This document shows positions 1 to 42,732 of a DNA stretch of 42,732 nt, piece after piece. The DNA is from a virus. The translations under genes were made by a program, and so were the position numbers. Under the pieces are notes generated by a model, which saw nothing but the letters and a program-made list of their open reading frames with translations, did no database searches and had not been told where the DNA came from. Each line of letters starts with the position of its first letter. Position 1 is the first letter of the stretch. The stretch covers positions 1-42,732 of IMG/VR virus record IMGVR_UViG_3300037231_000114. One strand, written 5' to 3'.

Positions 1-149
1 TCCCGAAAACCGAGGATGAAAGACAACCTCGACGGGGATGTCATGTCAGCCCAAGCGCGGCCATTCAGCAGGCCTGATGTTTGCCAGCCCTCCAGTTGGG
101 CCGAGACGGTAAGTGCCGTCACCAACAATATGAGCAGCAGTCGCTTCAT
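1..149 (-). CDS. Exported protein, N-terminal part only (cut by window edge)
   Basis: Reading leftward from ATG at 149 gives MKRLLLILLVTALTVSAQLE and then an open frame to base 1. The first 17 residues are a textbook Sec signal peptide: basic Lys-Arg start, leucine-rich core, and a V-S-A cleavage site followed by Gln. The start overlaps the stop of the upstream leftward gene as ATGA (146-149), which suggests translational coupling and supports the start. The mature part seen (about 32 residues) is not recognised. The same signal-peptide style occurs in four proteins of the structural operon at 25468-34766, so this may be another exported phage protein. Confidence 0.75.
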   Translation of the reverse strand, partial: MKRLLLILLVTALTVSAQLEGWQTSGLLNGRAWADMTSPSRLSFILGFR

Positions 150-340
150 TTTCCCGCCTTCTTTTTCCCCGCCGGCCTCTTCTTTTCCGGGTGCGCAGCA
201 TAATACGCGTCCCAGCGCGCCTTGATAGCCTTCTTCGCCGCCTTCTGCCTTTCCTCAGGCGTTCGGTTGGCGGCCGTCGCTGCGCCACCCAAGCGTCCCA
301 GCTCCGTCACATCCACGGTCACCTTAACTTTTCTTCCCAT
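146..340 (-). CDS. Small basic Ala/Lys-rich hypothetical protein
   Basis: This 64-residue protein begins MGRKVKVTVDVTELGRLGG and continues with an Asn-Arg-Thr-Pro-Glu-Glu-Arg segment, then a Lys/Ala-rich tail. Small proteins with the LGRLGG...NRTPEER...A..AARARW pattern are common, uncharacterised and probably DNA-associated in soil bacteria and their phages; I infer no more. An upstream in-frame ATG at 358 exists. I prefer 340 because an extended -10 element (349-357) lies only 8 nt upstream, making a near-leaderless mRNA. It heads a two-gene leftward unit with the exported protein at 1-149 and is divergent from the operon at 480. Confidence 0.7.
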   Translation of the reverse strand: MGRKVKVTVDVTELGRLGGAATAANRTPEERQKAAKKAIKARWDAYYAAHPEKKRPAGKKKAGK

Positions 341-348
341 TGCCGCTG

Positions 349-357
349 AGTATAACA
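349..357 (-). promoter_or_regulatory. Extended -10 element for leftward leaderless transcript
   Basis: On the minus strand this reads TGTTATACT, a TGn extension plus a TATAAT-like hexamer (5 of 6). No convincing -35 is seen, as allowed for extended -10 promoters. The expected start of transcription falls about 2 nt before the ATG at 340. Inferred from sequence only. Confidence 0.45.
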
Positions 358-398
358 TCGGCTCGAATATTTATTTTTCGAATTGTCGCACTTTACTA

Positions 399-427
399 TT
401 GCTATACGCAGCGGCGCTGCGTATACT
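399..427 (+). promoter_or_regulatory. Early promoter with embedded operator-like dyad
   Basis: TTGCTA (399-404), a 17-bp spacer and TATACT (422-427) form a good sigma-70-type promoter. The spacer is filled by a perfect inverted repeat: TATACGCAGC (403-412), spacer GGC, GCTGCGTATA (416-425). The right arm runs into the -10, so a bound repressor would block polymerase. The predicted transcript has a leader of about 46 nt with a strong AGGAAAGAGG ribosome site before the gene at 480. This is likely the main promoter of the rightward early operon. Confidence 0.65.
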
Positions 428-479
428 CGTCCTGTAAGCAAGCCCGAACGAACCGGGCAACAGGAAAGAGGAAACTAAG

Positions 480-635
480 ATGATTTGCAGCGAAACCGGC
501 TACAACGACGAACTCGTTTGCGAGTGCCTTTACGAAGAAGCCACCGACACGATGTACATGGGCGACTGCGCGGTGCACGCCGACGTCGACGGCACGCCCT
601 ACGCGCTCCCCGTCATCATGCGGAGGGCAGCGTGA
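480..635 (+). CDS. Small acidic cysteine-containing protein, first gene of early operon
   Basis: ATG at 480 follows an excellent ribosome site (AGGAAAGAGG about 7 nt upstream). The 51-residue product starts MICSETGYNDELVCECLYEE and ends in IMRRAA. It has four cysteines (CxC pattern near residue 14) and many acidic residues, with no recognised family. Its stop overlaps the next start as GTGA (632-635), so the two are probably translated together. It is the first gene behind the promoter at 399-427. Function unknown. Confidence 0.7.
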   Translation: MICSETGYNDELVCECLYEEATDTMYMGDCAVHADVDGTPYALPVIMRRAA

Positions 636-1213
636 GTACCCCGGCACCCGGTTTAATTAAGTTCGAGATCGGCGAGCCTCAGGTGCTCGCCCTCGCATAC
701 CCCACGGGCAAGCCTTCGAAGTCGCGCTTCACCGGCGACCAGCTCATGTTCACCACCATCACGGGCGAGCGCTTTTTTGTCGACCCGTATGTGCAGGACC
801 GCATCAACGCGGCCGGCATCGAGGTGGGCGTGCCCTTCGAGATGACCAAGCGCGAAACGTGGCAGGGCAACCGGCGGGTGGTGGAGTTTCAGGTCCGAAA
901 AATAGGGACGAGCCCGGTTCAATCAATCGCGCCCGCCCCTCAAAATGTCGTGAACTCGAACGGATCGTTGCCCAATAATACACCGCCGCCGCTACCCGCG
1001 CCGCTCCCGCCGGTGCTGCCCGCTCCCATGAACGGGGCAGGGGAGACGGCCGCCCAGGTAATGGAGAAGTGTTACCGCGACGCGATCGACTGCGCCCTCG
1101 CCTCGGTAAAATACGCGGAGTCGAAGGGCCTGCGCATCACGCCCGCGTTTGAAGATGTTCGCGCCATGGCCGCGGTGCTCTGCATCGGCCAGCAGAACGG
1201 TGGGCGCCGGTGA
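632..1213 (+). CDS. Hypothetical early protein, possible OB-fold ssDNA-binding-like
   Basis: I chose the GTG at 632 (193 residues), not the upstream in-frame ATG at 485, because 632 has GGAGGG at the right distance and a GTGA overlap with the previous gene. Residues 1-90 look like a compact beta-rich domain. Next come a proline-rich linker (roughly residues 110-135) and a helical C-terminal segment with a CYRDAIDCAL stretch. Beta domain plus disordered linker, next to a nuclease, would suit an ssDNA-binding or recombination accessory protein, but that is inference from shape and context. The stop overlaps the nuclease gene start (GTGA at 1210). Confidence 0.65.
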   Translation: MSTPAPGLIKFEIGEPQVLALAYPTGKPSKSRFTGDQLMFTTITGERFFVDPYVQDRINAAGIEVGVPFEMTKRETWQGNRRVVEFQVRKIGTSPVQSIAPAPQNVVNSNGSLPNNTPPPLPAPLPPVLPAPMNGAGETAAQVMEKCYRDAIDCALASVKYAESKGLRITPAFEDVRAMAAVLCIGQQNGGRR

Positions 1214-2151
1214 CGCCCACGCTTGAGGAGACGCTCGTCGCGAGTATCGCACTCACGAACGCGCGCAAGGCCGGCCGTCGGCCGGAAGCGCTCCCGCCTG
1301 GTCCGGTATCGGAGGATTCGGACACCAGGCGGGCAGGCTTGCACCTCATGCCCAAGCCGCAGCCCGCGGCGCCGAGCGGATCCGAAGTGCCCGCGATCCT
1401 CTCGCCCAGCTCGGTGAACTGCTTCATGGACTGCTCGGCGAAATGGTACTACCGCAAGGTGCTGAAGCTCGAAGAGACGCGCAGCGGCGCGTTGGGCCTC
1501 GGAACCGCGGTGCACACCGCGCTCATCGAGAACTACCGCCAGAAAATCGAAACGAAAGAGGACCTCGACACGACGGGCGTGCGCGCGCTTTTCATTCACG
1601 CGCTCTGCGATGAGCTGGACGCGGGGCTGAAGCTACAGGCCAACGAGTCGGCCGACGATCTGAAGCAGGCAGGTGAAATGATGGTCCGCGTGTACATGGA
1701 GCAAGCCGCGCCACGCGTCGAACCCGCAGCGGTCGAGGAACACGTCGAGGGCTTGATCGGGGGCGTTCCGGTGCACGGCTACATCGACGTGCGCGACGTC
1801 GACGGCCGGATCATCGATATCAAGACCGCGAAGAAACGGCCTTCGGGCATGATGCCGGCCTACCGCTTGCAGGTCAGCACCTACGTGATGCTGCACCCCG
1901 AGGCCTCCGGACGCGCGCAGCTCTCGACGCTCACGAAGACTAAGACCGTCTCGCTCCACGAGGACACGATCGACGTGCTGCCTCCGGATCGCAAACTCAC
2001 CGAGCACCTCTACTCGATCGCGCGCGACCAGATGCAGACCGGCCTGGTCGCGCCGAACCGCAACTCGTTTTTATGCGGGAAATACTGCGGATTTGCGGGG
2101 CGCTGCGTGTCCGACTACGGCGGCGTGGTCGCGGGCGAAGGGGGCGAATGA
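1210..2151 (+). CDS. PD-(D/E)XK nuclease, Cas4/RecB-like, with Fe-S type cysteines
   Basis: The 313-residue protein shows the RecB/Cas4-type nuclease signature in order: LSPSSVNCFMDCSAKWYY (residues 64-81), His102 in GLGTAVHTAL, Asp193 in GYIDV, Asp203-x-Lys205 in IIDIKT, and Gln221 in YRLQVSTYV. Cys71/Cys75 and the C-terminal Cys289, Cys293 and Cys299 resemble the split cysteine set that holds a 4Fe-4S cluster in Cas4 and AddB-type nucleases. In phages this class acts as an exonuclease in recombination or replication. GTG start, overlapping the preceding stop (GTGA). It probably works on DNA ends with the upstream protein. Confidence 0.88.
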   Translation: MTPTLEETLVASIALTNARKAGRRPEALPPGPVSEDSDTRRAGLHLMPKPQPAAPSGSEVPAILSPSSVNCFMDCSAKWYYRKVLKLEETRSGALGLGTAVHTALIENYRQKIETKEDLDTTGVRALFIHALCDELDAGLKLQANESADDLKQAGEMMVRVYMEQAAPRVEPAAVEEHVEGLIGGVPVHGYIDVRDVDGRIIDIKTAKKRPSGMMPAYRLQVSTYVMLHPEASGRAQLSTLTKTKTVSLHEDTIDVLPPDRKLTEHLYSIARDQMQTGLVAPNRNSFLCGKYCGFAGRCVSDYGGVVAGEGGE

Positions 2152-2288
2152 TGCGGCTCGCTGGTGAGATTTTCCTTGCGGCGATCGCCGGGTGTCTCAT
2201 CCCGGCAGGATGTTTTGCTTTTTTCGAATTGACTAGAATGTGCACGGGCCGCCGCGCGGCGCGTGAGAGGATGAATCACCATGAATGA
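2148..2288 (+). CDS. Small single-pass membrane protein
   Basis: ATG at 2148 overlaps the nuclease stop (ATGA). The 46-residue product begins MMRLAGEIFLAAIAGCLIPA and has one hydrophobic segment (residues 4-26) followed by an Arg-rich tail, so it is probably an inner-membrane protein with a cytoplasmic C-terminus. It overlaps the next gene by 8 nt. No family recognised. Support comes from the coupling junctions rather than homology. Confidence 0.5.
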   Translation: MMRLAGEIFLAAIAGCLIPAGCFAFFELTRMCTGRRAARERMNHHE

Positions 2289-2442
2289 CACCAACCGGAT
2301 CGAGTTTGTATTCGGGCCTGACGTTTTACCTGCTCAGGTGGAAGAGCTGACCCGCATTCTGAGGTTCTGCTCGGACGCGGTTGAGGCGCGTCGGCGCATC
2401 GACGCCATGATGGTGCTCGCGCTGGCTGCGGGGCGCGTTTAG
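2281..2442 (+). CDS. Small hypothetical protein
   Basis: ATG at 2281 has GAGAGG about 12 nt upstream and gives 53 residues, beginning MNDTNRIEFVFGPDVLPAQV and ending in an Ala/Leu-rich helix. The sequence looks like a short beta strand followed by two helices. It ends just before the internal promoter/dyad at 2455-2483, so it closes the first part of the early operon. Function unknown. Confidence 0.6.
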   Translation: MNDTNRIEFVFGPDVLPAQVEELTRILRFCSDAVEARRRIDAMMVLALAAGRV

Positions 2443-2454
2443 CGAATTTAGGTC

Positions 2455-2483
2455 TTGACATAACAGCGTAGTTATGTCAGAAT
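2455..2483 (+). promoter_or_regulatory. Internal promoter with perfect operator-like dyad
   Basis: A consensus TTGACA (2455-2460) lies 17 bp before CAGAAT (2478-2483). Between them sits a perfect inverted repeat, TGACATAAC (2456-2464), spacer AGCGTA, GTTATGTCA (2471-2479). As at 399-427, the dyad fills the promoter spacer, so the logic is the same although the arm sequence differs. It would drive the genes from 2507 to 3584, including the recombinase, separately from the upstream operon. Confidence 0.6.
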
Positions 2484-2506
2484 CGGTGTATGGAAAACAC
2501 ACGGAA

Positions 2507-2785
2507 ATGACGGACCAGCAGCTTTACCTCGTGATTGGCGTTCCTGGAGTATTGGCGCTGGTGGGCATTCTGCTCAACGCCGCCCTTTACTCCAATTTCA
2601 GTTCCACGCTTAACGCGCGGATCACGTCGAATGAAACCGCGGTTTTGGCGCGAATGGCGTCCATCGATACCCGCATCGGCTTGTTGGAGAGTCGTATGCA
2701 GAGTCTCGAAAACACCGTGATGACGCGATTCGACCTCATCATGGGCAGGCTGAACGACCTCGAAAAGGAGATTCACCGCCGATGA
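2507..2785 (+). CDS. Membrane-anchored coiled-coil protein
   Basis: I place the start at ATG 2507, giving MTDQQLYLVIGVPGVLALVG. The in-frame ATG at 2474 lies inside the promoter/dyad and could not be transcribed from it. The 92-residue product has one membrane segment (about residues 6-28), then an amphipathic coiled coil with regular Ile/Leu/Met heptads and acidic/basic pairs to the end. The topology suggests an inner-membrane anchor with a long soluble helix. Phages encode such proteins for superinfection exclusion, spanin-like or scaffolding roles; none can be assigned. ATGA overlap with the next gene. Confidence 0.65.
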   Translation: MTDQQLYLVIGVPGVLALVGILLNAALYSNFSSTLNARITSNETAVLARMASIDTRIGLLESRMQSLENTVMTRFDLIMGRLNDLEKEIHRR

Positions 2786-2940
2786 ATAAGGGGCTGGTCT
2801 CCGAAGCTGCGCGCGCCATGAATGCGGCGAGGAAGACGCGGGGCGGGGGACGGCCCCGCTCCGGGGCGAAGCGGTGCCCGTGCGGCGCGATGACCGCGAA
2901 ACGCGCCAAGGCGCGCGCCCACAAGTGCAGCGGCGACTAA
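2782..2940 (+). CDS. Small basic zinc-binding-like protein
   Basis: ATG at 2782 overlaps the upstream stop, with AAGGAG upstream. The 52-residue product has an AT-hook-like GGGRPRSG segment (residues 21-28), then CPCG and a His-x-x-Cys (AHKC) that could complete a C-C-H-C zinc site. Arg/Lys content is very high, so nucleic-acid binding is likely. It directly precedes the serine recombinase and might act as its accessory or directionality factor; that is inference from position. Confidence 0.6.
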   Translation: MNKGLVSEAARAMNAARKTRGGGRPRSGAKRCPCGAMTAKRAKARAHKCSGD

Positions 2941-2945
2941 TAGGT

Positions 2946-3584
2946 GTGACCTCTGACAAGTCTGTGACGGCCGCGATCTATGTCCGCGTGAGCACCCAGG
3001 ACCAGAACAACGCGATGCAGGAGCACGAGCTGCGTGAGTATGCCTCGCGGATGGGCTGGAAGACTCTCGAGTATTCCGACAAGACCAGCGGCACGAAAGC
3101 GCGGCGCCCTGGCCTCGATCGCCTGATGGCCGATGCGCGCGCCCGCAAATTCGACGTCGTGATCGTCTATAAGCTCGACCGCTTCGCGCGATCCCTCACC
3201 CAGCTCATCACCAACATCCAGCTCCTCGATTCGTACGCGGTGCGCTTCATTTGCGTCACGCAGGGCATCGACACCGACAAGAACAACCCGGTCTCGCGCC
3301 TGATGCTCCACATCTTCGGCGCGTTCGCCGAGTTCGAGCGCGGCATCATCGTCGAGCGCGTGAAGAGCGGAATAGCCGAGGCGCAGCGCCGCGGCAAGCA
3401 TTGCGGCCGATCGAAGCGCGTGTTCCGTCGCGATGAAGCCGCGCGGCTGCGAAAACAGGGTTTGAGCCTGCGCGCGATCGCCGCCCAGCTCAACGTCCCG
3501 TTCACCACGATTGCCGACGCTTTGAAGTTGTACGAAAAGGCAGAGAAGTCCCCCCTTCCACCGCGCGCACCCAAAAAGGCTTAG
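2946..3584 (+). CDS. Small serine recombinase (resolvase/invertase family)
   Basis: The protein has the resolvase catalytic domain: IYVRVSTQDQ with nucleophile Ser16 (numbering from GTG 2946), a SGTKARRPGLDRLM loop, and DRFARS with Arg79 and Arg82. The long E helix contains FGAFAEFERGIIVERV, and a C-terminal helix-turn-helix (RLRKQGLSLRAIAAQLNVP) binds the recombination site. At 213 residues it is a small serine recombinase, not a large phage serine integrase. It could invert or resolve DNA or act as the phage integrase. GTG at 2946 was chosen because the open frame upstream overlaps another gene; GTG 2964 is an alternative. Repeats just downstream (3637-3674) could be its site. Confidence 0.9.
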   Translation: MTSDKSVTAAIYVRVSTQDQNNAMQEHELREYASRMGWKTLEYSDKTSGTKARRPGLDRLMADARARKFDVVIVYKLDRFARSLTQLITNIQLLDSYAVRFICVTQGIDTDKNNPVSRLMLHIFGAFAEFERGIIVERVKSGIAEAQRRGKHCGRSKRVFRRDEAARLRKQGLSLRAIAAQLNVPFTTIADALKLYEKAEKSPLPPRAPKKA

Positions 3585-3636
3585 CGGCGCCGTTTTGCTG
3601 TACGCCATAAAAGAGGTTCCCGTACGGGTTTTGGGC

Positions 3637-3674
3637 GAAATAACGCGGAAATAACGCGGTTTTGCGTTATTTTC
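3637..3674 (+). repeat. Direct and inverted copies of GAAATAACGCG
   Basis: GAAATAACGCG occurs twice in tandem (3637-3647 and 3648-3658), and the inverted form GCGTTATTTTC follows at 3664-3674. The second and third copies form a 9-bp perfect stem (3649-3657 with 3664-3672) around a GGTTTT loop. A 10-bp palindrome, CCCGTACGGG, lies just upstream (3619-3628). The place, 50 bp past the recombinase, suits a recombinase binding or crossover site; alternatively it is a transcription terminator with a weak T tract. Confidence 0.5.
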
Positions 3675-3750
3675 GGGGTCGCGGGCCTTAGAGCGGGCCG
3701 GGTCGCGCGCACGAAAGTCCACGCGTAAGCCCTCCTCCCAAACTTCGCGG

Positions 3751-3759
3751 TGCTAAAAT
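3751..3759 (+). promoter_or_regulatory. Extended -10 element for leaderless gene at 3766
   Basis: TGCTAAAAT is a TGn-extended -10 matching TATAAT at 5 of 6 positions. Its end lies 6 nt before the ATG at 3766, so transcription would begin at or next to the start codon. No ribosome site is present upstream of that ATG, which fits a leaderless mRNA. Confidence 0.45.
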
Positions 3760-3765
3760 GGCCGC

Positions 3766-4086
3766 ATGACTGAAGACGAGCGCCGCGATCGCAACCCCGC
3801 GCCCGAGGTGGGGTCGCTCAAACTGGCCGAGTGTCCCGAGCTGCGCGTCGACGACCTGGTGCTCCACCGCGTTTACATTCTCCACGGGAGCCGCATGGCG
3901 GGAACGTTCAATTACATGGGCGTGCAGCCAACGCTCGATCCGGTTTCGCTGGACACGATGATGTGCCACGCCTTCTTCGGCCCGCGCATCGGCCTGAAAG
4001 TCGCGCTGCTTGCGCGTGACGGCTATCTGTACGCGGGCGACGGGCAGAAAATCACCCTGCGCAAATACAGCGGCGCTGACACGTAA
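3766..4086 (+). CDS. Hypothetical protein, lone rightward gene
   Basis: The 106-residue protein begins MTEDERRDRNPAPEVGSLKL, after which a soluble mixed alpha/beta domain runs to the end (VLHRVYILHGSRMAGTFNYM and KVALLARDGYLYAGDGQKIT). No family is recognised. It has its own extended -10 promoter and appears leaderless. It sits between the recombinase and the convergent end of the long leftward operon, with only 38 nt to the next stop. A monocistronic gene with its own promoter next to the recombinase could be a regulator or lysogeny-expressed gene, but nothing in the sequence proves this. Confidence 0.65.
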   Translation: MTEDERRDRNPAPEVGSLKLAECPELRVDDLVLHRVYILHGSRMAGTFNYMGVQPTLDPVSLDTMMCHAFFGPRIGLKVALLARDGYLYAGDGQKITLRKYSGADT

Positions 4087-4124
4087 CGCGAGCCTCACCC
4101 CTACTCGCTCTGGCCGGACCTACC

Positions 4125-4499
4125 TTAGCCTTTCCTCGCTTTCGCGCCCGGATCCGTCCCTGGCTCGTCCTTCGGTTCCGGCATGACCCAGTCACGCTCG
4201 TTTCGCGCGCCGCTGTTCTTTCCCGTGCGTTCGCGTCGATACTGCCGGAATTCCTGGAGCAGCCCCATCGCCTGCACCTGTCCCACGCCTACGATTTTCT
4301 GCGCCCATCCGAACAGGAACGCGTCCTGCTCGGCCGCTTCCGCGGCCTCTATGATCACGCGGCCGTGGTCGCGTGCTTGTTCGGGGTCCATCTGCGCGAC
4401 GATCTTGTGGCCGCGTATGAGCTGCACAAAGGGCTCGCCCTTCGCGTTCACGCCGCTCTGGTGCCACAGCACGTCGTCGGGCAGCTTTTCGTTCGGCAT
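4125..4499 (-). CDS. Hypothetical protein, last gene of leftward operon
   Basis: ATG at 4499 overlaps the upstream gene's stop as TAATG. The 124-residue product starts MPNEKLPDDVLWHQSGVNAK. It has a short beta region (FVQLIRGHKIVAQMDPEQAR), a long helical middle (ARDHGRVIIEAAEAAEQDAF) and a disordered charged tail. The beta part resembles small phage proteins that end early operons, but no named family can be given. It closes the leftward operon and is convergent with the gene ending at 4086. Confidence 0.65.
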   Translation of the reverse strand: MPNEKLPDDVLWHQSGVNAKGEPFVQLIRGHKIVAQMDPEQARDHGRVIIEAAEAAEQDAFLFGWAQKIVGVGQVQAMGLLQEFRQYRRERTGKNSGARNERDWVMPEPKDEPGTDPGAKARKG

Positions 4500-4717
4500 T
4501 AATTGAACCCCTCGATCCAGCGGCGCACGCCGGCGGTGTCGCCGTGGCGTACATACAGCAGGCCCAACTGCAGGAGCATGCCGTTCGTCGCGTACGTCAG
4601 CTCGGCGTGTTTGTTGAGATCTGAGCCCATGGACACGACCGCGTTCTGCAGCTCACCCTCGTCGACGTATCGGAGCGCGCGCGCCTTCGCCCATGCGAGG
4701 TGTTCGTCGCGCGTCAT
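4499..4717 (-). CDS. Small helical hypothetical protein
   Basis: I chose the ATG at 4717 (72 residues, MTRDEHLAWAKARALRYVDE) over the in-frame ATG at 4738. It has GGAGG at good spacing and forms an ATGA junction with the upstream gene. The protein is helical and acidic. The sequence around MTRDEHLAWAKARALRYVD...LNNAVASMxSDLxKH resembles a small family widespread in actinophages and other soil phages whose role is unknown. Confidence 0.65.
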   Translation of the reverse strand: MTRDEHLAWAKARALRYVDEGELQNAVVSMGSDLNKHAELTYATNGMLLQLGLLYVRHGDTAGVRRWIEGFN

Positions 4718-4836
4718 CGGTCGTCCCTCCGGTGCCACTCCTGTACGAACGTGGTCGCGCCGTCCGCGTCCACGATGGGAACGAGGTCGATCGGCGCGTG
4801 CCTGTCTTTCCAGCGGGGCGGCCTTTTCACGTCCAT
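4714..4836 (-). CDS. Very small basic hypothetical protein
   Basis: ATG at 4836 encodes 40 residues (MDVKRPPRWKDRHAPIDLVP, then an acidic/aromatic end) and joins the next gene by ATGA. An in-frame ATG at 4866 would add 10 residues; neither has a good ribosome site. Reading-frame continuity and the coupling junction support it; homology cannot be judged. Unknown function. Confidence 0.5.
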   Translation of the reverse strand: MDVKRPPRWKDRHAPIDLVPIVDADGATTFVQEWHRRDDR

Positions 4837-4940
4837 GCCTAAAGTCTCGCGAGTTCCCACGGGCATCGTCGGCGAGGGTGAGCCGCGGCGCTCGAGAAAA
4901 TGTTGACTAAACCCGGGGCGCCGCGCCCGTGCAATCTCGC

Positions 4941-4956
4941 TTTAGGAATTCCTAAA
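4941..4956. repeat. Perfect 16-bp palindrome in intergenic gap
   Basis: TTTAGGAATTCCTAAA is a perfect palindrome. It overlaps the stop codon of the leftward gene ending at 4952 and starts the 115-nt gap before the next gene. A GGGCG/CGCCC hairpin (916-920 with 924-928 in the 4900s) lies nearby. It could be a regulator site or part of a processing or termination signal; no function is shown. Confidence 0.4.
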
Positions 4957-5278
4957 TCAGCGCCGGCCACTGCCACGTGCCGAGCACGGGCGTCTTCGCG
5001 GTGTTGAGCTGCGCTCCTGGAACGAGGAGCGTGCCTTCTTTGCCGAAGTGCGCGAACGGGCCGTGGACCTCAAGACGGAGCGAGCCGTCCGCGTTCACCT
5101 GCAAAACGAGCGCGGGCCATTGCGAGCCGGTGGCCTTAGCTCCCAGGTTGTCGCTATATCCGATGGCCTCGGTGTTGTAAATTACAATTCGGCCCATGCT
5201 CGGTTTCTGCGCCGAGGTGTTCTGCGCGGCCATTCCAGACGGAGGGGCGGCGGTGTCTGTCGCGGGGGTTGGTGTCAT
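4952..5278 (-). CDS. Hypothetical beta-rich phage protein with GTWQWP motif
   Basis: The 108-residue protein has a Thr/Pro/Ala-rich flexible N-terminus (residues 1-27). A compact beta domain follows, with GRIVIYNTE, WPALVLQVNADGSLRLEVHG and a C-terminal GTWQWPALI. The combination of PAxVxxVxxDGxxxLxVxGP with terminal GTWxWP matches, from memory, a small uncharacterised protein family common in phage early regions. The most N-terminal ATG is used, but M16 or M28 could also start the folded domain. It follows the Lys/Ala-rich gene by 9 nt. Confidence 0.6.
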   Translation of the reverse strand: MTPTPATDTAAPPSGMAAQNTSAQKPSMGRIVIYNTEAIGYSDNLGAKATGSQWPALVLQVNADGSLRLEVHGPFAHFGKEGTLLVPGAQLNTAKTPVLGTWQWPALI

Positions 5279-5287
5279 GTTTTTACC

Positions 5288-5446
5288 CTACGCTTTTGCA
5301 GACTTCCGCGCGGCGGGCTTCGCCTTGTCGAGACCCATCGCGGTCGATTTTTTGGGGTTGGCGTTGGTGGTCGCGGCGACCGCGGCGGCCGGCGCTTTCG
5401 TGACGGCGGCCTTGGTCTTTTTGGAGGATGCGGGTTTTTTAGCCAT
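5288..5446 (-). CDS. Lys/Ala-rich histone H1-like small protein
   Basis: From ATG at 5446 the 52-residue product is almost all Lys, Ala, Pro, Ser and Thr (starts MAKKPASSKKTKAAVTKAPA). That composition resembles histone H1 or AlgP-type tails and suggests non-specific DNA or RNA binding. A longer in-frame start at 5563 would overlap the upstream gene and adds unrelated residues, so I reject it. No ribosome site is clear. Possible role in nucleoid or genome compaction, inferred from composition alone. Confidence 0.5.
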   Translation of the reverse strand: MAKKPASSKKTKAAVTKAPAAAVAATTNANPKKSTAMGLDKAKPAARKSAKA

Positions 5447-5477
5447 GCCAAAGCATGACACGCGCGCGATGGAAAGG

Positions 5478-5717
5478 CTAGGAAAAACGGCCGCGGTCCT
5501 CGCGCTGGGAGATGCGCCACAGCGCGCGGTCGACGAAGCTGGCGTCGGGGTGATCGCGTTCAAAGTTGCGCGCCGCGATTTGCATGGCTCGATCGAGCGC
5601 GCGTTCTCGGCGCCGAATGATGGCGCGCGCGATTACCAGGAAGAAGACAGCGGCGATGCAGCCCCACAGGGAAATGGTAAAAGCCACGTGCCACACGGTT
5701 AGCAACGCTTTCATCAT
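5478..5717 (-). CDS. Small membrane protein with cytoplasmic charged tail
   Basis: Start at ATG 5717 (79 residues), chosen for the upstream GGAAAGGA site and the ATGA junction with the gene above. Residues 1-33 (MMKALLTVWHVAFTISLWGC onward) form one long membrane segment. A strongly charged helix follows (RRRERALDRAMQIAARN) and then an acidic/basic tail. It is likely an inner-membrane protein with the tail in the cytoplasm. It is next to another small membrane protein (5714-5857), so the two may act as a pair. Function unknown. Confidence 0.65.
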   Translation of the reverse strand: MMKALLTVWHVAFTISLWGCIAAVFFLVIARAIIRRRERALDRAMQIAARNFERDHPDASFVDRALWRISQREDRGRFS

Positions 5718-5857
5718 GGGCGGTCGTCCTTTCCAGCTCGCAGCCACAGCCGCGCGAAATTCACCGCGAACCAGCCCGCGTTCAACACCAACGTTGCCCA
5801 GGCGTGCCCGTTTGCAGCCGAGGCCATCCCGACGATGCCGACCAGCAGGATGGCCAT
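5714..5857 (-). CDS. Very small membrane protein
   Basis: ATG at 5857 encodes 47 residues starting MAILLVGIVGMASAANGHAW, with two short hydrophobic stretches (residues 2-14 and 20-38) and a basic end (RLWLRAGKDDRP). Its stop overlaps the next membrane-protein gene (ATGA). It is too short for family recognition. Expression with the adjacent membrane protein suggests a joint role. Confidence 0.55.
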   Translation of the reverse strand: MAILLVGIVGMASAANGHAWATLVLNAGWFAVNFARLWLRAGKDDRP

Positions 5858-5858
5858 A

Positions 5859-6005
5859 TCAGTCCGGGTACTCGTCCGTCGTGCGTGGCCCACGTATCAG
5901 CGGCTCGCCGGTCTCGATGTGGTCGAGGTCGAACTGCTCGCCGGCCTCGGTCGCGTCCGCGCTTTCGGGGTCGTACAAGCCGGCGTCTTCGTCGTCATTC
6001 CGCAT
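5859..6005 (-). CDS. Very small acidic protein
   Basis: ATG at 6005 has an excellent GGAGGAAA site upstream. The 48-residue product begins MRNDDEDAGLYDPESADATE and is strongly acidic with little predicted secondary structure. It could be a DNA mimic or protein-binding peptide, but this is only composition. It overlaps the previous gene's end by 11 nt. Confidence 0.55.
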   Translation of the reverse strand: MRNDDEDAGLYDPESADATEAGEQFDLDHIETGEPLIRGPRTTDEYPD

Positions 6006-6354
6006 CGGTGTTTCCTCCGTCGACGCGTTTCAAAAGGTTCTCGATTCGCTCCTGCTGGATGCAACGGCCGCGCGCGATTCGGGCGGCTGCATCGGGCGTT
6101 TGCTCGACGTGGGTTTTGCCGCCTCTGTCGAGCCGCGACTCCATCAGATCGAGCCCGCACGGGTTGCACATCGGGAGCGCCCCGCCGGCGAGCTGGTTCC
6201 GGCCCCGCGCGCCGACCTGCAATGGCTCGCTACAGAGCGCACATTTGTAGCCGAGCGCGCTTCCGTCAACCAGCGGCTGGCTCGCCGCTCGGCAAATCAC
6301 CACCACGGCCGTTCCGTTTCGGATCATGCTCCGGATCTGGTCTGCTGTTTCCAT
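5995..6354 (-). CDS. Two-CxxC zinc-ribbon-like protein
   Basis: The start at 6354 is strongly supported by AAAAGGAG 7 nt upstream. The 119-residue protein has CALC (residues 38-41) and CNPC (63-66), a zinc-ribbon pair, within GYKCALCSEPLQVGARG and LPMCNPCGLDLM. A helical C-terminus follows with RGRCIQQERIENLLKRV. DNA or protein binding is likely. Unusually, its first 89 nt are also the coding end of the HNH gene. Confidence 0.7.
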   Translation of the reverse strand: METADQIRSMIRNGTAVVVICRAASQPLVDGSALGYKCALCSEPLQVGARGRNQLAGGALPMCNPCGLDLMESRLDRGGKTHVEQTPDAAARIARGRCIQQERIENLLKRVDGGNTDAE

Positions 6355-6748
6355 CTAATTGCTCCTTTTGCAATTGTTCGTGCGTCATTTCGATAAGCAA
6401 CGGCCGCGCCGCGTCCTTGCGGATCGCACGCGTGAGCCGGTGGAATGGCGCGTCGCGGTGCAGGTGACATCCTCTACAAAGCCACGCGAGGTTTTCCGGC
6501 CGGTCGTCGCCGGCGACGTTGTTCAGGTGGGCGGCGCCGCACTGAATGTGTACGAGTTTCGCACCATCAGGAGGGAACACGCCGAGCGCCAGGCGCACGA
6601 ACATGCCGTCCTCGCGGCGGTAGCCGATCGCGCCGTTCAGGCCTCCGCACTGCTCGCACTTGTTTCCGGCGCGATCGCGGCAGCCCTCGCGCGCGGCCTT
6701 CCACGCGGGGCCGCGGTAGAGGTGGCGCAGCTCTTTACGAATCGGCAC
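6266..6748 (-). CDS. HNH endonuclease
   Basis: The 160-residue protein has the HNH layout: CEQCG (residues 31-35), HIQCGAAHLN around residues 67-76, GDDRPENLAWLCRGCH (81-96). These give two Cys pairs for structural zinc and the His-Asn-His catalytic beta-beta-alpha metal core. It is a stand-alone HNH of phage type, of the kind often encoded near terminases but here in the early leftward operon. The C-terminal 30 residues are charged and disordered, and they overlap the zinc-ribbon gene. Start by position and the 14-nt overlap with the gene upstream. Confidence 0.85.
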   Translation of the reverse strand: MPIRKELRHLYRGPAWKAAREGCRDRAGNKCEQCGGLNGAIGYRREDGMFVRLALGVFPPDGAKLVHIQCGAAHLNNVAGDDRPENLAWLCRGCHLHRDAPFHRLTRAIRKDAARPLLIEMTHEQLQKEQLDGNSRPDPEHDPKRNGRGGDLPSGEPAAG

Positions 6749-6941
6749 GCGCCTCCTCGCTTTCTTTGATCCAACGAAGGACCATCGGCGGCAGTCTGTG
6801 GTCTAGGTCAGGATCGTTGACTATCGCGTCGCGGACGCCCGTGCCGAACTCGCCAGCGCGCATCATGTCGAAGACGAATAGGAAGGTTTTTTGGAACGTA
6901 AGCCGCGCGATGAGCAGCTCGCGTTCAGTGAGTGGTTCCAC
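6735..6941 (-). CDS. Small helical protein, paralogue of 6925-7155
   Basis: I use the GTG at 6941, which has AAAAGGAG just upstream and makes the N-terminus match its neighbour (EPLTERELL in both). The longer ATG at 6965 adds eight residues with no counterpart. The 68-residue product is helical and shares ERELL, a hydrophobic MxRxGE/IDEGY turn and an NDPDLDHRL/DDPNLGQRL end with the adjacent gene. The pair looks like a tandem duplication. Function unknown. Confidence 0.65.
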   Translation of the reverse strand: MEPLTERELLIARLTFQKTFLFVFDMMRAGEFGTGVRDAIVNDPDLDHRLPPMVLRWIKESEEARADS

Positions 6942-7155
6942 GTGACTCCTTTTCGCGCGCCTCATTCTCCTGGCGACACTGCTCGGCGTCTTTCAGGCGC
7001 TGCCCAAGGTTGGGGTCGTCCGCCATGTTCAGGCAGGTTCGCCTGACCCTGCCGAGGTCGTAGCCCTCGTCGATCATGTGCGCGACGGCGCACATCACGC
7101 TCCGGAACACCCGTTTCATCAGGAGCAGCTCGCGTTCAGTGAGCGGTTCGGGCAT
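6925..7155 (-). CDS. Small helical protein, paralogue of 6735-6941
   Basis: ATG at 7155 gives 76 residues (MPEPLTERELLLMKRVFRSV). The core aligns with the following gene over about 50 residues (PLTERELL...DDPNLGQRL). The C-terminus is a charged helix with one Cys. It starts 20 nt inside the end of the gene above it. The family is not recognised. Confidence 0.65.
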   Translation of the reverse strand: MPEPLTERELLLMKRVFRSVMCAVAHMIDEGYDLGRVRRTCLNMADDPNLGQRLKDAEQCRQENEAREKESRGTTH

Positions 7156-7345
7156 GGATGGCCTCCCTGAGCCAACGTTTGCGATTCATCTTGAGGCGTG
7201 CGCGGTAGCTGCGCCGTGCCTCCTCGGGTTCGACGATTTCGACCGCGCCCAAGTTTAGATCGGGACCCGGGCCGCTCGTTCGCACGCCTCGCCAGTATTC
7301 GCGGCCCTCAACGGTTACGCGGTAGATCGCGGGAAGGCGGGGCAT
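7136..7345 (-). CDS. Hypothetical protein (YRVTVEGREYWRGVRTS)
   Basis: Start ATG at 7345 overlaps the previous stop (TGATG). The 69-residue product begins MPRLPAIYRVTVEGREYWRG. It looks like a short beta sheet followed by an Arg-rich helix (EEARRSYRARLKMNRKRWLR). The open frame extends upstream to 7693, but that part is a shadow of the neighbouring genes. Unknown function. Confidence 0.55.
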   Translation of the reverse strand: MPRLPAIYRVTVEGREYWRGVRTSGPGPDLNLGAVEIVEPEEARRSYRARLKMNRKRWLREAIHARTAH

Positions 7346-7668
7346 CAGTTCACCGCCTGCTTTTGTTGGAGGCCGAAAATGTCGGCGTGGATTCTTAGAA
7401 TGCCGGCCTTGAGCGCGGCCTTCCTTGCGTCGCTTGCGATCGACAATGTCGCGGCGGCGAACGCGGCCTGCCGCTTCGTGACGCCCGGCGGATCGCCCAT
7501 GATGCCGGGATTGCCGGGACAGCCGCACAGGCCGAGCTGGTGGCCGACCGATCCGGCGACGATGCGCAGCGCGCACTCGGTGTGCAGGTTGCAGAGCCTG
7601 CCGTTCGTCGCCTCGCCGCTCTTGCTGTCGCTGGCGAGAATCGGCTCGCCGCAGTGTTGGCAGTTCAT
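7345..7668 (-). CDS. Cysteine-rich zinc-finger-like protein
   Basis: ATG at 7668 has GGAG 8 nt upstream and forms ATGA with the upstream gene; the longer frame to 7854 is rejected. The 107-residue product opens MNCQHCGEPILASDSKSGEA and continues RLCNLHTECALRIVAGSVGH and LGLCGCPG. This is a treble-clef-like C-x2-C...C-x2-H-x2-C arrangement. A Gly/Pro-rich turn and a long Ala-rich helix complete it. Similar small proteins, with the LCxxHTEC motif, are found in phages of soil bacteria, and their job is unknown. Confidence 0.7.
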   Translation of the reverse strand: MNCQHCGEPILASDSKSGEATNGRLCNLHTECALRIVAGSVGHQLGLCGCPGNPGIMGDPPGVTKRQAAFAAATLSIASDARKAALKAGILRIHADIFGLQQKQAVN

Positions 7669-7880
7669 GAGACAAGCTCCTTTCGCGCCGCATCGATGGC
7701 CGGCTTGATGTAATGCTTTTTGAACGCCGCCTCGACCTCGGCGTCGTGCGCCGCTTTCGCGTCCGGATGCGTCCACGCGCTTCCGTTGAAGCCGTGGCCG
7801 GCCAGCGGGTGGTTTTTCCATTCTTCTTCGGTGTGACACCGCATCGCGGCGCACGCTGCGCAGTTAGTTGGCTCGGGCAT
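7665..7880 (-). CDS. Small cysteine/histidine hypothetical protein
   Basis: The 71-residue product starts MPEPTNCAACAAMRCHTEEE and contains CxxC plus CH near the N-terminus, a possible metal site, then a helical, charged region. The start at 7880 and the ATGA junction with the next gene fit the operon. Function unknown. Confidence 0.6.
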   Translation of the reverse strand: MPEPTNCAACAAMRCHTEEEWKNHPLAGHGFNGSAWTHPDAKAAHDAEVEAAFKKHYIKPAIDAARKELVS

Positions 7881-8052
7881 TGTTTTGTTCCTCCAGGTCT
7901 TTCGCGGCTTGCATCAACCCGGCGGCCAGCTCGCGCGCTTCGTCGGGCGTGAACTGGATTGCCGTCTCGTCGATGAGCACCACGACTGCTAACTCGGCGG
8001 TCCCGGCATCACGGGCGATCCCCACGCGAAGCATGAGGATTTTCTCGCTCAC
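7864..8052 (-). CDS. Small alpha/beta hypothetical protein
   Basis: The GTG at 8052 has GGAGGT 6 nt upstream and overlaps the stop of the previous gene (GTGA), so it is a well-supported start. The 62-residue product has a two-strand beta unit (KILMLRVGIARDAGTAELAV and VVLIDETAIQFTP) and an ending helix (DEARELAAGLMQAAKDLEEQ). The TPDEARELAAGLxxAA helix is a common small-phage pattern. No role assigned. Confidence 0.6.
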   Translation of the reverse strand: MSEKILMLRVGIARDAGTAELAVVVLIDETAIQFTPDEARELAAGLMQAAKDLEEQNNARAN

Positions 8053-8399
8053 GACGCACCTCCGGCGGCCCGCAAATTGCCGCCTATAATCGAGCGCGTG
8101 TTCCGGTCGGCGCCCTCGATGGTCCAGCGGTCGCGCGAACGCATTGCCATGTCGCGCGCCTGATTGATGGTGTAGCCATCCCGCAGCGCTGCTTCGAACG
8201 CCGTCTGTTCGCTCGAGCAGTTTGAGAGCGTGCCGTCGTCGCGGAGAATGAACTCGCGCGCCCGGAAGTTGCCGCCGCCGTCGTCGAGCATGAACACGGC
8301 GTGTATGGTGTCGCGGAAGGCGAAGTAGCCGTGGCGCGAGGCGCGGCCGGGGTTTGAGAGGGTCACATTCTCGCCGGGGTTGAGGTCCCAATGTTTCAT
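8049..8399 (-). CDS. Hypothetical protein downstream of replication gene
   Basis: The 116-residue protein has a beta-rich N-terminal half (MKHWDLNPGENVTLSNPGRA, then GYFAFRDTIHAVFMLDDGG) and a helical half with YTINQARDMAMRSRDRWTIE. ATG at 8399 overlaps the end of the initiator-like gene (ATGA), so the two are translated together and may work together. The family is not recognised. Confidence 0.65.
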   Translation of the reverse strand: MKHWDLNPGENVTLSNPGRASRHGYFAFRDTIHAVFMLDDGGGNFRAREFILRDDGTLSNCSSEQTAFEAALRDGYTINQARDMAMRSRDRWTIEGADRNTRSIIGGNLRAAGGAS

Positions 8400-9718
8400 G
8401 AAGTCGCTCCTTTTGATTTTTCAAGGTGCGCGATCGCTTCGTGCGCCCACTTCCGGTCCTTTTCGTCAGCGTGGGGATCCGCCAGCGCTTCGCGCGCCGC
8501 GCGCAGAGTCGCCGCGCTTTCCTTTTCCGCGCGCGCCTTCAGTTCGGCCGCCTTCTTATCACGCTCGGCACTTTCGTCCTGCCACGCAGCGCGCGCTTCG
8601 ACGGCGACGTGAGAGGCAAACCCGTACGAGGTGAATTTTTGATAGTTCCTCCGGATTGCGGCCCGCATGGTCTCGATGGGCACGCCGCGCATTATTTCGG
8701 CCACCTTCTCGCCTAGCGCGTCGGTGGGGCGCTCGCCGGGCAGTTTCTTGCGTAGTTCGGCCACCAGCAATTTTTGAACGCCTGGCCCGTCCAGCGGCGG
8801 TTCGTTCGGGCCTTCGGAGAGAAGCGGCTCGGAAAGGTCCGTCCGTCGGTCCTCTATGGACTGACCGACTGACCTCTTTTGATTCTTGATTTCCAGGGCA
8901 GGCGAAGCCGCAAGGGTTTGTCTGGTCTGGTCTGAGGGCGCCTTTATCTCCCCTAGATTCAAATGTGCGCCGCTTTGCACAAACTCGGGTTCCGGTTCGT
9001 GCAAAGTCGAAACCGCGGTTTGTATGAACTCGGGCTCCTGAGGAGGCGCGTAACTCTGTACAATCGGCGGTACCGCGACGAGGCTGAGCTTTAGATGGCG
9101 TGATCGCTCGGGCGGCCGTTTCGGTAGGCGCTTCTTGTCGGCGCCCCAGCCGCGAAACATGTTATCCTCGACCTGCTCGGTTATGTTTCGAATCGCCGCC
9201 ATAGCATCCGCCGCCAGCTCCTTTTTCCACCTCAAAACCACCTTAAATTCGGCCAAATATTGCCGCTTCCTTTGTGAGGGCAATTTGTCAATGTATTCAT
9301 TGACATAGGGTGGAAGGTAACTTTGTACAGAGTTATCGGCTGCGCTTTTTGTTCGCCTCTCAGGAATCTCGAATTCGGCGCAGTACCAGATGCGCTTCGT
9401 CTCGTGATCGATTCGCACCCGTCCTTCCTTCGCGACCTCGTTCAGCACGTTTCGCGCGGTCTGCTCCTTCCAATCTAAGTCGCTGGCCATGTGCTGGATC
9501 CACAGCGCCGTGCCGCGCTCGCTGACGCAATAAGGCGAGCGGCTCATGTGCGTCGTCTTCGACTTCACCCACGCGACGCATTGCTCGCTTGGCGCGCCGT
9601 GGGTGAGCACGTAGCGCCATTGCGCGGGCGCCTCTGGGTCATAGGCGCCGCTGGAGGAGCCGGCGAGCTTCATCAGCTCCTTGTTCGTGTACTTCTTCTT
9701 TTTGGGAGGCGTGCTCAT
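8396..9718 (-). CDS. Putative replication initiator / replisome organiser
   Basis: The 440-residue protein has an N-terminal winged-helix-like domain (about residues 30-120: WRYVLTHGAPSEQCVAWVKS through LNEVAKEGRVRIDHETKRIW). Such a domain fits a DNA-binding initiator of the lambda O / DnaD organiser type. A long Pro/Glu-rich disordered linker follows (residues 200-300). The C-terminal helical domain contains LVAELRKKLPGERPTDALGE and an Arg/Glu-rich coiled coil. This architecture plus the absence of any phage polymerase suggest it recruits the host replisome. That is inference from layout, not homology; a generic regulator is the alternative. Confidence 0.5.
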   Translation of the reverse strand: MSTPPKKKKYTNKELMKLAGSSSGAYDPEAPAQWRYVLTHGAPSEQCVAWVKSKTTHMSRSPYCVSERGTALWIQHMASDLDWKEQTARNVLNEVAKEGRVRIDHETKRIWYCAEFEIPERRTKSAADNSVQSYLPPYVNEYIDKLPSQRKRQYLAEFKVVLRWKKELAADAMAAIRNITEQVEDNMFRGWGADKKRLPKRPPERSRHLKLSLVAVPPIVQSYAPPQEPEFIQTAVSTLHEPEPEFVQSGAHLNLGEIKAPSDQTRQTLAASPALEIKNQKRSVGQSIEDRRTDLSEPLLSEGPNEPPLDGPGVQKLLVAELRKKLPGERPTDALGEKVAEIMRGVPIETMRAAIRRNYQKFTSYGFASHVAVEARAAWQDESAERDKKAAELKARAEKESAATLRAAREALADPHADEKDRKWAHEAIAHLEKSKGATS

Positions 9719-9744
9719 TGCGCGCGCCTGCGTTGGATTTTCAT
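9715..9744 (-). CDS. Nine-residue leader-type ORF before replication gene
   Basis: ATG at 9744 follows AAGGGGA by about 10 nt and encodes MKIQRRRAQ, ending in ATGA overlap with the 9718 start. The larger gene has only a weak ribosome site of its own, so this micro-ORF could deliver ribosomes by coupling. It is the tail of a longer open frame (9715-10032) whose upper part has poorer codon usage. Confidence 0.35.
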   Translation of the reverse strand: MKIQRRRAQ

Positions 9745-10032
9745 GATGGGAAAATCCCCTTTCTTTTTTTCTGTCAAGGTCTTGTTTTTTGGCGCGGCGT
9801 CGTCAAAAATAGAGAAGCCGAGCCGAGTTACGACGTGCGAACACACGTGTGGCCCGCGTTTGGTGCTTCTAGTGCGTTTTGTGGCCTTTAGCGCTCCGTC
9901 CCACCTGGCAAGATCGAACGGTGCGTCAAGGAAAGAAACTGCTGGAGGGCTGGGATCGCCTCGTGCGAGCCCTACCGGGGAGCAATTCCCGGTTTTACAT
10001 AATATACGAGGTGGGTAGCTTCGCCCTCTCAC
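9715..10032 (-). CDS. Doubtful 105-residue ORF
   Basis: GTG at 10032 opens a frame that overlaps the stop of the gene above (GTGA) and runs to the start of the initiator-like gene. For it: both junctions look like operon coupling. Against it: third-position GC is lower than in neighbours, a hairpin (9975-9992) and a TATATTATG promoter-like string lie inside, and no domain is visible. Read it as either a gene or a 280-nt leader region. Confidence 0.3.
   Translation of the reverse strand: MRGRSYPPRILCKTGNCSPVGLARGDPSPPAVSFLDAPFDLARWDGALKATKRTRSTKRGPHVCSHVVTRLGFSIFDDAAPKNKTLTEKKKGDFPIMKIQRRRAQ
9975..9992. other. Hairpin with GNRA-type loop
   Basis: CCGGGGAGCAATTCCCGG folds to a 7-pair stem (one G-T pair) with loop GCAA on the plus strand, followed by TTTT. 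On the plus strand it resembles a terminator. On the minus strand it lies just after a TATATTATG string, so it would sit near the 5' end of a leftward transcript. Confidence 0.4.
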
Positions 10033-10427
10033 TGGCCCCCTCCCATCAAAAAAACCTCAACTTCGCGCAGCCAGCCCGTGCTGAGATCGCGCGCGAGCTG
10101 CTCGATTGCGGCGGCGTCAGCCGGAGGCTCGGCGAAGGAAGGGCTCAGCAGCGCGCCGTCGCGCGCGAGAGACGGTTCCCCGAGGCGATTCCTGACTACG
10201 GCGTAACCACGGGGCAGGGAACCGGCTGGCGATCGCTCTGCGATCCAGTCGCCGACTTCTTGCGCCGCAAGCCGAAGCTCGTCGACGTCGCCTCCGCGCG
10301 TGAGCGTCTTCACGGCGCGCAGAAACTTGTTGGCGCGACGCGTCTCCCACATTTTGAAACCGCTGCCGCTGGTGGTAGGCGTGGGCGAATGCGGCACGCG
10401 CGCAGCTAGGTCTGTGATCCTAGGCAC
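10029..10427 (-). CDS. Hypothetical soluble protein
   Basis: GTG at 10427 has GAGG nearby and encodes 132 residues. A helical core (MWETRRANKFLRAVKTLTRG and DELRLAAQEVGDWIAERSPA) is followed by a Pro/Ala region and LARDLSTGWLREVEVFLMGG. ATG at residue 26 is a possible alternative start. It follows a gene-free structured region, so it could be the first gene of a separate leftward transcript. Function unknown. Confidence 0.6.
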   Translation of the reverse strand: MPRITDLAARVPHSPTPTTSGSGFKMWETRRANKFLRAVKTLTRGGDVDELRLAAQEVGDWIAERSPAGSLPRGYAVVRNRLGEPSLARDGALLSPSFAEPPADAAAIEQLARDLSTGWLREVEVFLMGGGQ

Positions 10428-10726
10428 GCGGCCTCGCCTTCGCGTTCTTCAAACTCGAATCTGCGTCGTGATAATCAAACGGACCCCCAACACTAGAAGG
10501 AGTCTGAGTAGGGCGACGGCTAGTGTGCCTCGGTGGGAACCTCGGCCCGCCGCCCAACTCAAGCCCTTTGAAACGAAACCTGACGATCGGCCGAAAGTCA
10601 GATCCGCGTCCAGTGTGCCGCAACGGGCACCCAAAATGCAAGTCGTAACGTGAGTGGACTCGAAGCCCTCCCATCATGAGCGCTGGCGCAATCCTTCCTC
10701 AGGGACGCGCCATCATCGCGTCGCGA

Positions 10727-10750
10727 TTTTCCCCACACCGAGCGGGAAAA
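10727..10750. repeat. Inverted repeat TTTTCCC / GGGAAAA
   Basis: TTTTCCC (10727-10733) pairs with GGGAAAA (10744-10750) across a 10-nt loop, and GCG/CGC flanks extend it with one bulged A. The loop side reads TTTTCCCCACA, one base off a relaxed DnaA-type box. Candidate operator or origin element; the function is not shown. Confidence 0.35.
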
Positions 10751-10871
10751 CGCGCGTGTTATGAGCCTACTACAAACCGGTGACGATAGATGTCAGCGAG
10801 GCGCGCGGCGAAGAGTTGCCGCCTGTCTTACAGTGAGACTATGAGATAATCGCAACCGTTACATCTCCAGC

Positions 10872-10948
10872 ACCCGCCGGTGAAAGTGCGGGTCGCGGGC
10901 CATCATCCCACGACCCGTACTGCTTTCCCAGCCGACTGACAACTGGGA
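10872..10948. ncRNA. Candidate structured RNA with competing hairpins
   Basis: Three stems can form. ACCCGC (10872-10877) pairs with GCGGGT (10888-10893). CGGGTCG (10889-10895), one mismatch and GGG (10897-10899) pair with CCC (10907-10909) and CGACCCG (10911-10917). TCCCAG (10926-10931) pairs with CTGGGA (10943-10948). The first two share bases and exclude each other, as in attenuators and riboswitches. The strand is undecided: rightward, a weak GATAAT precedes it; leftward, it lies about 30 nt after a stop codon. No known RNA family recognised. Confidence 0.3.
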
Positions 10949-10978
10949 TCGCCCATTCAGACTAACGCGTTTTCGCCC

Positions 10979-11527
10979 TTACGCGCATAACCGCGCCGCA
11001 AATTGATCGTGCAAAACGCCCAGTATTTTGGCCCGATGCGCGTCTTCCAGACTCCTCAGCTCGCGATCGAGAAATCCCGCGATCCGGCCGGCGATCGCCG
11101 GAAGGTCGGGCATGATTTCGAGCTGGGATCCACGCGCCTCGCGAAGCGCGCGAACCGCCAGAGGGCGCAGTTCGAGCGCCCATTCCCAGGCGAACGAGAT
11201 GGAGCGGCCGAGTTCGCGCCACTCGTCCACTTTGTGGTCATAACGCCACAGAATGTAAATCGAATCGGAGCGCTGGTGCCCGCGGATTCCGTAGGCTGGC
11301 CCGCGCGTGTATTCGAGCAGGATGGGCGTTTCGGGGTATGCCGGCGTCGGCCGCAGTTGCGCGTCCGTCACGGTCGCGCCAGGCCGCAGGAACGTGCCTT
11401 CGAAGCCGAACGCGTGGTCGGCGTGCGGGTCGACGTAGGCCAGCAGCTTCGCGAATTTCTCGCGGCATCTTCGGGGGGAGCTGCACGGCAGACGAACGCC
11501 GCCGCGCAAAATATCGTTTGATTGCAT
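10979..11527 (-). CDS. Hypothetical soluble protein
   Basis: The 182-residue protein starts MQSNDILRGGVRLPCSSPRR. Its middle looks globular, with AYVDPHADHAFGFEGTFLRP and ILWRYDHKVDEWRELGRSIS, and a helical end (DLPAIAGRIAGFLDRELRSL) follows. Tryptophan and charged residues are well spread, as in a real folded protein. Another frame (11238-11534) is Arg-rich and rejected. No family recognised. It lies in the regulator-headed part of the leftward operon, so it is probably an early gene. Confidence 0.7.
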   Translation of the reverse strand: MQSNDILRGGVRLPCSSPRRCREKFAKLLAYVDPHADHAFGFEGTFLRPGATVTDAQLRPTPAYPETPILLEYTRGPAYGIRGHQRSDSIYILWRYDHKVDEWRELGRSISFAWEWALELRPLAVRALREARGSQLEIMPDLPAIAGRIAGFLDRELRSLEDAHRAKILGVLHDQFAARLCA

Positions 11528-11548
11528 TCCCCACGAACGGCAGACGCG

Positions 11549-11782
11549 CTATTCGGCTTTAGGGTTGTCGATGTTGTAGGCCGTCCAGTTTGGGTTTCCT
11601 TCATTGATTTTGTCGGCCAGACGCACGCACCGCTTAAGCGTTTCGGAGGTGAGAGAACCCGCGACGTCTTTTCCTGGCCTGCCCCGTCCGGCCGCGACTC
11701 CAACGGCAAATATCAATAATTCGAACTCGTCCTCCGATAGATCGAGATCGATCAACACGCGCCCGTTCTCGCGCCGCATCAT
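11549..11782 (-). CDS. Small helical hypothetical protein
   Basis: ATG at 11782 has GGAGGAG upstream and overlaps the preceding stop (ATGA); the longer frame to 11953 is a shadow. The 77-residue product begins MMRRENGRVLIDLDLSEDEF, a short strand then helices, with LLIFAVGVAAG and SLTSETLKRCVRLADKINEG. The family is unknown. Confidence 0.65.
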   Translation of the reverse strand: MMRRENGRVLIDLDLSEDEFELLIFAVGVAAGRGRPGKDVAGSLTSETLKRCVRLADKINEGNPNWTAYNIDNPKAE

Positions 11783-12021
11783 ACCGGCTCCTCCGGCTTC
11801 GCAAACGCGGCCTGCGCCCTTCGCGCGTGCATCGCGTAAAACTCGGCCAGCAGCGCCGCGCTGCGCAGCAGCTCGCACGTTGACGCGTCGGGCGCCAGGC
11901 CGAGCGAGACCTCCATCATGCAGGGCGCGAACGAGCGCACTATCACGCCACACTGGTTTCCTCCCGTTTCCACCAGGCCGAAAGTAGACACCGCGCTGTT
12001 GCCGTAAAAAGGGCAGCTCAC
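11779..12021 (-). CDS. Small CPFYG-type cysteine protein
   Basis: GTG at 12021 forms a GTGA junction with the regulator gene; the longer ATG at 12072 is inside that gene and is rejected. The 80-residue protein opens MSCPFYGNSAVSTFGLVETG and has GNQCGVIVRSFAPCMMEV and a later DASTCELL. The pattern CPFYG...GNQCGL...APCxMEV matches, from memory, a small uncharacterised protein common in soil bacteria and their phages, where the cysteines may bind metal. Confidence 0.65.
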   Translation of the reverse strand: MSCPFYGNSAVSTFGLVETGGNQCGVIVRSFAPCMMEVSLGLAPDASTCELLRSAALLAEFYAMHARRAQAAFAKPEEPV

Positions 12022-12578
12022 TGGTGCGCCGCCTGTCCGTACGCGTCGAGCGACGCGCGCTGAATGCGCCACGTTTTCGGCCCGGTGCCGAACGAGTAGA
12101 TGAGGCCCTCGCGCAACAGCCGCTTCAGCTCAGGCGCAGCCAAGCCTGAATACTCGACCGCCTCTTCAAGCGTGAGCCACGCCTTCGTGATCGGCGGCGC
12201 CGGGGGCAACGCGGCCGACAATCGCGCCAGGTGCGCGCTGAGGCCGGCGAAGAAATCGGTCTGCGCGACGACCGCACCGGTCAAAGCCGGCGACGGCATA
12301 ATCGCGAGACCGTTTTCGGTCTGCTTCTTCGTGACCCGATCGATGGCGGGCATCTCTGCGCATTTCAGAATCAGGTCCAAATCCGACTTTTTGTACACCA
12401 CGCGGGCCTGTGTTTCACTTGGTCTCCGGGGAAGATATTTCGACGCGATTTCTCCTCGTTTGGCTCGCCGCTCGATGCTGCGGATGTTTGTATTAAGAAA
12501 TTTCGCTGCCGCGTCTTTGAGCAGCCATTCGCCTGCCTCGATCACTTCCGGTTGTCTCTCGGGTGTTGCCGTTGACAT
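12018..12578 (-). CDS. Double helix-turn-helix regulator (excisionase/MerR-like folds)
   Basis: ATG at 12578 has an excellent GAAGGAG site; the longer frame to 12836 overlaps the sigma gene and is rejected. The 186-residue protein has two winged-helix modules: residues 18-70 (WLLKDAAAKFLNTNIRSIER, then KKSDLDLIL) and 133-182 (AWLTLEEAVEYSGLAAPELK, then RIQRASLDAYG). Both resemble the excisionase/AlpA fold. It is the first gene of the long leftward operon and divergent from the sigma genes, so it may regulate both directions. DNA binding is confident; the target is not known. Confidence 0.75.
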   Translation of the reverse strand: MSTATPERQPEVIEAGEWLLKDAAAKFLNTNIRSIERRAKRGEIASKYLPRRPSETQARVVYKKSDLDLILKCAEMPAIDRVTKKQTENGLAIMPSPALTGAVVAQTDFFAGLSAHLARLSAALPPAPPITKAWLTLEEAVEYSGLAAPELKRLLREGLIYSFGTGPKTWRIQRASLDAYGQAAHQ

Positions 12579-12685
12579 TCGCTGGTCTCCTTCGACCGAC
12601 AAGTGTAGCTCGGTAGGCGCCGGGAGCTGTCGCGCATTGTGTACAATTCGGCCGCGCCGGCGGAAACCGACGACATACTCTATGT
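12579..12685. promoter_or_regulatory. Divergent control region with two dyads
   Basis: This gap separates the regulator gene (leftward) from the first sigma gene (rightward). It holds ATTGT-GT-ACAAT (12636-12647), which includes TACAAT, a good -10 for a rightward transcript. It also holds ACATA-CTC-TATGT (12673-12685), directly abutting the sigma ATG at 12686. The second dyad would cover the start codon if bound. These are candidate operators for the double-HTH regulator. Confidence 0.45.
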
Positions 12686-13249
12686 ATGCCAACAAGCTCG
12701 TCCCGCCCGTCCGTAGTGTCGATTGACGCCGGCGGCCATCGCGAACGCTTGGTCGCTCGGCGAAATGCGTTAGTCGAAAGCCATCTGCACCTGGTGCGCC
12801 CGATCGCGCTGAAGGTCGCCATGACGCTCCCGCCATCGTTTGACCTCGACGACCTGATCGCCACCGGGAACCTCGCGCTGATCAACGTCGCGACACGTTA
12901 CCGTCCGAAGCTCCACGGCGACGCGCCGTTTGCGACCTTCGCTCGGCCGCGGATTCGCGGCGCCATTCTCGACTCGATTCGCCGCCGGCACTGGACCGCG
13001 AACACCTGCGTCGCGATCGACGCGACGCCCGAACCGTGGGCGGATCCGGTTGTCGAGATGAACACCAGCTTCGACACTCGGCGAATGCGGACGCGACTGC
13101 TGGAGGCCATAGCGCGCCTGCCTAAGGTGCCGAGGAATCAATTCGGCGATTTCATTTCGCTTGCCGCGGCGCTCGCCGAGCTGCACGAATGGCGCCTCGC
13201 GGGCGACCACGTCCAGGCGATCGCCGACATGCGCCGGAAGGCGGCGTGA
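12686..13249 (+). CDS. Sigma-70-like protein with region 2, no clear region 4
   Basis: Residues 24-102 match sigma region 2: NALVESHLHLVRPIALKVAM, FDLDDLIATGNLALINVATR and APFATFARPRIRGAILDSIR. This is the FliA/WhiG/SigB-type -10 binding and core-binding block. The remaining 85 residues are helical but I see no region 4 helix-turn-helix like that in the next sigma gene. A region-2-only protein may need a partner. There is no ribosome site before ATG 12686, which abuts a dyad, so leaderless translation is possible. It is followed by a 30-codon ORF and a second sigma factor. Confidence 0.75.
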   Translation: MPTSSSRPSVVSIDAGGHRERLVARRNALVESHLHLVRPIALKVAMTLPPSFDLDDLIATGNLALINVATRYRPKLHGDAPFATFARPRIRGAILDSIRRRHWTANTCVAIDATPEPWADPVVEMNTSFDTRRMRTRLLEAIARLPKVPRNQFGDFISLAAALAELHEWRLAGDHVQAIADMRRKAA

Positions 13250-13341
13250 TGGCCAGGATTCTGCGCGCCATCCTGAACGCCCCACACGATCAGGAGCTTG
13301 TATTCGGGCGCATGTTCGGCCGCGATGTGAGTTATTTATGA
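13249..13341 (+). CDS. Thirty-residue coupling ORF between two sigma genes
   Basis: ATG at 13249 overlaps the first sigma stop (TGATG) and the stop overlaps the next ATG (ATGA at 13338). The product is MARILRAILNAPHDQELVFG followed by RMFGRDVSYL. Since the second sigma gene has a weak ribosome site, this ORF may mainly carry ribosomes across. It could also encode a small peptide. Confidence 0.5.
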   Translation: MARILRAILNAPHDQELVFGRMFGRDVSYL

Positions 13342-13922
13342 CGCGCGCGGAATTAATCGAATCTTTGAGAGAGAAGGTGGATTATCTCGCGGCGTCGTTG
13401 CACCGGCGTTTGCCTGCGAGCGTGTTGCAAAAAGAGCTGGCGTCGGCCGGCTGGCTCGGCGCGATCCGCGCGGTCGATCATTGGGAACCGGAGCGCGGCA
13501 AGCTCGAAACGTTCGCGGAATGGCCGATCCGTGGCGCGATGCTCGACTACCTGCGTTTACTCGACCCGATGAGCCGCGACGATCGGCGGCACCATAAAGC
13601 CGATCCAGAGCACACCGAGGGCTGCGTGGTTCTCAGCATCGAAGACATAAAAGACCTGCGCGGCAAAGCAGATCGCTCGTTCGCCCAAGTCGAAGCCGCG
13701 GCCGACGTGGAAGCGCTCACGTCGGCTGCGCGGCTGACCACGCGCGAACAGGCGGTTCTTCGCGGCATCTTTTACGAAGATCTGACCGGCGAAGCTGTCG
13801 GCCGCTTGCTCGGCGTAGGTCAAGCGCGAACGTCGCAGATCAAACACGCGGCGCTCGCGAAACTGCGGAATGCGAGCCGGCCTAGGCCGCAGACGGCGCT
13901 GCAGGCGCTGCGGGCGGCGTGA
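13338..13922 (+). CDS. Compact sigma factor with regions 2 and 4
   Basis: The 194-residue protein has a region-2-like N-terminal half (residues 24-75: RRLPASVLQKELASAGWLGA, then LETFAEWPIRGAMLDYLRLL). It has a clear region 4 (residues 133-178: LTTREQAVLRGIFYEDLTGE, then VGRLLGVGQARTSQIKHAAL), a helix-turn-helix that reads -35 elements. It is of the FliA/SigB-like class, with a short linker in place of region 3. ATG 13338 is chosen for the ATGA junction; the open frame to 13161 is not needed. Probably directs host polymerase to phage promoters. Its last 41 nt overlap the convergent gene at 13882. Confidence 0.88.
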   Translation: MTRAELIESLREKVDYLAASLHRRLPASVLQKELASAGWLGAIRAVDHWEPERGKLETFAEWPIRGAMLDYLRLLDPMSRDDRRHHKADPEHTEGCVVLSIEDIKDLRGKADRSFAQVEAAADVEALTSAARLTTREQAVLRGIFYEDLTGEAVGRLLGVGQARTSQIKHAALAKLRNASRPRPQTALQALRAA

Positions 13923-14214
13923 CGACGATCGCCTGAGCCTGCGTGTTGAGGGCGGCCGAGGCGGTCACGATCGAGTCGAGCGCGGCTTGGTCCGTCGCGC
14001 TGATCGTACCCGGCGAAGCCTGGAACGCCACGATCTGCGCGTCAAGGGCGGCAACGCCCGTCGCTATACCGTTGAGCGTCGTCGCGACTGCGGCGAGGTC
14101 GGCCTGCTCGGTCGCGGCCCAGTCCGTGATTTGCGAGTACAGGCGCTTTCCCGGCTGGTTCGGCCGAAGCGGGTCGCCGGTCGGAAACACTTCGAGAAAT
14201 TGATTCTTTTGCAT
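13882..14214 (-). CDS. Helical, Ala-rich hypothetical protein
   Basis: ATG at 14214 has GGGAGAA upstream. The 110-residue product begins MQKNQFLEVFPTGDPLRPNQ and is mostly a long amphipathic helix pair (LAAVATTLNGIATGVAALDA and LDSIVTASAALNTQAQAIVV), ending in a Pro/Ala tail. The pattern resembles small phage coiled-coil proteins near tail or lysis genes. It runs opposite to the late direction and overlaps the sigma gene end by 41 nt. Confidence 0.65.
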   Translation of the reverse strand: MQKNQFLEVFPTGDPLRPNQPGKRLYSQITDWAATEQADLAAVATTLNGIATGVAALDAQIVAFQASPGTISATDQAALDSIVTASAALNTQAQAIVVTPPAAPAAPSAA

Positions 14215-14236
14215 TGCAGGTTTCTCCCTGAACGGA

Positions 14237-14251
14237 CCCGGCGATGCCGGG
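14237..14251. other. Short GC-rich hairpin between two leftward genes
   Basis: CCCGGC-GAT-GCCGGG is a perfect 6-bp stem with a 3-nt loop in the 38-nt gap between two leftward genes. No T tract follows. Possible mRNA processing or attenuation element. Confidence 0.35.
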
Positions 14252-14252
14252 G

Positions 14253-14432
14253 TTATTTCGATGACTTGGTTTGCGCCAGGATCGCCGCGGCTTTCGCCTC
14301 GGCGGCCTGCGTAGTGGTGCTCACGCCGGCGAGCGCGGCGGTTGCTTTCCCCGACGCCACGTCGAGGATGTTGTGCAGCAGATCCACGTCGCCGGTGGTG
14401 ATTTTCAACTCGAAGACAGGCGCGGGCTGCAT
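14253..14432 (-). CDS. Small Ala-rich hypothetical protein
   Basis: ATG at 14432 encodes 59 residues beginning MQPAPVFELKITTGDVDLLH, then a helix with Ala/Thr repeats ending SSK. It is followed on the same strand by a 6-bp hairpin (14237-14251) and the gene at 14214. Only 36 nt separate it from the rightward gene at 14469, which carries a shared start-site motif. Unknown function. Confidence 0.6.
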   Translation of the reverse strand: MQPAPVFELKITTGDVDLLHNILDVASGKATAALAGVSTTTQAAEAKAAAILAQTKSSK

Positions 14433-14450
14433 CCCCTAACCCTACGCTCA

Positions 14451-14461
14451 TGGCGACTACT
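14451..14461 (+). promoter_or_regulatory. TGGCGACTACT start-site motif, copy 1
   Basis: TGGCGACTACT ends 7 nt before ATG 14469. An identical 11-mer at 15170-15180 ends 6 nt before ATG 15187. Both genes lack ribosome sites. The position fits a -10 element of leaderless genes, and GGCGACTA is loosely like the FliA-type GCCGATAA. Candidate phage-sigma promoter core; unproved. Confidence 0.4.
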
Positions 14462-14468
14462 TGTCAGC

Positions 14469-14870
14469 ATGGCAAAAGCAACACTCGCAAAAACCGCCGT
14501 CTCCGAATTCGCTCCGCTCGCCGACGAGCTGGGCGCTCTCGAAAAAGAGATGGCGCCGCACGCGCAAAAGATCGCGCGCATCGACGCGCTACGGAAAGCG
14601 CTGCGCGCCGGATGCACGACACCCTCGACCGTTCAGTGGACGGTCGCTGGCGAGCGTTTCGTTGCCGTGCTCGGCGCGTGCGCGATGCAGCGCTCGATCG
14701 ACGTGCCGCGGCTGGTGAAACACATCGGCGCGAAAACCTTCGCCGCGTTCGCCACCTGCACCCTCACTGCGCTCGAAATGAACGTCCCGCCGAACGTCGT
14801 CGCCGTGGTGGTCTCCGCGGACAACACCGGGACGCGCCCGCTAAAAACTTTTGAAAAAGGCTCTATGTGA
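14469..14870 (+). CDS. Hypothetical protein, possible leaderless late gene
   Basis: ATG 14469 starts MAKATLAKTAVSEFAPLADE. A helical first half (LEKEMAPHAQKIARIDALRK) leads to a small alpha/beta half (VQWTVAGERFVAVLGACAMQ, then RSIDVPRLVKHIGAKTFAAF). The 133-residue protein is followed by the membrane protein with a GTGA-type overlap. Such alpha-helical then compact C-terminal proteins occur in phage lysis/tail regions without assigned roles. The longer frame upstream is rejected because it overlaps the leftward gene at 14253-14432. Confidence 0.65.
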   Translation: MAKATLAKTAVSEFAPLADELGALEKEMAPHAQKIARIDALRKALRAGCTTPSTVQWTVAGERFVAVLGACAMQRSIDVPRLVKHIGAKTFAAFATCTLTALEMNVPPNVVAVVVSADNTGTRPLKTFEKGSM

Positions 14871-15160
14871 CCGATCTCCTGAAACTGGAACTCATCAAAC
14901 TGGCGGGCACCGCGCTCGCTGCGGCCGGCGGCATCGTTGCGGCCGTGCTCGGCTACGTCAACAAAAAGAAACTCGGGCAAGTGCGGGTGCTGATTAACGG
15001 CCGTATGGAGCAGCTCCTAGAATTCGCGCGGAACCAAGGGCGCCTGGAGGAACGCGGCGACCAATCCGCGGTCGCGGCGGTCACGCTGGCGACGGCCGCG
15101 GCGCTCAAGGATTCGACCGCTGTGATCGCCGAAAAAGTGCGCCTCGAACTCGACCGCTGA
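14867..15160 (+). CDS. Holin-like membrane protein
   Basis: GTG 14867 overlaps the previous stop. The 97-residue protein has one membrane segment (about residues 8-30: LIKLAGTALAAAGGIVAAVL), then a charged region with the VRVLINGRMEQLLEFAR pattern and a helical C-terminus. Small proteins with one N-terminal membrane helix and an [IV]NxRMxxLL motif sit next to endolysins in many phages and are candidates for holin or lysis-timing proteins. The lysozyme-like gene at 16082 is about 900 nt downstream. Confidence 0.6.
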   Translation: MTDLLKLELIKLAGTALAAAGGIVAAVLGYVNKKKLGQVRVLINGRMEQLLEFARNQGRLEERGDQSAVAAVTLATAAALKDSTAVIAEKVRLELDR

Positions 15161-15169
15161 TTTTGCTGC

Positions 15170-15180
15170 TGGCGACTACT
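15170..15180 (+). promoter_or_regulatory. TGGCGACTACT start-site motif, copy 2
   Basis: This copy of the 11-mer ends 6 nt before ATG 15187 of the NusG-like gene. The 5' flank also shares GCT two bases upstream of the 11-mer with copy 1. A shorter GGCGACTA occurs just before the serine recombinase start (2932-2939), but there it is within coding sequence. Confidence 0.4.
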
Positions 15181-15186
15181 GTGTGA

Positions 15187-15894
15187 ATGCCGCTTTACGA
15201 ACACAACCGTGGGAGTGATGCGGCGGGAGCATGTCTGCCCTCGCTGGCCACGACCAGACACGCAGGAGCGGGCAAGCCGGCCCAGAGCCGTGAGCCTGCT
15301 CCGTCCCTACCCTCCGTGGCTGAACTGAGCGCCGAGATACGCCGTCGAGTGGCCGAGCGCGATCCTCGCCTGCATCCCGGCCCGCTGAATTGGTACGCGC
15401 TGCGCCTGCGATCGAACACGGAATTTAAGGTCCGCGCCGCGCTGCAGGCTTACTCAATCGAAGTATTTCTCCCGACCTGGTCGGAGGACGTCCGCTGGTC
15501 GGATCGAACGAGGCAGACGCTGCGCCCCCTGTTCCCCGGGTATCTGTTCGCCCGCATGGCTGAAGGTCCGGACATTTTCCGCGCGATCGTGACGCGCGGC
15601 GTGGTTCAAATTTTGCCCAATTCACACAACCCGCTCTCCGTCAGCGACGCCGAAATCGAGAACGTGCGCCGCGTGGTCGCTTCGAAGCTCGTCGCGACGC
15701 CGTGTGACTTCGTCGCCGGCGAGCTGGTCATGATCGACAGCGGCCCGCTTGCGGGCGTGTCGGGCGTCGTGACTCGCACCAAAGGCGCGCTACGCGTGGT
15801 CGTGTCGGTCGAGATTTTGCGCCGCGCGATCAGCGTGGAGCTGGACGCGGCGACGCTCGTGAAACAACCGGAACTGGCGCCGAGGGCTGCATGA
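15187..15894 (+). CDS. NusG-family transcription elongation/antitermination factor
   Basis: After a roughly 65-residue disordered N-terminus, the NGN domain is clear: NWYALRLRSNTEFKVRAALQ (residues 68-87), IEVFLPTWSED, and RWSDRTRQTLRPLFPGYLFA (103-122). A KOW-type end follows (residues 177-225: VAGELVMIDSGPLAGVSGVV). This is the arrangement of specialised NusG paralogues (RfaH/LoaP/UpxY type), which ride on RNA polymerase and suppress termination of one operon. In this setting it may read through the long late operon. The start could also be further in (GTG 15319), since the first residues look disordered. Confidence 0.85.
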   Translation: MPLYEHNRGSDAAGACLPSLATTRHAGAGKPAQSREPAPSLPSVAELSAEIRRRVAERDPRLHPGPLNWYALRLRSNTEFKVRAALQAYSIEVFLPTWSEDVRWSDRTRQTLRPLFPGYLFARMAEGPDIFRAIVTRGVVQILPNSHNPLSVSDAEIENVRRVVASKLVATPCDFVAGELVMIDSGPLAGVSGVVTRTKGALRVVVSVEILRRAISVELDAATLVKQPELAPRAA

Positions 15895-16091
15895 CAGAAG
15901 CCCAGGTGAAGGCGGGATTGCTCGAAGAATATGATCGCGTGTTCCGCTTTATGAACGAAGTCAACGGGTGCCGACCGAGGCCGAGCTTCTATTGCCAGCG
16001 CTGCGTGTTCGGTTCGGGCGACCACCGCAAGGACTGTCCTTTAATCGACCAGCAAGTTGAGCCGCTGGATGAAATTTCCCAATGCTACTGA
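15891..16091 (+). CDS. Small cysteine-rich protein
   Basis: ATG 15891 overlaps the NusG stop (ATGA). The 66-residue product has SFYCQRCVFGSGDHRKDC in its middle: three Cys and one His that could bind zinc, a further Cys near the end, and acidic flanks. It overlaps the lysozyme gene by 10 nt. The family is unknown. Confidence 0.6.
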   Translation: MTEAQVKAGLLEEYDRVFRFMNEVNGCRPRPSFYCQRCVFGSGDHRKDCPLIDQQVEPLDEISQCY

Positions 16092-16477
16092 CCACACTTC
16101 AGATTTTCGAGACGATGCGCAAGGCGGGCTTCCCCTCCGTCGTCGCCGTCACGATGACCGCGATCGCGCTCCGCGAGTCGGATGGCGATCCGAACGCGTT
16201 CAACGGCGACACTGCCACCGGCGACCGCAGCTATGGCCTCTTGCAGATCAACTGCCTGGAGCTGGGCGCGCTGGCGCTCACTTTGTTCGGGATCCAAGAC
16301 GAAAAAGAATTGCTCGATCCGAACAAGAACGCGCACGCCGGCTTCGTCCTGTGGAACCGCTCGAACAAGAACCTCGACGTCGCCTGGTACATCACGCGGC
16401 CCGTTTACAAGGCGAAGTACGAATCGCATCTGCCGGCCGCGCAGTCGGCGGCGCTTGAATCCCCGCTCTACGTTTAA
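16082..16477 (+). CDS. Lysozyme-like lytic transglycosylase (endolysin candidate)
   Basis: The 131-residue protein has the lysozyme/SLT catalytic neighbourhood: AIALRESDGDPNAFN (Glu32 catalytic) and SYGLLQIN (residues 50-57), then a helical AHAGFVLWNRSNKNLDVAWY. It cleaves the glycan strands of peptidoglycan. No signal peptide or SAR segment is present, so it would need a holin, for which 14867 is a candidate. Alternatively it is a virion-borne muralytic enzyme. Confidence 0.82.
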   Translation: MLLTTLQIFETMRKAGFPSVVAVTMTAIALRESDGDPNAFNGDTATGDRSYGLLQINCLELGALALTLFGIQDEKELLDPNKNAHAGFVLWNRSNKNLDVAWYITRPVYKAKYESHLPAAQSAALESPLYV

Positions 16478-16485
16478 GGAAAAAC

Positions 16486-16980
16486 ATGTACACCCCGGTC
16501 CCCACGAACGCGCAGGAAATCAACCCCTACTCGGGTACTCTGATTCCGCTGAACCCGAGCGCGTGGATCCTGTTTTCGTCAGACGCCGACGCTGCCGCGA
16601 TGCTCGCGCTGGTGCTGGCGATCGATCCGGACGCGACGCTGTTCGATGGTAACGGCATCCTCTGCCCACCGTGCCTCTACGGCTCCGATGGACGCAAGGT
16701 CAACTGCATCAAAGGCACGTCCACCGTGCTCGGCGCGCCCGCTCCGTGGGGCCAGGCCGTGGGCCTGTTGATCGCGCAGAAAAATTACGGCGCCATGTGG
16801 AACCAGATGAATGAGCCTGGACCGGACGGCACTTATAACGCTTTCAAATTCTCCCCAGAAGGCACCGGCGGCGCCATCGCGATTGACTGGTGCTACGTAG
16901 CGCCCGTCGCTATGGCGCCTGTCGCCCCCACGGCTCCCGCGACCGCGGCGCCGTCCGGACCCATCGAAGTCGTCGCATAA
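16486..16980 (+). CDS. Hypothetical late protein
   Basis: ATG 16486 encodes 164 residues (MYTPVPTNAQEINPYSGTLI). A globular region with three cysteines (GILCPPCLYGSDGRKVNC) is followed by a Pro/Ala/Thr-rich disordered end. RBS-like AAGGAAAA lies just upstream. No family seen; perhaps a small structural or accessory virion protein from its place before the packaging genes. Confidence 0.6.
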   Translation: MYTPVPTNAQEINPYSGTLIPLNPSAWILFSSDADAAAMLALVLAIDPDATLFDGNGILCPPCLYGSDGRKVNCIKGTSTVLGAPAPWGQAVGLLIAQKNYGAMWNQMNEPGPDGTYNAFKFSPEGTGGAIAIDWCYVAPVAMAPVAPTAPATAAPSGPIEVVA

Positions 16981-16981
16981 A

Positions 16982-18214
16982 ATGCCGAAAGCCAAGAAGC
17001 AAGAATTGCCGGTGGGCCTCGCGGTCGAGCTGTGGCCGATCGCGCGCCCGCAGCCCTACGCCAAGAACGCTCGCACGGTCACCACGCGAGCGATCGATAG
17101 CGTTGCCGCGAGTCTCAAGGAATTCGGCTGGCAGCAGCCGATTGTGGTGGATGTGCAGGACGTGGTCGTAGCGGGCCACAAACGGCTCGTGGCTGCACAG
17201 AAGCTCGGCATGACCGAAGTACCCGTCCATGTCGCGGCGGGCCTCACGCCCGCGCAATGCAAGGCGTACCGGCTCATGGACAACCGCTCGAATCAGAACA
17301 GCGAATGGGAAATGGAGCTGCTCCAGGCCGAGATGGTCGAGCTGCAGGGGAACATCGAACTCGAGCTGACCGGATTCGAGCAGGCAGAAATTGCGGCGTT
17401 CGTAGCCGCGTCTGAAGCCGGCGACTCGGCCGACGTCGCGCCGGATGCTCCGGCCGAGCCGGTAACGATTGCCGGCGATATGTGGGTGCTCGGTGCGAAC
17501 CGGGTGCTCTGCGGCGACTCAACCTCAGTCAACGCCGTGAAGCGCGTTCTTGGCGGCGAGAAACCGGGCCTGGTGTTCACGGACCCGCCCCATGGGGTGC
17601 GCGTCGGCGAGCAGAAGTCCGATGGCTCGGTAGGGTCGGGCTCGAAGAAACATCCGTCCAAAAAATACGCCGCCATGGCCGGCGATCGCAGCACCGACGC
17701 GGCACGCAAGTTTTACGAGCTGTGCCAGGATCTGGGTTTCAAAAAGGCCATCATCTGGGGCGGCAACTATTTTGCCGACTTCCTACCGCCGTCGCCGTGC
17801 TGGCTCGTGTGGGACAAGGAAAACCACGCCGACTTCGCCGACGTCGAGCTGGCCTGGACCTCCTTCGACAAAGGCGCGAAATTGTATTGCTGGCTGTGGA
17901 GCGGATTCTCCCGCAAGGGTGGCCACGAAACGGAGCTGGCCTCGCGTGTCCACCAGACGCAGAAACCGGTGGGCCTTTTCCAGACGATCTTCCGCGACTT
18001 CGAATTCACGTCGTGCCTCGACGGGTTTCTCGGAAGTGGATCCACTCTGATCGCCTGCCAGAAAACCGGGCGCATCTGCTACGGAATCGAGATCTCGCCC
18101 GAGTACGTCGACGTGATCGTTTCACGCTGGGAGCTGTTCACCAGCCAGCGCGCCACGCTCGACGGCGATGGCCGCACGTTCGACGAGATCAAGGTCGAGC
18201 GTCTAACAAAATGA
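16982..18214 (+). CDS. ParB-domain/DNA methyltransferase fusion with DPPH motif
   Basis: Residues 15-135 are a ParB/Srx-like nuclease-type domain (VVVAGHKRLVAAQKLG). Residues 160-400 are an adenine/cytosine-N4 methyltransferase. It has WVLGANRVLCGDS, the motif IV position TDPPHGV (201-206), and FLGSGSTLIACQKTGRICYG (349-368), the AdoMet-binding motif I. Family members normally have DPPY (or DPPF/DPPW) at motif IV; here the codon at 17591-17593 is CAT, giving His. The ParB-Mtase fusion is common in phages and probably protects DNA from restriction. Confidence 0.88.
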   Translation: MPKAKKQELPVGLAVELWPIARPQPYAKNARTVTTRAIDSVAASLKEFGWQQPIVVDVQDVVVAGHKRLVAAQKLGMTEVPVHVAAGLTPAQCKAYRLMDNRSNQNSEWEMELLQAEMVELQGNIELELTGFEQAEIAAFVAASEAGDSADVAPDAPAEPVTIAGDMWVLGANRVLCGDSTSVNAVKRVLGGEKPGLVFTDPPHGVRVGEQKSDGSVGSGSKKHPSKKYAAMAGDRSTDAARKFYELCQDLGFKKAIIWGGNYFADFLPPSPCWLVWDKENHADFADVELAWTSFDKGAKLYCWLWSGFSRKGGHETELASRVHQTQKPVGLFQTIFRDFEFTSCLDGFLGSGSTLIACQKTGRICYGIEISPEYVDVIVSRWELFTSQRATLDGDGRTFDEIKVERLTK

Positions 18215-18663
18215 ACCTAGCTTTCAAAGACGGCACCCACGGCGGCTTCGTCGATAGCGAGATTGTTCGCATCGCCGGCGGCCCGTTCTGCCACGTCGAG
18301 CTGTGGATGAGCGGACCCCGCGAGGCGGCAGTCTGTTTCAGCTCGCGCCAACCGGACGGCACCGGCTACGCGGTCGTCGATCTTTCGGCGCCGCTTTACA
18401 CGTGCATCGAGTTTCCCGCGACGCAGGCGCAGATGGATTTCACGCGCGGCTTCGCGGCCGGTACCGGCCACAAGCGGTACAACATGGCCGGCATTATCGG
18501 CTTCCTTGGCCCGCTGAAAACCACCGACAATTACGACCTTTTCTGCTCCGAATGGTGCTGCTCCTGGGCGCAGCAGGCGATGGGCATGTTCCCGAACGCG
18601 ATCCCGTCGCGCACCGCTCCCACGCCGCTCGCGCTGCTGTGTGGGTGGACCCCGCCGAAATGA
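18211..18663 (+). CDS. Permuted papain-fold (YiiX/NlpC-P60-like) protein
   Basis: The 150-residue protein has a His in FCHVELWM (near residue 28) before a Cys in LFCSEWCCSWAQQ (near 112). This is the order of the circularly permuted NlpC/P60 (YiiX-type) papain fold. The SSRQPDG loop fits too. It could cut peptides or lipid amide bonds, perhaps in cell-wall breakdown at infection. ATGA overlap on both sides (18211 and 18660) ties it to the methyltransferase and terminase genes. The longer frame to 17482 is a shadow. Confidence 0.68.
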   Translation: MNLAFKDGTHGGFVDSEIVRIAGGPFCHVELWMSGPREAAVCFSSRQPDGTGYAVVDLSAPLYTCIEFPATQAQMDFTRGFAAGTGHKRYNMAGIIGFLGPLKTTDNYDLFCSEWCCSWAQQAMGMFPNAIPSRTAPTPLALLCGWTPPK

Positions 18664-19154
18664 CTGGCAACGCGAAAGTGCGCGCGTTCCTCGCGGCCTA
18701 TAAGCTCACCGGGGATATCACCCGCGCGGCGAAGGCGGTGCCGATCGACCGCGGCCTGCATTACCGCTGGCTCAAGATCTCAGACCGCTACGTGAAGGCC
18801 TTTCAGGCGGCCACAGAAGAGTTTGCGGACGTGCTCGAAGGTGAAGCCATCCGGCGCGCCAACGAGGGCATCCTGGAGGCCGTGTTCTATCAGGGCCAGC
18901 CCTGCGGCGCGATCCGCGTGTACTCGGACGGTCTTATGCAATTTTTGTTGCGCGGAATGAAACCCGGAAAGTATTCGACGCGCGTGTCGGCCGAGGTGAG
19001 CGGGCCAGGCGGCGCGCCGGTGGAAATCAGGAACGCCGAACTCGCCGCATTAGACAATGACGAACTCGCCGCCCTCAAACAACTCGCTCTTAAAGTTGCT
19101 CTCGCTGCCGGAAATCGAGCGCGAGGAGAAGATTCGCCGGCGACGGAAGATTGA
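18660..19154 (+). CDS. Terminase small subunit
   Basis: The start at 18660 overlaps the previous gene (ATGA). The N-terminal helix-turn-helix (FLAAYKLTGDITRAAKAVPI, residues 10-29) recognises packaging DNA. A helical block (EEFADVLEGEAIRRANEGIL) and the phrase SDGLMQFLLRGMKPGKYSTR (residues 92-111) match terminase small subunits of this type. The acidic C-terminus overlaps the large-subunit gene by 98 nt. 164 residues, in line with P22 Gp3-like proteins (162). Confidence 0.88.
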   Translation: MTGNAKVRAFLAAYKLTGDITRAAKAVPIDRGLHYRWLKISDRYVKAFQAATEEFADVLEGEAIRRANEGILEAVFYQGQPCGAIRVYSDGLMQFLLRGMKPGKYSTRVSAEVSGPGGAPVEIRNAELAALDNDELAALKQLALKVALAAGNRARGEDSPATED

Positions 19155-20559
19155 TGGATTCTATCCGGATGTCGGGCCTCTGCGGCGCGAGCTATACGTT
19201 AAACATCAGGCCTTCTTTGCGGCCGGTGTTGAGCATTCCGAGCGCCTTGCGATATGCGGTAACCGCGTCGGCAAAACCGAAGGCCTCGGAGCGTATGAAA
19301 CAAGCGTCCACGCGACCGGCCAATACCCGCATTGGTGGGTAGGGCGCCGATTTAACCATCCGATCCGCGCCTGGGTCGCCGGCAAGACGGCCGAAACGAC
19401 GCGCGACATTATCCAGGCCAAGCTGCTGGGCCAGCTTGAGCGGTCGAGAGACGCGCGCGGGCAGCACCTCGGCCTCGGCACCGGGCTAATCCCCGCGGAT
19501 GCGATCGTCGACACAACGCCCAAGTCGGGCGTCGCCGGCGCAATCGACACCGTCTACGTGCGCCACGTGAGCGGCGGCATCTCGACCATCGGCTTTAAGA
19601 GCTACGGCAAGGACCGCGATTCGTTCGAGGGCACCGAGCGCGACCTGATCTGGATGGACGAAGAACCGCCCAAGGAAGTCTACGACGAGTGCATCATGCG
19701 CACCATGTCGACGGTTCCTGGGAAGCCTAGCGGGATCGCGATTATCACGTTCACTCCGATCGAGGGCGACACCGAGATCGTGCGCACGTTCCTCGAAAAC
19801 GACGGAGCGGATCCGGACAAGTATTTTGTCCAGATCACCTGGGAAGACGCGCCGCACATCAGCGCGGCTGAGATCGAAAAGATGAGCAGGAAGTACCTGC
19901 CGTCGCAATTGAGGGCTAGAAGTTTGGGCGAACCGGCACTGGGCGAAGGCGCGATTTATCCGATTGACGTCGAGAATTTGCTCGTCGACGACATGCTCAT
20001 TCCGAAGCACTGGAAACGGGCGTGGGGCCTCGACGTCGGCAAGACCGCGGTGGTGTGGGGCGCGATCAACCCCGACACCGACGTGCTCTATCTGTATCGC
20101 GAATATTACTCGGAGGAGTACAACATCCTCGCGCACGCGACCGCGATCGGCGGCATTCACGGCGAGGACAAGTGGATACCCGGCGTCGCCGATCCGGCTG
20201 CCGCGCAGTCGAGCCAGATCGACGGGCAGAAAATCATCGAGCTGTATCGCGAACGCGGCCTCGACGTAATCGAAGCCGGGCACCGGCTGGTCGAGTCGGG
20301 CATCGCTGAAGTTTGGGAGCGCATGGTTACCGGGCGCCTCAAAGTCTTTCGAAGCCTCGGCCGCTGGAAAAGCGAATTCGGCCGCTACCACCGTCGCAAA
20401 AAGGAAACCGAGCTGGGAATGCAATCGAAAATCGTGAAGAAATTCGATCACTTGATGGACTCTACGCGCTACCTGATCACCGATGGGATCGACCGCATGA
20501 TCGTCAAGCCCGTGCCTGTCGTCTACGAACGCCCCGCGCACATCGGCGTGTGGAGCTAA
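19057..20559 (+). CDS. Terminase large subunit
   Basis: The 500-residue protein (P22 Gp2 is 499) has Walker A GNRVGKT (residues 68-74) and Walker B DLIWMDEEPP (196-205). An RNase H-like nuclease follows with acidic residues in WGLDVGKTAVVWG (Asp326) and PGVADPAA (Asp379). It packages DNA with the small subunit and docks at the portal. The start at 19057 is the first ATG but lacks a ribosome site and overlaps the small-subunit gene by 98 nt, so a later start or coupled translation is possible. Confidence 0.93.
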   Translation: MTNSPPSNNSLLKLLSLPEIEREEKIRRRRKIDGFYPDVGPLRRELYVKHQAFFAAGVEHSERLAICGNRVGKTEGLGAYETSVHATGQYPHWWVGRRFNHPIRAWVAGKTAETTRDIIQAKLLGQLERSRDARGQHLGLGTGLIPADAIVDTTPKSGVAGAIDTVYVRHVSGGISTIGFKSYGKDRDSFEGTERDLIWMDEEPPKEVYDECIMRTMSTVPGKPSGIAIITFTPIEGDTEIVRTFLENDGADPDKYFVQITWEDAPHISAAEIEKMSRKYLPSQLRARSLGEPALGEGAIYPIDVENLLVDDMLIPKHWKRAWGLDVGKTAVVWGAINPDTDVLYLYREYYSEEYNILAHATAIGGIHGEDKWIPGVADPAAAQSSQIDGQKIIELYRERGLDVIEAGHRLVESGIAEVWERMVTGRLKVFRSLGRWKSEFGRYHRRKKETELGMQSKIVKKFDHLMDSTRYLITDGIDRMIVKPVPVVYERPAHIGVWS

Positions 20560-20762
20560 TGCATCTCTCTACGGCCGAGCTGGTACCGCTCGAAGAAACG
20601 CACTCGACGCTGCGTCCGCATCAGCTCACATTGACGTGTGCGAAATGCACCCGCTTCCGCGTGTTCGGTGTCGTGACCGTCACGCAGGCCCAGCGCGAAA
20701 TCGCGGCGGCCGGCTGGGTCCAGCGCAACGAAAGAACCATCTGCCCGAAGTGCCCGAAGTAA
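20559..20762 (+). CDS. Small zinc-ribbon protein between terminase and portal
   Basis: ATG 20559 overlaps the terminase stop (TAATG). The 67-residue product has CAKC (residues 27-30) and CPKC (62-65), a zinc-ribbon pair within LTLTCAKCTRFRVFGVVTVT and NERTICPKCPK. Small zinc-ribbon proteins at this place occur in other phages and may help packaging or gene regulation. The family is not named. Confidence 0.65.
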   Translation: MHLSTAELVPLEETHSTLRPHQLTLTCAKCTRFRVFGVVTVTQAQREIAAAGWVQRNERTICPKCPK

Positions 20763-20765
20763 GCC

Positions 20766-23045
20766 ATGTCTGACGAAACCCTGCTTGAAGAGATCCGCGA
20801 AAATTTCGACGACGATGTCCTCGAATGGGCTGACATCCGCGAAGCCGGCAACGAGGACATGCGCATTATCGCGGACGGCCCGTGGACCGACAAAGAGCGG
20901 AAAGAACGCAAAGCCGACGACCGCCCGTGCCTGGCTTTCGATGAGCTGGGGCAGTACACCAATCAGGCGATCGGCGACATGCGCCAGAACAAGCGCGCCG
21001 TCAAAGTTACCCCAAAAGGCAATGGCGCGACGGATACGACCTCGCAGAAACGCGCGGGGATGATCCGCGAAATCGAATACAAATCGAACGCGCAGATGGC
21101 CTACGCGACCGCCTTCGAAAGCCTGATTAAACGCGGCTATGGTTACTTCAAACTGGCCGCGGAGCTATGCAGCGAAGAGGGCTTCGAACAGGAATTGGTG
21201 GTGCTCCCGATCGTCAATCCGGACACCGTCCTGCTCGATCCGTACGCGAAGAAACCCGACTGGTCGGACATGGGGCACGGGTACCTCATCGATTCCTTCT
21301 CCGAAAAAGCGTTCGTGAAACGCTGGCCGGATGCGCAGATTCAGAGCTTCGAAGGCGAGAACGCGGAGATCGCGTCGGCCTGGATCAAAAACAATCGGAT
21401 CCAAGTTGCGGAATACTGGCGCACCGAAAAGAAGGGGCGCCGCAAGCTGCTGCTCGATACCGGCGACGCGGACAACCCGACCGAGATGTTCCTCGACGAG
21501 CTGCCCGATGGCGCCAAGATGCACGACAGCGCCGTCCACGTAACGATCAAGGGCCAGAAGCATAAAATCCCGATTCTCAACACCCGCAAAACCGAGAAAA
21601 CCATCGTGGTGCAATACATCACGAACGGCCTCGAAATTCTCGAAAAGAAAATCACCAAGTGGCTGGAAATCCCGATCATCGCGGTCTTTGGTCCTGAAGA
21701 GTATGTGAGTGAGGGACCCGGCGGCGGCTCCAAACGGCGCCTCCTCTCGATGGTCCGGAAGGCGCGCGATTCCTACAAGGCATATTGCTACACGCGCACC
21801 AACGAGGTCGAAATCATCGGCATGGTTCCGAAGGTTCTGCTGCTCGGCTATGAGGGCCAGTTCGCGACGAACACGCCATGGAAGAACGTGAACAAGGTCG
21901 CGATTCCCTATGGCGAAGTGAAAGCCATCACCACGGCAACCGGCAAGGAAGTGCTGCCGCTCCCCGAGCGTCAGCTCTACGACCCGCCAATTCAGTCTCT
22001 CGAAATGGCGTCCTCGGCTTTCAAAATGTGTATCCAGTCCGCGATGGGTGTCGGCAACGGCATGGTGTCGGGGAAGGGAAATCAGTCGCTCGACGCGAAG
22101 TCGGGCAAAGCGATCGACGCGCTCGATCGCCAGGAATCGCAGGGCACTTTTGTATACATCGCGAATTTCGAACGCGGTCTCGAGCGCGGAGGGCGCCTGC
22201 TCGATGCCGCGCTCGACTGGTGCTATGACACCCCACGTGAGGTAGGTAGCCGCAGCCCGGATGACAGTTATTCGAGCGAGAAAATCAATCAGCCGGTGCA
22301 GGGCGCGGACGGGCAGCCGACGCAGTTCAACACGGCCGACGGCGATCACGGCGTCACCATCAGCGTCGGACCCTCTGACCAATCGACGCGCGATGCGGCC
22401 GAGGACGTGGTCGAGCAAATTGTGGGAATGCCGAACCCGCCACCGAAGGCGATCGCGCTCGCGATCAAGCTGAAAAACCTCGGCCCGATCGGCGACGAGC
22501 TGGCTAAAGTTTTCGATCCCGACACGCCGGACCCGAAGATCGCGCAACAGCAGGTGGCCGGCCTGCAGGCTGAATTGCAAAAGGCGCATGCCTACGGGCA
22601 GATGCTGTTCGAGCAGATTCAGACCAAGCAACCCGAGCTGAACGTGAAGCTCGAAATCGCGCGGATGCAAGAGGAAACCAAACGCGTGCTCGGCCTGGCG
22701 ACGATCAACGCGGAGCAGGCACAACAGAAGCTCGACAAGGAACTCGGCATCGTTGACGATGCGGTCGGCCGTGTTCACGAGGCCAACATGGAAAACCTCA
22801 AACACGGCAACAAGAAAGAGCTAGCCGCGCAGGCAACGGCGGCCGACCGAACGGCTCAGGGAAGCGACCAGGCGCACGACACGGCGTCCCAGGCGGCCGA
22901 CCAGGCCCACGAGGCCGCCCAGGCTACGCAGGCGCAGGGCGCGGCGGCGGATTCGCAGGAATCGGCGCAGGATGCGACCGCGGACCAGGCTACCCAGGCT
23001 CAGGATGCGGCTGCCGATCAGGCCGCGTTGAAACCGGCCGCATAG
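20766..23045 (+). CDS. Portal protein, P22-like
   Basis: The 759-residue protein (P22 Gp1 is 725) starts MSDETLLEEIRENFDDDVLE. It has the P22-portal markers DMRIIADGPWTDKERKERKA, RPCLAFDELGQYTNQAIGDM and NPDTVLLDPYAKKPDWSDMG. The body contains the wing and crown parts, and the C-terminal 150 residues are a helical barrel followed by Ala/Gln/Asp repeats (QATQAQ, AADQA). As the dodecameric ring it joins head and tail and channels DNA. Confidence 0.92.
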   Translation: MSDETLLEEIRENFDDDVLEWADIREAGNEDMRIIADGPWTDKERKERKADDRPCLAFDELGQYTNQAIGDMRQNKRAVKVTPKGNGATDTTSQKRAGMIREIEYKSNAQMAYATAFESLIKRGYGYFKLAAELCSEEGFEQELVVLPIVNPDTVLLDPYAKKPDWSDMGHGYLIDSFSEKAFVKRWPDAQIQSFEGENAEIASAWIKNNRIQVAEYWRTEKKGRRKLLLDTGDADNPTEMFLDELPDGAKMHDSAVHVTIKGQKHKIPILNTRKTEKTIVVQYITNGLEILEKKITKWLEIPIIAVFGPEEYVSEGPGGGSKRRLLSMVRKARDSYKAYCYTRTNEVEIIGMVPKVLLLGYEGQFATNTPWKNVNKVAIPYGEVKAITTATGKEVLPLPERQLYDPPIQSLEMASSAFKMCIQSAMGVGNGMVSGKGNQSLDAKSGKAIDALDRQESQGTFVYIANFERGLERGGRLLDAALDWCYDTPREVGSRSPDDSYSSEKINQPVQGADGQPTQFNTADGDHGVTISVGPSDQSTRDAAEDVVEQIVGMPNPPPKAIALAIKLKNLGPIGDELAKVFDPDTPDPKIAQQQVAGLQAELQKAHAYGQMLFEQIQTKQPELNVKLEIARMQEETKRVLGLATINAEQAQQKLDKELGIVDDAVGRVHEANMENLKHGNKKELAAQATAADRTAQGSDQAHDTASQAADQAHEAAQATQAQGAAADSQESAQDATADQATQAQDAAADQAALKPAA

Positions 23046-23051
23046 GCCGGC

Positions 23052-23091
23052 CTCTGGGGTTCATCGGGGCAGCTACTCCCGGCCCCCAGAG
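23052..23091 (+). terminator. Long hairpin after portal gene
   Basis: CTCTGGGG (23052-23059) pairs with CCCCAGAG (23084-23091), with an inner CGGG/CCCG stem (23065-23068 with 23078-23081). It lies 7 nt after the portal stop in a 121-nt gap. No T tract follows, so it may only attenuate, process or stabilise mRNA between portal and scaffold. Confidence 0.45.
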
Positions 23092-23166
23092 ACCGTAACC
23101 GGTCACATACAGTTTTGCAGTAAATCCGGCGTAACGCGGAGTCGCCACCCGCACCAGGAGCAAATT

Positions 23167-24159
23167 ATGGCTGACGAACAAACCGGAGAATCGTCCACTC
23201 CCGAAGAAATCAACGCCTTGTCCGACGAGGCACTGAACGCGCGCGATTTTACGCGCTACCAGGAAATTGAAAACGCACGCGAAAGCGGCAAGTCGATCCC
23301 CGAGGCCTCGACACCCTCAACTGAAACACCCTCCGACAAAACGCCGGCCTCGGAACCCGGAACCAAAGAAACAATACAGGAACCGAAAAAAGCGAAAACC
23401 GGAGAGGATCGCAAGATAGAGCTGGCAGCGGAAATCCAAGTGCTGCTGAAGCAACGCGCGGAGCTGCAAGGCAAAACGGAAACACCAGGCGAGAAAAAAG
23501 CGGATCCGCCACCCGCTGCCGTGACGCCCGCAGTCGTCGTTCCCAAGGCGGAATCCGCCAAGGGCGCGGCGCCGAAGAGGCCAAGTCTTGCCGATTTCAC
23601 CACGCTCGACGAATATGACGCTGCCACCGACGCCTTTATAAGCGACCTGGTCGCGTTCAAAGCGGGCGAGATTATCACCGCGCGTGATACGGAGCGGGAA
23701 GCTACCGCCACTCAGAAAACGCGCGACGCGGAATGGGTGAAGAAAGTCACCGCGGCTAAAGAGGAATTTTCGGATTTCGACGAAATCGCCTTGAATCCGA
23801 AGACCCTGTTAAGCCCCGTCACCGTGCAGTACCTGAAAACGAAAACGGGTACTGACGAAGCGCGGGTGCTCTACAAGCTCGGTGAAAACGATGGCGCGGA
23901 AGCCAAGAGAATTTTGGCGCTGGATCCAATAGACCAGGTCGAAGCTCTCGGCGACATCAAGCGATCGCTCGCCACTCCGGTTAAAAAAGAAGCTCCTGTA
24001 ATAAAGAAACACACGACTGCGCCCCCGCCGGCGACAAACCTCGGTGGTCGTGACACCGAGCCAAACGACGCGGTCGACGCAGCTCTCAACTCGGGCGACG
24101 TGAAGTCCTACATGGACAAAGCGAACGCCCGCGATCGCAAAGCCGCTTCTAACAGATAA
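23167..24159 (+). CDS. Scaffolding protein
   Basis: The 330-residue protein (P22 Gp8 is 303) has AGGAGC upstream. It has a short helical start, a highly charged disordered middle rich in Lys, Glu, Pro and Thr, and helical parts (PAVVVPKAESAKGAAPKRPS, then VTAAKEEFSDFDEIALNPKT). The C-terminus (RILALDPIDQVEALGDIKRS, then a basic end) is the type of region that binds coat protein. Position between portal and coat makes this assignment likely although the sequence is poorly conserved. Confidence 0.8.
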   Translation: MADEQTGESSTPEEINALSDEALNARDFTRYQEIENARESGKSIPEASTPSTETPSDKTPASEPGTKETIQEPKKAKTGEDRKIELAAEIQVLLKQRAELQGKTETPGEKKADPPPAAVTPAVVVPKAESAKGAAPKRPSLADFTTLDEYDAATDAFISDLVAFKAGEIITARDTEREATATQKTRDAEWVKKVTAAKEEFSDFDEIALNPKTLLSPVTVQYLKTKTGTDEARVLYKLGENDGAEAKRILALDPIDQVEALGDIKRSLATPVKKEAPVIKKHTTAPPPATNLGGRDTEPNDAVDAALNSGDVKSYMDKANARDRKAASNR

Positions 24160-24177
24160 CGCGGCGAAGGACCTCCC

Positions 24178-25410
24178 GTGGCAAATAATTTCGTCTTCGC
24201 TGACTGGGTCAGCCTGGAGACGCTTCGCCTGCTCACTAACAAGAGCCAGGTCGCCCAATTTTTCAACACCGATTACAACAAGGAATTCCAGAAGAGTTTC
24301 GCGATCGGTGACACCGTTCGTGTGAAGCTGCCGCAGCGCTTCCTCATCACCAACGGCCTCGCGTATCAGGAACAGCCGATCGACCGCCGGTACACCACCG
24401 TCGCGATCGACCAGCCGTTCGGTGTGCATTTCGGATGGGACGACATCGAAGCCGCGTTGAAGCTTGAGCGCCCCAATGAAGCCATCCGCAAGGAGTACAT
24501 CATCCCGGCCGCGACGCAGCTCGCTGCTGAGCTGGACTCGCGTTGCTCGCTGTACGCCTACCAGAACACGAACAACATCACGGGCGCTCTTGGAACCACG
24601 CCCACGCTGCCCGTCACCTACGGCGCCGCGCGCACTCGCCTGAACGAGAATTCCTGTCCAACCGGCGAGCGCGGACTGATCATGAGCCCGCAGATGGAGG
24701 AAACTCTGTCGGCTGGGACCATCCAGTACTTCAACCCGCAGGATGCCATTTCCAAATTGTGGAAAGAGGGATCTCTCGGCCGCTTCCAGGGCTTCGACAC
24801 CTACGAGAGCAACCAGCTCTATAACCACACGGCCGGCACGATCGCCGGGACCAACACCATCACCGGCGGCAACCAATCCGGTTCGCAGCTCCTGATTACC
24901 GCGACTGCCGGCGACACCTATTTCGTCGGCGACGTATTCAACCTGACCCTCGTGAATAACGCGAACCCGGTCACGCGGCGCAGCACCGGCCGCTTGAAGC
25001 AGTTCGTGGTTACCGCACCGCTCACTTGCGCGGGCGGCGGCGCGGACGCGCTTCAGATCTCGCCCTCGATCGACGGTCCGGGCAGCCAGTACCAGAACGT
25101 GGATTCGCTGCCGCTCGCCGGCGCGACGATGACCATGTTCCCCGGCACGACCTCTCCGAACGGGAAGTCGGGAATGCAGGGCCTCGCGCTGACCAAATAC
25201 GCTTTTGCGCTGGTCGGTGTGAAGCTCGAAAGCCCGACCTCGCAGGAAATGGCGTCGCAGATGCGCGACCCCACCACCGGCCTGTCGGTGCGCTTCGTCC
25301 GGTCATGGGACCAGGGTAGTTCCTCGATGCGGAACCGGCTCGAAATGGTGGTCGGCTTCGGGAACCTCTACCCCGACAATGCCGCCGTCCGGGTGGAATC
25401 ACTCGCCTAA
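24178..25410 (+). CDS. Major capsid protein, P22 coat-like
   Basis: GTG 24178 lies 7 nt after AAGGA. The 410-residue product (P22 Gp5 is 430) begins MANNFVFADWVSLETLRLLT. It has the P22-coat features SFAIGDTVRVKLPQRFLITN (N-arm and E-loop part) and IDQPFGVHFGWDDIEAALKL. It also has a middle insertion-like domain (residues 215-290, NTITGGNQSGSQLLITATAG) and an end with VRVESLA. HK97-fold shell protein. It is followed by a 9-bp hairpin. Confidence 0.92.
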   Translation: MANNFVFADWVSLETLRLLTNKSQVAQFFNTDYNKEFQKSFAIGDTVRVKLPQRFLITNGLAYQEQPIDRRYTTVAIDQPFGVHFGWDDIEAALKLERPNEAIRKEYIIPAATQLAAELDSRCSLYAYQNTNNITGALGTTPTLPVTYGAARTRLNENSCPTGERGLIMSPQMEETLSAGTIQYFNPQDAISKLWKEGSLGRFQGFDTYESNQLYNHTAGTIAGTNTITGGNQSGSQLLITATAGDTYFVGDVFNLTLVNNANPVTRRSTGRLKQFVVTAPLTCAGGGADALQISPSIDGPGSQYQNVDSLPLAGATMTMFPGTTSPNGKSGMQGLALTKYAFALVGVKLESPTSQEMASQMRDPTTGLSVRFVRSWDQGSSSMRNRLEMVVGFGNLYPDNAAVRVESLA

Positions 25411-25422
25411 TCGAAAGCCTCT

Positions 25423-25444
25423 GGAGCACTCACATGAGTGCTCC
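25423..25444 (+). terminator. Perfect 9-bp hairpin after coat gene
   Basis: GGAGCACTC (25423-25431) and GAGTGCTCC (25436-25444) form a perfect stem with a 4-nt loop, 12 nt past the coat stop and 24 nt before the next start. Only a short T run follows (CACTTTCC). Probably a partial terminator or mRNA-end protector that keeps coat expression higher than downstream genes. Confidence 0.55.
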
Positions 25445-25467
25445 CCACTTTCCCAGGAAAAACACAA

Positions 25468-26160
25468 ATGAAGAAACTAATCCTGTCCTTGTTCGCGTTC
25501 GCGGCCTTCGCCGCGGCGCAATCCAATTTCATCTCGCAGACCAGCCTCACCGCGGCTATGACTGCCACGCAGAACTATGCGCTGGTGGCTTCGGCCACGG
25601 GTCTCGCGACTACGCGTGTCATCAAGGTCGACGACGAACTGATGACCATTAAAACCACTTACAACGGGAGCGCGCTGAACGTTCCGGTGACTCGCGACGG
25701 CGCGAAGAAAAGCGCTCACATTTCGGGCGCGATGGTTCTCGGCGGCCGGCCCGATTGGTTCCAGACCTATGACCCGTTCGGCGCCTGCACGGCGGCTGCT
25801 CAATATGCCTACCCGTGGGTGAATACGTCCAACGGCCACGAGTGGCTGTGCGGCCTGCTAAACACCTGGATTCCCGGATTCCAGAACACCAGCACCGCGC
25901 AAGGCATCTCGCCTGCGGTCGCCTCCGCGGCCGGCTTAATCACCCCCAGCGGCCCGCTGTTTCATGTGACGGGCGCGCTCGCTGTTACCGGATTCAATAT
26001 CCCGCTCGGCTTCTCGAAAGGCAGCTTCTGCGTGATTCCGGACGGCACCTTCACTACCACGAACGCGAATAACATCGCGATCGCGTCGACGGCGGTTGTG
26101 AGTAAGCAGCTCTGCTTCACCTACGACGCCAACACCTCGAAGTTCTATCCGAGTTATTAG
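25468..26160 (+). CDS. Exported protein A (signal peptide) in structural operon
   Basis: ATG 25468 starts MKKLILSLFAFAAFAAAQSN, a clear Sec signal peptide cleaved after A-A-A before Gln. The mature 212 residues include a module (SLTAAMTATQNYALVASATG through ACTAAAQYAYPWVNTSNGHE) homologous to the N-terminus of the gene at 26449. A GFNIPLGF...SFCVIPDGTFTTTNA beta-rich end follows. Four cysteines may form disulfides in the periplasm. Position directly after the coat gene is unexpected for an exported protein. Function unknown: candidate decoration, adhesin or surface-modifying protein. Confidence 0.8.
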   Translation: MKKLILSLFAFAAFAAAQSNFISQTSLTAAMTATQNYALVASATGLATTRVIKVDDELMTIKTTYNGSALNVPVTRDGAKKSAHISGAMVLGGRPDWFQTYDPFGACTAAAQYAYPWVNTSNGHEWLCGLLNTWIPGFQNTSTAQGISPAVASAAGLITPSGPLFHVTGALAVTGFNIPLGFSKGSFCVIPDGTFTTTNANNIAIASTAVVSKQLCFTYDANTSKFYPSY

Positions 26161-26173
26161 GCCATTTCTCCAA

Positions 26174-26203
26174 GGGGCGGCGGGCACGTTTAAACGCCGT
26201 CCC
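26174..26203 (+). terminator. Hairpin with T tract after exported protein A
   Basis: GGGGCGGCG (26174-26182) pairs with CGCCGTCCC (26195-26203), one G-T pair, with a 12-nt loop. TCATTTTCC follows, so this is the best terminator-like element in the late region. The small gene at 26227 follows at once, so read-through or attenuation is expected. Confidence 0.55.
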
Positions 26204-26226
26204 TCATTTTCCAAAGGACCACCACA

Positions 26227-26424
26227 GTGATCGACGAAAAGAAACCAAAACCCCCTTACGTCCACCAGGACTTTCCGCGCGTGCTGTATCTCGACGACCA
26301 GACCGCGGTCGTGAAAGATGCTGCCGGCGAGAAGGCTGCAACCGCGGCCGGCTACTCGCGGACGCCTCAGGCTCCCGCGACTGAAGAGCCGGCCCTAAAA
26401 GACAAAGGCAAGAAAACTAAATAA
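26227..26424 (+). CDS. Small head- or tail-associated hypothetical protein
   Basis: GTG 26227 has AAAGGA 8 nt upstream. The 65-residue product opens MIDEKKPKPPYVHQDFPRVL and has YLDDQTAVVKDAAGEKAATA, then GYSRTPQ and a Lys-rich end. The pattern FPRxLYxxDxxxxxVxxxxEExAxxxxGYxxTP occurs in small phage proteins near capsid genes, so it may decorate the virion. No signal peptide. It separates two exported paralogues. Confidence 0.6.
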   Translation: MIDEKKPKPPYVHQDFPRVLYLDDQTAVVKDAAGEKAATAAGYSRTPQAPATEEPALKDKGKKTK

Positions 26425-26448
26425 CCCGCGCGAAGGCCGACCGACACC

Positions 26449-27924
26449 ATGAAAAAACTAATAGCAATTTTGTTTGCCGTCGCCGGCCTTGCCAGCGCAC
26501 AGAATCACACCCTCAGCTCCACCACGCTGACAGTCCCCATGACGATCGGCCAGGCATATATTCAGATCGCGTCGGCGGCCGGCCTGGGCGCCGGCTCCGG
26601 ATCGATCGCCAACCCGAAGCAGATCTGGGTCGACCGCGAATTGCTGATCGTGCAGGCGAGTTACAACGGGACCTCGCTCACGGTTCCCGTAACGCGCGGC
26701 TCGATCAAGAGCACCCACGCCTCGGGCGTTGCCGCGCTCATCGGCTCGCCGGCCTGGTTCTACCGATCCGACGCGACGGGCGCCTGCACGGCCGCTACCG
26801 TGTTTGTGACTCCGTGGGTGAATATCCTCGACGGCAATCAGTACCTGTGCTCTGCGGGCACCTGGACGCTACAGGGCGGGGGCGGCGGTTCCATCAGTCT
26901 CACCACGACGGGAAGCAGCGGCCCCGCGACTTACGCGGGCGGCGTGCTGAACGTTCCGCAATATGCGGGCACCAGCTCGGTCGGCGCCTGCACCATGACA
27001 CTCGCGGGCGCCACTGTGACTTATCCGAACGCGGCGACGGGCAACGGATCGGGCGGCCCTTGCAGCCTCTACAAGATCACTCTCACCGGCAATGTGACCA
27101 CCGCGAGTCCTTCGACCAATCCTGCCGGCATGACCACCGGCCAGCTCTACACCTTCGCTATTACGCAGGATGCGACGGGCGGCCGAACCTGGCCAGGTAC
27201 CGCCTGGCCTTCAACGTTCTCGAACGTCCCGACCGTCATCATCCCGGATAAGTCTCAGACCACGTCCTACGTGTGCACCTGGGGCGGCTCGGCGTGCGTG
27301 GCGGGCCTGACCGTGACCACCGCGCCTTACAGCCTCGGCGGCGGCGTCACCTTCGCGACACTCACCGCGGCAACGTCCTGCAGCTCGCTGTCGGGACCCG
27401 CTTACGGCACCGTGTCTGATTCGACCGTGGACGCGCTCGGCTCAACGATCACCGGCGGCGGCTCTTATGCCGTGGGTGCGTTCTGCTTCGCCGGCAATTG
27501 GGTCGTGTCTGCGGGTGTGGCGAGTAGCGGTTCGGTCGGATGCGGCGGGCCTATTTCCGCAATTTCCAGCTACACCAACGTCCTCGCCGGCGATAACTAC
27601 ATGTGGGTCAACCCCGCAGCGGTCACCACATCCATCGGCGCTTCGGCCGAGGGGCTGATGCCCCAAACGTGCACCGCGGTCAGCTTGAATATTAATGTGC
27701 CTGGGGCCGTCGGGGCGTCGGGCGCGCTGACAGTCACGCTCTACGACGTCACCTTGTCGGCGGCGACAGGTCTCACCATTTCGATCCCGGCAAACTCGAC
27801 GGCGGCGGTCTATCACAGCGTCGGGGTTACCGGCGCCATTGTGGCGAATCACGTATATACCTTGCATCTCGCCAATGCGGGCGGATCTACGATCTCAAAC
27901 AACTGGTTCTGGTCTCTCCAATAA
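26449..27924 (+). CDS. Exported protein B (signal peptide), beta-rich, paralogue of A
   Basis: ATG 26449 starts MKKLIAILFAVAGLASAQNH, a Sec signal peptide cleaved after A-S-A before Gln. Its first 130 mature residues match exported protein A: (D/S)ATGACTAA..., PWVN, a QYLC/EWLC cysteine, and the (V/I)PVTR turn. The remaining 350 residues are Gly/Thr/Ser-rich beta segments (SLTTTGSSGPATYAGGVLNV; TAATSCSSLSGPAYGTVSDS), as in fibre or adhesin repeats. It is a likely surface-exposed or virion fibre-like protein. Confidence 0.82.
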   Translation: MKKLIAILFAVAGLASAQNHTLSSTTLTVPMTIGQAYIQIASAAGLGAGSGSIANPKQIWVDRELLIVQASYNGTSLTVPVTRGSIKSTHASGVAALIGSPAWFYRSDATGACTAATVFVTPWVNILDGNQYLCSAGTWTLQGGGGGSISLTTTGSSGPATYAGGVLNVPQYAGTSSVGACTMTLAGATVTYPNAATGNGSGGPCSLYKITLTGNVTTASPSTNPAGMTTGQLYTFAITQDATGGRTWPGTAWPSTFSNVPTVIIPDKSQTTSYVCTWGGSACVAGLTVTTAPYSLGGGVTFATLTAATSCSSLSGPAYGTVSDSTVDALGSTITGGGSYAVGAFCFAGNWVVSAGVASSGSVGCGGPISAISSYTNVLAGDNYMWVNPAAVTTSIGASAEGLMPQTCTAVSLNINVPGAVGASGALTVTLYDVTLSAATGLTISIPANSTAAVYHSVGVTGAIVANHVYTLHLANAGGSTISNNWFWSLQ

Positions 27925-27925
27925 A

Positions 27926-30900
27926 ATGCGCAAACTCTCTCTGCTCTTCCTCGCGGCGGGACTCGCCTGCGCGCAAAGCACACTTCTCGATCTGACCACC
28001 GGCTCGGGCGGCGCGTCCTGGGTTGGAAGCGGATCGCCGGTTCCCACGTTCCGGGTCGAGTTCCGCATGCCTATGCCCGTGGCGGGCGTGACCATTATTG
28101 CTAACTCCGGCGTGCTCGGCGTCCTGGATTGTCTGACCAACACTGACTCGATCGAAAGCCTGACCTGCAACCTTGGCGACGGGACCGGCTCTGGCAACGC
28201 CGAAACACCGGTTACTTCCGGCGCCGATCTGCGGGTGCGTTTCCAGCGCGATTTCGTCGGACTGACTTACACGCTTGAGACCTGGGCGGGAAATTGCACC
28301 AATCACACCTACACCCAAAAGCCGATCGTCAGCCAATCTTCGGGTCTCGCGCAAGCGTCCACCTTCACTCTCGCGGGGAGCCAGGTATTTAGTTTCCTTC
28401 GCGGCTATCCGGCCCTCGACACGGGCGGCGACTGTCCGACTGATAATCCTGCGATCGCGGCAACGCTCTTTGATTTTCCCTTTGAGATTTTGACCGGCGG
28501 TTCGCCGGCAGACACCAGTCCGAATGGCTATACGCCGACCATCGCGAGCGGTTCGAGCTACACGAGCTCGGCGCCTTACACACCTTCGGCCGCGGTCACC
28601 GGCACCGGCATCTCGACGGTCACAGGAACGCTTTTGGATGTGGGATCGCAGAACCAGGCGTTCACTTTATCCGCGGCAAACTCGGTCTGCTTCACTTACC
28701 CCGGCACCGGCCTTTGCGCGAGCTATGCGTGGTCTCAGACCTCGGGCACCGGCTGTTCCTTCGGGGCGTCCACGTCGGTCAGCTCGCCGGTCACCTGCAC
28801 CGCTGCAGGGCAGTCTGTTCTCGGCCTCTCGATTTCAGATGGCACCAATACGGCCACGGCTTCGCAGACCATTGGCGTCGTGGCGGTCACTGCGAGCGGA
28901 GGCACGACGCTGACGGGAGACTTCGCGGTCACTTCTGGCAATGTGCTCCGCTACGGACTTTCTCCCTGGCCTTGGTATGACGCGACCTTGGCCGCGGACC
29001 TCAATATGATGAGTCCCGCGGTGCAGGCAACGCCCACCGGCGTGGCTGGGGCTGGCACCGTGGGCATCCCGAGCACCGGTATCAACACGCTCGGCTATTG
29101 CGCGGCCGGTCCGTTGAATCTCTGCATCACCGAGAACACCTACCCAGGCGTAGCCATTCAGGGCGTCGGCACGAATTTTACCAGCGCGGACATCGGCACT
29201 TACATCGAAATCACCTGGGACCCGGACGGGAACGGCAGCAACCTGGGCCATTACGTCACTTATATCTCGCAAGTTCCCAGCTCCCTCATCGCGGTCACTG
29301 GCTCTTACGGCATCCTCGAACCGGTCGCCCCTCTTGCGTCGGGCCTCACTTGGCACCGGCTCGCGGTAGGAACAGGCACGCAGGGCACCTGCACGGCCAC
29401 CGTGGCCGGCGGCCAGCTCACCGGCATCACTTGCCCTTCATCCGCCAATTACCGGTGGTGGGCTCCGGGCCCTCCATCGGTCACATTGAGTGGCGGCGGC
29501 GGAAGCGGGTGTCCGGCAATCTCGGCAGTCGTCAGCCCCTATCCCTCGACCACGGGGGCCATCGTCGGTTTCATCAATGCGAACAGCGGCGCTACGGTGT
29601 TGCCGTGCGGCTCCGGCTACACGTCCGCGCCTTCAGTGGCCCTCGTCGCTTATAGCGATTGGATGGGGCTTTATGATGCGGCAAATCAGAGCGCATACAC
29701 CCTCGATTATTACGAAGCAGGCCTCGCCATGGGCCGCTTCGCGGCGTCCACCGGCTTGACAGCCTATCAGACGCAATTTCATTCGTTCTGCACCAATTGG
29801 TGGAGGTGGGCTCTCGACAGCGGGTATGCACCCCCCATTCCTCGCTACTCGGGGCTGAACTTCATGCTGGCCTGCGCGACTGATCCAAGTTGGTCCAGCG
29901 GATCGACCCCGGCGCAGCCCCCGAATATGGTCTCCGGCGTGGGGCGGCTCATCACCGCGATGGCGCCCAACCTTTATACCTCGACCACTACAAACGAGTC
30001 GGGATCGGTCCCAACGGCTGACGCCGCGCCGGCCCTGAACGATCCTCGCGAGGCGAGCTACGTTTTGCGGCCGTCCTCCTTGCTCTGCGCGATTGGGAAC
30101 GACTATCTCGGCGGCCTCGGCACTACCTGGTGCGGGAACGTCCAAGCGCAGCTCACGCATCTGTGGGAAGCGACGGCGCAGCCACCTGCCGGCTACAGCA
30201 GCTCCACCTATAACTTCTATGCGGAGAACACCTTTTTCCAGAATCCCACCCTGCCGCTCGCGGCCTCGCCCGCGCTGACTGGACCCTTCGGCACCGCGCC
30301 TTGGCGCAGCGACAGCCTCCCATCCATCGCGCTGACCTACGCCTACGACGCGCTGGTGAGCCAGGGTTATTCGACCGCGGCTGCGCCGCTGCTGAATCTC
30401 ACGACAGGCGCGGGCCTCATTCCGAGCCTCGCCTCTTACATTCGAGACTTCGGCCGCTCAGCAGACGGCGGTATTTTTGCCAACACCCAATATGCGAGCT
30501 GGTCGAACGCGGAGCCTGGCTGGGATGCCTCTTACGGCGGAAACTTCTTTGTCTATAACTCGCTTTATGTGAACGGGTATGTCTCCGTGTCCGGCACCGC
30601 GGTCACCGCGACCAGCGCCTCTTTCTCGCGGCAGTTCTATCCCGGCGCCGTGGGGAACTTCTGCCAACCAGGCGGTACCGGCTGCGCCAACGCAACCATC
30701 GCCACGGTCCCCACACAAAACTCGATGACGCTCACGGGCGCCTTCTCTGGCTCGGCGATCAGCGGCTCGAATTCCTTCTCGAACACCGCGGTCGCCACCT
30801 TCACCAATGGCAGCAGTGCCGTCGTCGGATCGACGCTTGTGGGCAGCGTCGGGCCTACCGGCTTCACCACGATGTTCGCGCCGTGCAACGGCACGACCTT

Positions 30901-31807
30901 CATCAGTATCGACAATACAGCGGTAAGCCCCAACGACCGCTATATCGGGCAGGTGATGTCCTGTGCGGACGATCAGCACCTCACCATGAACGCGGCCTAT
31001 CCCGGCACGACGGGCACCTTCGGTTCGTTTGCGGTCAGCGGCGCCGGGCAAACCAATTGCGCGCCGATGTCCATCACAACGCTTTGCCAGGCTGACGACT
31101 ACGGCGGCCGGAATCTCTCGGCCGACATCGGCGCGGTGCCGGCGTGGCTCTACGCGAAAACCGGGGCAGCTCCCTGGAAGGCGCTGCTCGACTATTACTA
31201 CAACAAAATGTTCGGCGGCGCGGCCGGCGGATCCGGATCTCTAGGCACGCCGGCCGGCACGCTGACCTATCTCCCTGGCACGGTCACGGTGGTCGCGGGA
31301 TCTCCCACGGTCGCCGGTATCGGCACCAGTTTCCTATCGCAGTTTGCGTGCAACGGAACCGATTCGATTACGGTGGCCGATGGCCTGAGCGGGGGCACCT
31401 GGGCCACCTATGGAGCGGGCGCTTTCAACACGCCGGTTTTCTACACCACTAGGGTCGCGTCCTGCGCCTCGAATGGCACGTTGACGCTCGCGTCTCCCTG
31501 GCCTTCGGCGGCGTCCGGCTCGACCGCGACGAACATGTTCTACAACTCGATCGACCCCGCATGGCAGGGCGCTGACGGGGGCACCGGCAACCTTGGGGAA
31601 ATTCTGCCGGGCTGCGGGACCGGCCTCTTGCCATGTAGCGGTGCCGTGCCGTTCAATCAGCACTACGGCAAGCCTGTCGGCATGGCCGCCGGGGCGGGGA
31701 ACGTCCCCCTAGCGATGGCCGATCGCGCGGCAAACCCCGCGGCGCCGTCCACTGGCTCGGTCAACCCGGGCGGCTTCTTCCGCGGCATCATCCACCTGTT
31801 CTTCTAG
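27926..31807 (+). CDS. Giant exported protein C (1293 residues)
   Basis: ATG 27926 overlaps the previous stop region (TAAAATG) and starts MRKLSLLFLAAGLACAQSTL, a Sec signal peptide cleaved after A-C-A before Gln; a lipobox is not matched. Beta-sandwich-like Thr/Ser-rich repeats follow (residues 100-330). Next comes a helical, Trp/Tyr-rich middle (YYEAGLAMGRFAASTGLTAY; FHSFCTNWWRWALDSGY; GNDYLGGLGTTWCGNVQAQL). The end has beta repeats. The middle resembles helical-toroid glycan enzymes, so glycan cutting is possible. The largest protein here; it may be a secreted or tail depolymerase-type protein. Confidence 0.75.
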   Translation: MRKLSLLFLAAGLACAQSTLLDLTTGSGGASWVGSGSPVPTFRVEFRMPMPVAGVTIIANSGVLGVLDCLTNTDSIESLTCNLGDGTGSGNAETPVTSGADLRVRFQRDFVGLTYTLETWAGNCTNHTYTQKPIVSQSSGLAQASTFTLAGSQVFSFLRGYPALDTGGDCPTDNPAIAATLFDFPFEILTGGSPADTSPNGYTPTIASGSSYTSSAPYTPSAAVTGTGISTVTGTLLDVGSQNQAFTLSAANSVCFTYPGTGLCASYAWSQTSGTGCSFGASTSVSSPVTCTAAGQSVLGLSISDGTNTATASQTIGVVAVTASGGTTLTGDFAVTSGNVLRYGLSPWPWYDATLAADLNMMSPAVQATPTGVAGAGTVGIPSTGINTLGYCAAGPLNLCITENTYPGVAIQGVGTNFTSADIGTYIEITWDPDGNGSNLGHYVTYISQVPSSLIAVTGSYGILEPVAPLASGLTWHRLAVGTGTQGTCTATVAGGQLTGITCPSSANYRWWAPGPPSVTLSGGGGSGCPAISAVVSPYPSTTGAIVGFINANSGATVLPCGSGYTSAPSVALVAYSDWMGLYDAANQSAYTLDYYEAGLAMGRFAASTGLTAYQTQFHSFCTNWWRWALDSGYAPPIPRYSGLNFMLACATDPSWSSGSTPAQPPNMVSGVGRLITAMAPNLYTSTTTNESGSVPTADAAPALNDPREASYVLRPSSLLCAIGNDYLGGLGTTWCGNVQAQLTHLWEATAQPPAGYSSSTYNFYAENTFFQNPTLPLAASPALTGPFGTAPWRSDSLPSIALTYAYDALVSQGYSTAAAPLLNLTTGAGLIPSLASYIRDFGRSADGGIFANTQYASWSNAEPGWDASYGGNFFVYNSLYVNGYVSVSGTAVTATSASFSRQFYPGAVGNFCQPGGTGCANATIATVPTQNSMTLTGAFSGSAISGSNSFSNTAVATFTNGSSAVVGSTLVGSVGPTGFTTMFAPCNGTTFISIDNTAVSPNDRYIGQVMSCADDQHLTMNAAYPGTTGTFGSFAVSGAGQTNCAPMSITTLCQADDYGGRNLSADIGAVPAWLYAKTGAAPWKALLDYYYNKMFGGAAGGSGSLGTPAGTLTYLPGTVTVVAGSPTVAGIGTSFLSQFACNGTDSITVADGLSGGTWATYGAGAFNTPVFYTTRVASCASNGTLTLASPWPSAASGSTATNMFYNSIDPAWQGADGGTGNLGEILPGCGTGLLPCSGAVPFNQHYGKPVGMAAGAGNVPLAMADRAANPAAPSTGSVNPGGFFRGIIHLFF

Positions 31808-31833
31808 CCGAATATAGCCAGCTCCATTCTCTC

Positions 31834-31846
31834 GGGCGTTTCGCCC
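31834..31846 (+). other. Small hairpin before Gp4-like gene
   Basis: GGGCG-TTT-CGCCC is a perfect 5-bp stem between the giant-protein stop and the AAGGAAG ribosome site of the next gene. It may protect or regulate the downstream mRNA. Confidence 0.35.
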
Positions 31847-31860
31847 TGCAAGGAAGTCCC

Positions 31861-32550
31861 ATGTCTTTAGTCAGCGATATTCTCACAGAGGCATTTCTCG
31901 ACCTCGGCGCGATCGCGCCAGGCGAAACCAACACGACGGCCGAGCTGGCCGACGCCTTCATGCGGTTGAACCAGATGATCGCAAGCTGGTCGACCGAGCA
32001 GCTCACGGTGCCGAGCATGGTCCACGCGGCTTATCAGCCTACCGCCGGCGTCACGATCTACACGCTTGGACCCGCAGGCACGTTCACCACGGCAGCGACG
32101 GCGATCCGCGTCACCGGCGCCTCCTCGGTCCAGGGCAACTTCCGCTCGCCGATGAAGGTCATGTCCTGGGACCAGTTTGCCGCCGAAGTTGCCGACCCGA
32201 AGGCTTCCTCGAGCGTGCTCGCCGAGGTGCTCGCCGCGGACGGATCTTTCCCATCGATCAACCTAAAAATATTCCCGACGCCGGCGGCCGGACCCGGTAC
32301 GCTGTGGCTCGACTACTGGTCCGCGATCACGCAATTCGTCACGCAGGCCGACACGATCAACCTGGCCTCGGGCTGGGAAGTCGCGCTGCATTCTAATCTC
32401 GCCGTCGCTCTTTATCCGCAGTACGCGCGCGCCGGCGGCATCCCTCCGGAGCTGGCCGCGCTCGCGCAGTCGAGCAAGGGCGCGCTCAACGCGCTGAACA
32501 TGCGGATTCTCGGCCAGCAGCAACAGACTCCCCCCCAGGCAGGACAATAA
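31861..32550 (+). CDS. Gp4-like head-tail adaptor, copy 1
   Basis: The 229-residue protein has AAGGAAG before the ATG. It matches the P22 Gp4 tail-accessory type: SDILTEAFLDLGAIAPGETN, AFMRLNQMIASWSTEQLTVP, TIYTLGPAGT and a C-terminal helical half (NLAVALYPQYARAGGIPPEL). P22 Gp4 is 166 residues. It attaches under the portal and begins tail assembly. A homologous second copy lies at 34769. Confidence 0.85.
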   Translation: MSLVSDILTEAFLDLGAIAPGETNTTAELADAFMRLNQMIASWSTEQLTVPSMVHAAYQPTAGVTIYTLGPAGTFTTAATAIRVTGASSVQGNFRSPMKVMSWDQFAAEVADPKASSSVLAEVLAADGSFPSINLKIFPTPAAGPGTLWLDYWSAITQFVTQADTINLASGWEVALHSNLAVALYPQYARAGGIPPELAALAQSSKGALNALNMRILGQQQQTPPQAGQ

Positions 32551-34766
32551 TGCGGTCTCTCATCTTACTCGCACTTCTCGCCGGCTCGGCGATCGCGCAG
32601 ACGCCCGTGTTCCCCGGCGGCGTCGCCACGGACTCGGCGCTCGGCGTCGCTCGTAACAATATCAGCGACCAGCTCACATCCGGCCTCTCTGCCACCGGCA
32701 CTAGCATGACGGTTCTAAGCGGCGCGGGCATCGTGCCGAACATGCTGCTCTCTCTGAATAAGAACGCGCCAGCTCCCGAAATCGTGTGGGTTTGCCAGGT
32801 AGTAGGAACCACCGTAGGAACCACCATCACCATCGGAAAAGGCACCTGTCCGAGCGTCAACGGCCGCGGCATCGACGGGACCGTCGCCACCGCACATGTG
32901 GAGGGCGAGTCGGTAATGAACGTTCCCGTCTCGTGGTACTCGAACGCGCTCCGCGTCGAGGTGGAGGCGCTTGAGGCGCAGGCGATCGGCGGCGGCGGTA
33001 CCGGCGGGAGCGGGCCTTTCCTCTCGGCGTTGAACTACAATTTCACCGCGCAGACACCTGGCGGATCTATCACCGCGTCGATCATCAACACGGTCACCCT
33101 CACTCCGGTCCCTGCCGGCGTGAACGGCGCCGACGCTGGGCACATGCTCTATTTGTCGGGCGGTACCGGCACGGCCGAAGCGGTTCTAATCTCGGGCGGC
33201 ACAGCGGTCTCGGGCACTGCAACGGGCACCATCTTTTTCACTCCCGCTCACGCGCACTCGGGAGCGTGGACGGTTACGAGCGCGGCGGCCGGCATCCCCG
33301 AAGCGCTCCAGGTTCTTGTGACCGCGGGCGGCGGCACGGTGGTCGCGGGCGGGGGCACGGCGCTCACTGTGAACGGCAATGTGTCCGTCGCCGGCACCGG
33401 TCTGGCTCTGCACTTTCTCGGCTCCGGCGCGACCCTCGCGAACGGCGCCTCGATTCTGATGGCCGGCACGAATAACTCGGTGGCCGGCGAAGGCGGGACC
33501 ATACTGACGGCTACCAGCACGGGCGGGGATCTGATCCAACTGAATAGCTGTGTAAATTGCACCATCTCGGGATTGTTTTTGATCCGGGGAACCTCGGGCC
33601 GGCCGGCGGTTTCGGGTGCGGGCATCGACGTCGCGTCGGGAGGCAACACGTCGCTGCGTGTGTCAAACATCACAAGCGAATACAACTACCGCGGCATCTG
33701 GGCGCAGGTTTCCCCGGTGCTTTCGTCGTGGGATGCGATCCAGGTGCTCAACAACGTCACCCAAGGCATCGAGTTCGATGCCGACAACGACGAGCATTTC
33801 ACAAATGTCTGGGCGCTCTACAACGGCGGGCACGCTTTGCAGGTGGGCAACGGCACGTCGACTACCTACTGCATCGGCGGCTTCAGAATCGCGAATTTTG
33901 TGACCTATGCCAACGGCGGCGATGGCGTCCACATCGTCGGCGCGTCGGGCTTCCCTTGCACTTATGTTTTTCTCGACAACGTCCACGCCGACACCGACAC
34001 GGGCTACGAACTTTACGTCCAAAACTCCAGTGCCATAACCGCCGTCAATTCGCAGTTCATCAACGGGAAAGGCGGTTACGTCGGCACCGGAGCCTCCTTC
34101 GTTTCCCTCGGCACCGCGCGCTTCAATGGCTCGTCGGGAATCGGGCTGCACATCACATCCACAGCGACGAACATTCAGGGCAACGGAGTGCTGGTCGGCG
34201 ATGCCAGTTACGGGTTCGCTGCCACCTATCCCGAGTTGCAAATCGACGGCACGGTTTCGAACGTGAACATCGCGGGGTTGACTCTCAACTCGGCCGACGC
34301 TACATCCTCGGCGGGAGTCCTGATCTCAGGAACGCCCAGCGCGATTCATCTAAGCAGCGTGCAAATGCTCGCGGGCAGCAACATGAACACGCCCGTCAGC
34401 ATGGTGAGCGGCCTTACTGATGTTTTCGTGGACGCGCAGAACTGGCTAACGATGACCCTCGCGGCTGGATGGACGACTGTCAGCACGCCGCAATGCCGCC
34501 TCGAAATGAACGGCCTCGGCGTCCGCTGCGAAGGAACCATCACGGCCGGCACCACTGCGGATGGAACCGTGATTTTCACACTGCCTGTCGGCTATCGTCC
34601 AAACCTTGCGCGAGCTATTCCGGTGGTCTGCCTCACCGGCGGCGCCGTTCCCTCCGACACCAACTCTTGCACTCTCGCGGTGGGTATTAACGGCGCCGTC
34701 ACGATCTACGGCGTCGGTGCGAACTCTTACATCCGCATGGACGCCCTCGCGTTCGCGAACAACTAA
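32550..34766 (+). CDS. Exported tailspike-like beta-helix protein (signal peptide)
   Basis: ATG 32550 overlaps the previous stop (TAATG) and starts MRSLILLALLAGSAIAQTPV, a Sec signal peptide cleaved after A-I-A before Gln. After a leader domain (residues 25-150), residues 280-560 are a right-handed beta helix: repeated strand-turn patterns such as NCTISGLFLIRGT, LRVSNITSEYNYRGIWAQVS and FTNVWALYNGGHALQVGN. The C-terminal part (residues 620-738) is beta-rich. P22 tailspike Gp9 is 667 residues and has no signal peptide. It probably binds or cuts surface glycan. Confidence 0.8.
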   Translation: MRSLILLALLAGSAIAQTPVFPGGVATDSALGVARNNISDQLTSGLSATGTSMTVLSGAGIVPNMLLSLNKNAPAPEIVWVCQVVGTTVGTTITIGKGTCPSVNGRGIDGTVATAHVEGESVMNVPVSWYSNALRVEVEALEAQAIGGGGTGGSGPFLSALNYNFTAQTPGGSITASIINTVTLTPVPAGVNGADAGHMLYLSGGTGTAEAVLISGGTAVSGTATGTIFFTPAHAHSGAWTVTSAAAGIPEALQVLVTAGGGTVVAGGGTALTVNGNVSVAGTGLALHFLGSGATLANGASILMAGTNNSVAGEGGTILTATSTGGDLIQLNSCVNCTISGLFLIRGTSGRPAVSGAGIDVASGGNTSLRVSNITSEYNYRGIWAQVSPVLSSWDAIQVLNNVTQGIEFDADNDEHFTNVWALYNGGHALQVGNGTSTTYCIGGFRIANFVTYANGGDGVHIVGASGFPCTYVFLDNVHADTDTGYELYVQNSSAITAVNSQFINGKGGYVGTGASFVSLGTARFNGSSGIGLHITSTATNIQGNGVLVGDASYGFAATYPELQIDGTVSNVNIAGLTLNSADATSSAGVLISGTPSAIHLSSVQMLAGSNMNTPVSMVSGLTDVFVDAQNWLTMTLAAGWTTVSTPQCRLEMNGLGVRCEGTITAGTTADGTVIFTLPVGYRPNLARAIPVVCLTGGAVPSDTNSCTLAVGINGAVTIYGVGANSYIRMDALAFANN

Positions 34767-34768
34767 CC

Positions 34769-35572
34769 ATGAGCGCCTTTAACTCCCCGACCGCATTCAA
34801 TGCCGGCGGCGCCGGTGCCGGCGCACCCGCCGGCACGCCGCTGATGACCATTCTAAAAATGGCGCTGCGCCTGGCGCACGTCACGAAGGCTCCTGGTCGC
34901 GGTCCCTCGATCGATCAGTTGAGCGAAGCGTTCACGTTGGCGAATCTGATGCTGTCGCACTGGAACACCAGCAGGCTTAGAATCCCCAGCATCCAGATCA
35001 ACGCGTACCCGCTGACGGGCGCGAAAATCTACACCATCGGCGGCCCGGGCCTCGGCGCCAACTTCAACGTCCCGCGTCCGCAGAAGATCGTCGGCGCGGA
35101 CGTGATCCTGATCGGCAATCCCAACGTGCGCTACCAAATGCGCGTGATCGAGGAACCGCAGTGGCGCGCGATCGGGGTGCAGGATATCCCGGGCGGCATT
35201 CCTTCGCGGTTGTATAGCGATCGCGCATCCCCTATCACGTCGCTTTACGTGTTCCCGCAGGACCCCGGCTCCGGTTATCAGTTGGAGCTTTACACCTGGC
35301 TGCTGCTGCAGGCCTTTGTCGGACTCGCCGACGTAATCAGCCTGCCTCCTGGGTACGACGACGCGATCACCTATAACCTGGCGCTGCGCCTCGCCGACAC
35401 CTTCGAAACGGTCGTGAGCGAGAACACCTATGCGATGGCGGCGGTCGGCCTCGGCATGATCGAGAGCTTGAACTCACCGGTTCCGCGGCTGTGCAATGAC
35501 GCGGCCGGCCTCGGCGATAGCGGACGCGGCAACGACGCCCACTGGTGGCTCACCGGAGGCTACGGCGGGTGA
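34769..35572 (+). CDS. Gp4-like head-tail adaptor, copy 2
   Basis: The 267-residue protein has a Gly/Ala-rich start, then the same fold as copy 1: MTILKMALRLAHVTKAPGRG, EAFTLANLMLSHWNTSRLRI, KIYTIGGPG and a helical half (DAITYNLALRLADTFETVVS). Pairwise similarity with the gene at 31861 is plain over residues 25-95. The two copies may form different adaptor rings, or one may replace another tail protein. It overlaps the hub gene (GTGA). Confidence 0.82.
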   Translation: MSAFNSPTAFNAGGAGAGAPAGTPLMTILKMALRLAHVTKAPGRGPSIDQLSEAFTLANLMLSHWNTSRLRIPSIQINAYPLTGAKIYTIGGPGLGANFNVPRPQKIVGADVILIGNPNVRYQMRVIEEPQWRAIGVQDIPGGIPSRLYSDRASPITSLYVFPQDPGSGYQLELYTWLLLQAFVGLADVISLPPGYDDAITYNLALRLADTFETVVSENTYAMAAVGLGMIESLNSPVPRLCNDAAGLGDSGRGNDAHWWLTGGYGG

Positions 35573-37308
35573 AAATTCCACTGGTCGGCGAGGACTATGC
35601 GTCGCGCTCGAAAGCGGTCTCGGCACAAACCTGCATCAACGTTTTTCCGGCTTTGATCGACGACCCGGACGAAGCCCAACAGACGCAGACGACGCCTTAC
35701 AACTCGACGCTGCAGGGCAAGAACAAGGGCGTGCTTTACGGCTGCCCGGGCAAACACCTGTTCGCCTCGCTCGCGGCTCCTCCGCGCGGACTCTGGTCCG
35801 GAGGCGGCCGGCTGTTCGTCGTGGTCGGCCTGCAACTGATGGAGCTGAGTTCGACGGGCGCGGTCATTTCGAGCAATACCATCGGCGGCGGATCTCCACC
35901 GGCGAACGACGACCTGCCTGTCGGCATTTTCGTGAACGGCGATCAAATGATGATCGTTACCGGCGGCTTCGCCTATTGCGTGAACGACGGCGTGCACCCG
36001 GTGCTCATCACCACCGACAATTCCACCGGCGACGTGAACTGTTTCGGCTTCGGTGTCGGCTGGGTGGACGGCTCTCAGTTCCTCGACGATGGAAGCTGGG
36101 TCGGCCGCACCATCACCATCAACGGCGCGAATTACACGATCTCCGCGACGCCGGCACCGCCGACCACCACGCAACTTTACGTGACGACGGCGCTCGCTGT
36201 GGCCTCGCCTCCGACTTACACGTACAGCGTGCTGGGGCTGCCTCTCACGGCGGTTTGCGGCGCCTATCTCGACGAGACGTTCTTCGTCCTGCGTCCACCC
36301 GGGCCTGGTCCCGGCGGCACCATCGGACAGAACCTCGGTGCGCAGGTGAACTTCTCTGCCGTGCTCGATGGCACCACCTGGTCCGGGCTCGATTTCTTCA
36401 CCAAGGAATCGTATGCCGACAATTGCCGATCGATTTTTGTAGACAACGAACAGCTCTACCTGTGGGGCACCGAGACCTTCGAGGTGTGGCAATCGGATCC
36501 GAACGCCACCGTCGACGGCAACCCGTTTATCCGGCTGCCTGGCGCGACGGGACGGTTCGGCAACATCTCGACCTGGGGCAGCGATCACATCGACGGTCGC
36601 GTCTTTTTTGTGGGTGGCGACGATCGCGGCGGCGCCGTCGCGTACGTGATGAACGGCTTTACTCCGGTTCGCATCTCCGACCACGCCTGCGAAGCCGAAT
36701 GGAAGCTGGCCGGCCTCGGACCGAACGCGGTCATGTACACCTACATGGAGGAAGGCCACTCATTTGTTGTTATCAATTTCGGGCCGCAAACCTGGGTTTA
36801 TGAGGCAGAAAGCGGCGCCTGGCATCAACGCTACAAATGGAACGGCGCGGCCTTCGTCTCCTATCTGACGAACCTGCACACCTTCATCCCGGAGTGGGGT
36901 TCGAGCGGGATGCACATCACCGCATGCACCACCGGGACGAACAATGTGTACAACTCCTCGTCGAATTTCTTCGACGACGAAGGCACCGACATTTGTTGGG
37001 AGCGGCAGCTCCCCTATCTCTATAACAACGGCATGCGTATGTTTTTTGGGCGTCTCACGCTCGAAATGCAGACGGGCGCCGAGGCCTCGGGCACGCCCGT
37101 CGTCACTATGAATTATTCAGACGATCGCGGCGCGACCTTCGCCAATCCGCGCACCTGCTCGATCGGCGCCCCTGGTGTCACGAATGCGCGCGTCTACTGG
37201 CTCCGCGGCGGGAAGTCTTACGGCCGCGTCTATCAGCTTTCGGGCGTCGGGCAAAGCGCCGTCGCGCTGATCGACCTGCAGTGCGACGTTGAGCTGGGCG
37301 TGGTGTGA
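35569..37308 (+). CDS. Gp10-like tail hub / packaged-DNA stabilisation protein
   Basis: GTG 35569 has GGAGG upstream and overlaps the previous stop. The 579-residue product (P22 Gp10 is 472) starts MKIPLVGEDYASRSKAVSAQ with the hub-family opening ...SxxxxxQxCINVFPxL. It continues KNKGVLYGCPGKHLFASLAA, GGRLFVVVGLQLMELSSTGA and a beta-propeller-type body (FEVWQSDPNATVDGNPFIRL). The end is beta-rich. It caps the DNA channel below Gp4. The longer ATG at 35545 is rejected because the GTG is better placed. Confidence 0.88.
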   Translation: MKIPLVGEDYASRSKAVSAQTCINVFPALIDDPDEAQQTQTTPYNSTLQGKNKGVLYGCPGKHLFASLAAPPRGLWSGGGRLFVVVGLQLMELSSTGAVISSNTIGGGSPPANDDLPVGIFVNGDQMMIVTGGFAYCVNDGVHPVLITTDNSTGDVNCFGFGVGWVDGSQFLDDGSWVGRTITINGANYTISATPAPPTTTQLYVTTALAVASPPTYTYSVLGLPLTAVCGAYLDETFFVLRPPGPGPGGTIGQNLGAQVNFSAVLDGTTWSGLDFFTKESYADNCRSIFVDNEQLYLWGTETFEVWQSDPNATVDGNPFIRLPGATGRFGNISTWGSDHIDGRVFFVGGDDRGGAVAYVMNGFTPVRISDHACEAEWKLAGLGPNAVMYTYMEEGHSFVVINFGPQTWVYEAESGAWHQRYKWNGAAFVSYLTNLHTFIPEWGSSGMHITACTTGTNNVYNSSSNFFDDEGTDICWERQLPYLYNNGMRMFFGRLTLEMQTGAEASGTPVVTMNYSDDRGATFANPRTCSIGAPGVTNARVYWLRGGKSYGRVYQLSGVGQSAVALIDLQCDVELGVV

Positions 37309-38225
37309 TCGCTCCCACGGTTCCACCCCAAAGCTCGCCTTTCTCGGATCAGGGTCCGGGCCTTTTCAACAAATCCTGGTGGCTGTTTTTGAAGGATGTC
37401 GCGTATGGGCTCAGCCTGGCGCTTCGAATATCAACCTCCGGCACTCACGCACAGAGGCTGAACCCGAGGAATCCGCCGGCTTCGAGTTTCCAGCAGGGGG
37501 CCTTCTATCTCGAAAGCGATCGTGGGGTCACATATCAGAACCGCATGGTGATGGTGGGCGCCGCGAATCTCCCGACGTGGGTTTACGCCTTTGGCGAAAT
37601 GGCGGCGCTGCTCGCCGCGATCCCGACCGACCTCGGCGTGAACGACGCGGGCTTTATCTTCGATGTCCTCGACTTTAACCACCGTCTGCAATGGTCCGGT
37701 ACCGCGTGGGGCTGGGCGCCTGGCGATGAGGGTAGCGGGCGCATGGTGGTCTGTGAAATCGATCCCACCGGCGCAGGCTGGCACCTGTATGACGGCAGCG
37801 CGGGAGTGCTCTACCTGAAAGCGACGGGCGCCACCGGTACAATCACGCTGCCTAACCTGGTCGGCGTCACCACGGACGCGGCGTTCATCGTGGCGGGCAG
37901 TCCGAACGGCGGCCCGAACGCTGCCACGGCGCCGACAATCGGCGGCTCGACCGCGACCGCGTCCGCGGTTACCGGCCTGACGAATCCGGCGGCTACGGGA
38001 TCGACGAGTCCGGGCAACACCGGTGCTCCAAGCGCGACCGTCACGGCAGCCAGCGGCAGCGGCATTACCGTGGCGACGTTCGCCCATACGCACATCGAAG
38101 CGGCGCACACCCACAGCATCGGGGCACCGGCCGATCCCGGCCACGTCCACACATTGACCGGCATCACGGCCGGCACGGACGGAACCCCGGCCAACCTGGT
38201 GCGGCGGCCATGGTTCCGCCAGTGA
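37305..38225 (+). CDS. Fibre-like tail protein with HxH metal-binding end
   Basis: GTG 37305 overlaps the hub stop. The 306-residue product begins with a short helical region. Next is a beta region with FNKSWWLFLKDVAYGLSLAL and LESDRGVTYQNRMVMVGAAN, then a Thr/Ala/Gly collagen-like linker. The C-terminus holds His pairs (FAHTHIEAAHTHSIG and GHVHTLTG, three HxH units). Such HxH pairs bind iron in phage tail tips and fibres, making a needle-like trimer. Likely the tail needle or fibre; P22 needle Gp26 is 233 residues. Confidence 0.7.
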   Translation: MIAPTVPPQSSPFSDQGPGLFNKSWWLFLKDVAYGLSLALRISTSGTHAQRLNPRNPPASSFQQGAFYLESDRGVTYQNRMVMVGAANLPTWVYAFGEMAALLAAIPTDLGVNDAGFIFDVLDFNHRLQWSGTAWGWAPGDEGSGRMVVCEIDPTGAGWHLYDGSAGVLYLKATGATGTITLPNLVGVTTDAAFIVAGSPNGGPNAATAPTIGGSTATASAVTGLTNPAATGSTSPGNTGAPSATVTAASGSGITVATFAHTHIEAAHTHSIGAPADPGHVHTLTGITAGTDGTPANLVRRPWFRQ

Positions 38226-38659
38226 CGTTTAAATTATCGGACGACTACGCGCTGATTCGCTCGATCCTCTGCGAGCCGCGCGCCTGGCGCCGCATGGTGG
38301 ACGATGACGCGCCACCGGCTTTCGGCGCGATTCATCGCTGCGCGCGTGTCGAGTATGTGATCGCGCGCGATGGCGGCGCGGCGGTTGCGGTCTTTCTAAT
38401 CGTCGACGGAAACGAAATTCATTTTTGCTTCACGCCGGCGAGCTGGGGAAAGACCGAAGCGATCGCGTGCGGCTTCCTGGCCTGGGTGTGGACCCACCTG
38501 CCGGCCACGTGCCTCTACGGCCCGGTGCCGAGTTACAACCGGCTCGCGCTGCGCCTGGCGAAAAAGGTCGGATTCCTCGAAACGGGACGCCGTTCAAACG
38601 TGCTCACGAAAGGCGGCCGGGAGTACGACCTGGTGCAGACCGAAATTAGGAAACCATGA
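38210..38659 (+). CDS. GNAT-like acetyltransferase
   Basis: The 149-residue protein resembles GNAT-type phage proteins: DYALIRSILCEPRAWRRMVD at the start, a beta sheet with VFLIVDGNEIHFCFTPASWG, and PSYNRLALRLAKKVGFLETG, which fits the acetyl-CoA-binding helix and beta-bulge. An acetyl group transfer to an unknown substrate is expected. It sits between the fibre and ejection genes and overlaps both neighbours. Phage genomes sometimes carry this type in the tail region; the role is unknown. Confidence 0.7.
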   Translation: MVPPVTFKLSDDYALIRSILCEPRAWRRMVDDDAPPAFGAIHRCARVEYVIARDGGAAVAVFLIVDGNEIHFCFTPASWGKTEAIACGFLAWVWTHLPATCLYGPVPSYNRLALRLAKKVGFLETGRRSNVLTKGGREYDLVQTEIRKP

Positions 38660-39810
38660 AAATCTTTGGCTCGCAATTCACGTCGGGCGTTCTCTCGAAT
38701 CCCATCTCCGCGATCACCTCCGTGATCGGCGGCGTGATCGGATCGAACGCGGCTACCAGCGGCGCCAACACGATTAATAACGCCGACACGACGGCGGCGG
38801 CCAACACCACCGCGACCACGGCGGCGGTCAATCCGAACATCACCGCGGCGGCCTCGACGGCGGGCACGAATGCCATCAACACGGCGGCGACGACGGGCAC
38901 GGCCGAGACCAACGCTGCTGAGGCCGCTGGCACCGGCGCGACGGGCGCGGCCACGACCGCGGCCTCAGGCGTAAATGCTGCCACCACCAACGCGAACGCG
39001 CTGTTGAACCCTTACGCGGCTGCGGGCACCGCGGCCGAGGGCACGCTCGCAGCGGGAACGGCGGCCGGCGGCGAGTTCAATTCGACCCCCACCCTCGCGC
39101 AGCTCCAGCTCGCACCGAATTATCAGTTCCAGCTCAATCAGGGCGAGGCCGCTCTGTCGCGATCGGCAGCCGCGCGCGGCGGCGTGCTCTCCGGAGGCGA
39201 CATCAAAGCCACCACCGATTTCGCGCAAAACACCGCGGCCAGCGCCTATCAGCAGGCTTTCAACAATTACGAAACCTCGACGCAGAACAACTACGCGAAC
39301 GTGGCGGGCGTCGCGAATGCCGGCCAGACGGCGCTGACCAATCAAGGCACGAATGACATTAACGCCTCGGTCTATGGCGGCAACATCAACGAAAACGCGT
39401 CCCAGTATGCCGGCACGGCCGGTTTGAACGCGGCCGAATATTCGGGCACCGCGACCAACGCCGCCTCGCAATATGCGGGCACGACCAACGTCAACGCGGC
39501 GAACACGACGGCCGCGAACACGATCAACGCGGCCACCACCGCGAACAACTACAACGTGAGCGGCGCGACCGCGATCGCGCAAGGCAAGATGGGCGCGGCG
39601 AATGCGTGGACCGGGGCTCTGAACGGCATCGGCAACGCGGCTGCTTATGGCGGCGTGGGCAGCTCGCTGACGAGCCTGCTCACGAATCCAGCACAGACGC
39701 CAGCGGTGACCGCCGGCAATTACGGGTACTCGCCCACTAGCGGACAGCCGATTTACGGGCCGATGGCGCCTCCCCAGGCCACGACGGCCGCGAACTATTA
39801 CAACGGTTAA
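38656..39810 (+). CDS. DNA-ejection protein 1 (DNA transfer type)
   Basis: ATG 38656 overlaps the acetyltransferase stop. The 384-residue product has an Ala/Thr/Asn-rich N-terminal part. It carries the DNA-transfer-protein core FQLNQGEAALSRSAAARGGV, LSGGDIKATTDFAQNTAASA and YQQAFNNYETSTQNNYANVA. It ends in Ala/Asn/Thr/Gly/Tyr repeats (QYAGTAGLNAAEYSGTATNA). Such proteins leave the head with DNA and help it cross the envelope. P22 Gp7/20 have comparable roles. Confidence 0.75.
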   Translation: MKIFGSQFTSGVLSNPISAITSVIGGVIGSNAATSGANTINNADTTAAANTTATTAAVNPNITAAASTAGTNAINTAATTGTAETNAAEAAGTGATGAATTAASGVNAATTNANALLNPYAAAGTAAEGTLAAGTAAGGEFNSTPTLAQLQLAPNYQFQLNQGEAALSRSAAARGGVLSGGDIKATTDFAQNTAASAYQQAFNNYETSTQNNYANVAGVANAGQTALTNQGTNDINASVYGGNINENASQYAGTAGLNAAEYSGTATNAASQYAGTTNVNAANTTAANTINAATTANNYNVSGATAIAQGKMGAANAWTGALNGIGNAAAYGGVGSSLTSLLTNPAQTPAVTAGNYGYSPTSGQPIYGPMAPPQATTAANYYNG

Positions 39811-39815
39811 AAACA

Positions 39816-41477
39816 ATGCCTCCTGATACTTCATTCCTCGCTGCCGGCGTCCATCCGACGATCGCCGCGGCCGATCCGCGCGACGTCGCGTTGTTCCAGC
39901 AACAGCGCCAGGCCGGCGCGCAGGCGCTTCAGAGCGGCGCGCTCGATCTCCAGCAGAAGCAGACCGACCTGAACGATCAGCAGATTTTCAGCGGGGCGAT
40001 GCGCGACGCGGCCGGGGATCCGCGCCAGGCGTTCATGCTCGCCGCGCAGCGTGGCGCGTCGGGAAAAAGCCTCATCAATATGCAGCAGATGATGCTCAAG
40101 AACCAGGAGACCCAGTCGACCATCGGCAAGAATAATGCCGATGCCGCGAGCGCGACGGCTGCCGCGAAAGAAAAGAGCAACACGATGGTGGTCGGCACAA
40201 CGGGCGCCCTCCGCGCGCTCCCGCCTTCGGAACGGCCAGCAGCCTATCCGGCTGCGATGCAAAAAATAGCTCAGGATCTGGGCGTAGATCCGAGCACGCT
40301 TCCCCAGACCTACGAAGCCTTCGGTGGCGACGCCGCGCTCAATCAGTTTCACGATCAGCACATGACCCAGTTGGAGCAGCTCGCAGCGCAGAAGGCGGCT
40401 TCAGAGAAAGCGGCGGCCGATTTCAAACTGCAGGCCGACACTGCCGAGGAAGCGCGCAAATCCGCGCTCGCGAAACCCACCCTCGATAAGGCCACCAACG
40501 AAGCGGTGACCACGAAACCGAACGCTGCGGGACTCACCGCGGACCAGCAGAGCAATTCCGACGCGGCTGCCGCGACGCTCGCTCAGACCAAGCTGCGGGA
40601 CACGGCCACCGCAAAGAATGCGGAGGCGGCGCGCAGAATCGAAGCCGGCAAGCTGGCCATCGATCAAAAGAAGTTCGACGTGACGTTCGGGGCAGGCCTC
40701 GACGCCAACGGCAAGCCGCTCTCTCCCGAGGACCGCAAAGCGGCAGCACTGCTCGATCCGACGTCGGTCGCGCAGGCCAACTATCAAATTCCGGTTCCTC
40801 CACCGCCGCGAAACGGCGCGCCCAACCCGCAGATGGCCAAAGTCCTGGCCATCAATCCAAGCTATGACATAAAGCAGTTCGCCAATCGGAACAAGGTCGC
40901 GCAAGACTTCGGCGCCGCGGGCGCCTCTGGAAAGCAGATCACCAGCTCGGACACTGCGCTCGCGCATCTGGATGCTGTGAGTCGCGCGGGCGCTGCGCTC
41001 AAGAATACCGACCCCAGATTCATCAACGCGATCGCGAATGAGTTCGGCGTCCAGGTCGGATCCACCCCGAAGAATACGTATGACGCGATTATCGACATGG
41101 TCGCTCCTGAAATTTCCAAGGCCGTGATCGGCGAGGCGGGCGGGGAAACCGAACGTCAGAACTTCCAAAAGCCGTTCTCGTCGGATGCTTCGGACGCCCA
41201 GCGCGAGCAAGCGATTGGTGCGACGGCAGGCTTGCTCGGCGCGCGCTATCACAAGATGGCGCAGGCCTACGAATCAGACATGGGCAAGCCGCTCGACAGG
41301 AAACTTAGTCCGGAATCGCAGGCGGTGCTCGACAGGTATTCCGGGGGCGGGGCGCTCCCGCAAGGCGGCGGCAAGGTGATTGATAAGGCCACGGTCCAAC
41401 AGTTTTATCAGGCCGCCGGGAATGATCCTGCGAAGGCGCGCAAGATGGCGACTGACGCAGGATGGAAGTTGCAATAA
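39816..41477 (+). CDS. DNA-ejection protein 2
   Basis: The 553-residue protein is predicted almost wholly helical: charged coiled coil (ALFQQQRQAGAQALQSGALD; ATAAAKEKSNTMVVGTTGAL; AEEARKSALAKPTLDKATNE), then a compact end (TYDAIIDMVAPEISKAVIGE, RYHKMAQAYESDMGKPLDRK). Size and composition fit P22 Gp20 (471). It probably lies inside the head and forms part of the trans-envelope channel. No ribosome site is obvious at ATG 39816. Confidence 0.72.
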   Translation: MPPDTSFLAAGVHPTIAAADPRDVALFQQQRQAGAQALQSGALDLQQKQTDLNDQQIFSGAMRDAAGDPRQAFMLAAQRGASGKSLINMQQMMLKNQETQSTIGKNNADAASATAAAKEKSNTMVVGTTGALRALPPSERPAAYPAAMQKIAQDLGVDPSTLPQTYEAFGGDAALNQFHDQHMTQLEQLAAQKAASEKAAADFKLQADTAEEARKSALAKPTLDKATNEAVTTKPNAAGLTADQQSNSDAAAATLAQTKLRDTATAKNAEAARRIEAGKLAIDQKKFDVTFGAGLDANGKPLSPEDRKAAALLDPTSVAQANYQIPVPPPPRNGAPNPQMAKVLAINPSYDIKQFANRNKVAQDFGAAGASGKQITSSDTALAHLDAVSRAGAALKNTDPRFINAIANEFGVQVGSTPKNTYDAIIDMVAPEISKAVIGEAGGETERQNFQKPFSSDASDAQREQAIGATAGLLGARYHKMAQAYESDMGKPLDRKLSPESQAVLDRYSGGGALPQGGGKVIDKATVQQFYQAAGNDPAKARKMATDAGWKLQ

Positions 41478-42732
41478 TGGCCGACCTGTTTGACACGGTG
41501 CACGCGGAAGCTCAGGCTAAACCGGCCGGCGATCTCTTTGACCATGTCAACGCCGAGGCGCATAAATCCTCGTGGCTAGACGACGTCGGCGACACACTGA
41601 AACAATACTTCAACAAGATCAATCCCGCCACGCTCGCGCAGGGCGCGGCGGGAATCGTTGAGCATCCAGGCGACGCCTACACCGCGTACCAAGCGCAGCA
41701 CGAAAAGATTCTCGACAAGGCGGCCGAGGCCTTTCACAATGGCGATTATTCGGAAATGGTCCGCCACACGCTGAGCTATTACCTTGAGGGAATTCCTGGC
41801 GTGGGAGCGCTTCTCGATAACGCCGGGACCAAGGCCGGAAATGGAGACTACAAAGGCGCGATCGCGGACACGGGAGCGCTGGCAACGCAGATTGCCGCGA
41901 TGAAATTTGGCCCTGCCGCGCTCGATGCGGCCACCGAGCCAGGCGCGATTCCCAGGGCGGCCGCGAAGGTCGTTCCCGACGTGGTCAAAAACGCCCTGGC
42001 AGCTGGAGGCAAGGACGTTGTAGTCGGCACTGTAAAAGCGGGCACTGGCGCAGGGGCAGTGATGCTCAGTCATCACCTCGGACCTGCCGGTGAACTCACC
42101 GGAGCTCTCACGGGCCAGCCGCTTATGAAGGCGGGCGCCAAGCAAGTAGGACAGGGTCTGAAGGCTGGCTATCAAGCGGCCAAGGAAACGTTCTTTCCTC
42201 CCATCGAGCCGCCTGCTCCCGTCGAGGTTCCGCTCCGCGATAGCAGCGCGACGGCGCAGCAACCGGGCGTTGTTCCTGTGACGGCGCCGGCGCCGGTCCA
42301 ACCCTACGCCGTCCCGGTGTCCGCACCACAGCCACCGGTCCAAGGACCAATGCCGCAGGCCGCGCCCGTTGCTCAATCTCCCGTGTTCCCCACGGCCAGC
42401 ACCGCGACGATTCCGGCGAGTCAGTACGCCGCAGCACCAGCTCCGCAACCGGTGCCCGTTGCAGCACCCGCGCCCGTGGTGGCGCCCGTCGAGACTCCCG
42501 CGCCCGTTACTCCTCCTGTCACTGCCGCAGCGCCAGGCGCACCGGAAGGCGCGAACGCGATCGTCTCGCCGGCGGAAATGGAGTGGATCAAAAAACGGTC
42601 GGCCGACACGGCCGCGAAAGATGACGTGATCGCGACGTGGCTCCAGAAGAATGGGAAGACGAGCGCGGACGTTCAGCCAGGCCAGCCCTTCGCGGACATG
42701 GTCAAACAGGTGAACAAGGACACGGGCAAGCG
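41477..42732 (+). CDS. DNA-ejection protein 3, N-terminal part (cut by window edge)
   Basis: ATG 41477 overlaps the previous stop (TAATG). Over 418 codons are visible without a stop. Two tandem DLFD(T/H)V(H/N)AEA repeats start the protein (MADLFDTVHAEAQAKPAGDL). Helical Ala/Gly stretches follow (LSHHLGPAGELTGALTGQPL), then a Pro/Val/Ala-rich linker (residues 240-355), then a charged region. P22 Gp16 is 609 residues, and such proteins often carry a muralytic domain. What follows cannot be seen. Confidence 0.7.
   Translation, partial: MADLFDTVHAEAQAKPAGDLFDHVNAEAHKSSWLDDVGDTLKQYFNKINPATLAQGAAGIVEHPGDAYTAYQAQHEKILDKAAEAFHNGDYSEMVRHTLSYYLEGIPGVGALLDNAGTKAGNGDYKGAIADTGALATQIAAMKFGPAALDAATEPGAIPRAAAKVVPDVVKNALAAGGKDVVVGTVKAGTGAGAVMLSHHLGPAGELTGALTGQPLMKAGAKQVGQGLKAGYQAAKETFFPPIEPPAPVEVPLRDSSATAQQPGVVPVTAPAPVQPYAVPVSAPQPPVQGPMPQAAPVAQSPVFPTASTATIPASQYAAAPAPQPVPVAAPAPVVAPVETPAPVTPPVTAAAPGAPEGANAIVSPAEMEWIKKRSADTAAKDDVIATWLQKNGKTSADVQPGQPFADMVKQVNKDTGK

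Follow-up and report, generated by a model that had tools for sequence, protein, structure and literature searches.

A P22-type head-tail operon in a 42.7-kb IMG/VR virus record of a soil phage (the window, by which we mean the whole stretch of DNA analysed) encodes four proteins with predicted Sec signals, and our best explanation, to which we give a probability of roughly one half, is that these proteins are peripheral virion appendages that are exported via Sec, cut, disulfide-bonded in the periplasm and joined to particles at lysis. The parts of this reading differ in strength. Sec targeting with cleavage between alanine and glutamine (A/Q, the slash marking the cut) is well supported as a prediction from the sequence. 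Probable disulfide formation in the periplasm is supported by cysteine parity, and the assignment of the four proteins to virion appendages is supported by homology, fold and gene slot. From homology and position we infer that they are present in the virion, and they would join particles when the cell lyses.

Four Sec signals in a P22-type head-tail operon

The window carries a P22-like head-tail module with a P22-type coat (PF11651, phrog_283), gp4-like adaptors (phrog_12985) and a gp10-like hub (phrog_578). Its genes are listed in Table 1. The initial annotation counted six genes between coat and hub, four of them with signals; the four signals stand, and the genes number seven because a 65-aa ORF sits directly after the first signal gene. 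This ORF has no family match in Pfam or PHROGs and is weakly similar to a small ORF of a relative (locus L003). The gene after the hub is named needle or short fibre by its position; a family search gave no match for it, and its homologues come after the hub in signal-less relatives. The window also contains a serine recombinase, which points to a possible temperate life.

Table 1. Genes of the head-tail operon (window coordinates)
Feature	Position	Strand	Basis or family match	Predicted signal; cysteines
Portal	20766-23045		position and relatives	
Scaffold-like gene	23167-24159		position and relatives	
P22-type coat protein (reference point)	24178..25410	+	PF11651 2e-17; phrog_283 2.9e-52	no signal
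P0001, 230-aa post-coat fibre-domain protein	25468..26160	+		Sec signal 25468-25518, cut before Gln18; 4 Cys
65-aa ORF	26227..26424	+		no signal
P0002, 491 aa, second P0001-domain copy at start	26449..27924	+		Sec signal 26449-26499; 10 Cys
P0003, 1293 aa, no family assigned	27926..31807	+		Sec signal 27926-27973; 28 Cys
Adaptor 1 (gp4-like)	31861..32550	+	phrog_12985 1.9e-23	no signal
P0004, 738-aa tailspike-type protein	32550..34766	+	fibre-type N-domain; C-terminal minor-tail domain	Sec signal 32550-32597; 10 Cys
Adaptor 2 (gp4-like)	34769..35572	+	phrog_12985 1.1e-27	no signal
Hub/head-closure protein (gp10-like)	35545..37308	+	phrog_578 6.3e-54	no signal
Post-hub gene (needle or short fibre)	37305..38225	+	position	no signal
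Ejection protein	38656-39810			

Signals were called with a home-made rule-based score, not SignalP, that looks for a positive n-region, a hydrophobic core of 8 residues and an A-x-A-type site. Applied to every called gene of the window, it gives 3.7-4.4 for the four genes, and none of the remaining called genes (~50 in all) passes. The predicted signals, which the initial annotation had described as ending in A-x-A then Gln, are all found where it had placed them, with Gln at +1 of the putative signal peptidase site in each case: MKKLILSLFAFAAFAAA/Q at 25468 (P0001), MKKLIAILFAVAGLASA/Q at 26449 (P0002), MRKLSLLFLAAGLACA/Q at 27926 (P0003) and MRSLILLALLAGSAIA/Q at 32550 (P0004). The n-region, core and site, together with their retention in orthologues, correspond to Sec export and signal peptidase I by the rule-based score. 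Motifs give no indication of lipoprotein or Tat signals on the four proteins.

The view that these signals are not chance is borne out on several counts. Shuffled N-termini of window genes reached a score of 3.6 in only 18 of 10,000 trials, the placement of all four signals within the 7 coat-hub genes out of 51 has p ~1.4e-4 (hypergeometric), and relatives conserve the signals. Shine-Dalgarno sequences are weak or absent at P0002, P0003 and P0004, and no in-frame start with a Shine-Dalgarno sequence was found just downstream of the signals. Wrong start codons are ruled out by conservation in relatives and by this lack of a better downstream start.

Signals recur in relatives of the operon

A coat-alignment scan gave 30 coat-relative loci, in nine of which (L002-L006, L008-L010, L017) a P0001 homologue with a signal lies directly after the coat; in L030 such a homologue is displaced by ~0.5 kb from the coat. 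Two MAG loci, L036 from Acidiferrales and L039 from a bin assigned to Betaproteobacteria, likewise have a signal-bearing P0001 homologue, and in L040 (Acidobacteria MAG) the signal of the post-coat homologue was spotted by eye under the score cut-off. The P0001 signal is kept in homologues of at least 13 loci. Signal sequences drift among these relatives, as in MKKLILSLFAFAAFAAA/Q, MKTLKTLTLFATFAALAAA/Q and MKIKNLFLALAFAGLFPLAAYA/Q, with charge, core and A/Q constant. In the 44.7-kb contig L004, read whole, six of the genes that separate coat from hub begin with a signal-like stretch, which in one case was found by eye under the cut-off. Across the coat and portal loci collected first, signal genes make up 33/162 genes downstream of the coat versus 6/222 upstream (p 1e-8), and the site is of A-x-A/Q type in 31 of those 33.

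Orthologues that start downstream of the signal had been named as the finding that would speak against export. The outcome is mixed: the signal is retained in close orthologues, whereas several that are more distant begin near the mature end, have no signal upstream and differ in cysteine content. The two forms are two natural states and do not reflect a mis-called start.

Three of the four proteins are of fibre or spike type

The AF2 model of P0001 is good and all-beta (pLDDT 84.6), and its best BFVD fold match has an E of 1.8e-16; the named BFVD matches include tail fibre, minor tail, collagen-repeat and major-tropism-determinant proteins. Fold matches in the PDB are weak (best E 1.2e-3) and served as a hint only; among them are tailspikes, further components of phage tails and a capsid spike. 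One and the same stretch of phrog_9851 (tail fibre protein) is matched by P0001 and by a signal-less spike, and the profiles of P0001 and of the P0004 N-domain recover each other's members. Residues 1-128 of P0002 are 48% identical to P0001. The C-terminus of P0004 carries a minor-tail-protein domain (phrog_3639) and also matches phrog_1798, while its spike homologues give beta-helix, depolymerase C-terminal or tail-fibre matches. P0004 moreover shares with recognised spikes the tail gene slot adaptor - spike - adaptor - hub - needle. Fibre or spike homology or fold is therefore found directly for P0001 and P0004 and for P0002 through its first domain. P0003 lacks it, with nothing above cut-off in Pfam and nothing in PHROGs or the PDB. 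The assignment of P0001, P0002 and P0004 to the fibre/spike type is supported by homology, fold and gene slot.

The same spike slot occurs with and without a signal

Scans with the P0004 N-domain returned homologues in two states. Spikes with a signal are found in the window, L006 (two genes), L102, L103, L105, L109, L113 and L119, and in all of them A-Q or S-Q immediately precedes the shared domain; spikes without one are found in L106, L121-L138 and L140-L143. Several of the latter start M-S-T-P-T-P-V-F-P-G, the exported form reading ...A-I-A/Q-T-P-V-F-P-G, so that the signal-less start codon falls at about the predicted mature end of the exported spike. The order adaptor-1, spike, adaptor-2, hub, needle in L122, L128 and L131 (where adaptor-1 is a fragment) is that of the window, in which P0004 with its signal fills the spike position, and the genes mostly match the window's own best. 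Since in other soil phages a signal-less homologue occupies the same slot and starts near the mature end, the signal comes and goes on one tailspike gene. The spike gene is the same in both states, with the signal added in the exported form.

No second spike of the P0004 kind was seen beside a P0004-type spike except in L006, where both are signal-bearing. In six signal-less loci where both adaptor and spike are visible (L121, L126, L128, L132, L133, L135), no gene has a signal; L123 departs from this, its spike being signal-less beside other genes that have signals. The spike in L103-L105 is flanked by genes unlike the window's, which suggests that the trait extends beyond one lineage. The spike N-domain tree is poorly resolved: the best tree has 5 changes of state, and 1 change is also compatible.

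Cysteine content is consistent with passage through an oxidising compartment

Cysteines give evidence on export from outside the signal region, since proteins that pass an oxidising compartment tend to have them in pairs. Downstream of the coat, cysteines per 1000 residues come to 16.9 in mature signal-bearing proteins versus 6.75 in signal-less ones (Mann-Whitney p 8.5e-9), the count is even in 28/30 signal-bearing versus 90/162 signal-less proteins with two or more Cys (Fisher p 2.8e-5), and in the P0001 family 15/15 signal-bearing members have at least 2 Cys and 4/4 signal-less members (L015:11249, L015:12155, L017:12016, L047:822) have 0 (p 2.6e-4); these p values are optimistic because homologues share descent, and the pattern nevertheless recurs in unrelated families. 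The abundance of cysteines and their even counts support a probable passage of the signal-bearing proteins through such a compartment.

The likely host

A portal-alignment scan of bacterial genomes gave six loci, four in Acidobacteriota, one in Verrucomicrobiota and one in a Betaproteobacteria MAG; none of the six lies in Bacteroidota, and a coat scan of bacterial genome contigs gave no match. The four Acidobacteriota MAGs support the host that the initial annotation had proposed, and we consider an Acidobacteriota host likely, although MAG binning of phage contigs is unreliable. Predicted signals of the likely host are of A-x-A/Q type about half the time (37/73 in sampled Acidobacteriota genomes, 8/13 in the MAG that carries L036), so that the phage signals fit this host and yet are more uniform; a strict A/Q rule in the host was tested and not found on these same counts. 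VKOR was found in 19/60 Acidobacteriota genomes and a plant-type glutaminyl cyclase in 14/60, and the L036 MAG yielded neither. Among 396 genomes from the phylum of L036, a search turned up one additional prophage, remotely related, the post-coat gene of which is signal-less and Cys-less. Together with L123, this prophage indicates that neither genome nor host phylum alone decides the state.

Discussion

We suspect that late in infection the four proteins, namely P0001 with its fibre domain, the larger paralogue P0002, the very large P0003 and the tailspike P0004, all with signals of the Sec/signal-peptidase-I kind, would cross the inner membrane via Sec. They would be cleaved at A-x-A/Q, fold with disulfide bonds in the periplasm, perhaps acquire pyroglutamate at the new N-terminus and attach to finished particles once lysis mixes the compartments. 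Coat, scaffold, portal, adaptors, hub and ejection proteins, which have no signal, would assemble in the cytoplasm as usual. P22 tailspikes attach to finished particles in vitro, so this scheme would need no new chemistry. A broader proposal is more tentative, with chances somewhat short of even: a two-compartment route in which head and tail core are made in the cytoplasm, and the appendages that bind receptors and those of the capsid surface pass through Sec, lose their signal ahead of Gln, form disulfide bonds in the periplasm and are added at lysis. On this view several lineages of soil phages have repeatedly acquired or shed the signal on the same spike genes.

Three options for the exported proteins had been left open at the outset, and we now favour virion parts that mature outside the cytoplasm. 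These are more likely than secreted host-surface adhesins because homology, fold and gene slot all mark the proteins as fibre/spike type. As the main rival, the exported proteins would be released into periplasm or medium and act free of the virion, as fibre/spike-derived depolymerases that clear capsule or matrix, as decoys that block receptors against superinfection, or as adhesins. It can draw on the fact that Sec signals normally lead to the periplasm, which is not the site of particle building, on the beta-helix and depolymerase-type domains of spike homologues, and on the signal-less needle/fibre gene after the hub, which might serve adsorption; genes with Q-rule signals in Porphyromonas phages have likewise been read as possible surface modifiers (PMC10367356). 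We give it an appreciable though smaller probability, given that the exported spike replaces the signal-less spike in its slot and does not accompany it, that the domain at the mature N-terminus is the N-terminal domain of signal-less spikes, and that the outer membrane is not crossed by Sec alone.

The remaining explanations fare worse. Secreted host proteins captured as cargo or for lysogenic conversion, with no role in particle assembly, could be argued from the resemblance of the A/Q signals to those of Acidobacteriota and from the temperate life that the recombinase suggests, but the domains match phage fibre proteins rather than host exoproteins and the genes keep their place in the head-tail operon from locus to locus, which makes such an origin improbable. 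We also think there is little chance that the hydrophobic N-terminus stays uncut on a virion protein, where it would anchor it or insert into a membrane: such a helix might help in entry, and cleavage here is a prediction, but A-x-A/Q sites are kept in nearly all signal genes of relatives, the cysteines are paired, and signal-less homologues begin near the putative cleavage site. An artefact, through mis-assigned starts or N-termini that are hydrophobic by chance, could be argued from the weak Shine-Dalgarno sequences and the home-made scoring rule, and is highly improbable when better downstream starts are missing, many relatives have equivalent signals at the same place and shuffled N-termini seldom pass. 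Export of virion appendages thus remains our preferred reading.

We know of no P22 virion protein that carries a signal. The window resembles a P22-like podovirus tail module in how coat, adaptors and hub are ordered, in the families to which they belong and in having a spike-type gene beside the adaptors, and differs in that its spike and post-coat fibre genes carry predicted Sec signals and that two adaptor genes flank the spike. That this layout is unusual, as had been suspected, agrees with the literature searched, mostly outside subscription journals: it yielded no Sec signal on a spike or fibre of a tailed phage, and no tailspike made outside the cytoplasm. Closest among the precedents found are Porphyromonas gingivalis phages (Nixviridae), in which five genes with Q-rule signals have been interpreted as perhaps modifying the outer membrane (PMC10367356). 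These genes share with the window Sec signals cut before Gln, but they are annotated without function and belong to phages of a Bacteroidota host, whereas the window's genes are of fibre/spike type, lie in a head-tail operon and correspond by slot to genes without a signal. The Q-rule has been described as specific to Bacteroidetes (PMC5837995); its substrates have Gln at +1 in common with the four window proteins. None of the portal relatives in bacterial genomes lies in Bacteroidota. Filamentous phage pIII, which binds the receptor and is part of the virion, is synthesised as a Sec preprotein (PMC8310372), but filamentous virions assemble at the membrane during extrusion, whereas the window belongs to a tailed dsDNA phage whose head is expected to assemble in the cytoplasm. 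The tailspike/fibre families phrog_9851, phrog_3639 and phrog_7578 share domain matches with P0001, P0004 and their homologues; those signal-less homologues that were examined start at or close before the shared domain, to which the window's proteins add a putative Sec signal and paired cysteines. A tblastn search of 50,697 phage records found no cultured homologues of P0001, P0004 or the L036, L105, L128 and L132 proteins, and the coat has only remote relatives there, at ~30% identity.

Tailed-phage assembly is held to be wholly cytoplasmic. If a two-compartment route were demonstrated, it would be new in kind, the fibre/spike modules themselves being already known. Should spikes and fibres indeed be exported and oxidised first, textbook morphogenesis would gain a compartment, SecYEG, signal peptidase, thiol oxidases and perhaps glutaminyl cyclase would become host factors needed for infectivity, and the cysteine-rich, sturdy spikes of soil phages would have an explanation. 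The idea can be tested on pairs of genomes that share a spike, one having the signal on it and the other lacking it. Finally, soil-virus genes with signals and lyase-like folds are not necessarily auxiliary metabolic genes.

Signal-bearing genes in related loci

In a remoter clade of relatives, represented by the six loci (L-numbers) heading the table, a gene with a predicted Sec signal, 141-142 aa long and containing 4 Cys, lies between the gene that follows coat and the adaptor. The L020 copy has the predicted signal MRRVALGLLALAALVTVPLQA, with the cut falling directly before QPRFEPIRC, and the remaining structural genes of this clade are mostly without signals.

Other arrangements were also seen. 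On a 63.6-kb virus contig, L115:461-9709 holds a run of six adjacent genes with predicted Sec signals, one of them encoding 1223 aa, and L069:755-2797, on the contig that carries L003, is a 680-aa gene with a predicted Sec signal and 9 Cys that is positioned after the hub, not before it. The tail region of L102 includes a 229-aa gene (3530-4219) whose N-terminus, MVDMNTSRRGFLGMLAGAVLA, looks like a Tat signal.

Within the tail slot, a lone opposite-strand gene adjoins a signal-less spike at both L106:964-1623 and L112:6644-7534. The window's own signal-less hub (35569-37308) has 11 Cys, and the other signal-less core proteins differ in this respect.

Window genes with possible regulatory or lifestyle roles

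Outside the head-tail region, the window encodes the three genes closing the table, among which the serine recombinase may indicate a temperate or inversion-using phage.

Signal genes of the remoter clade and window genes outside the head-tail region
Feature	Location	Match
141-142-aa Sec-signal gene	L020:2198-2623	
141-142-aa Sec-signal gene	L021:12030-12455	
141-142-aa Sec-signal gene	L022, L025, L026, L031	
Small serine recombinase, DNA invertase/integrase type	window 2946-3584	PF00239
Phage transcription antiterminator family gene	window 15187-15894	phrog_6386, E 1.8e-30
N6/N4 DNA methylase with fused ParB N-domain	window 16982-18214
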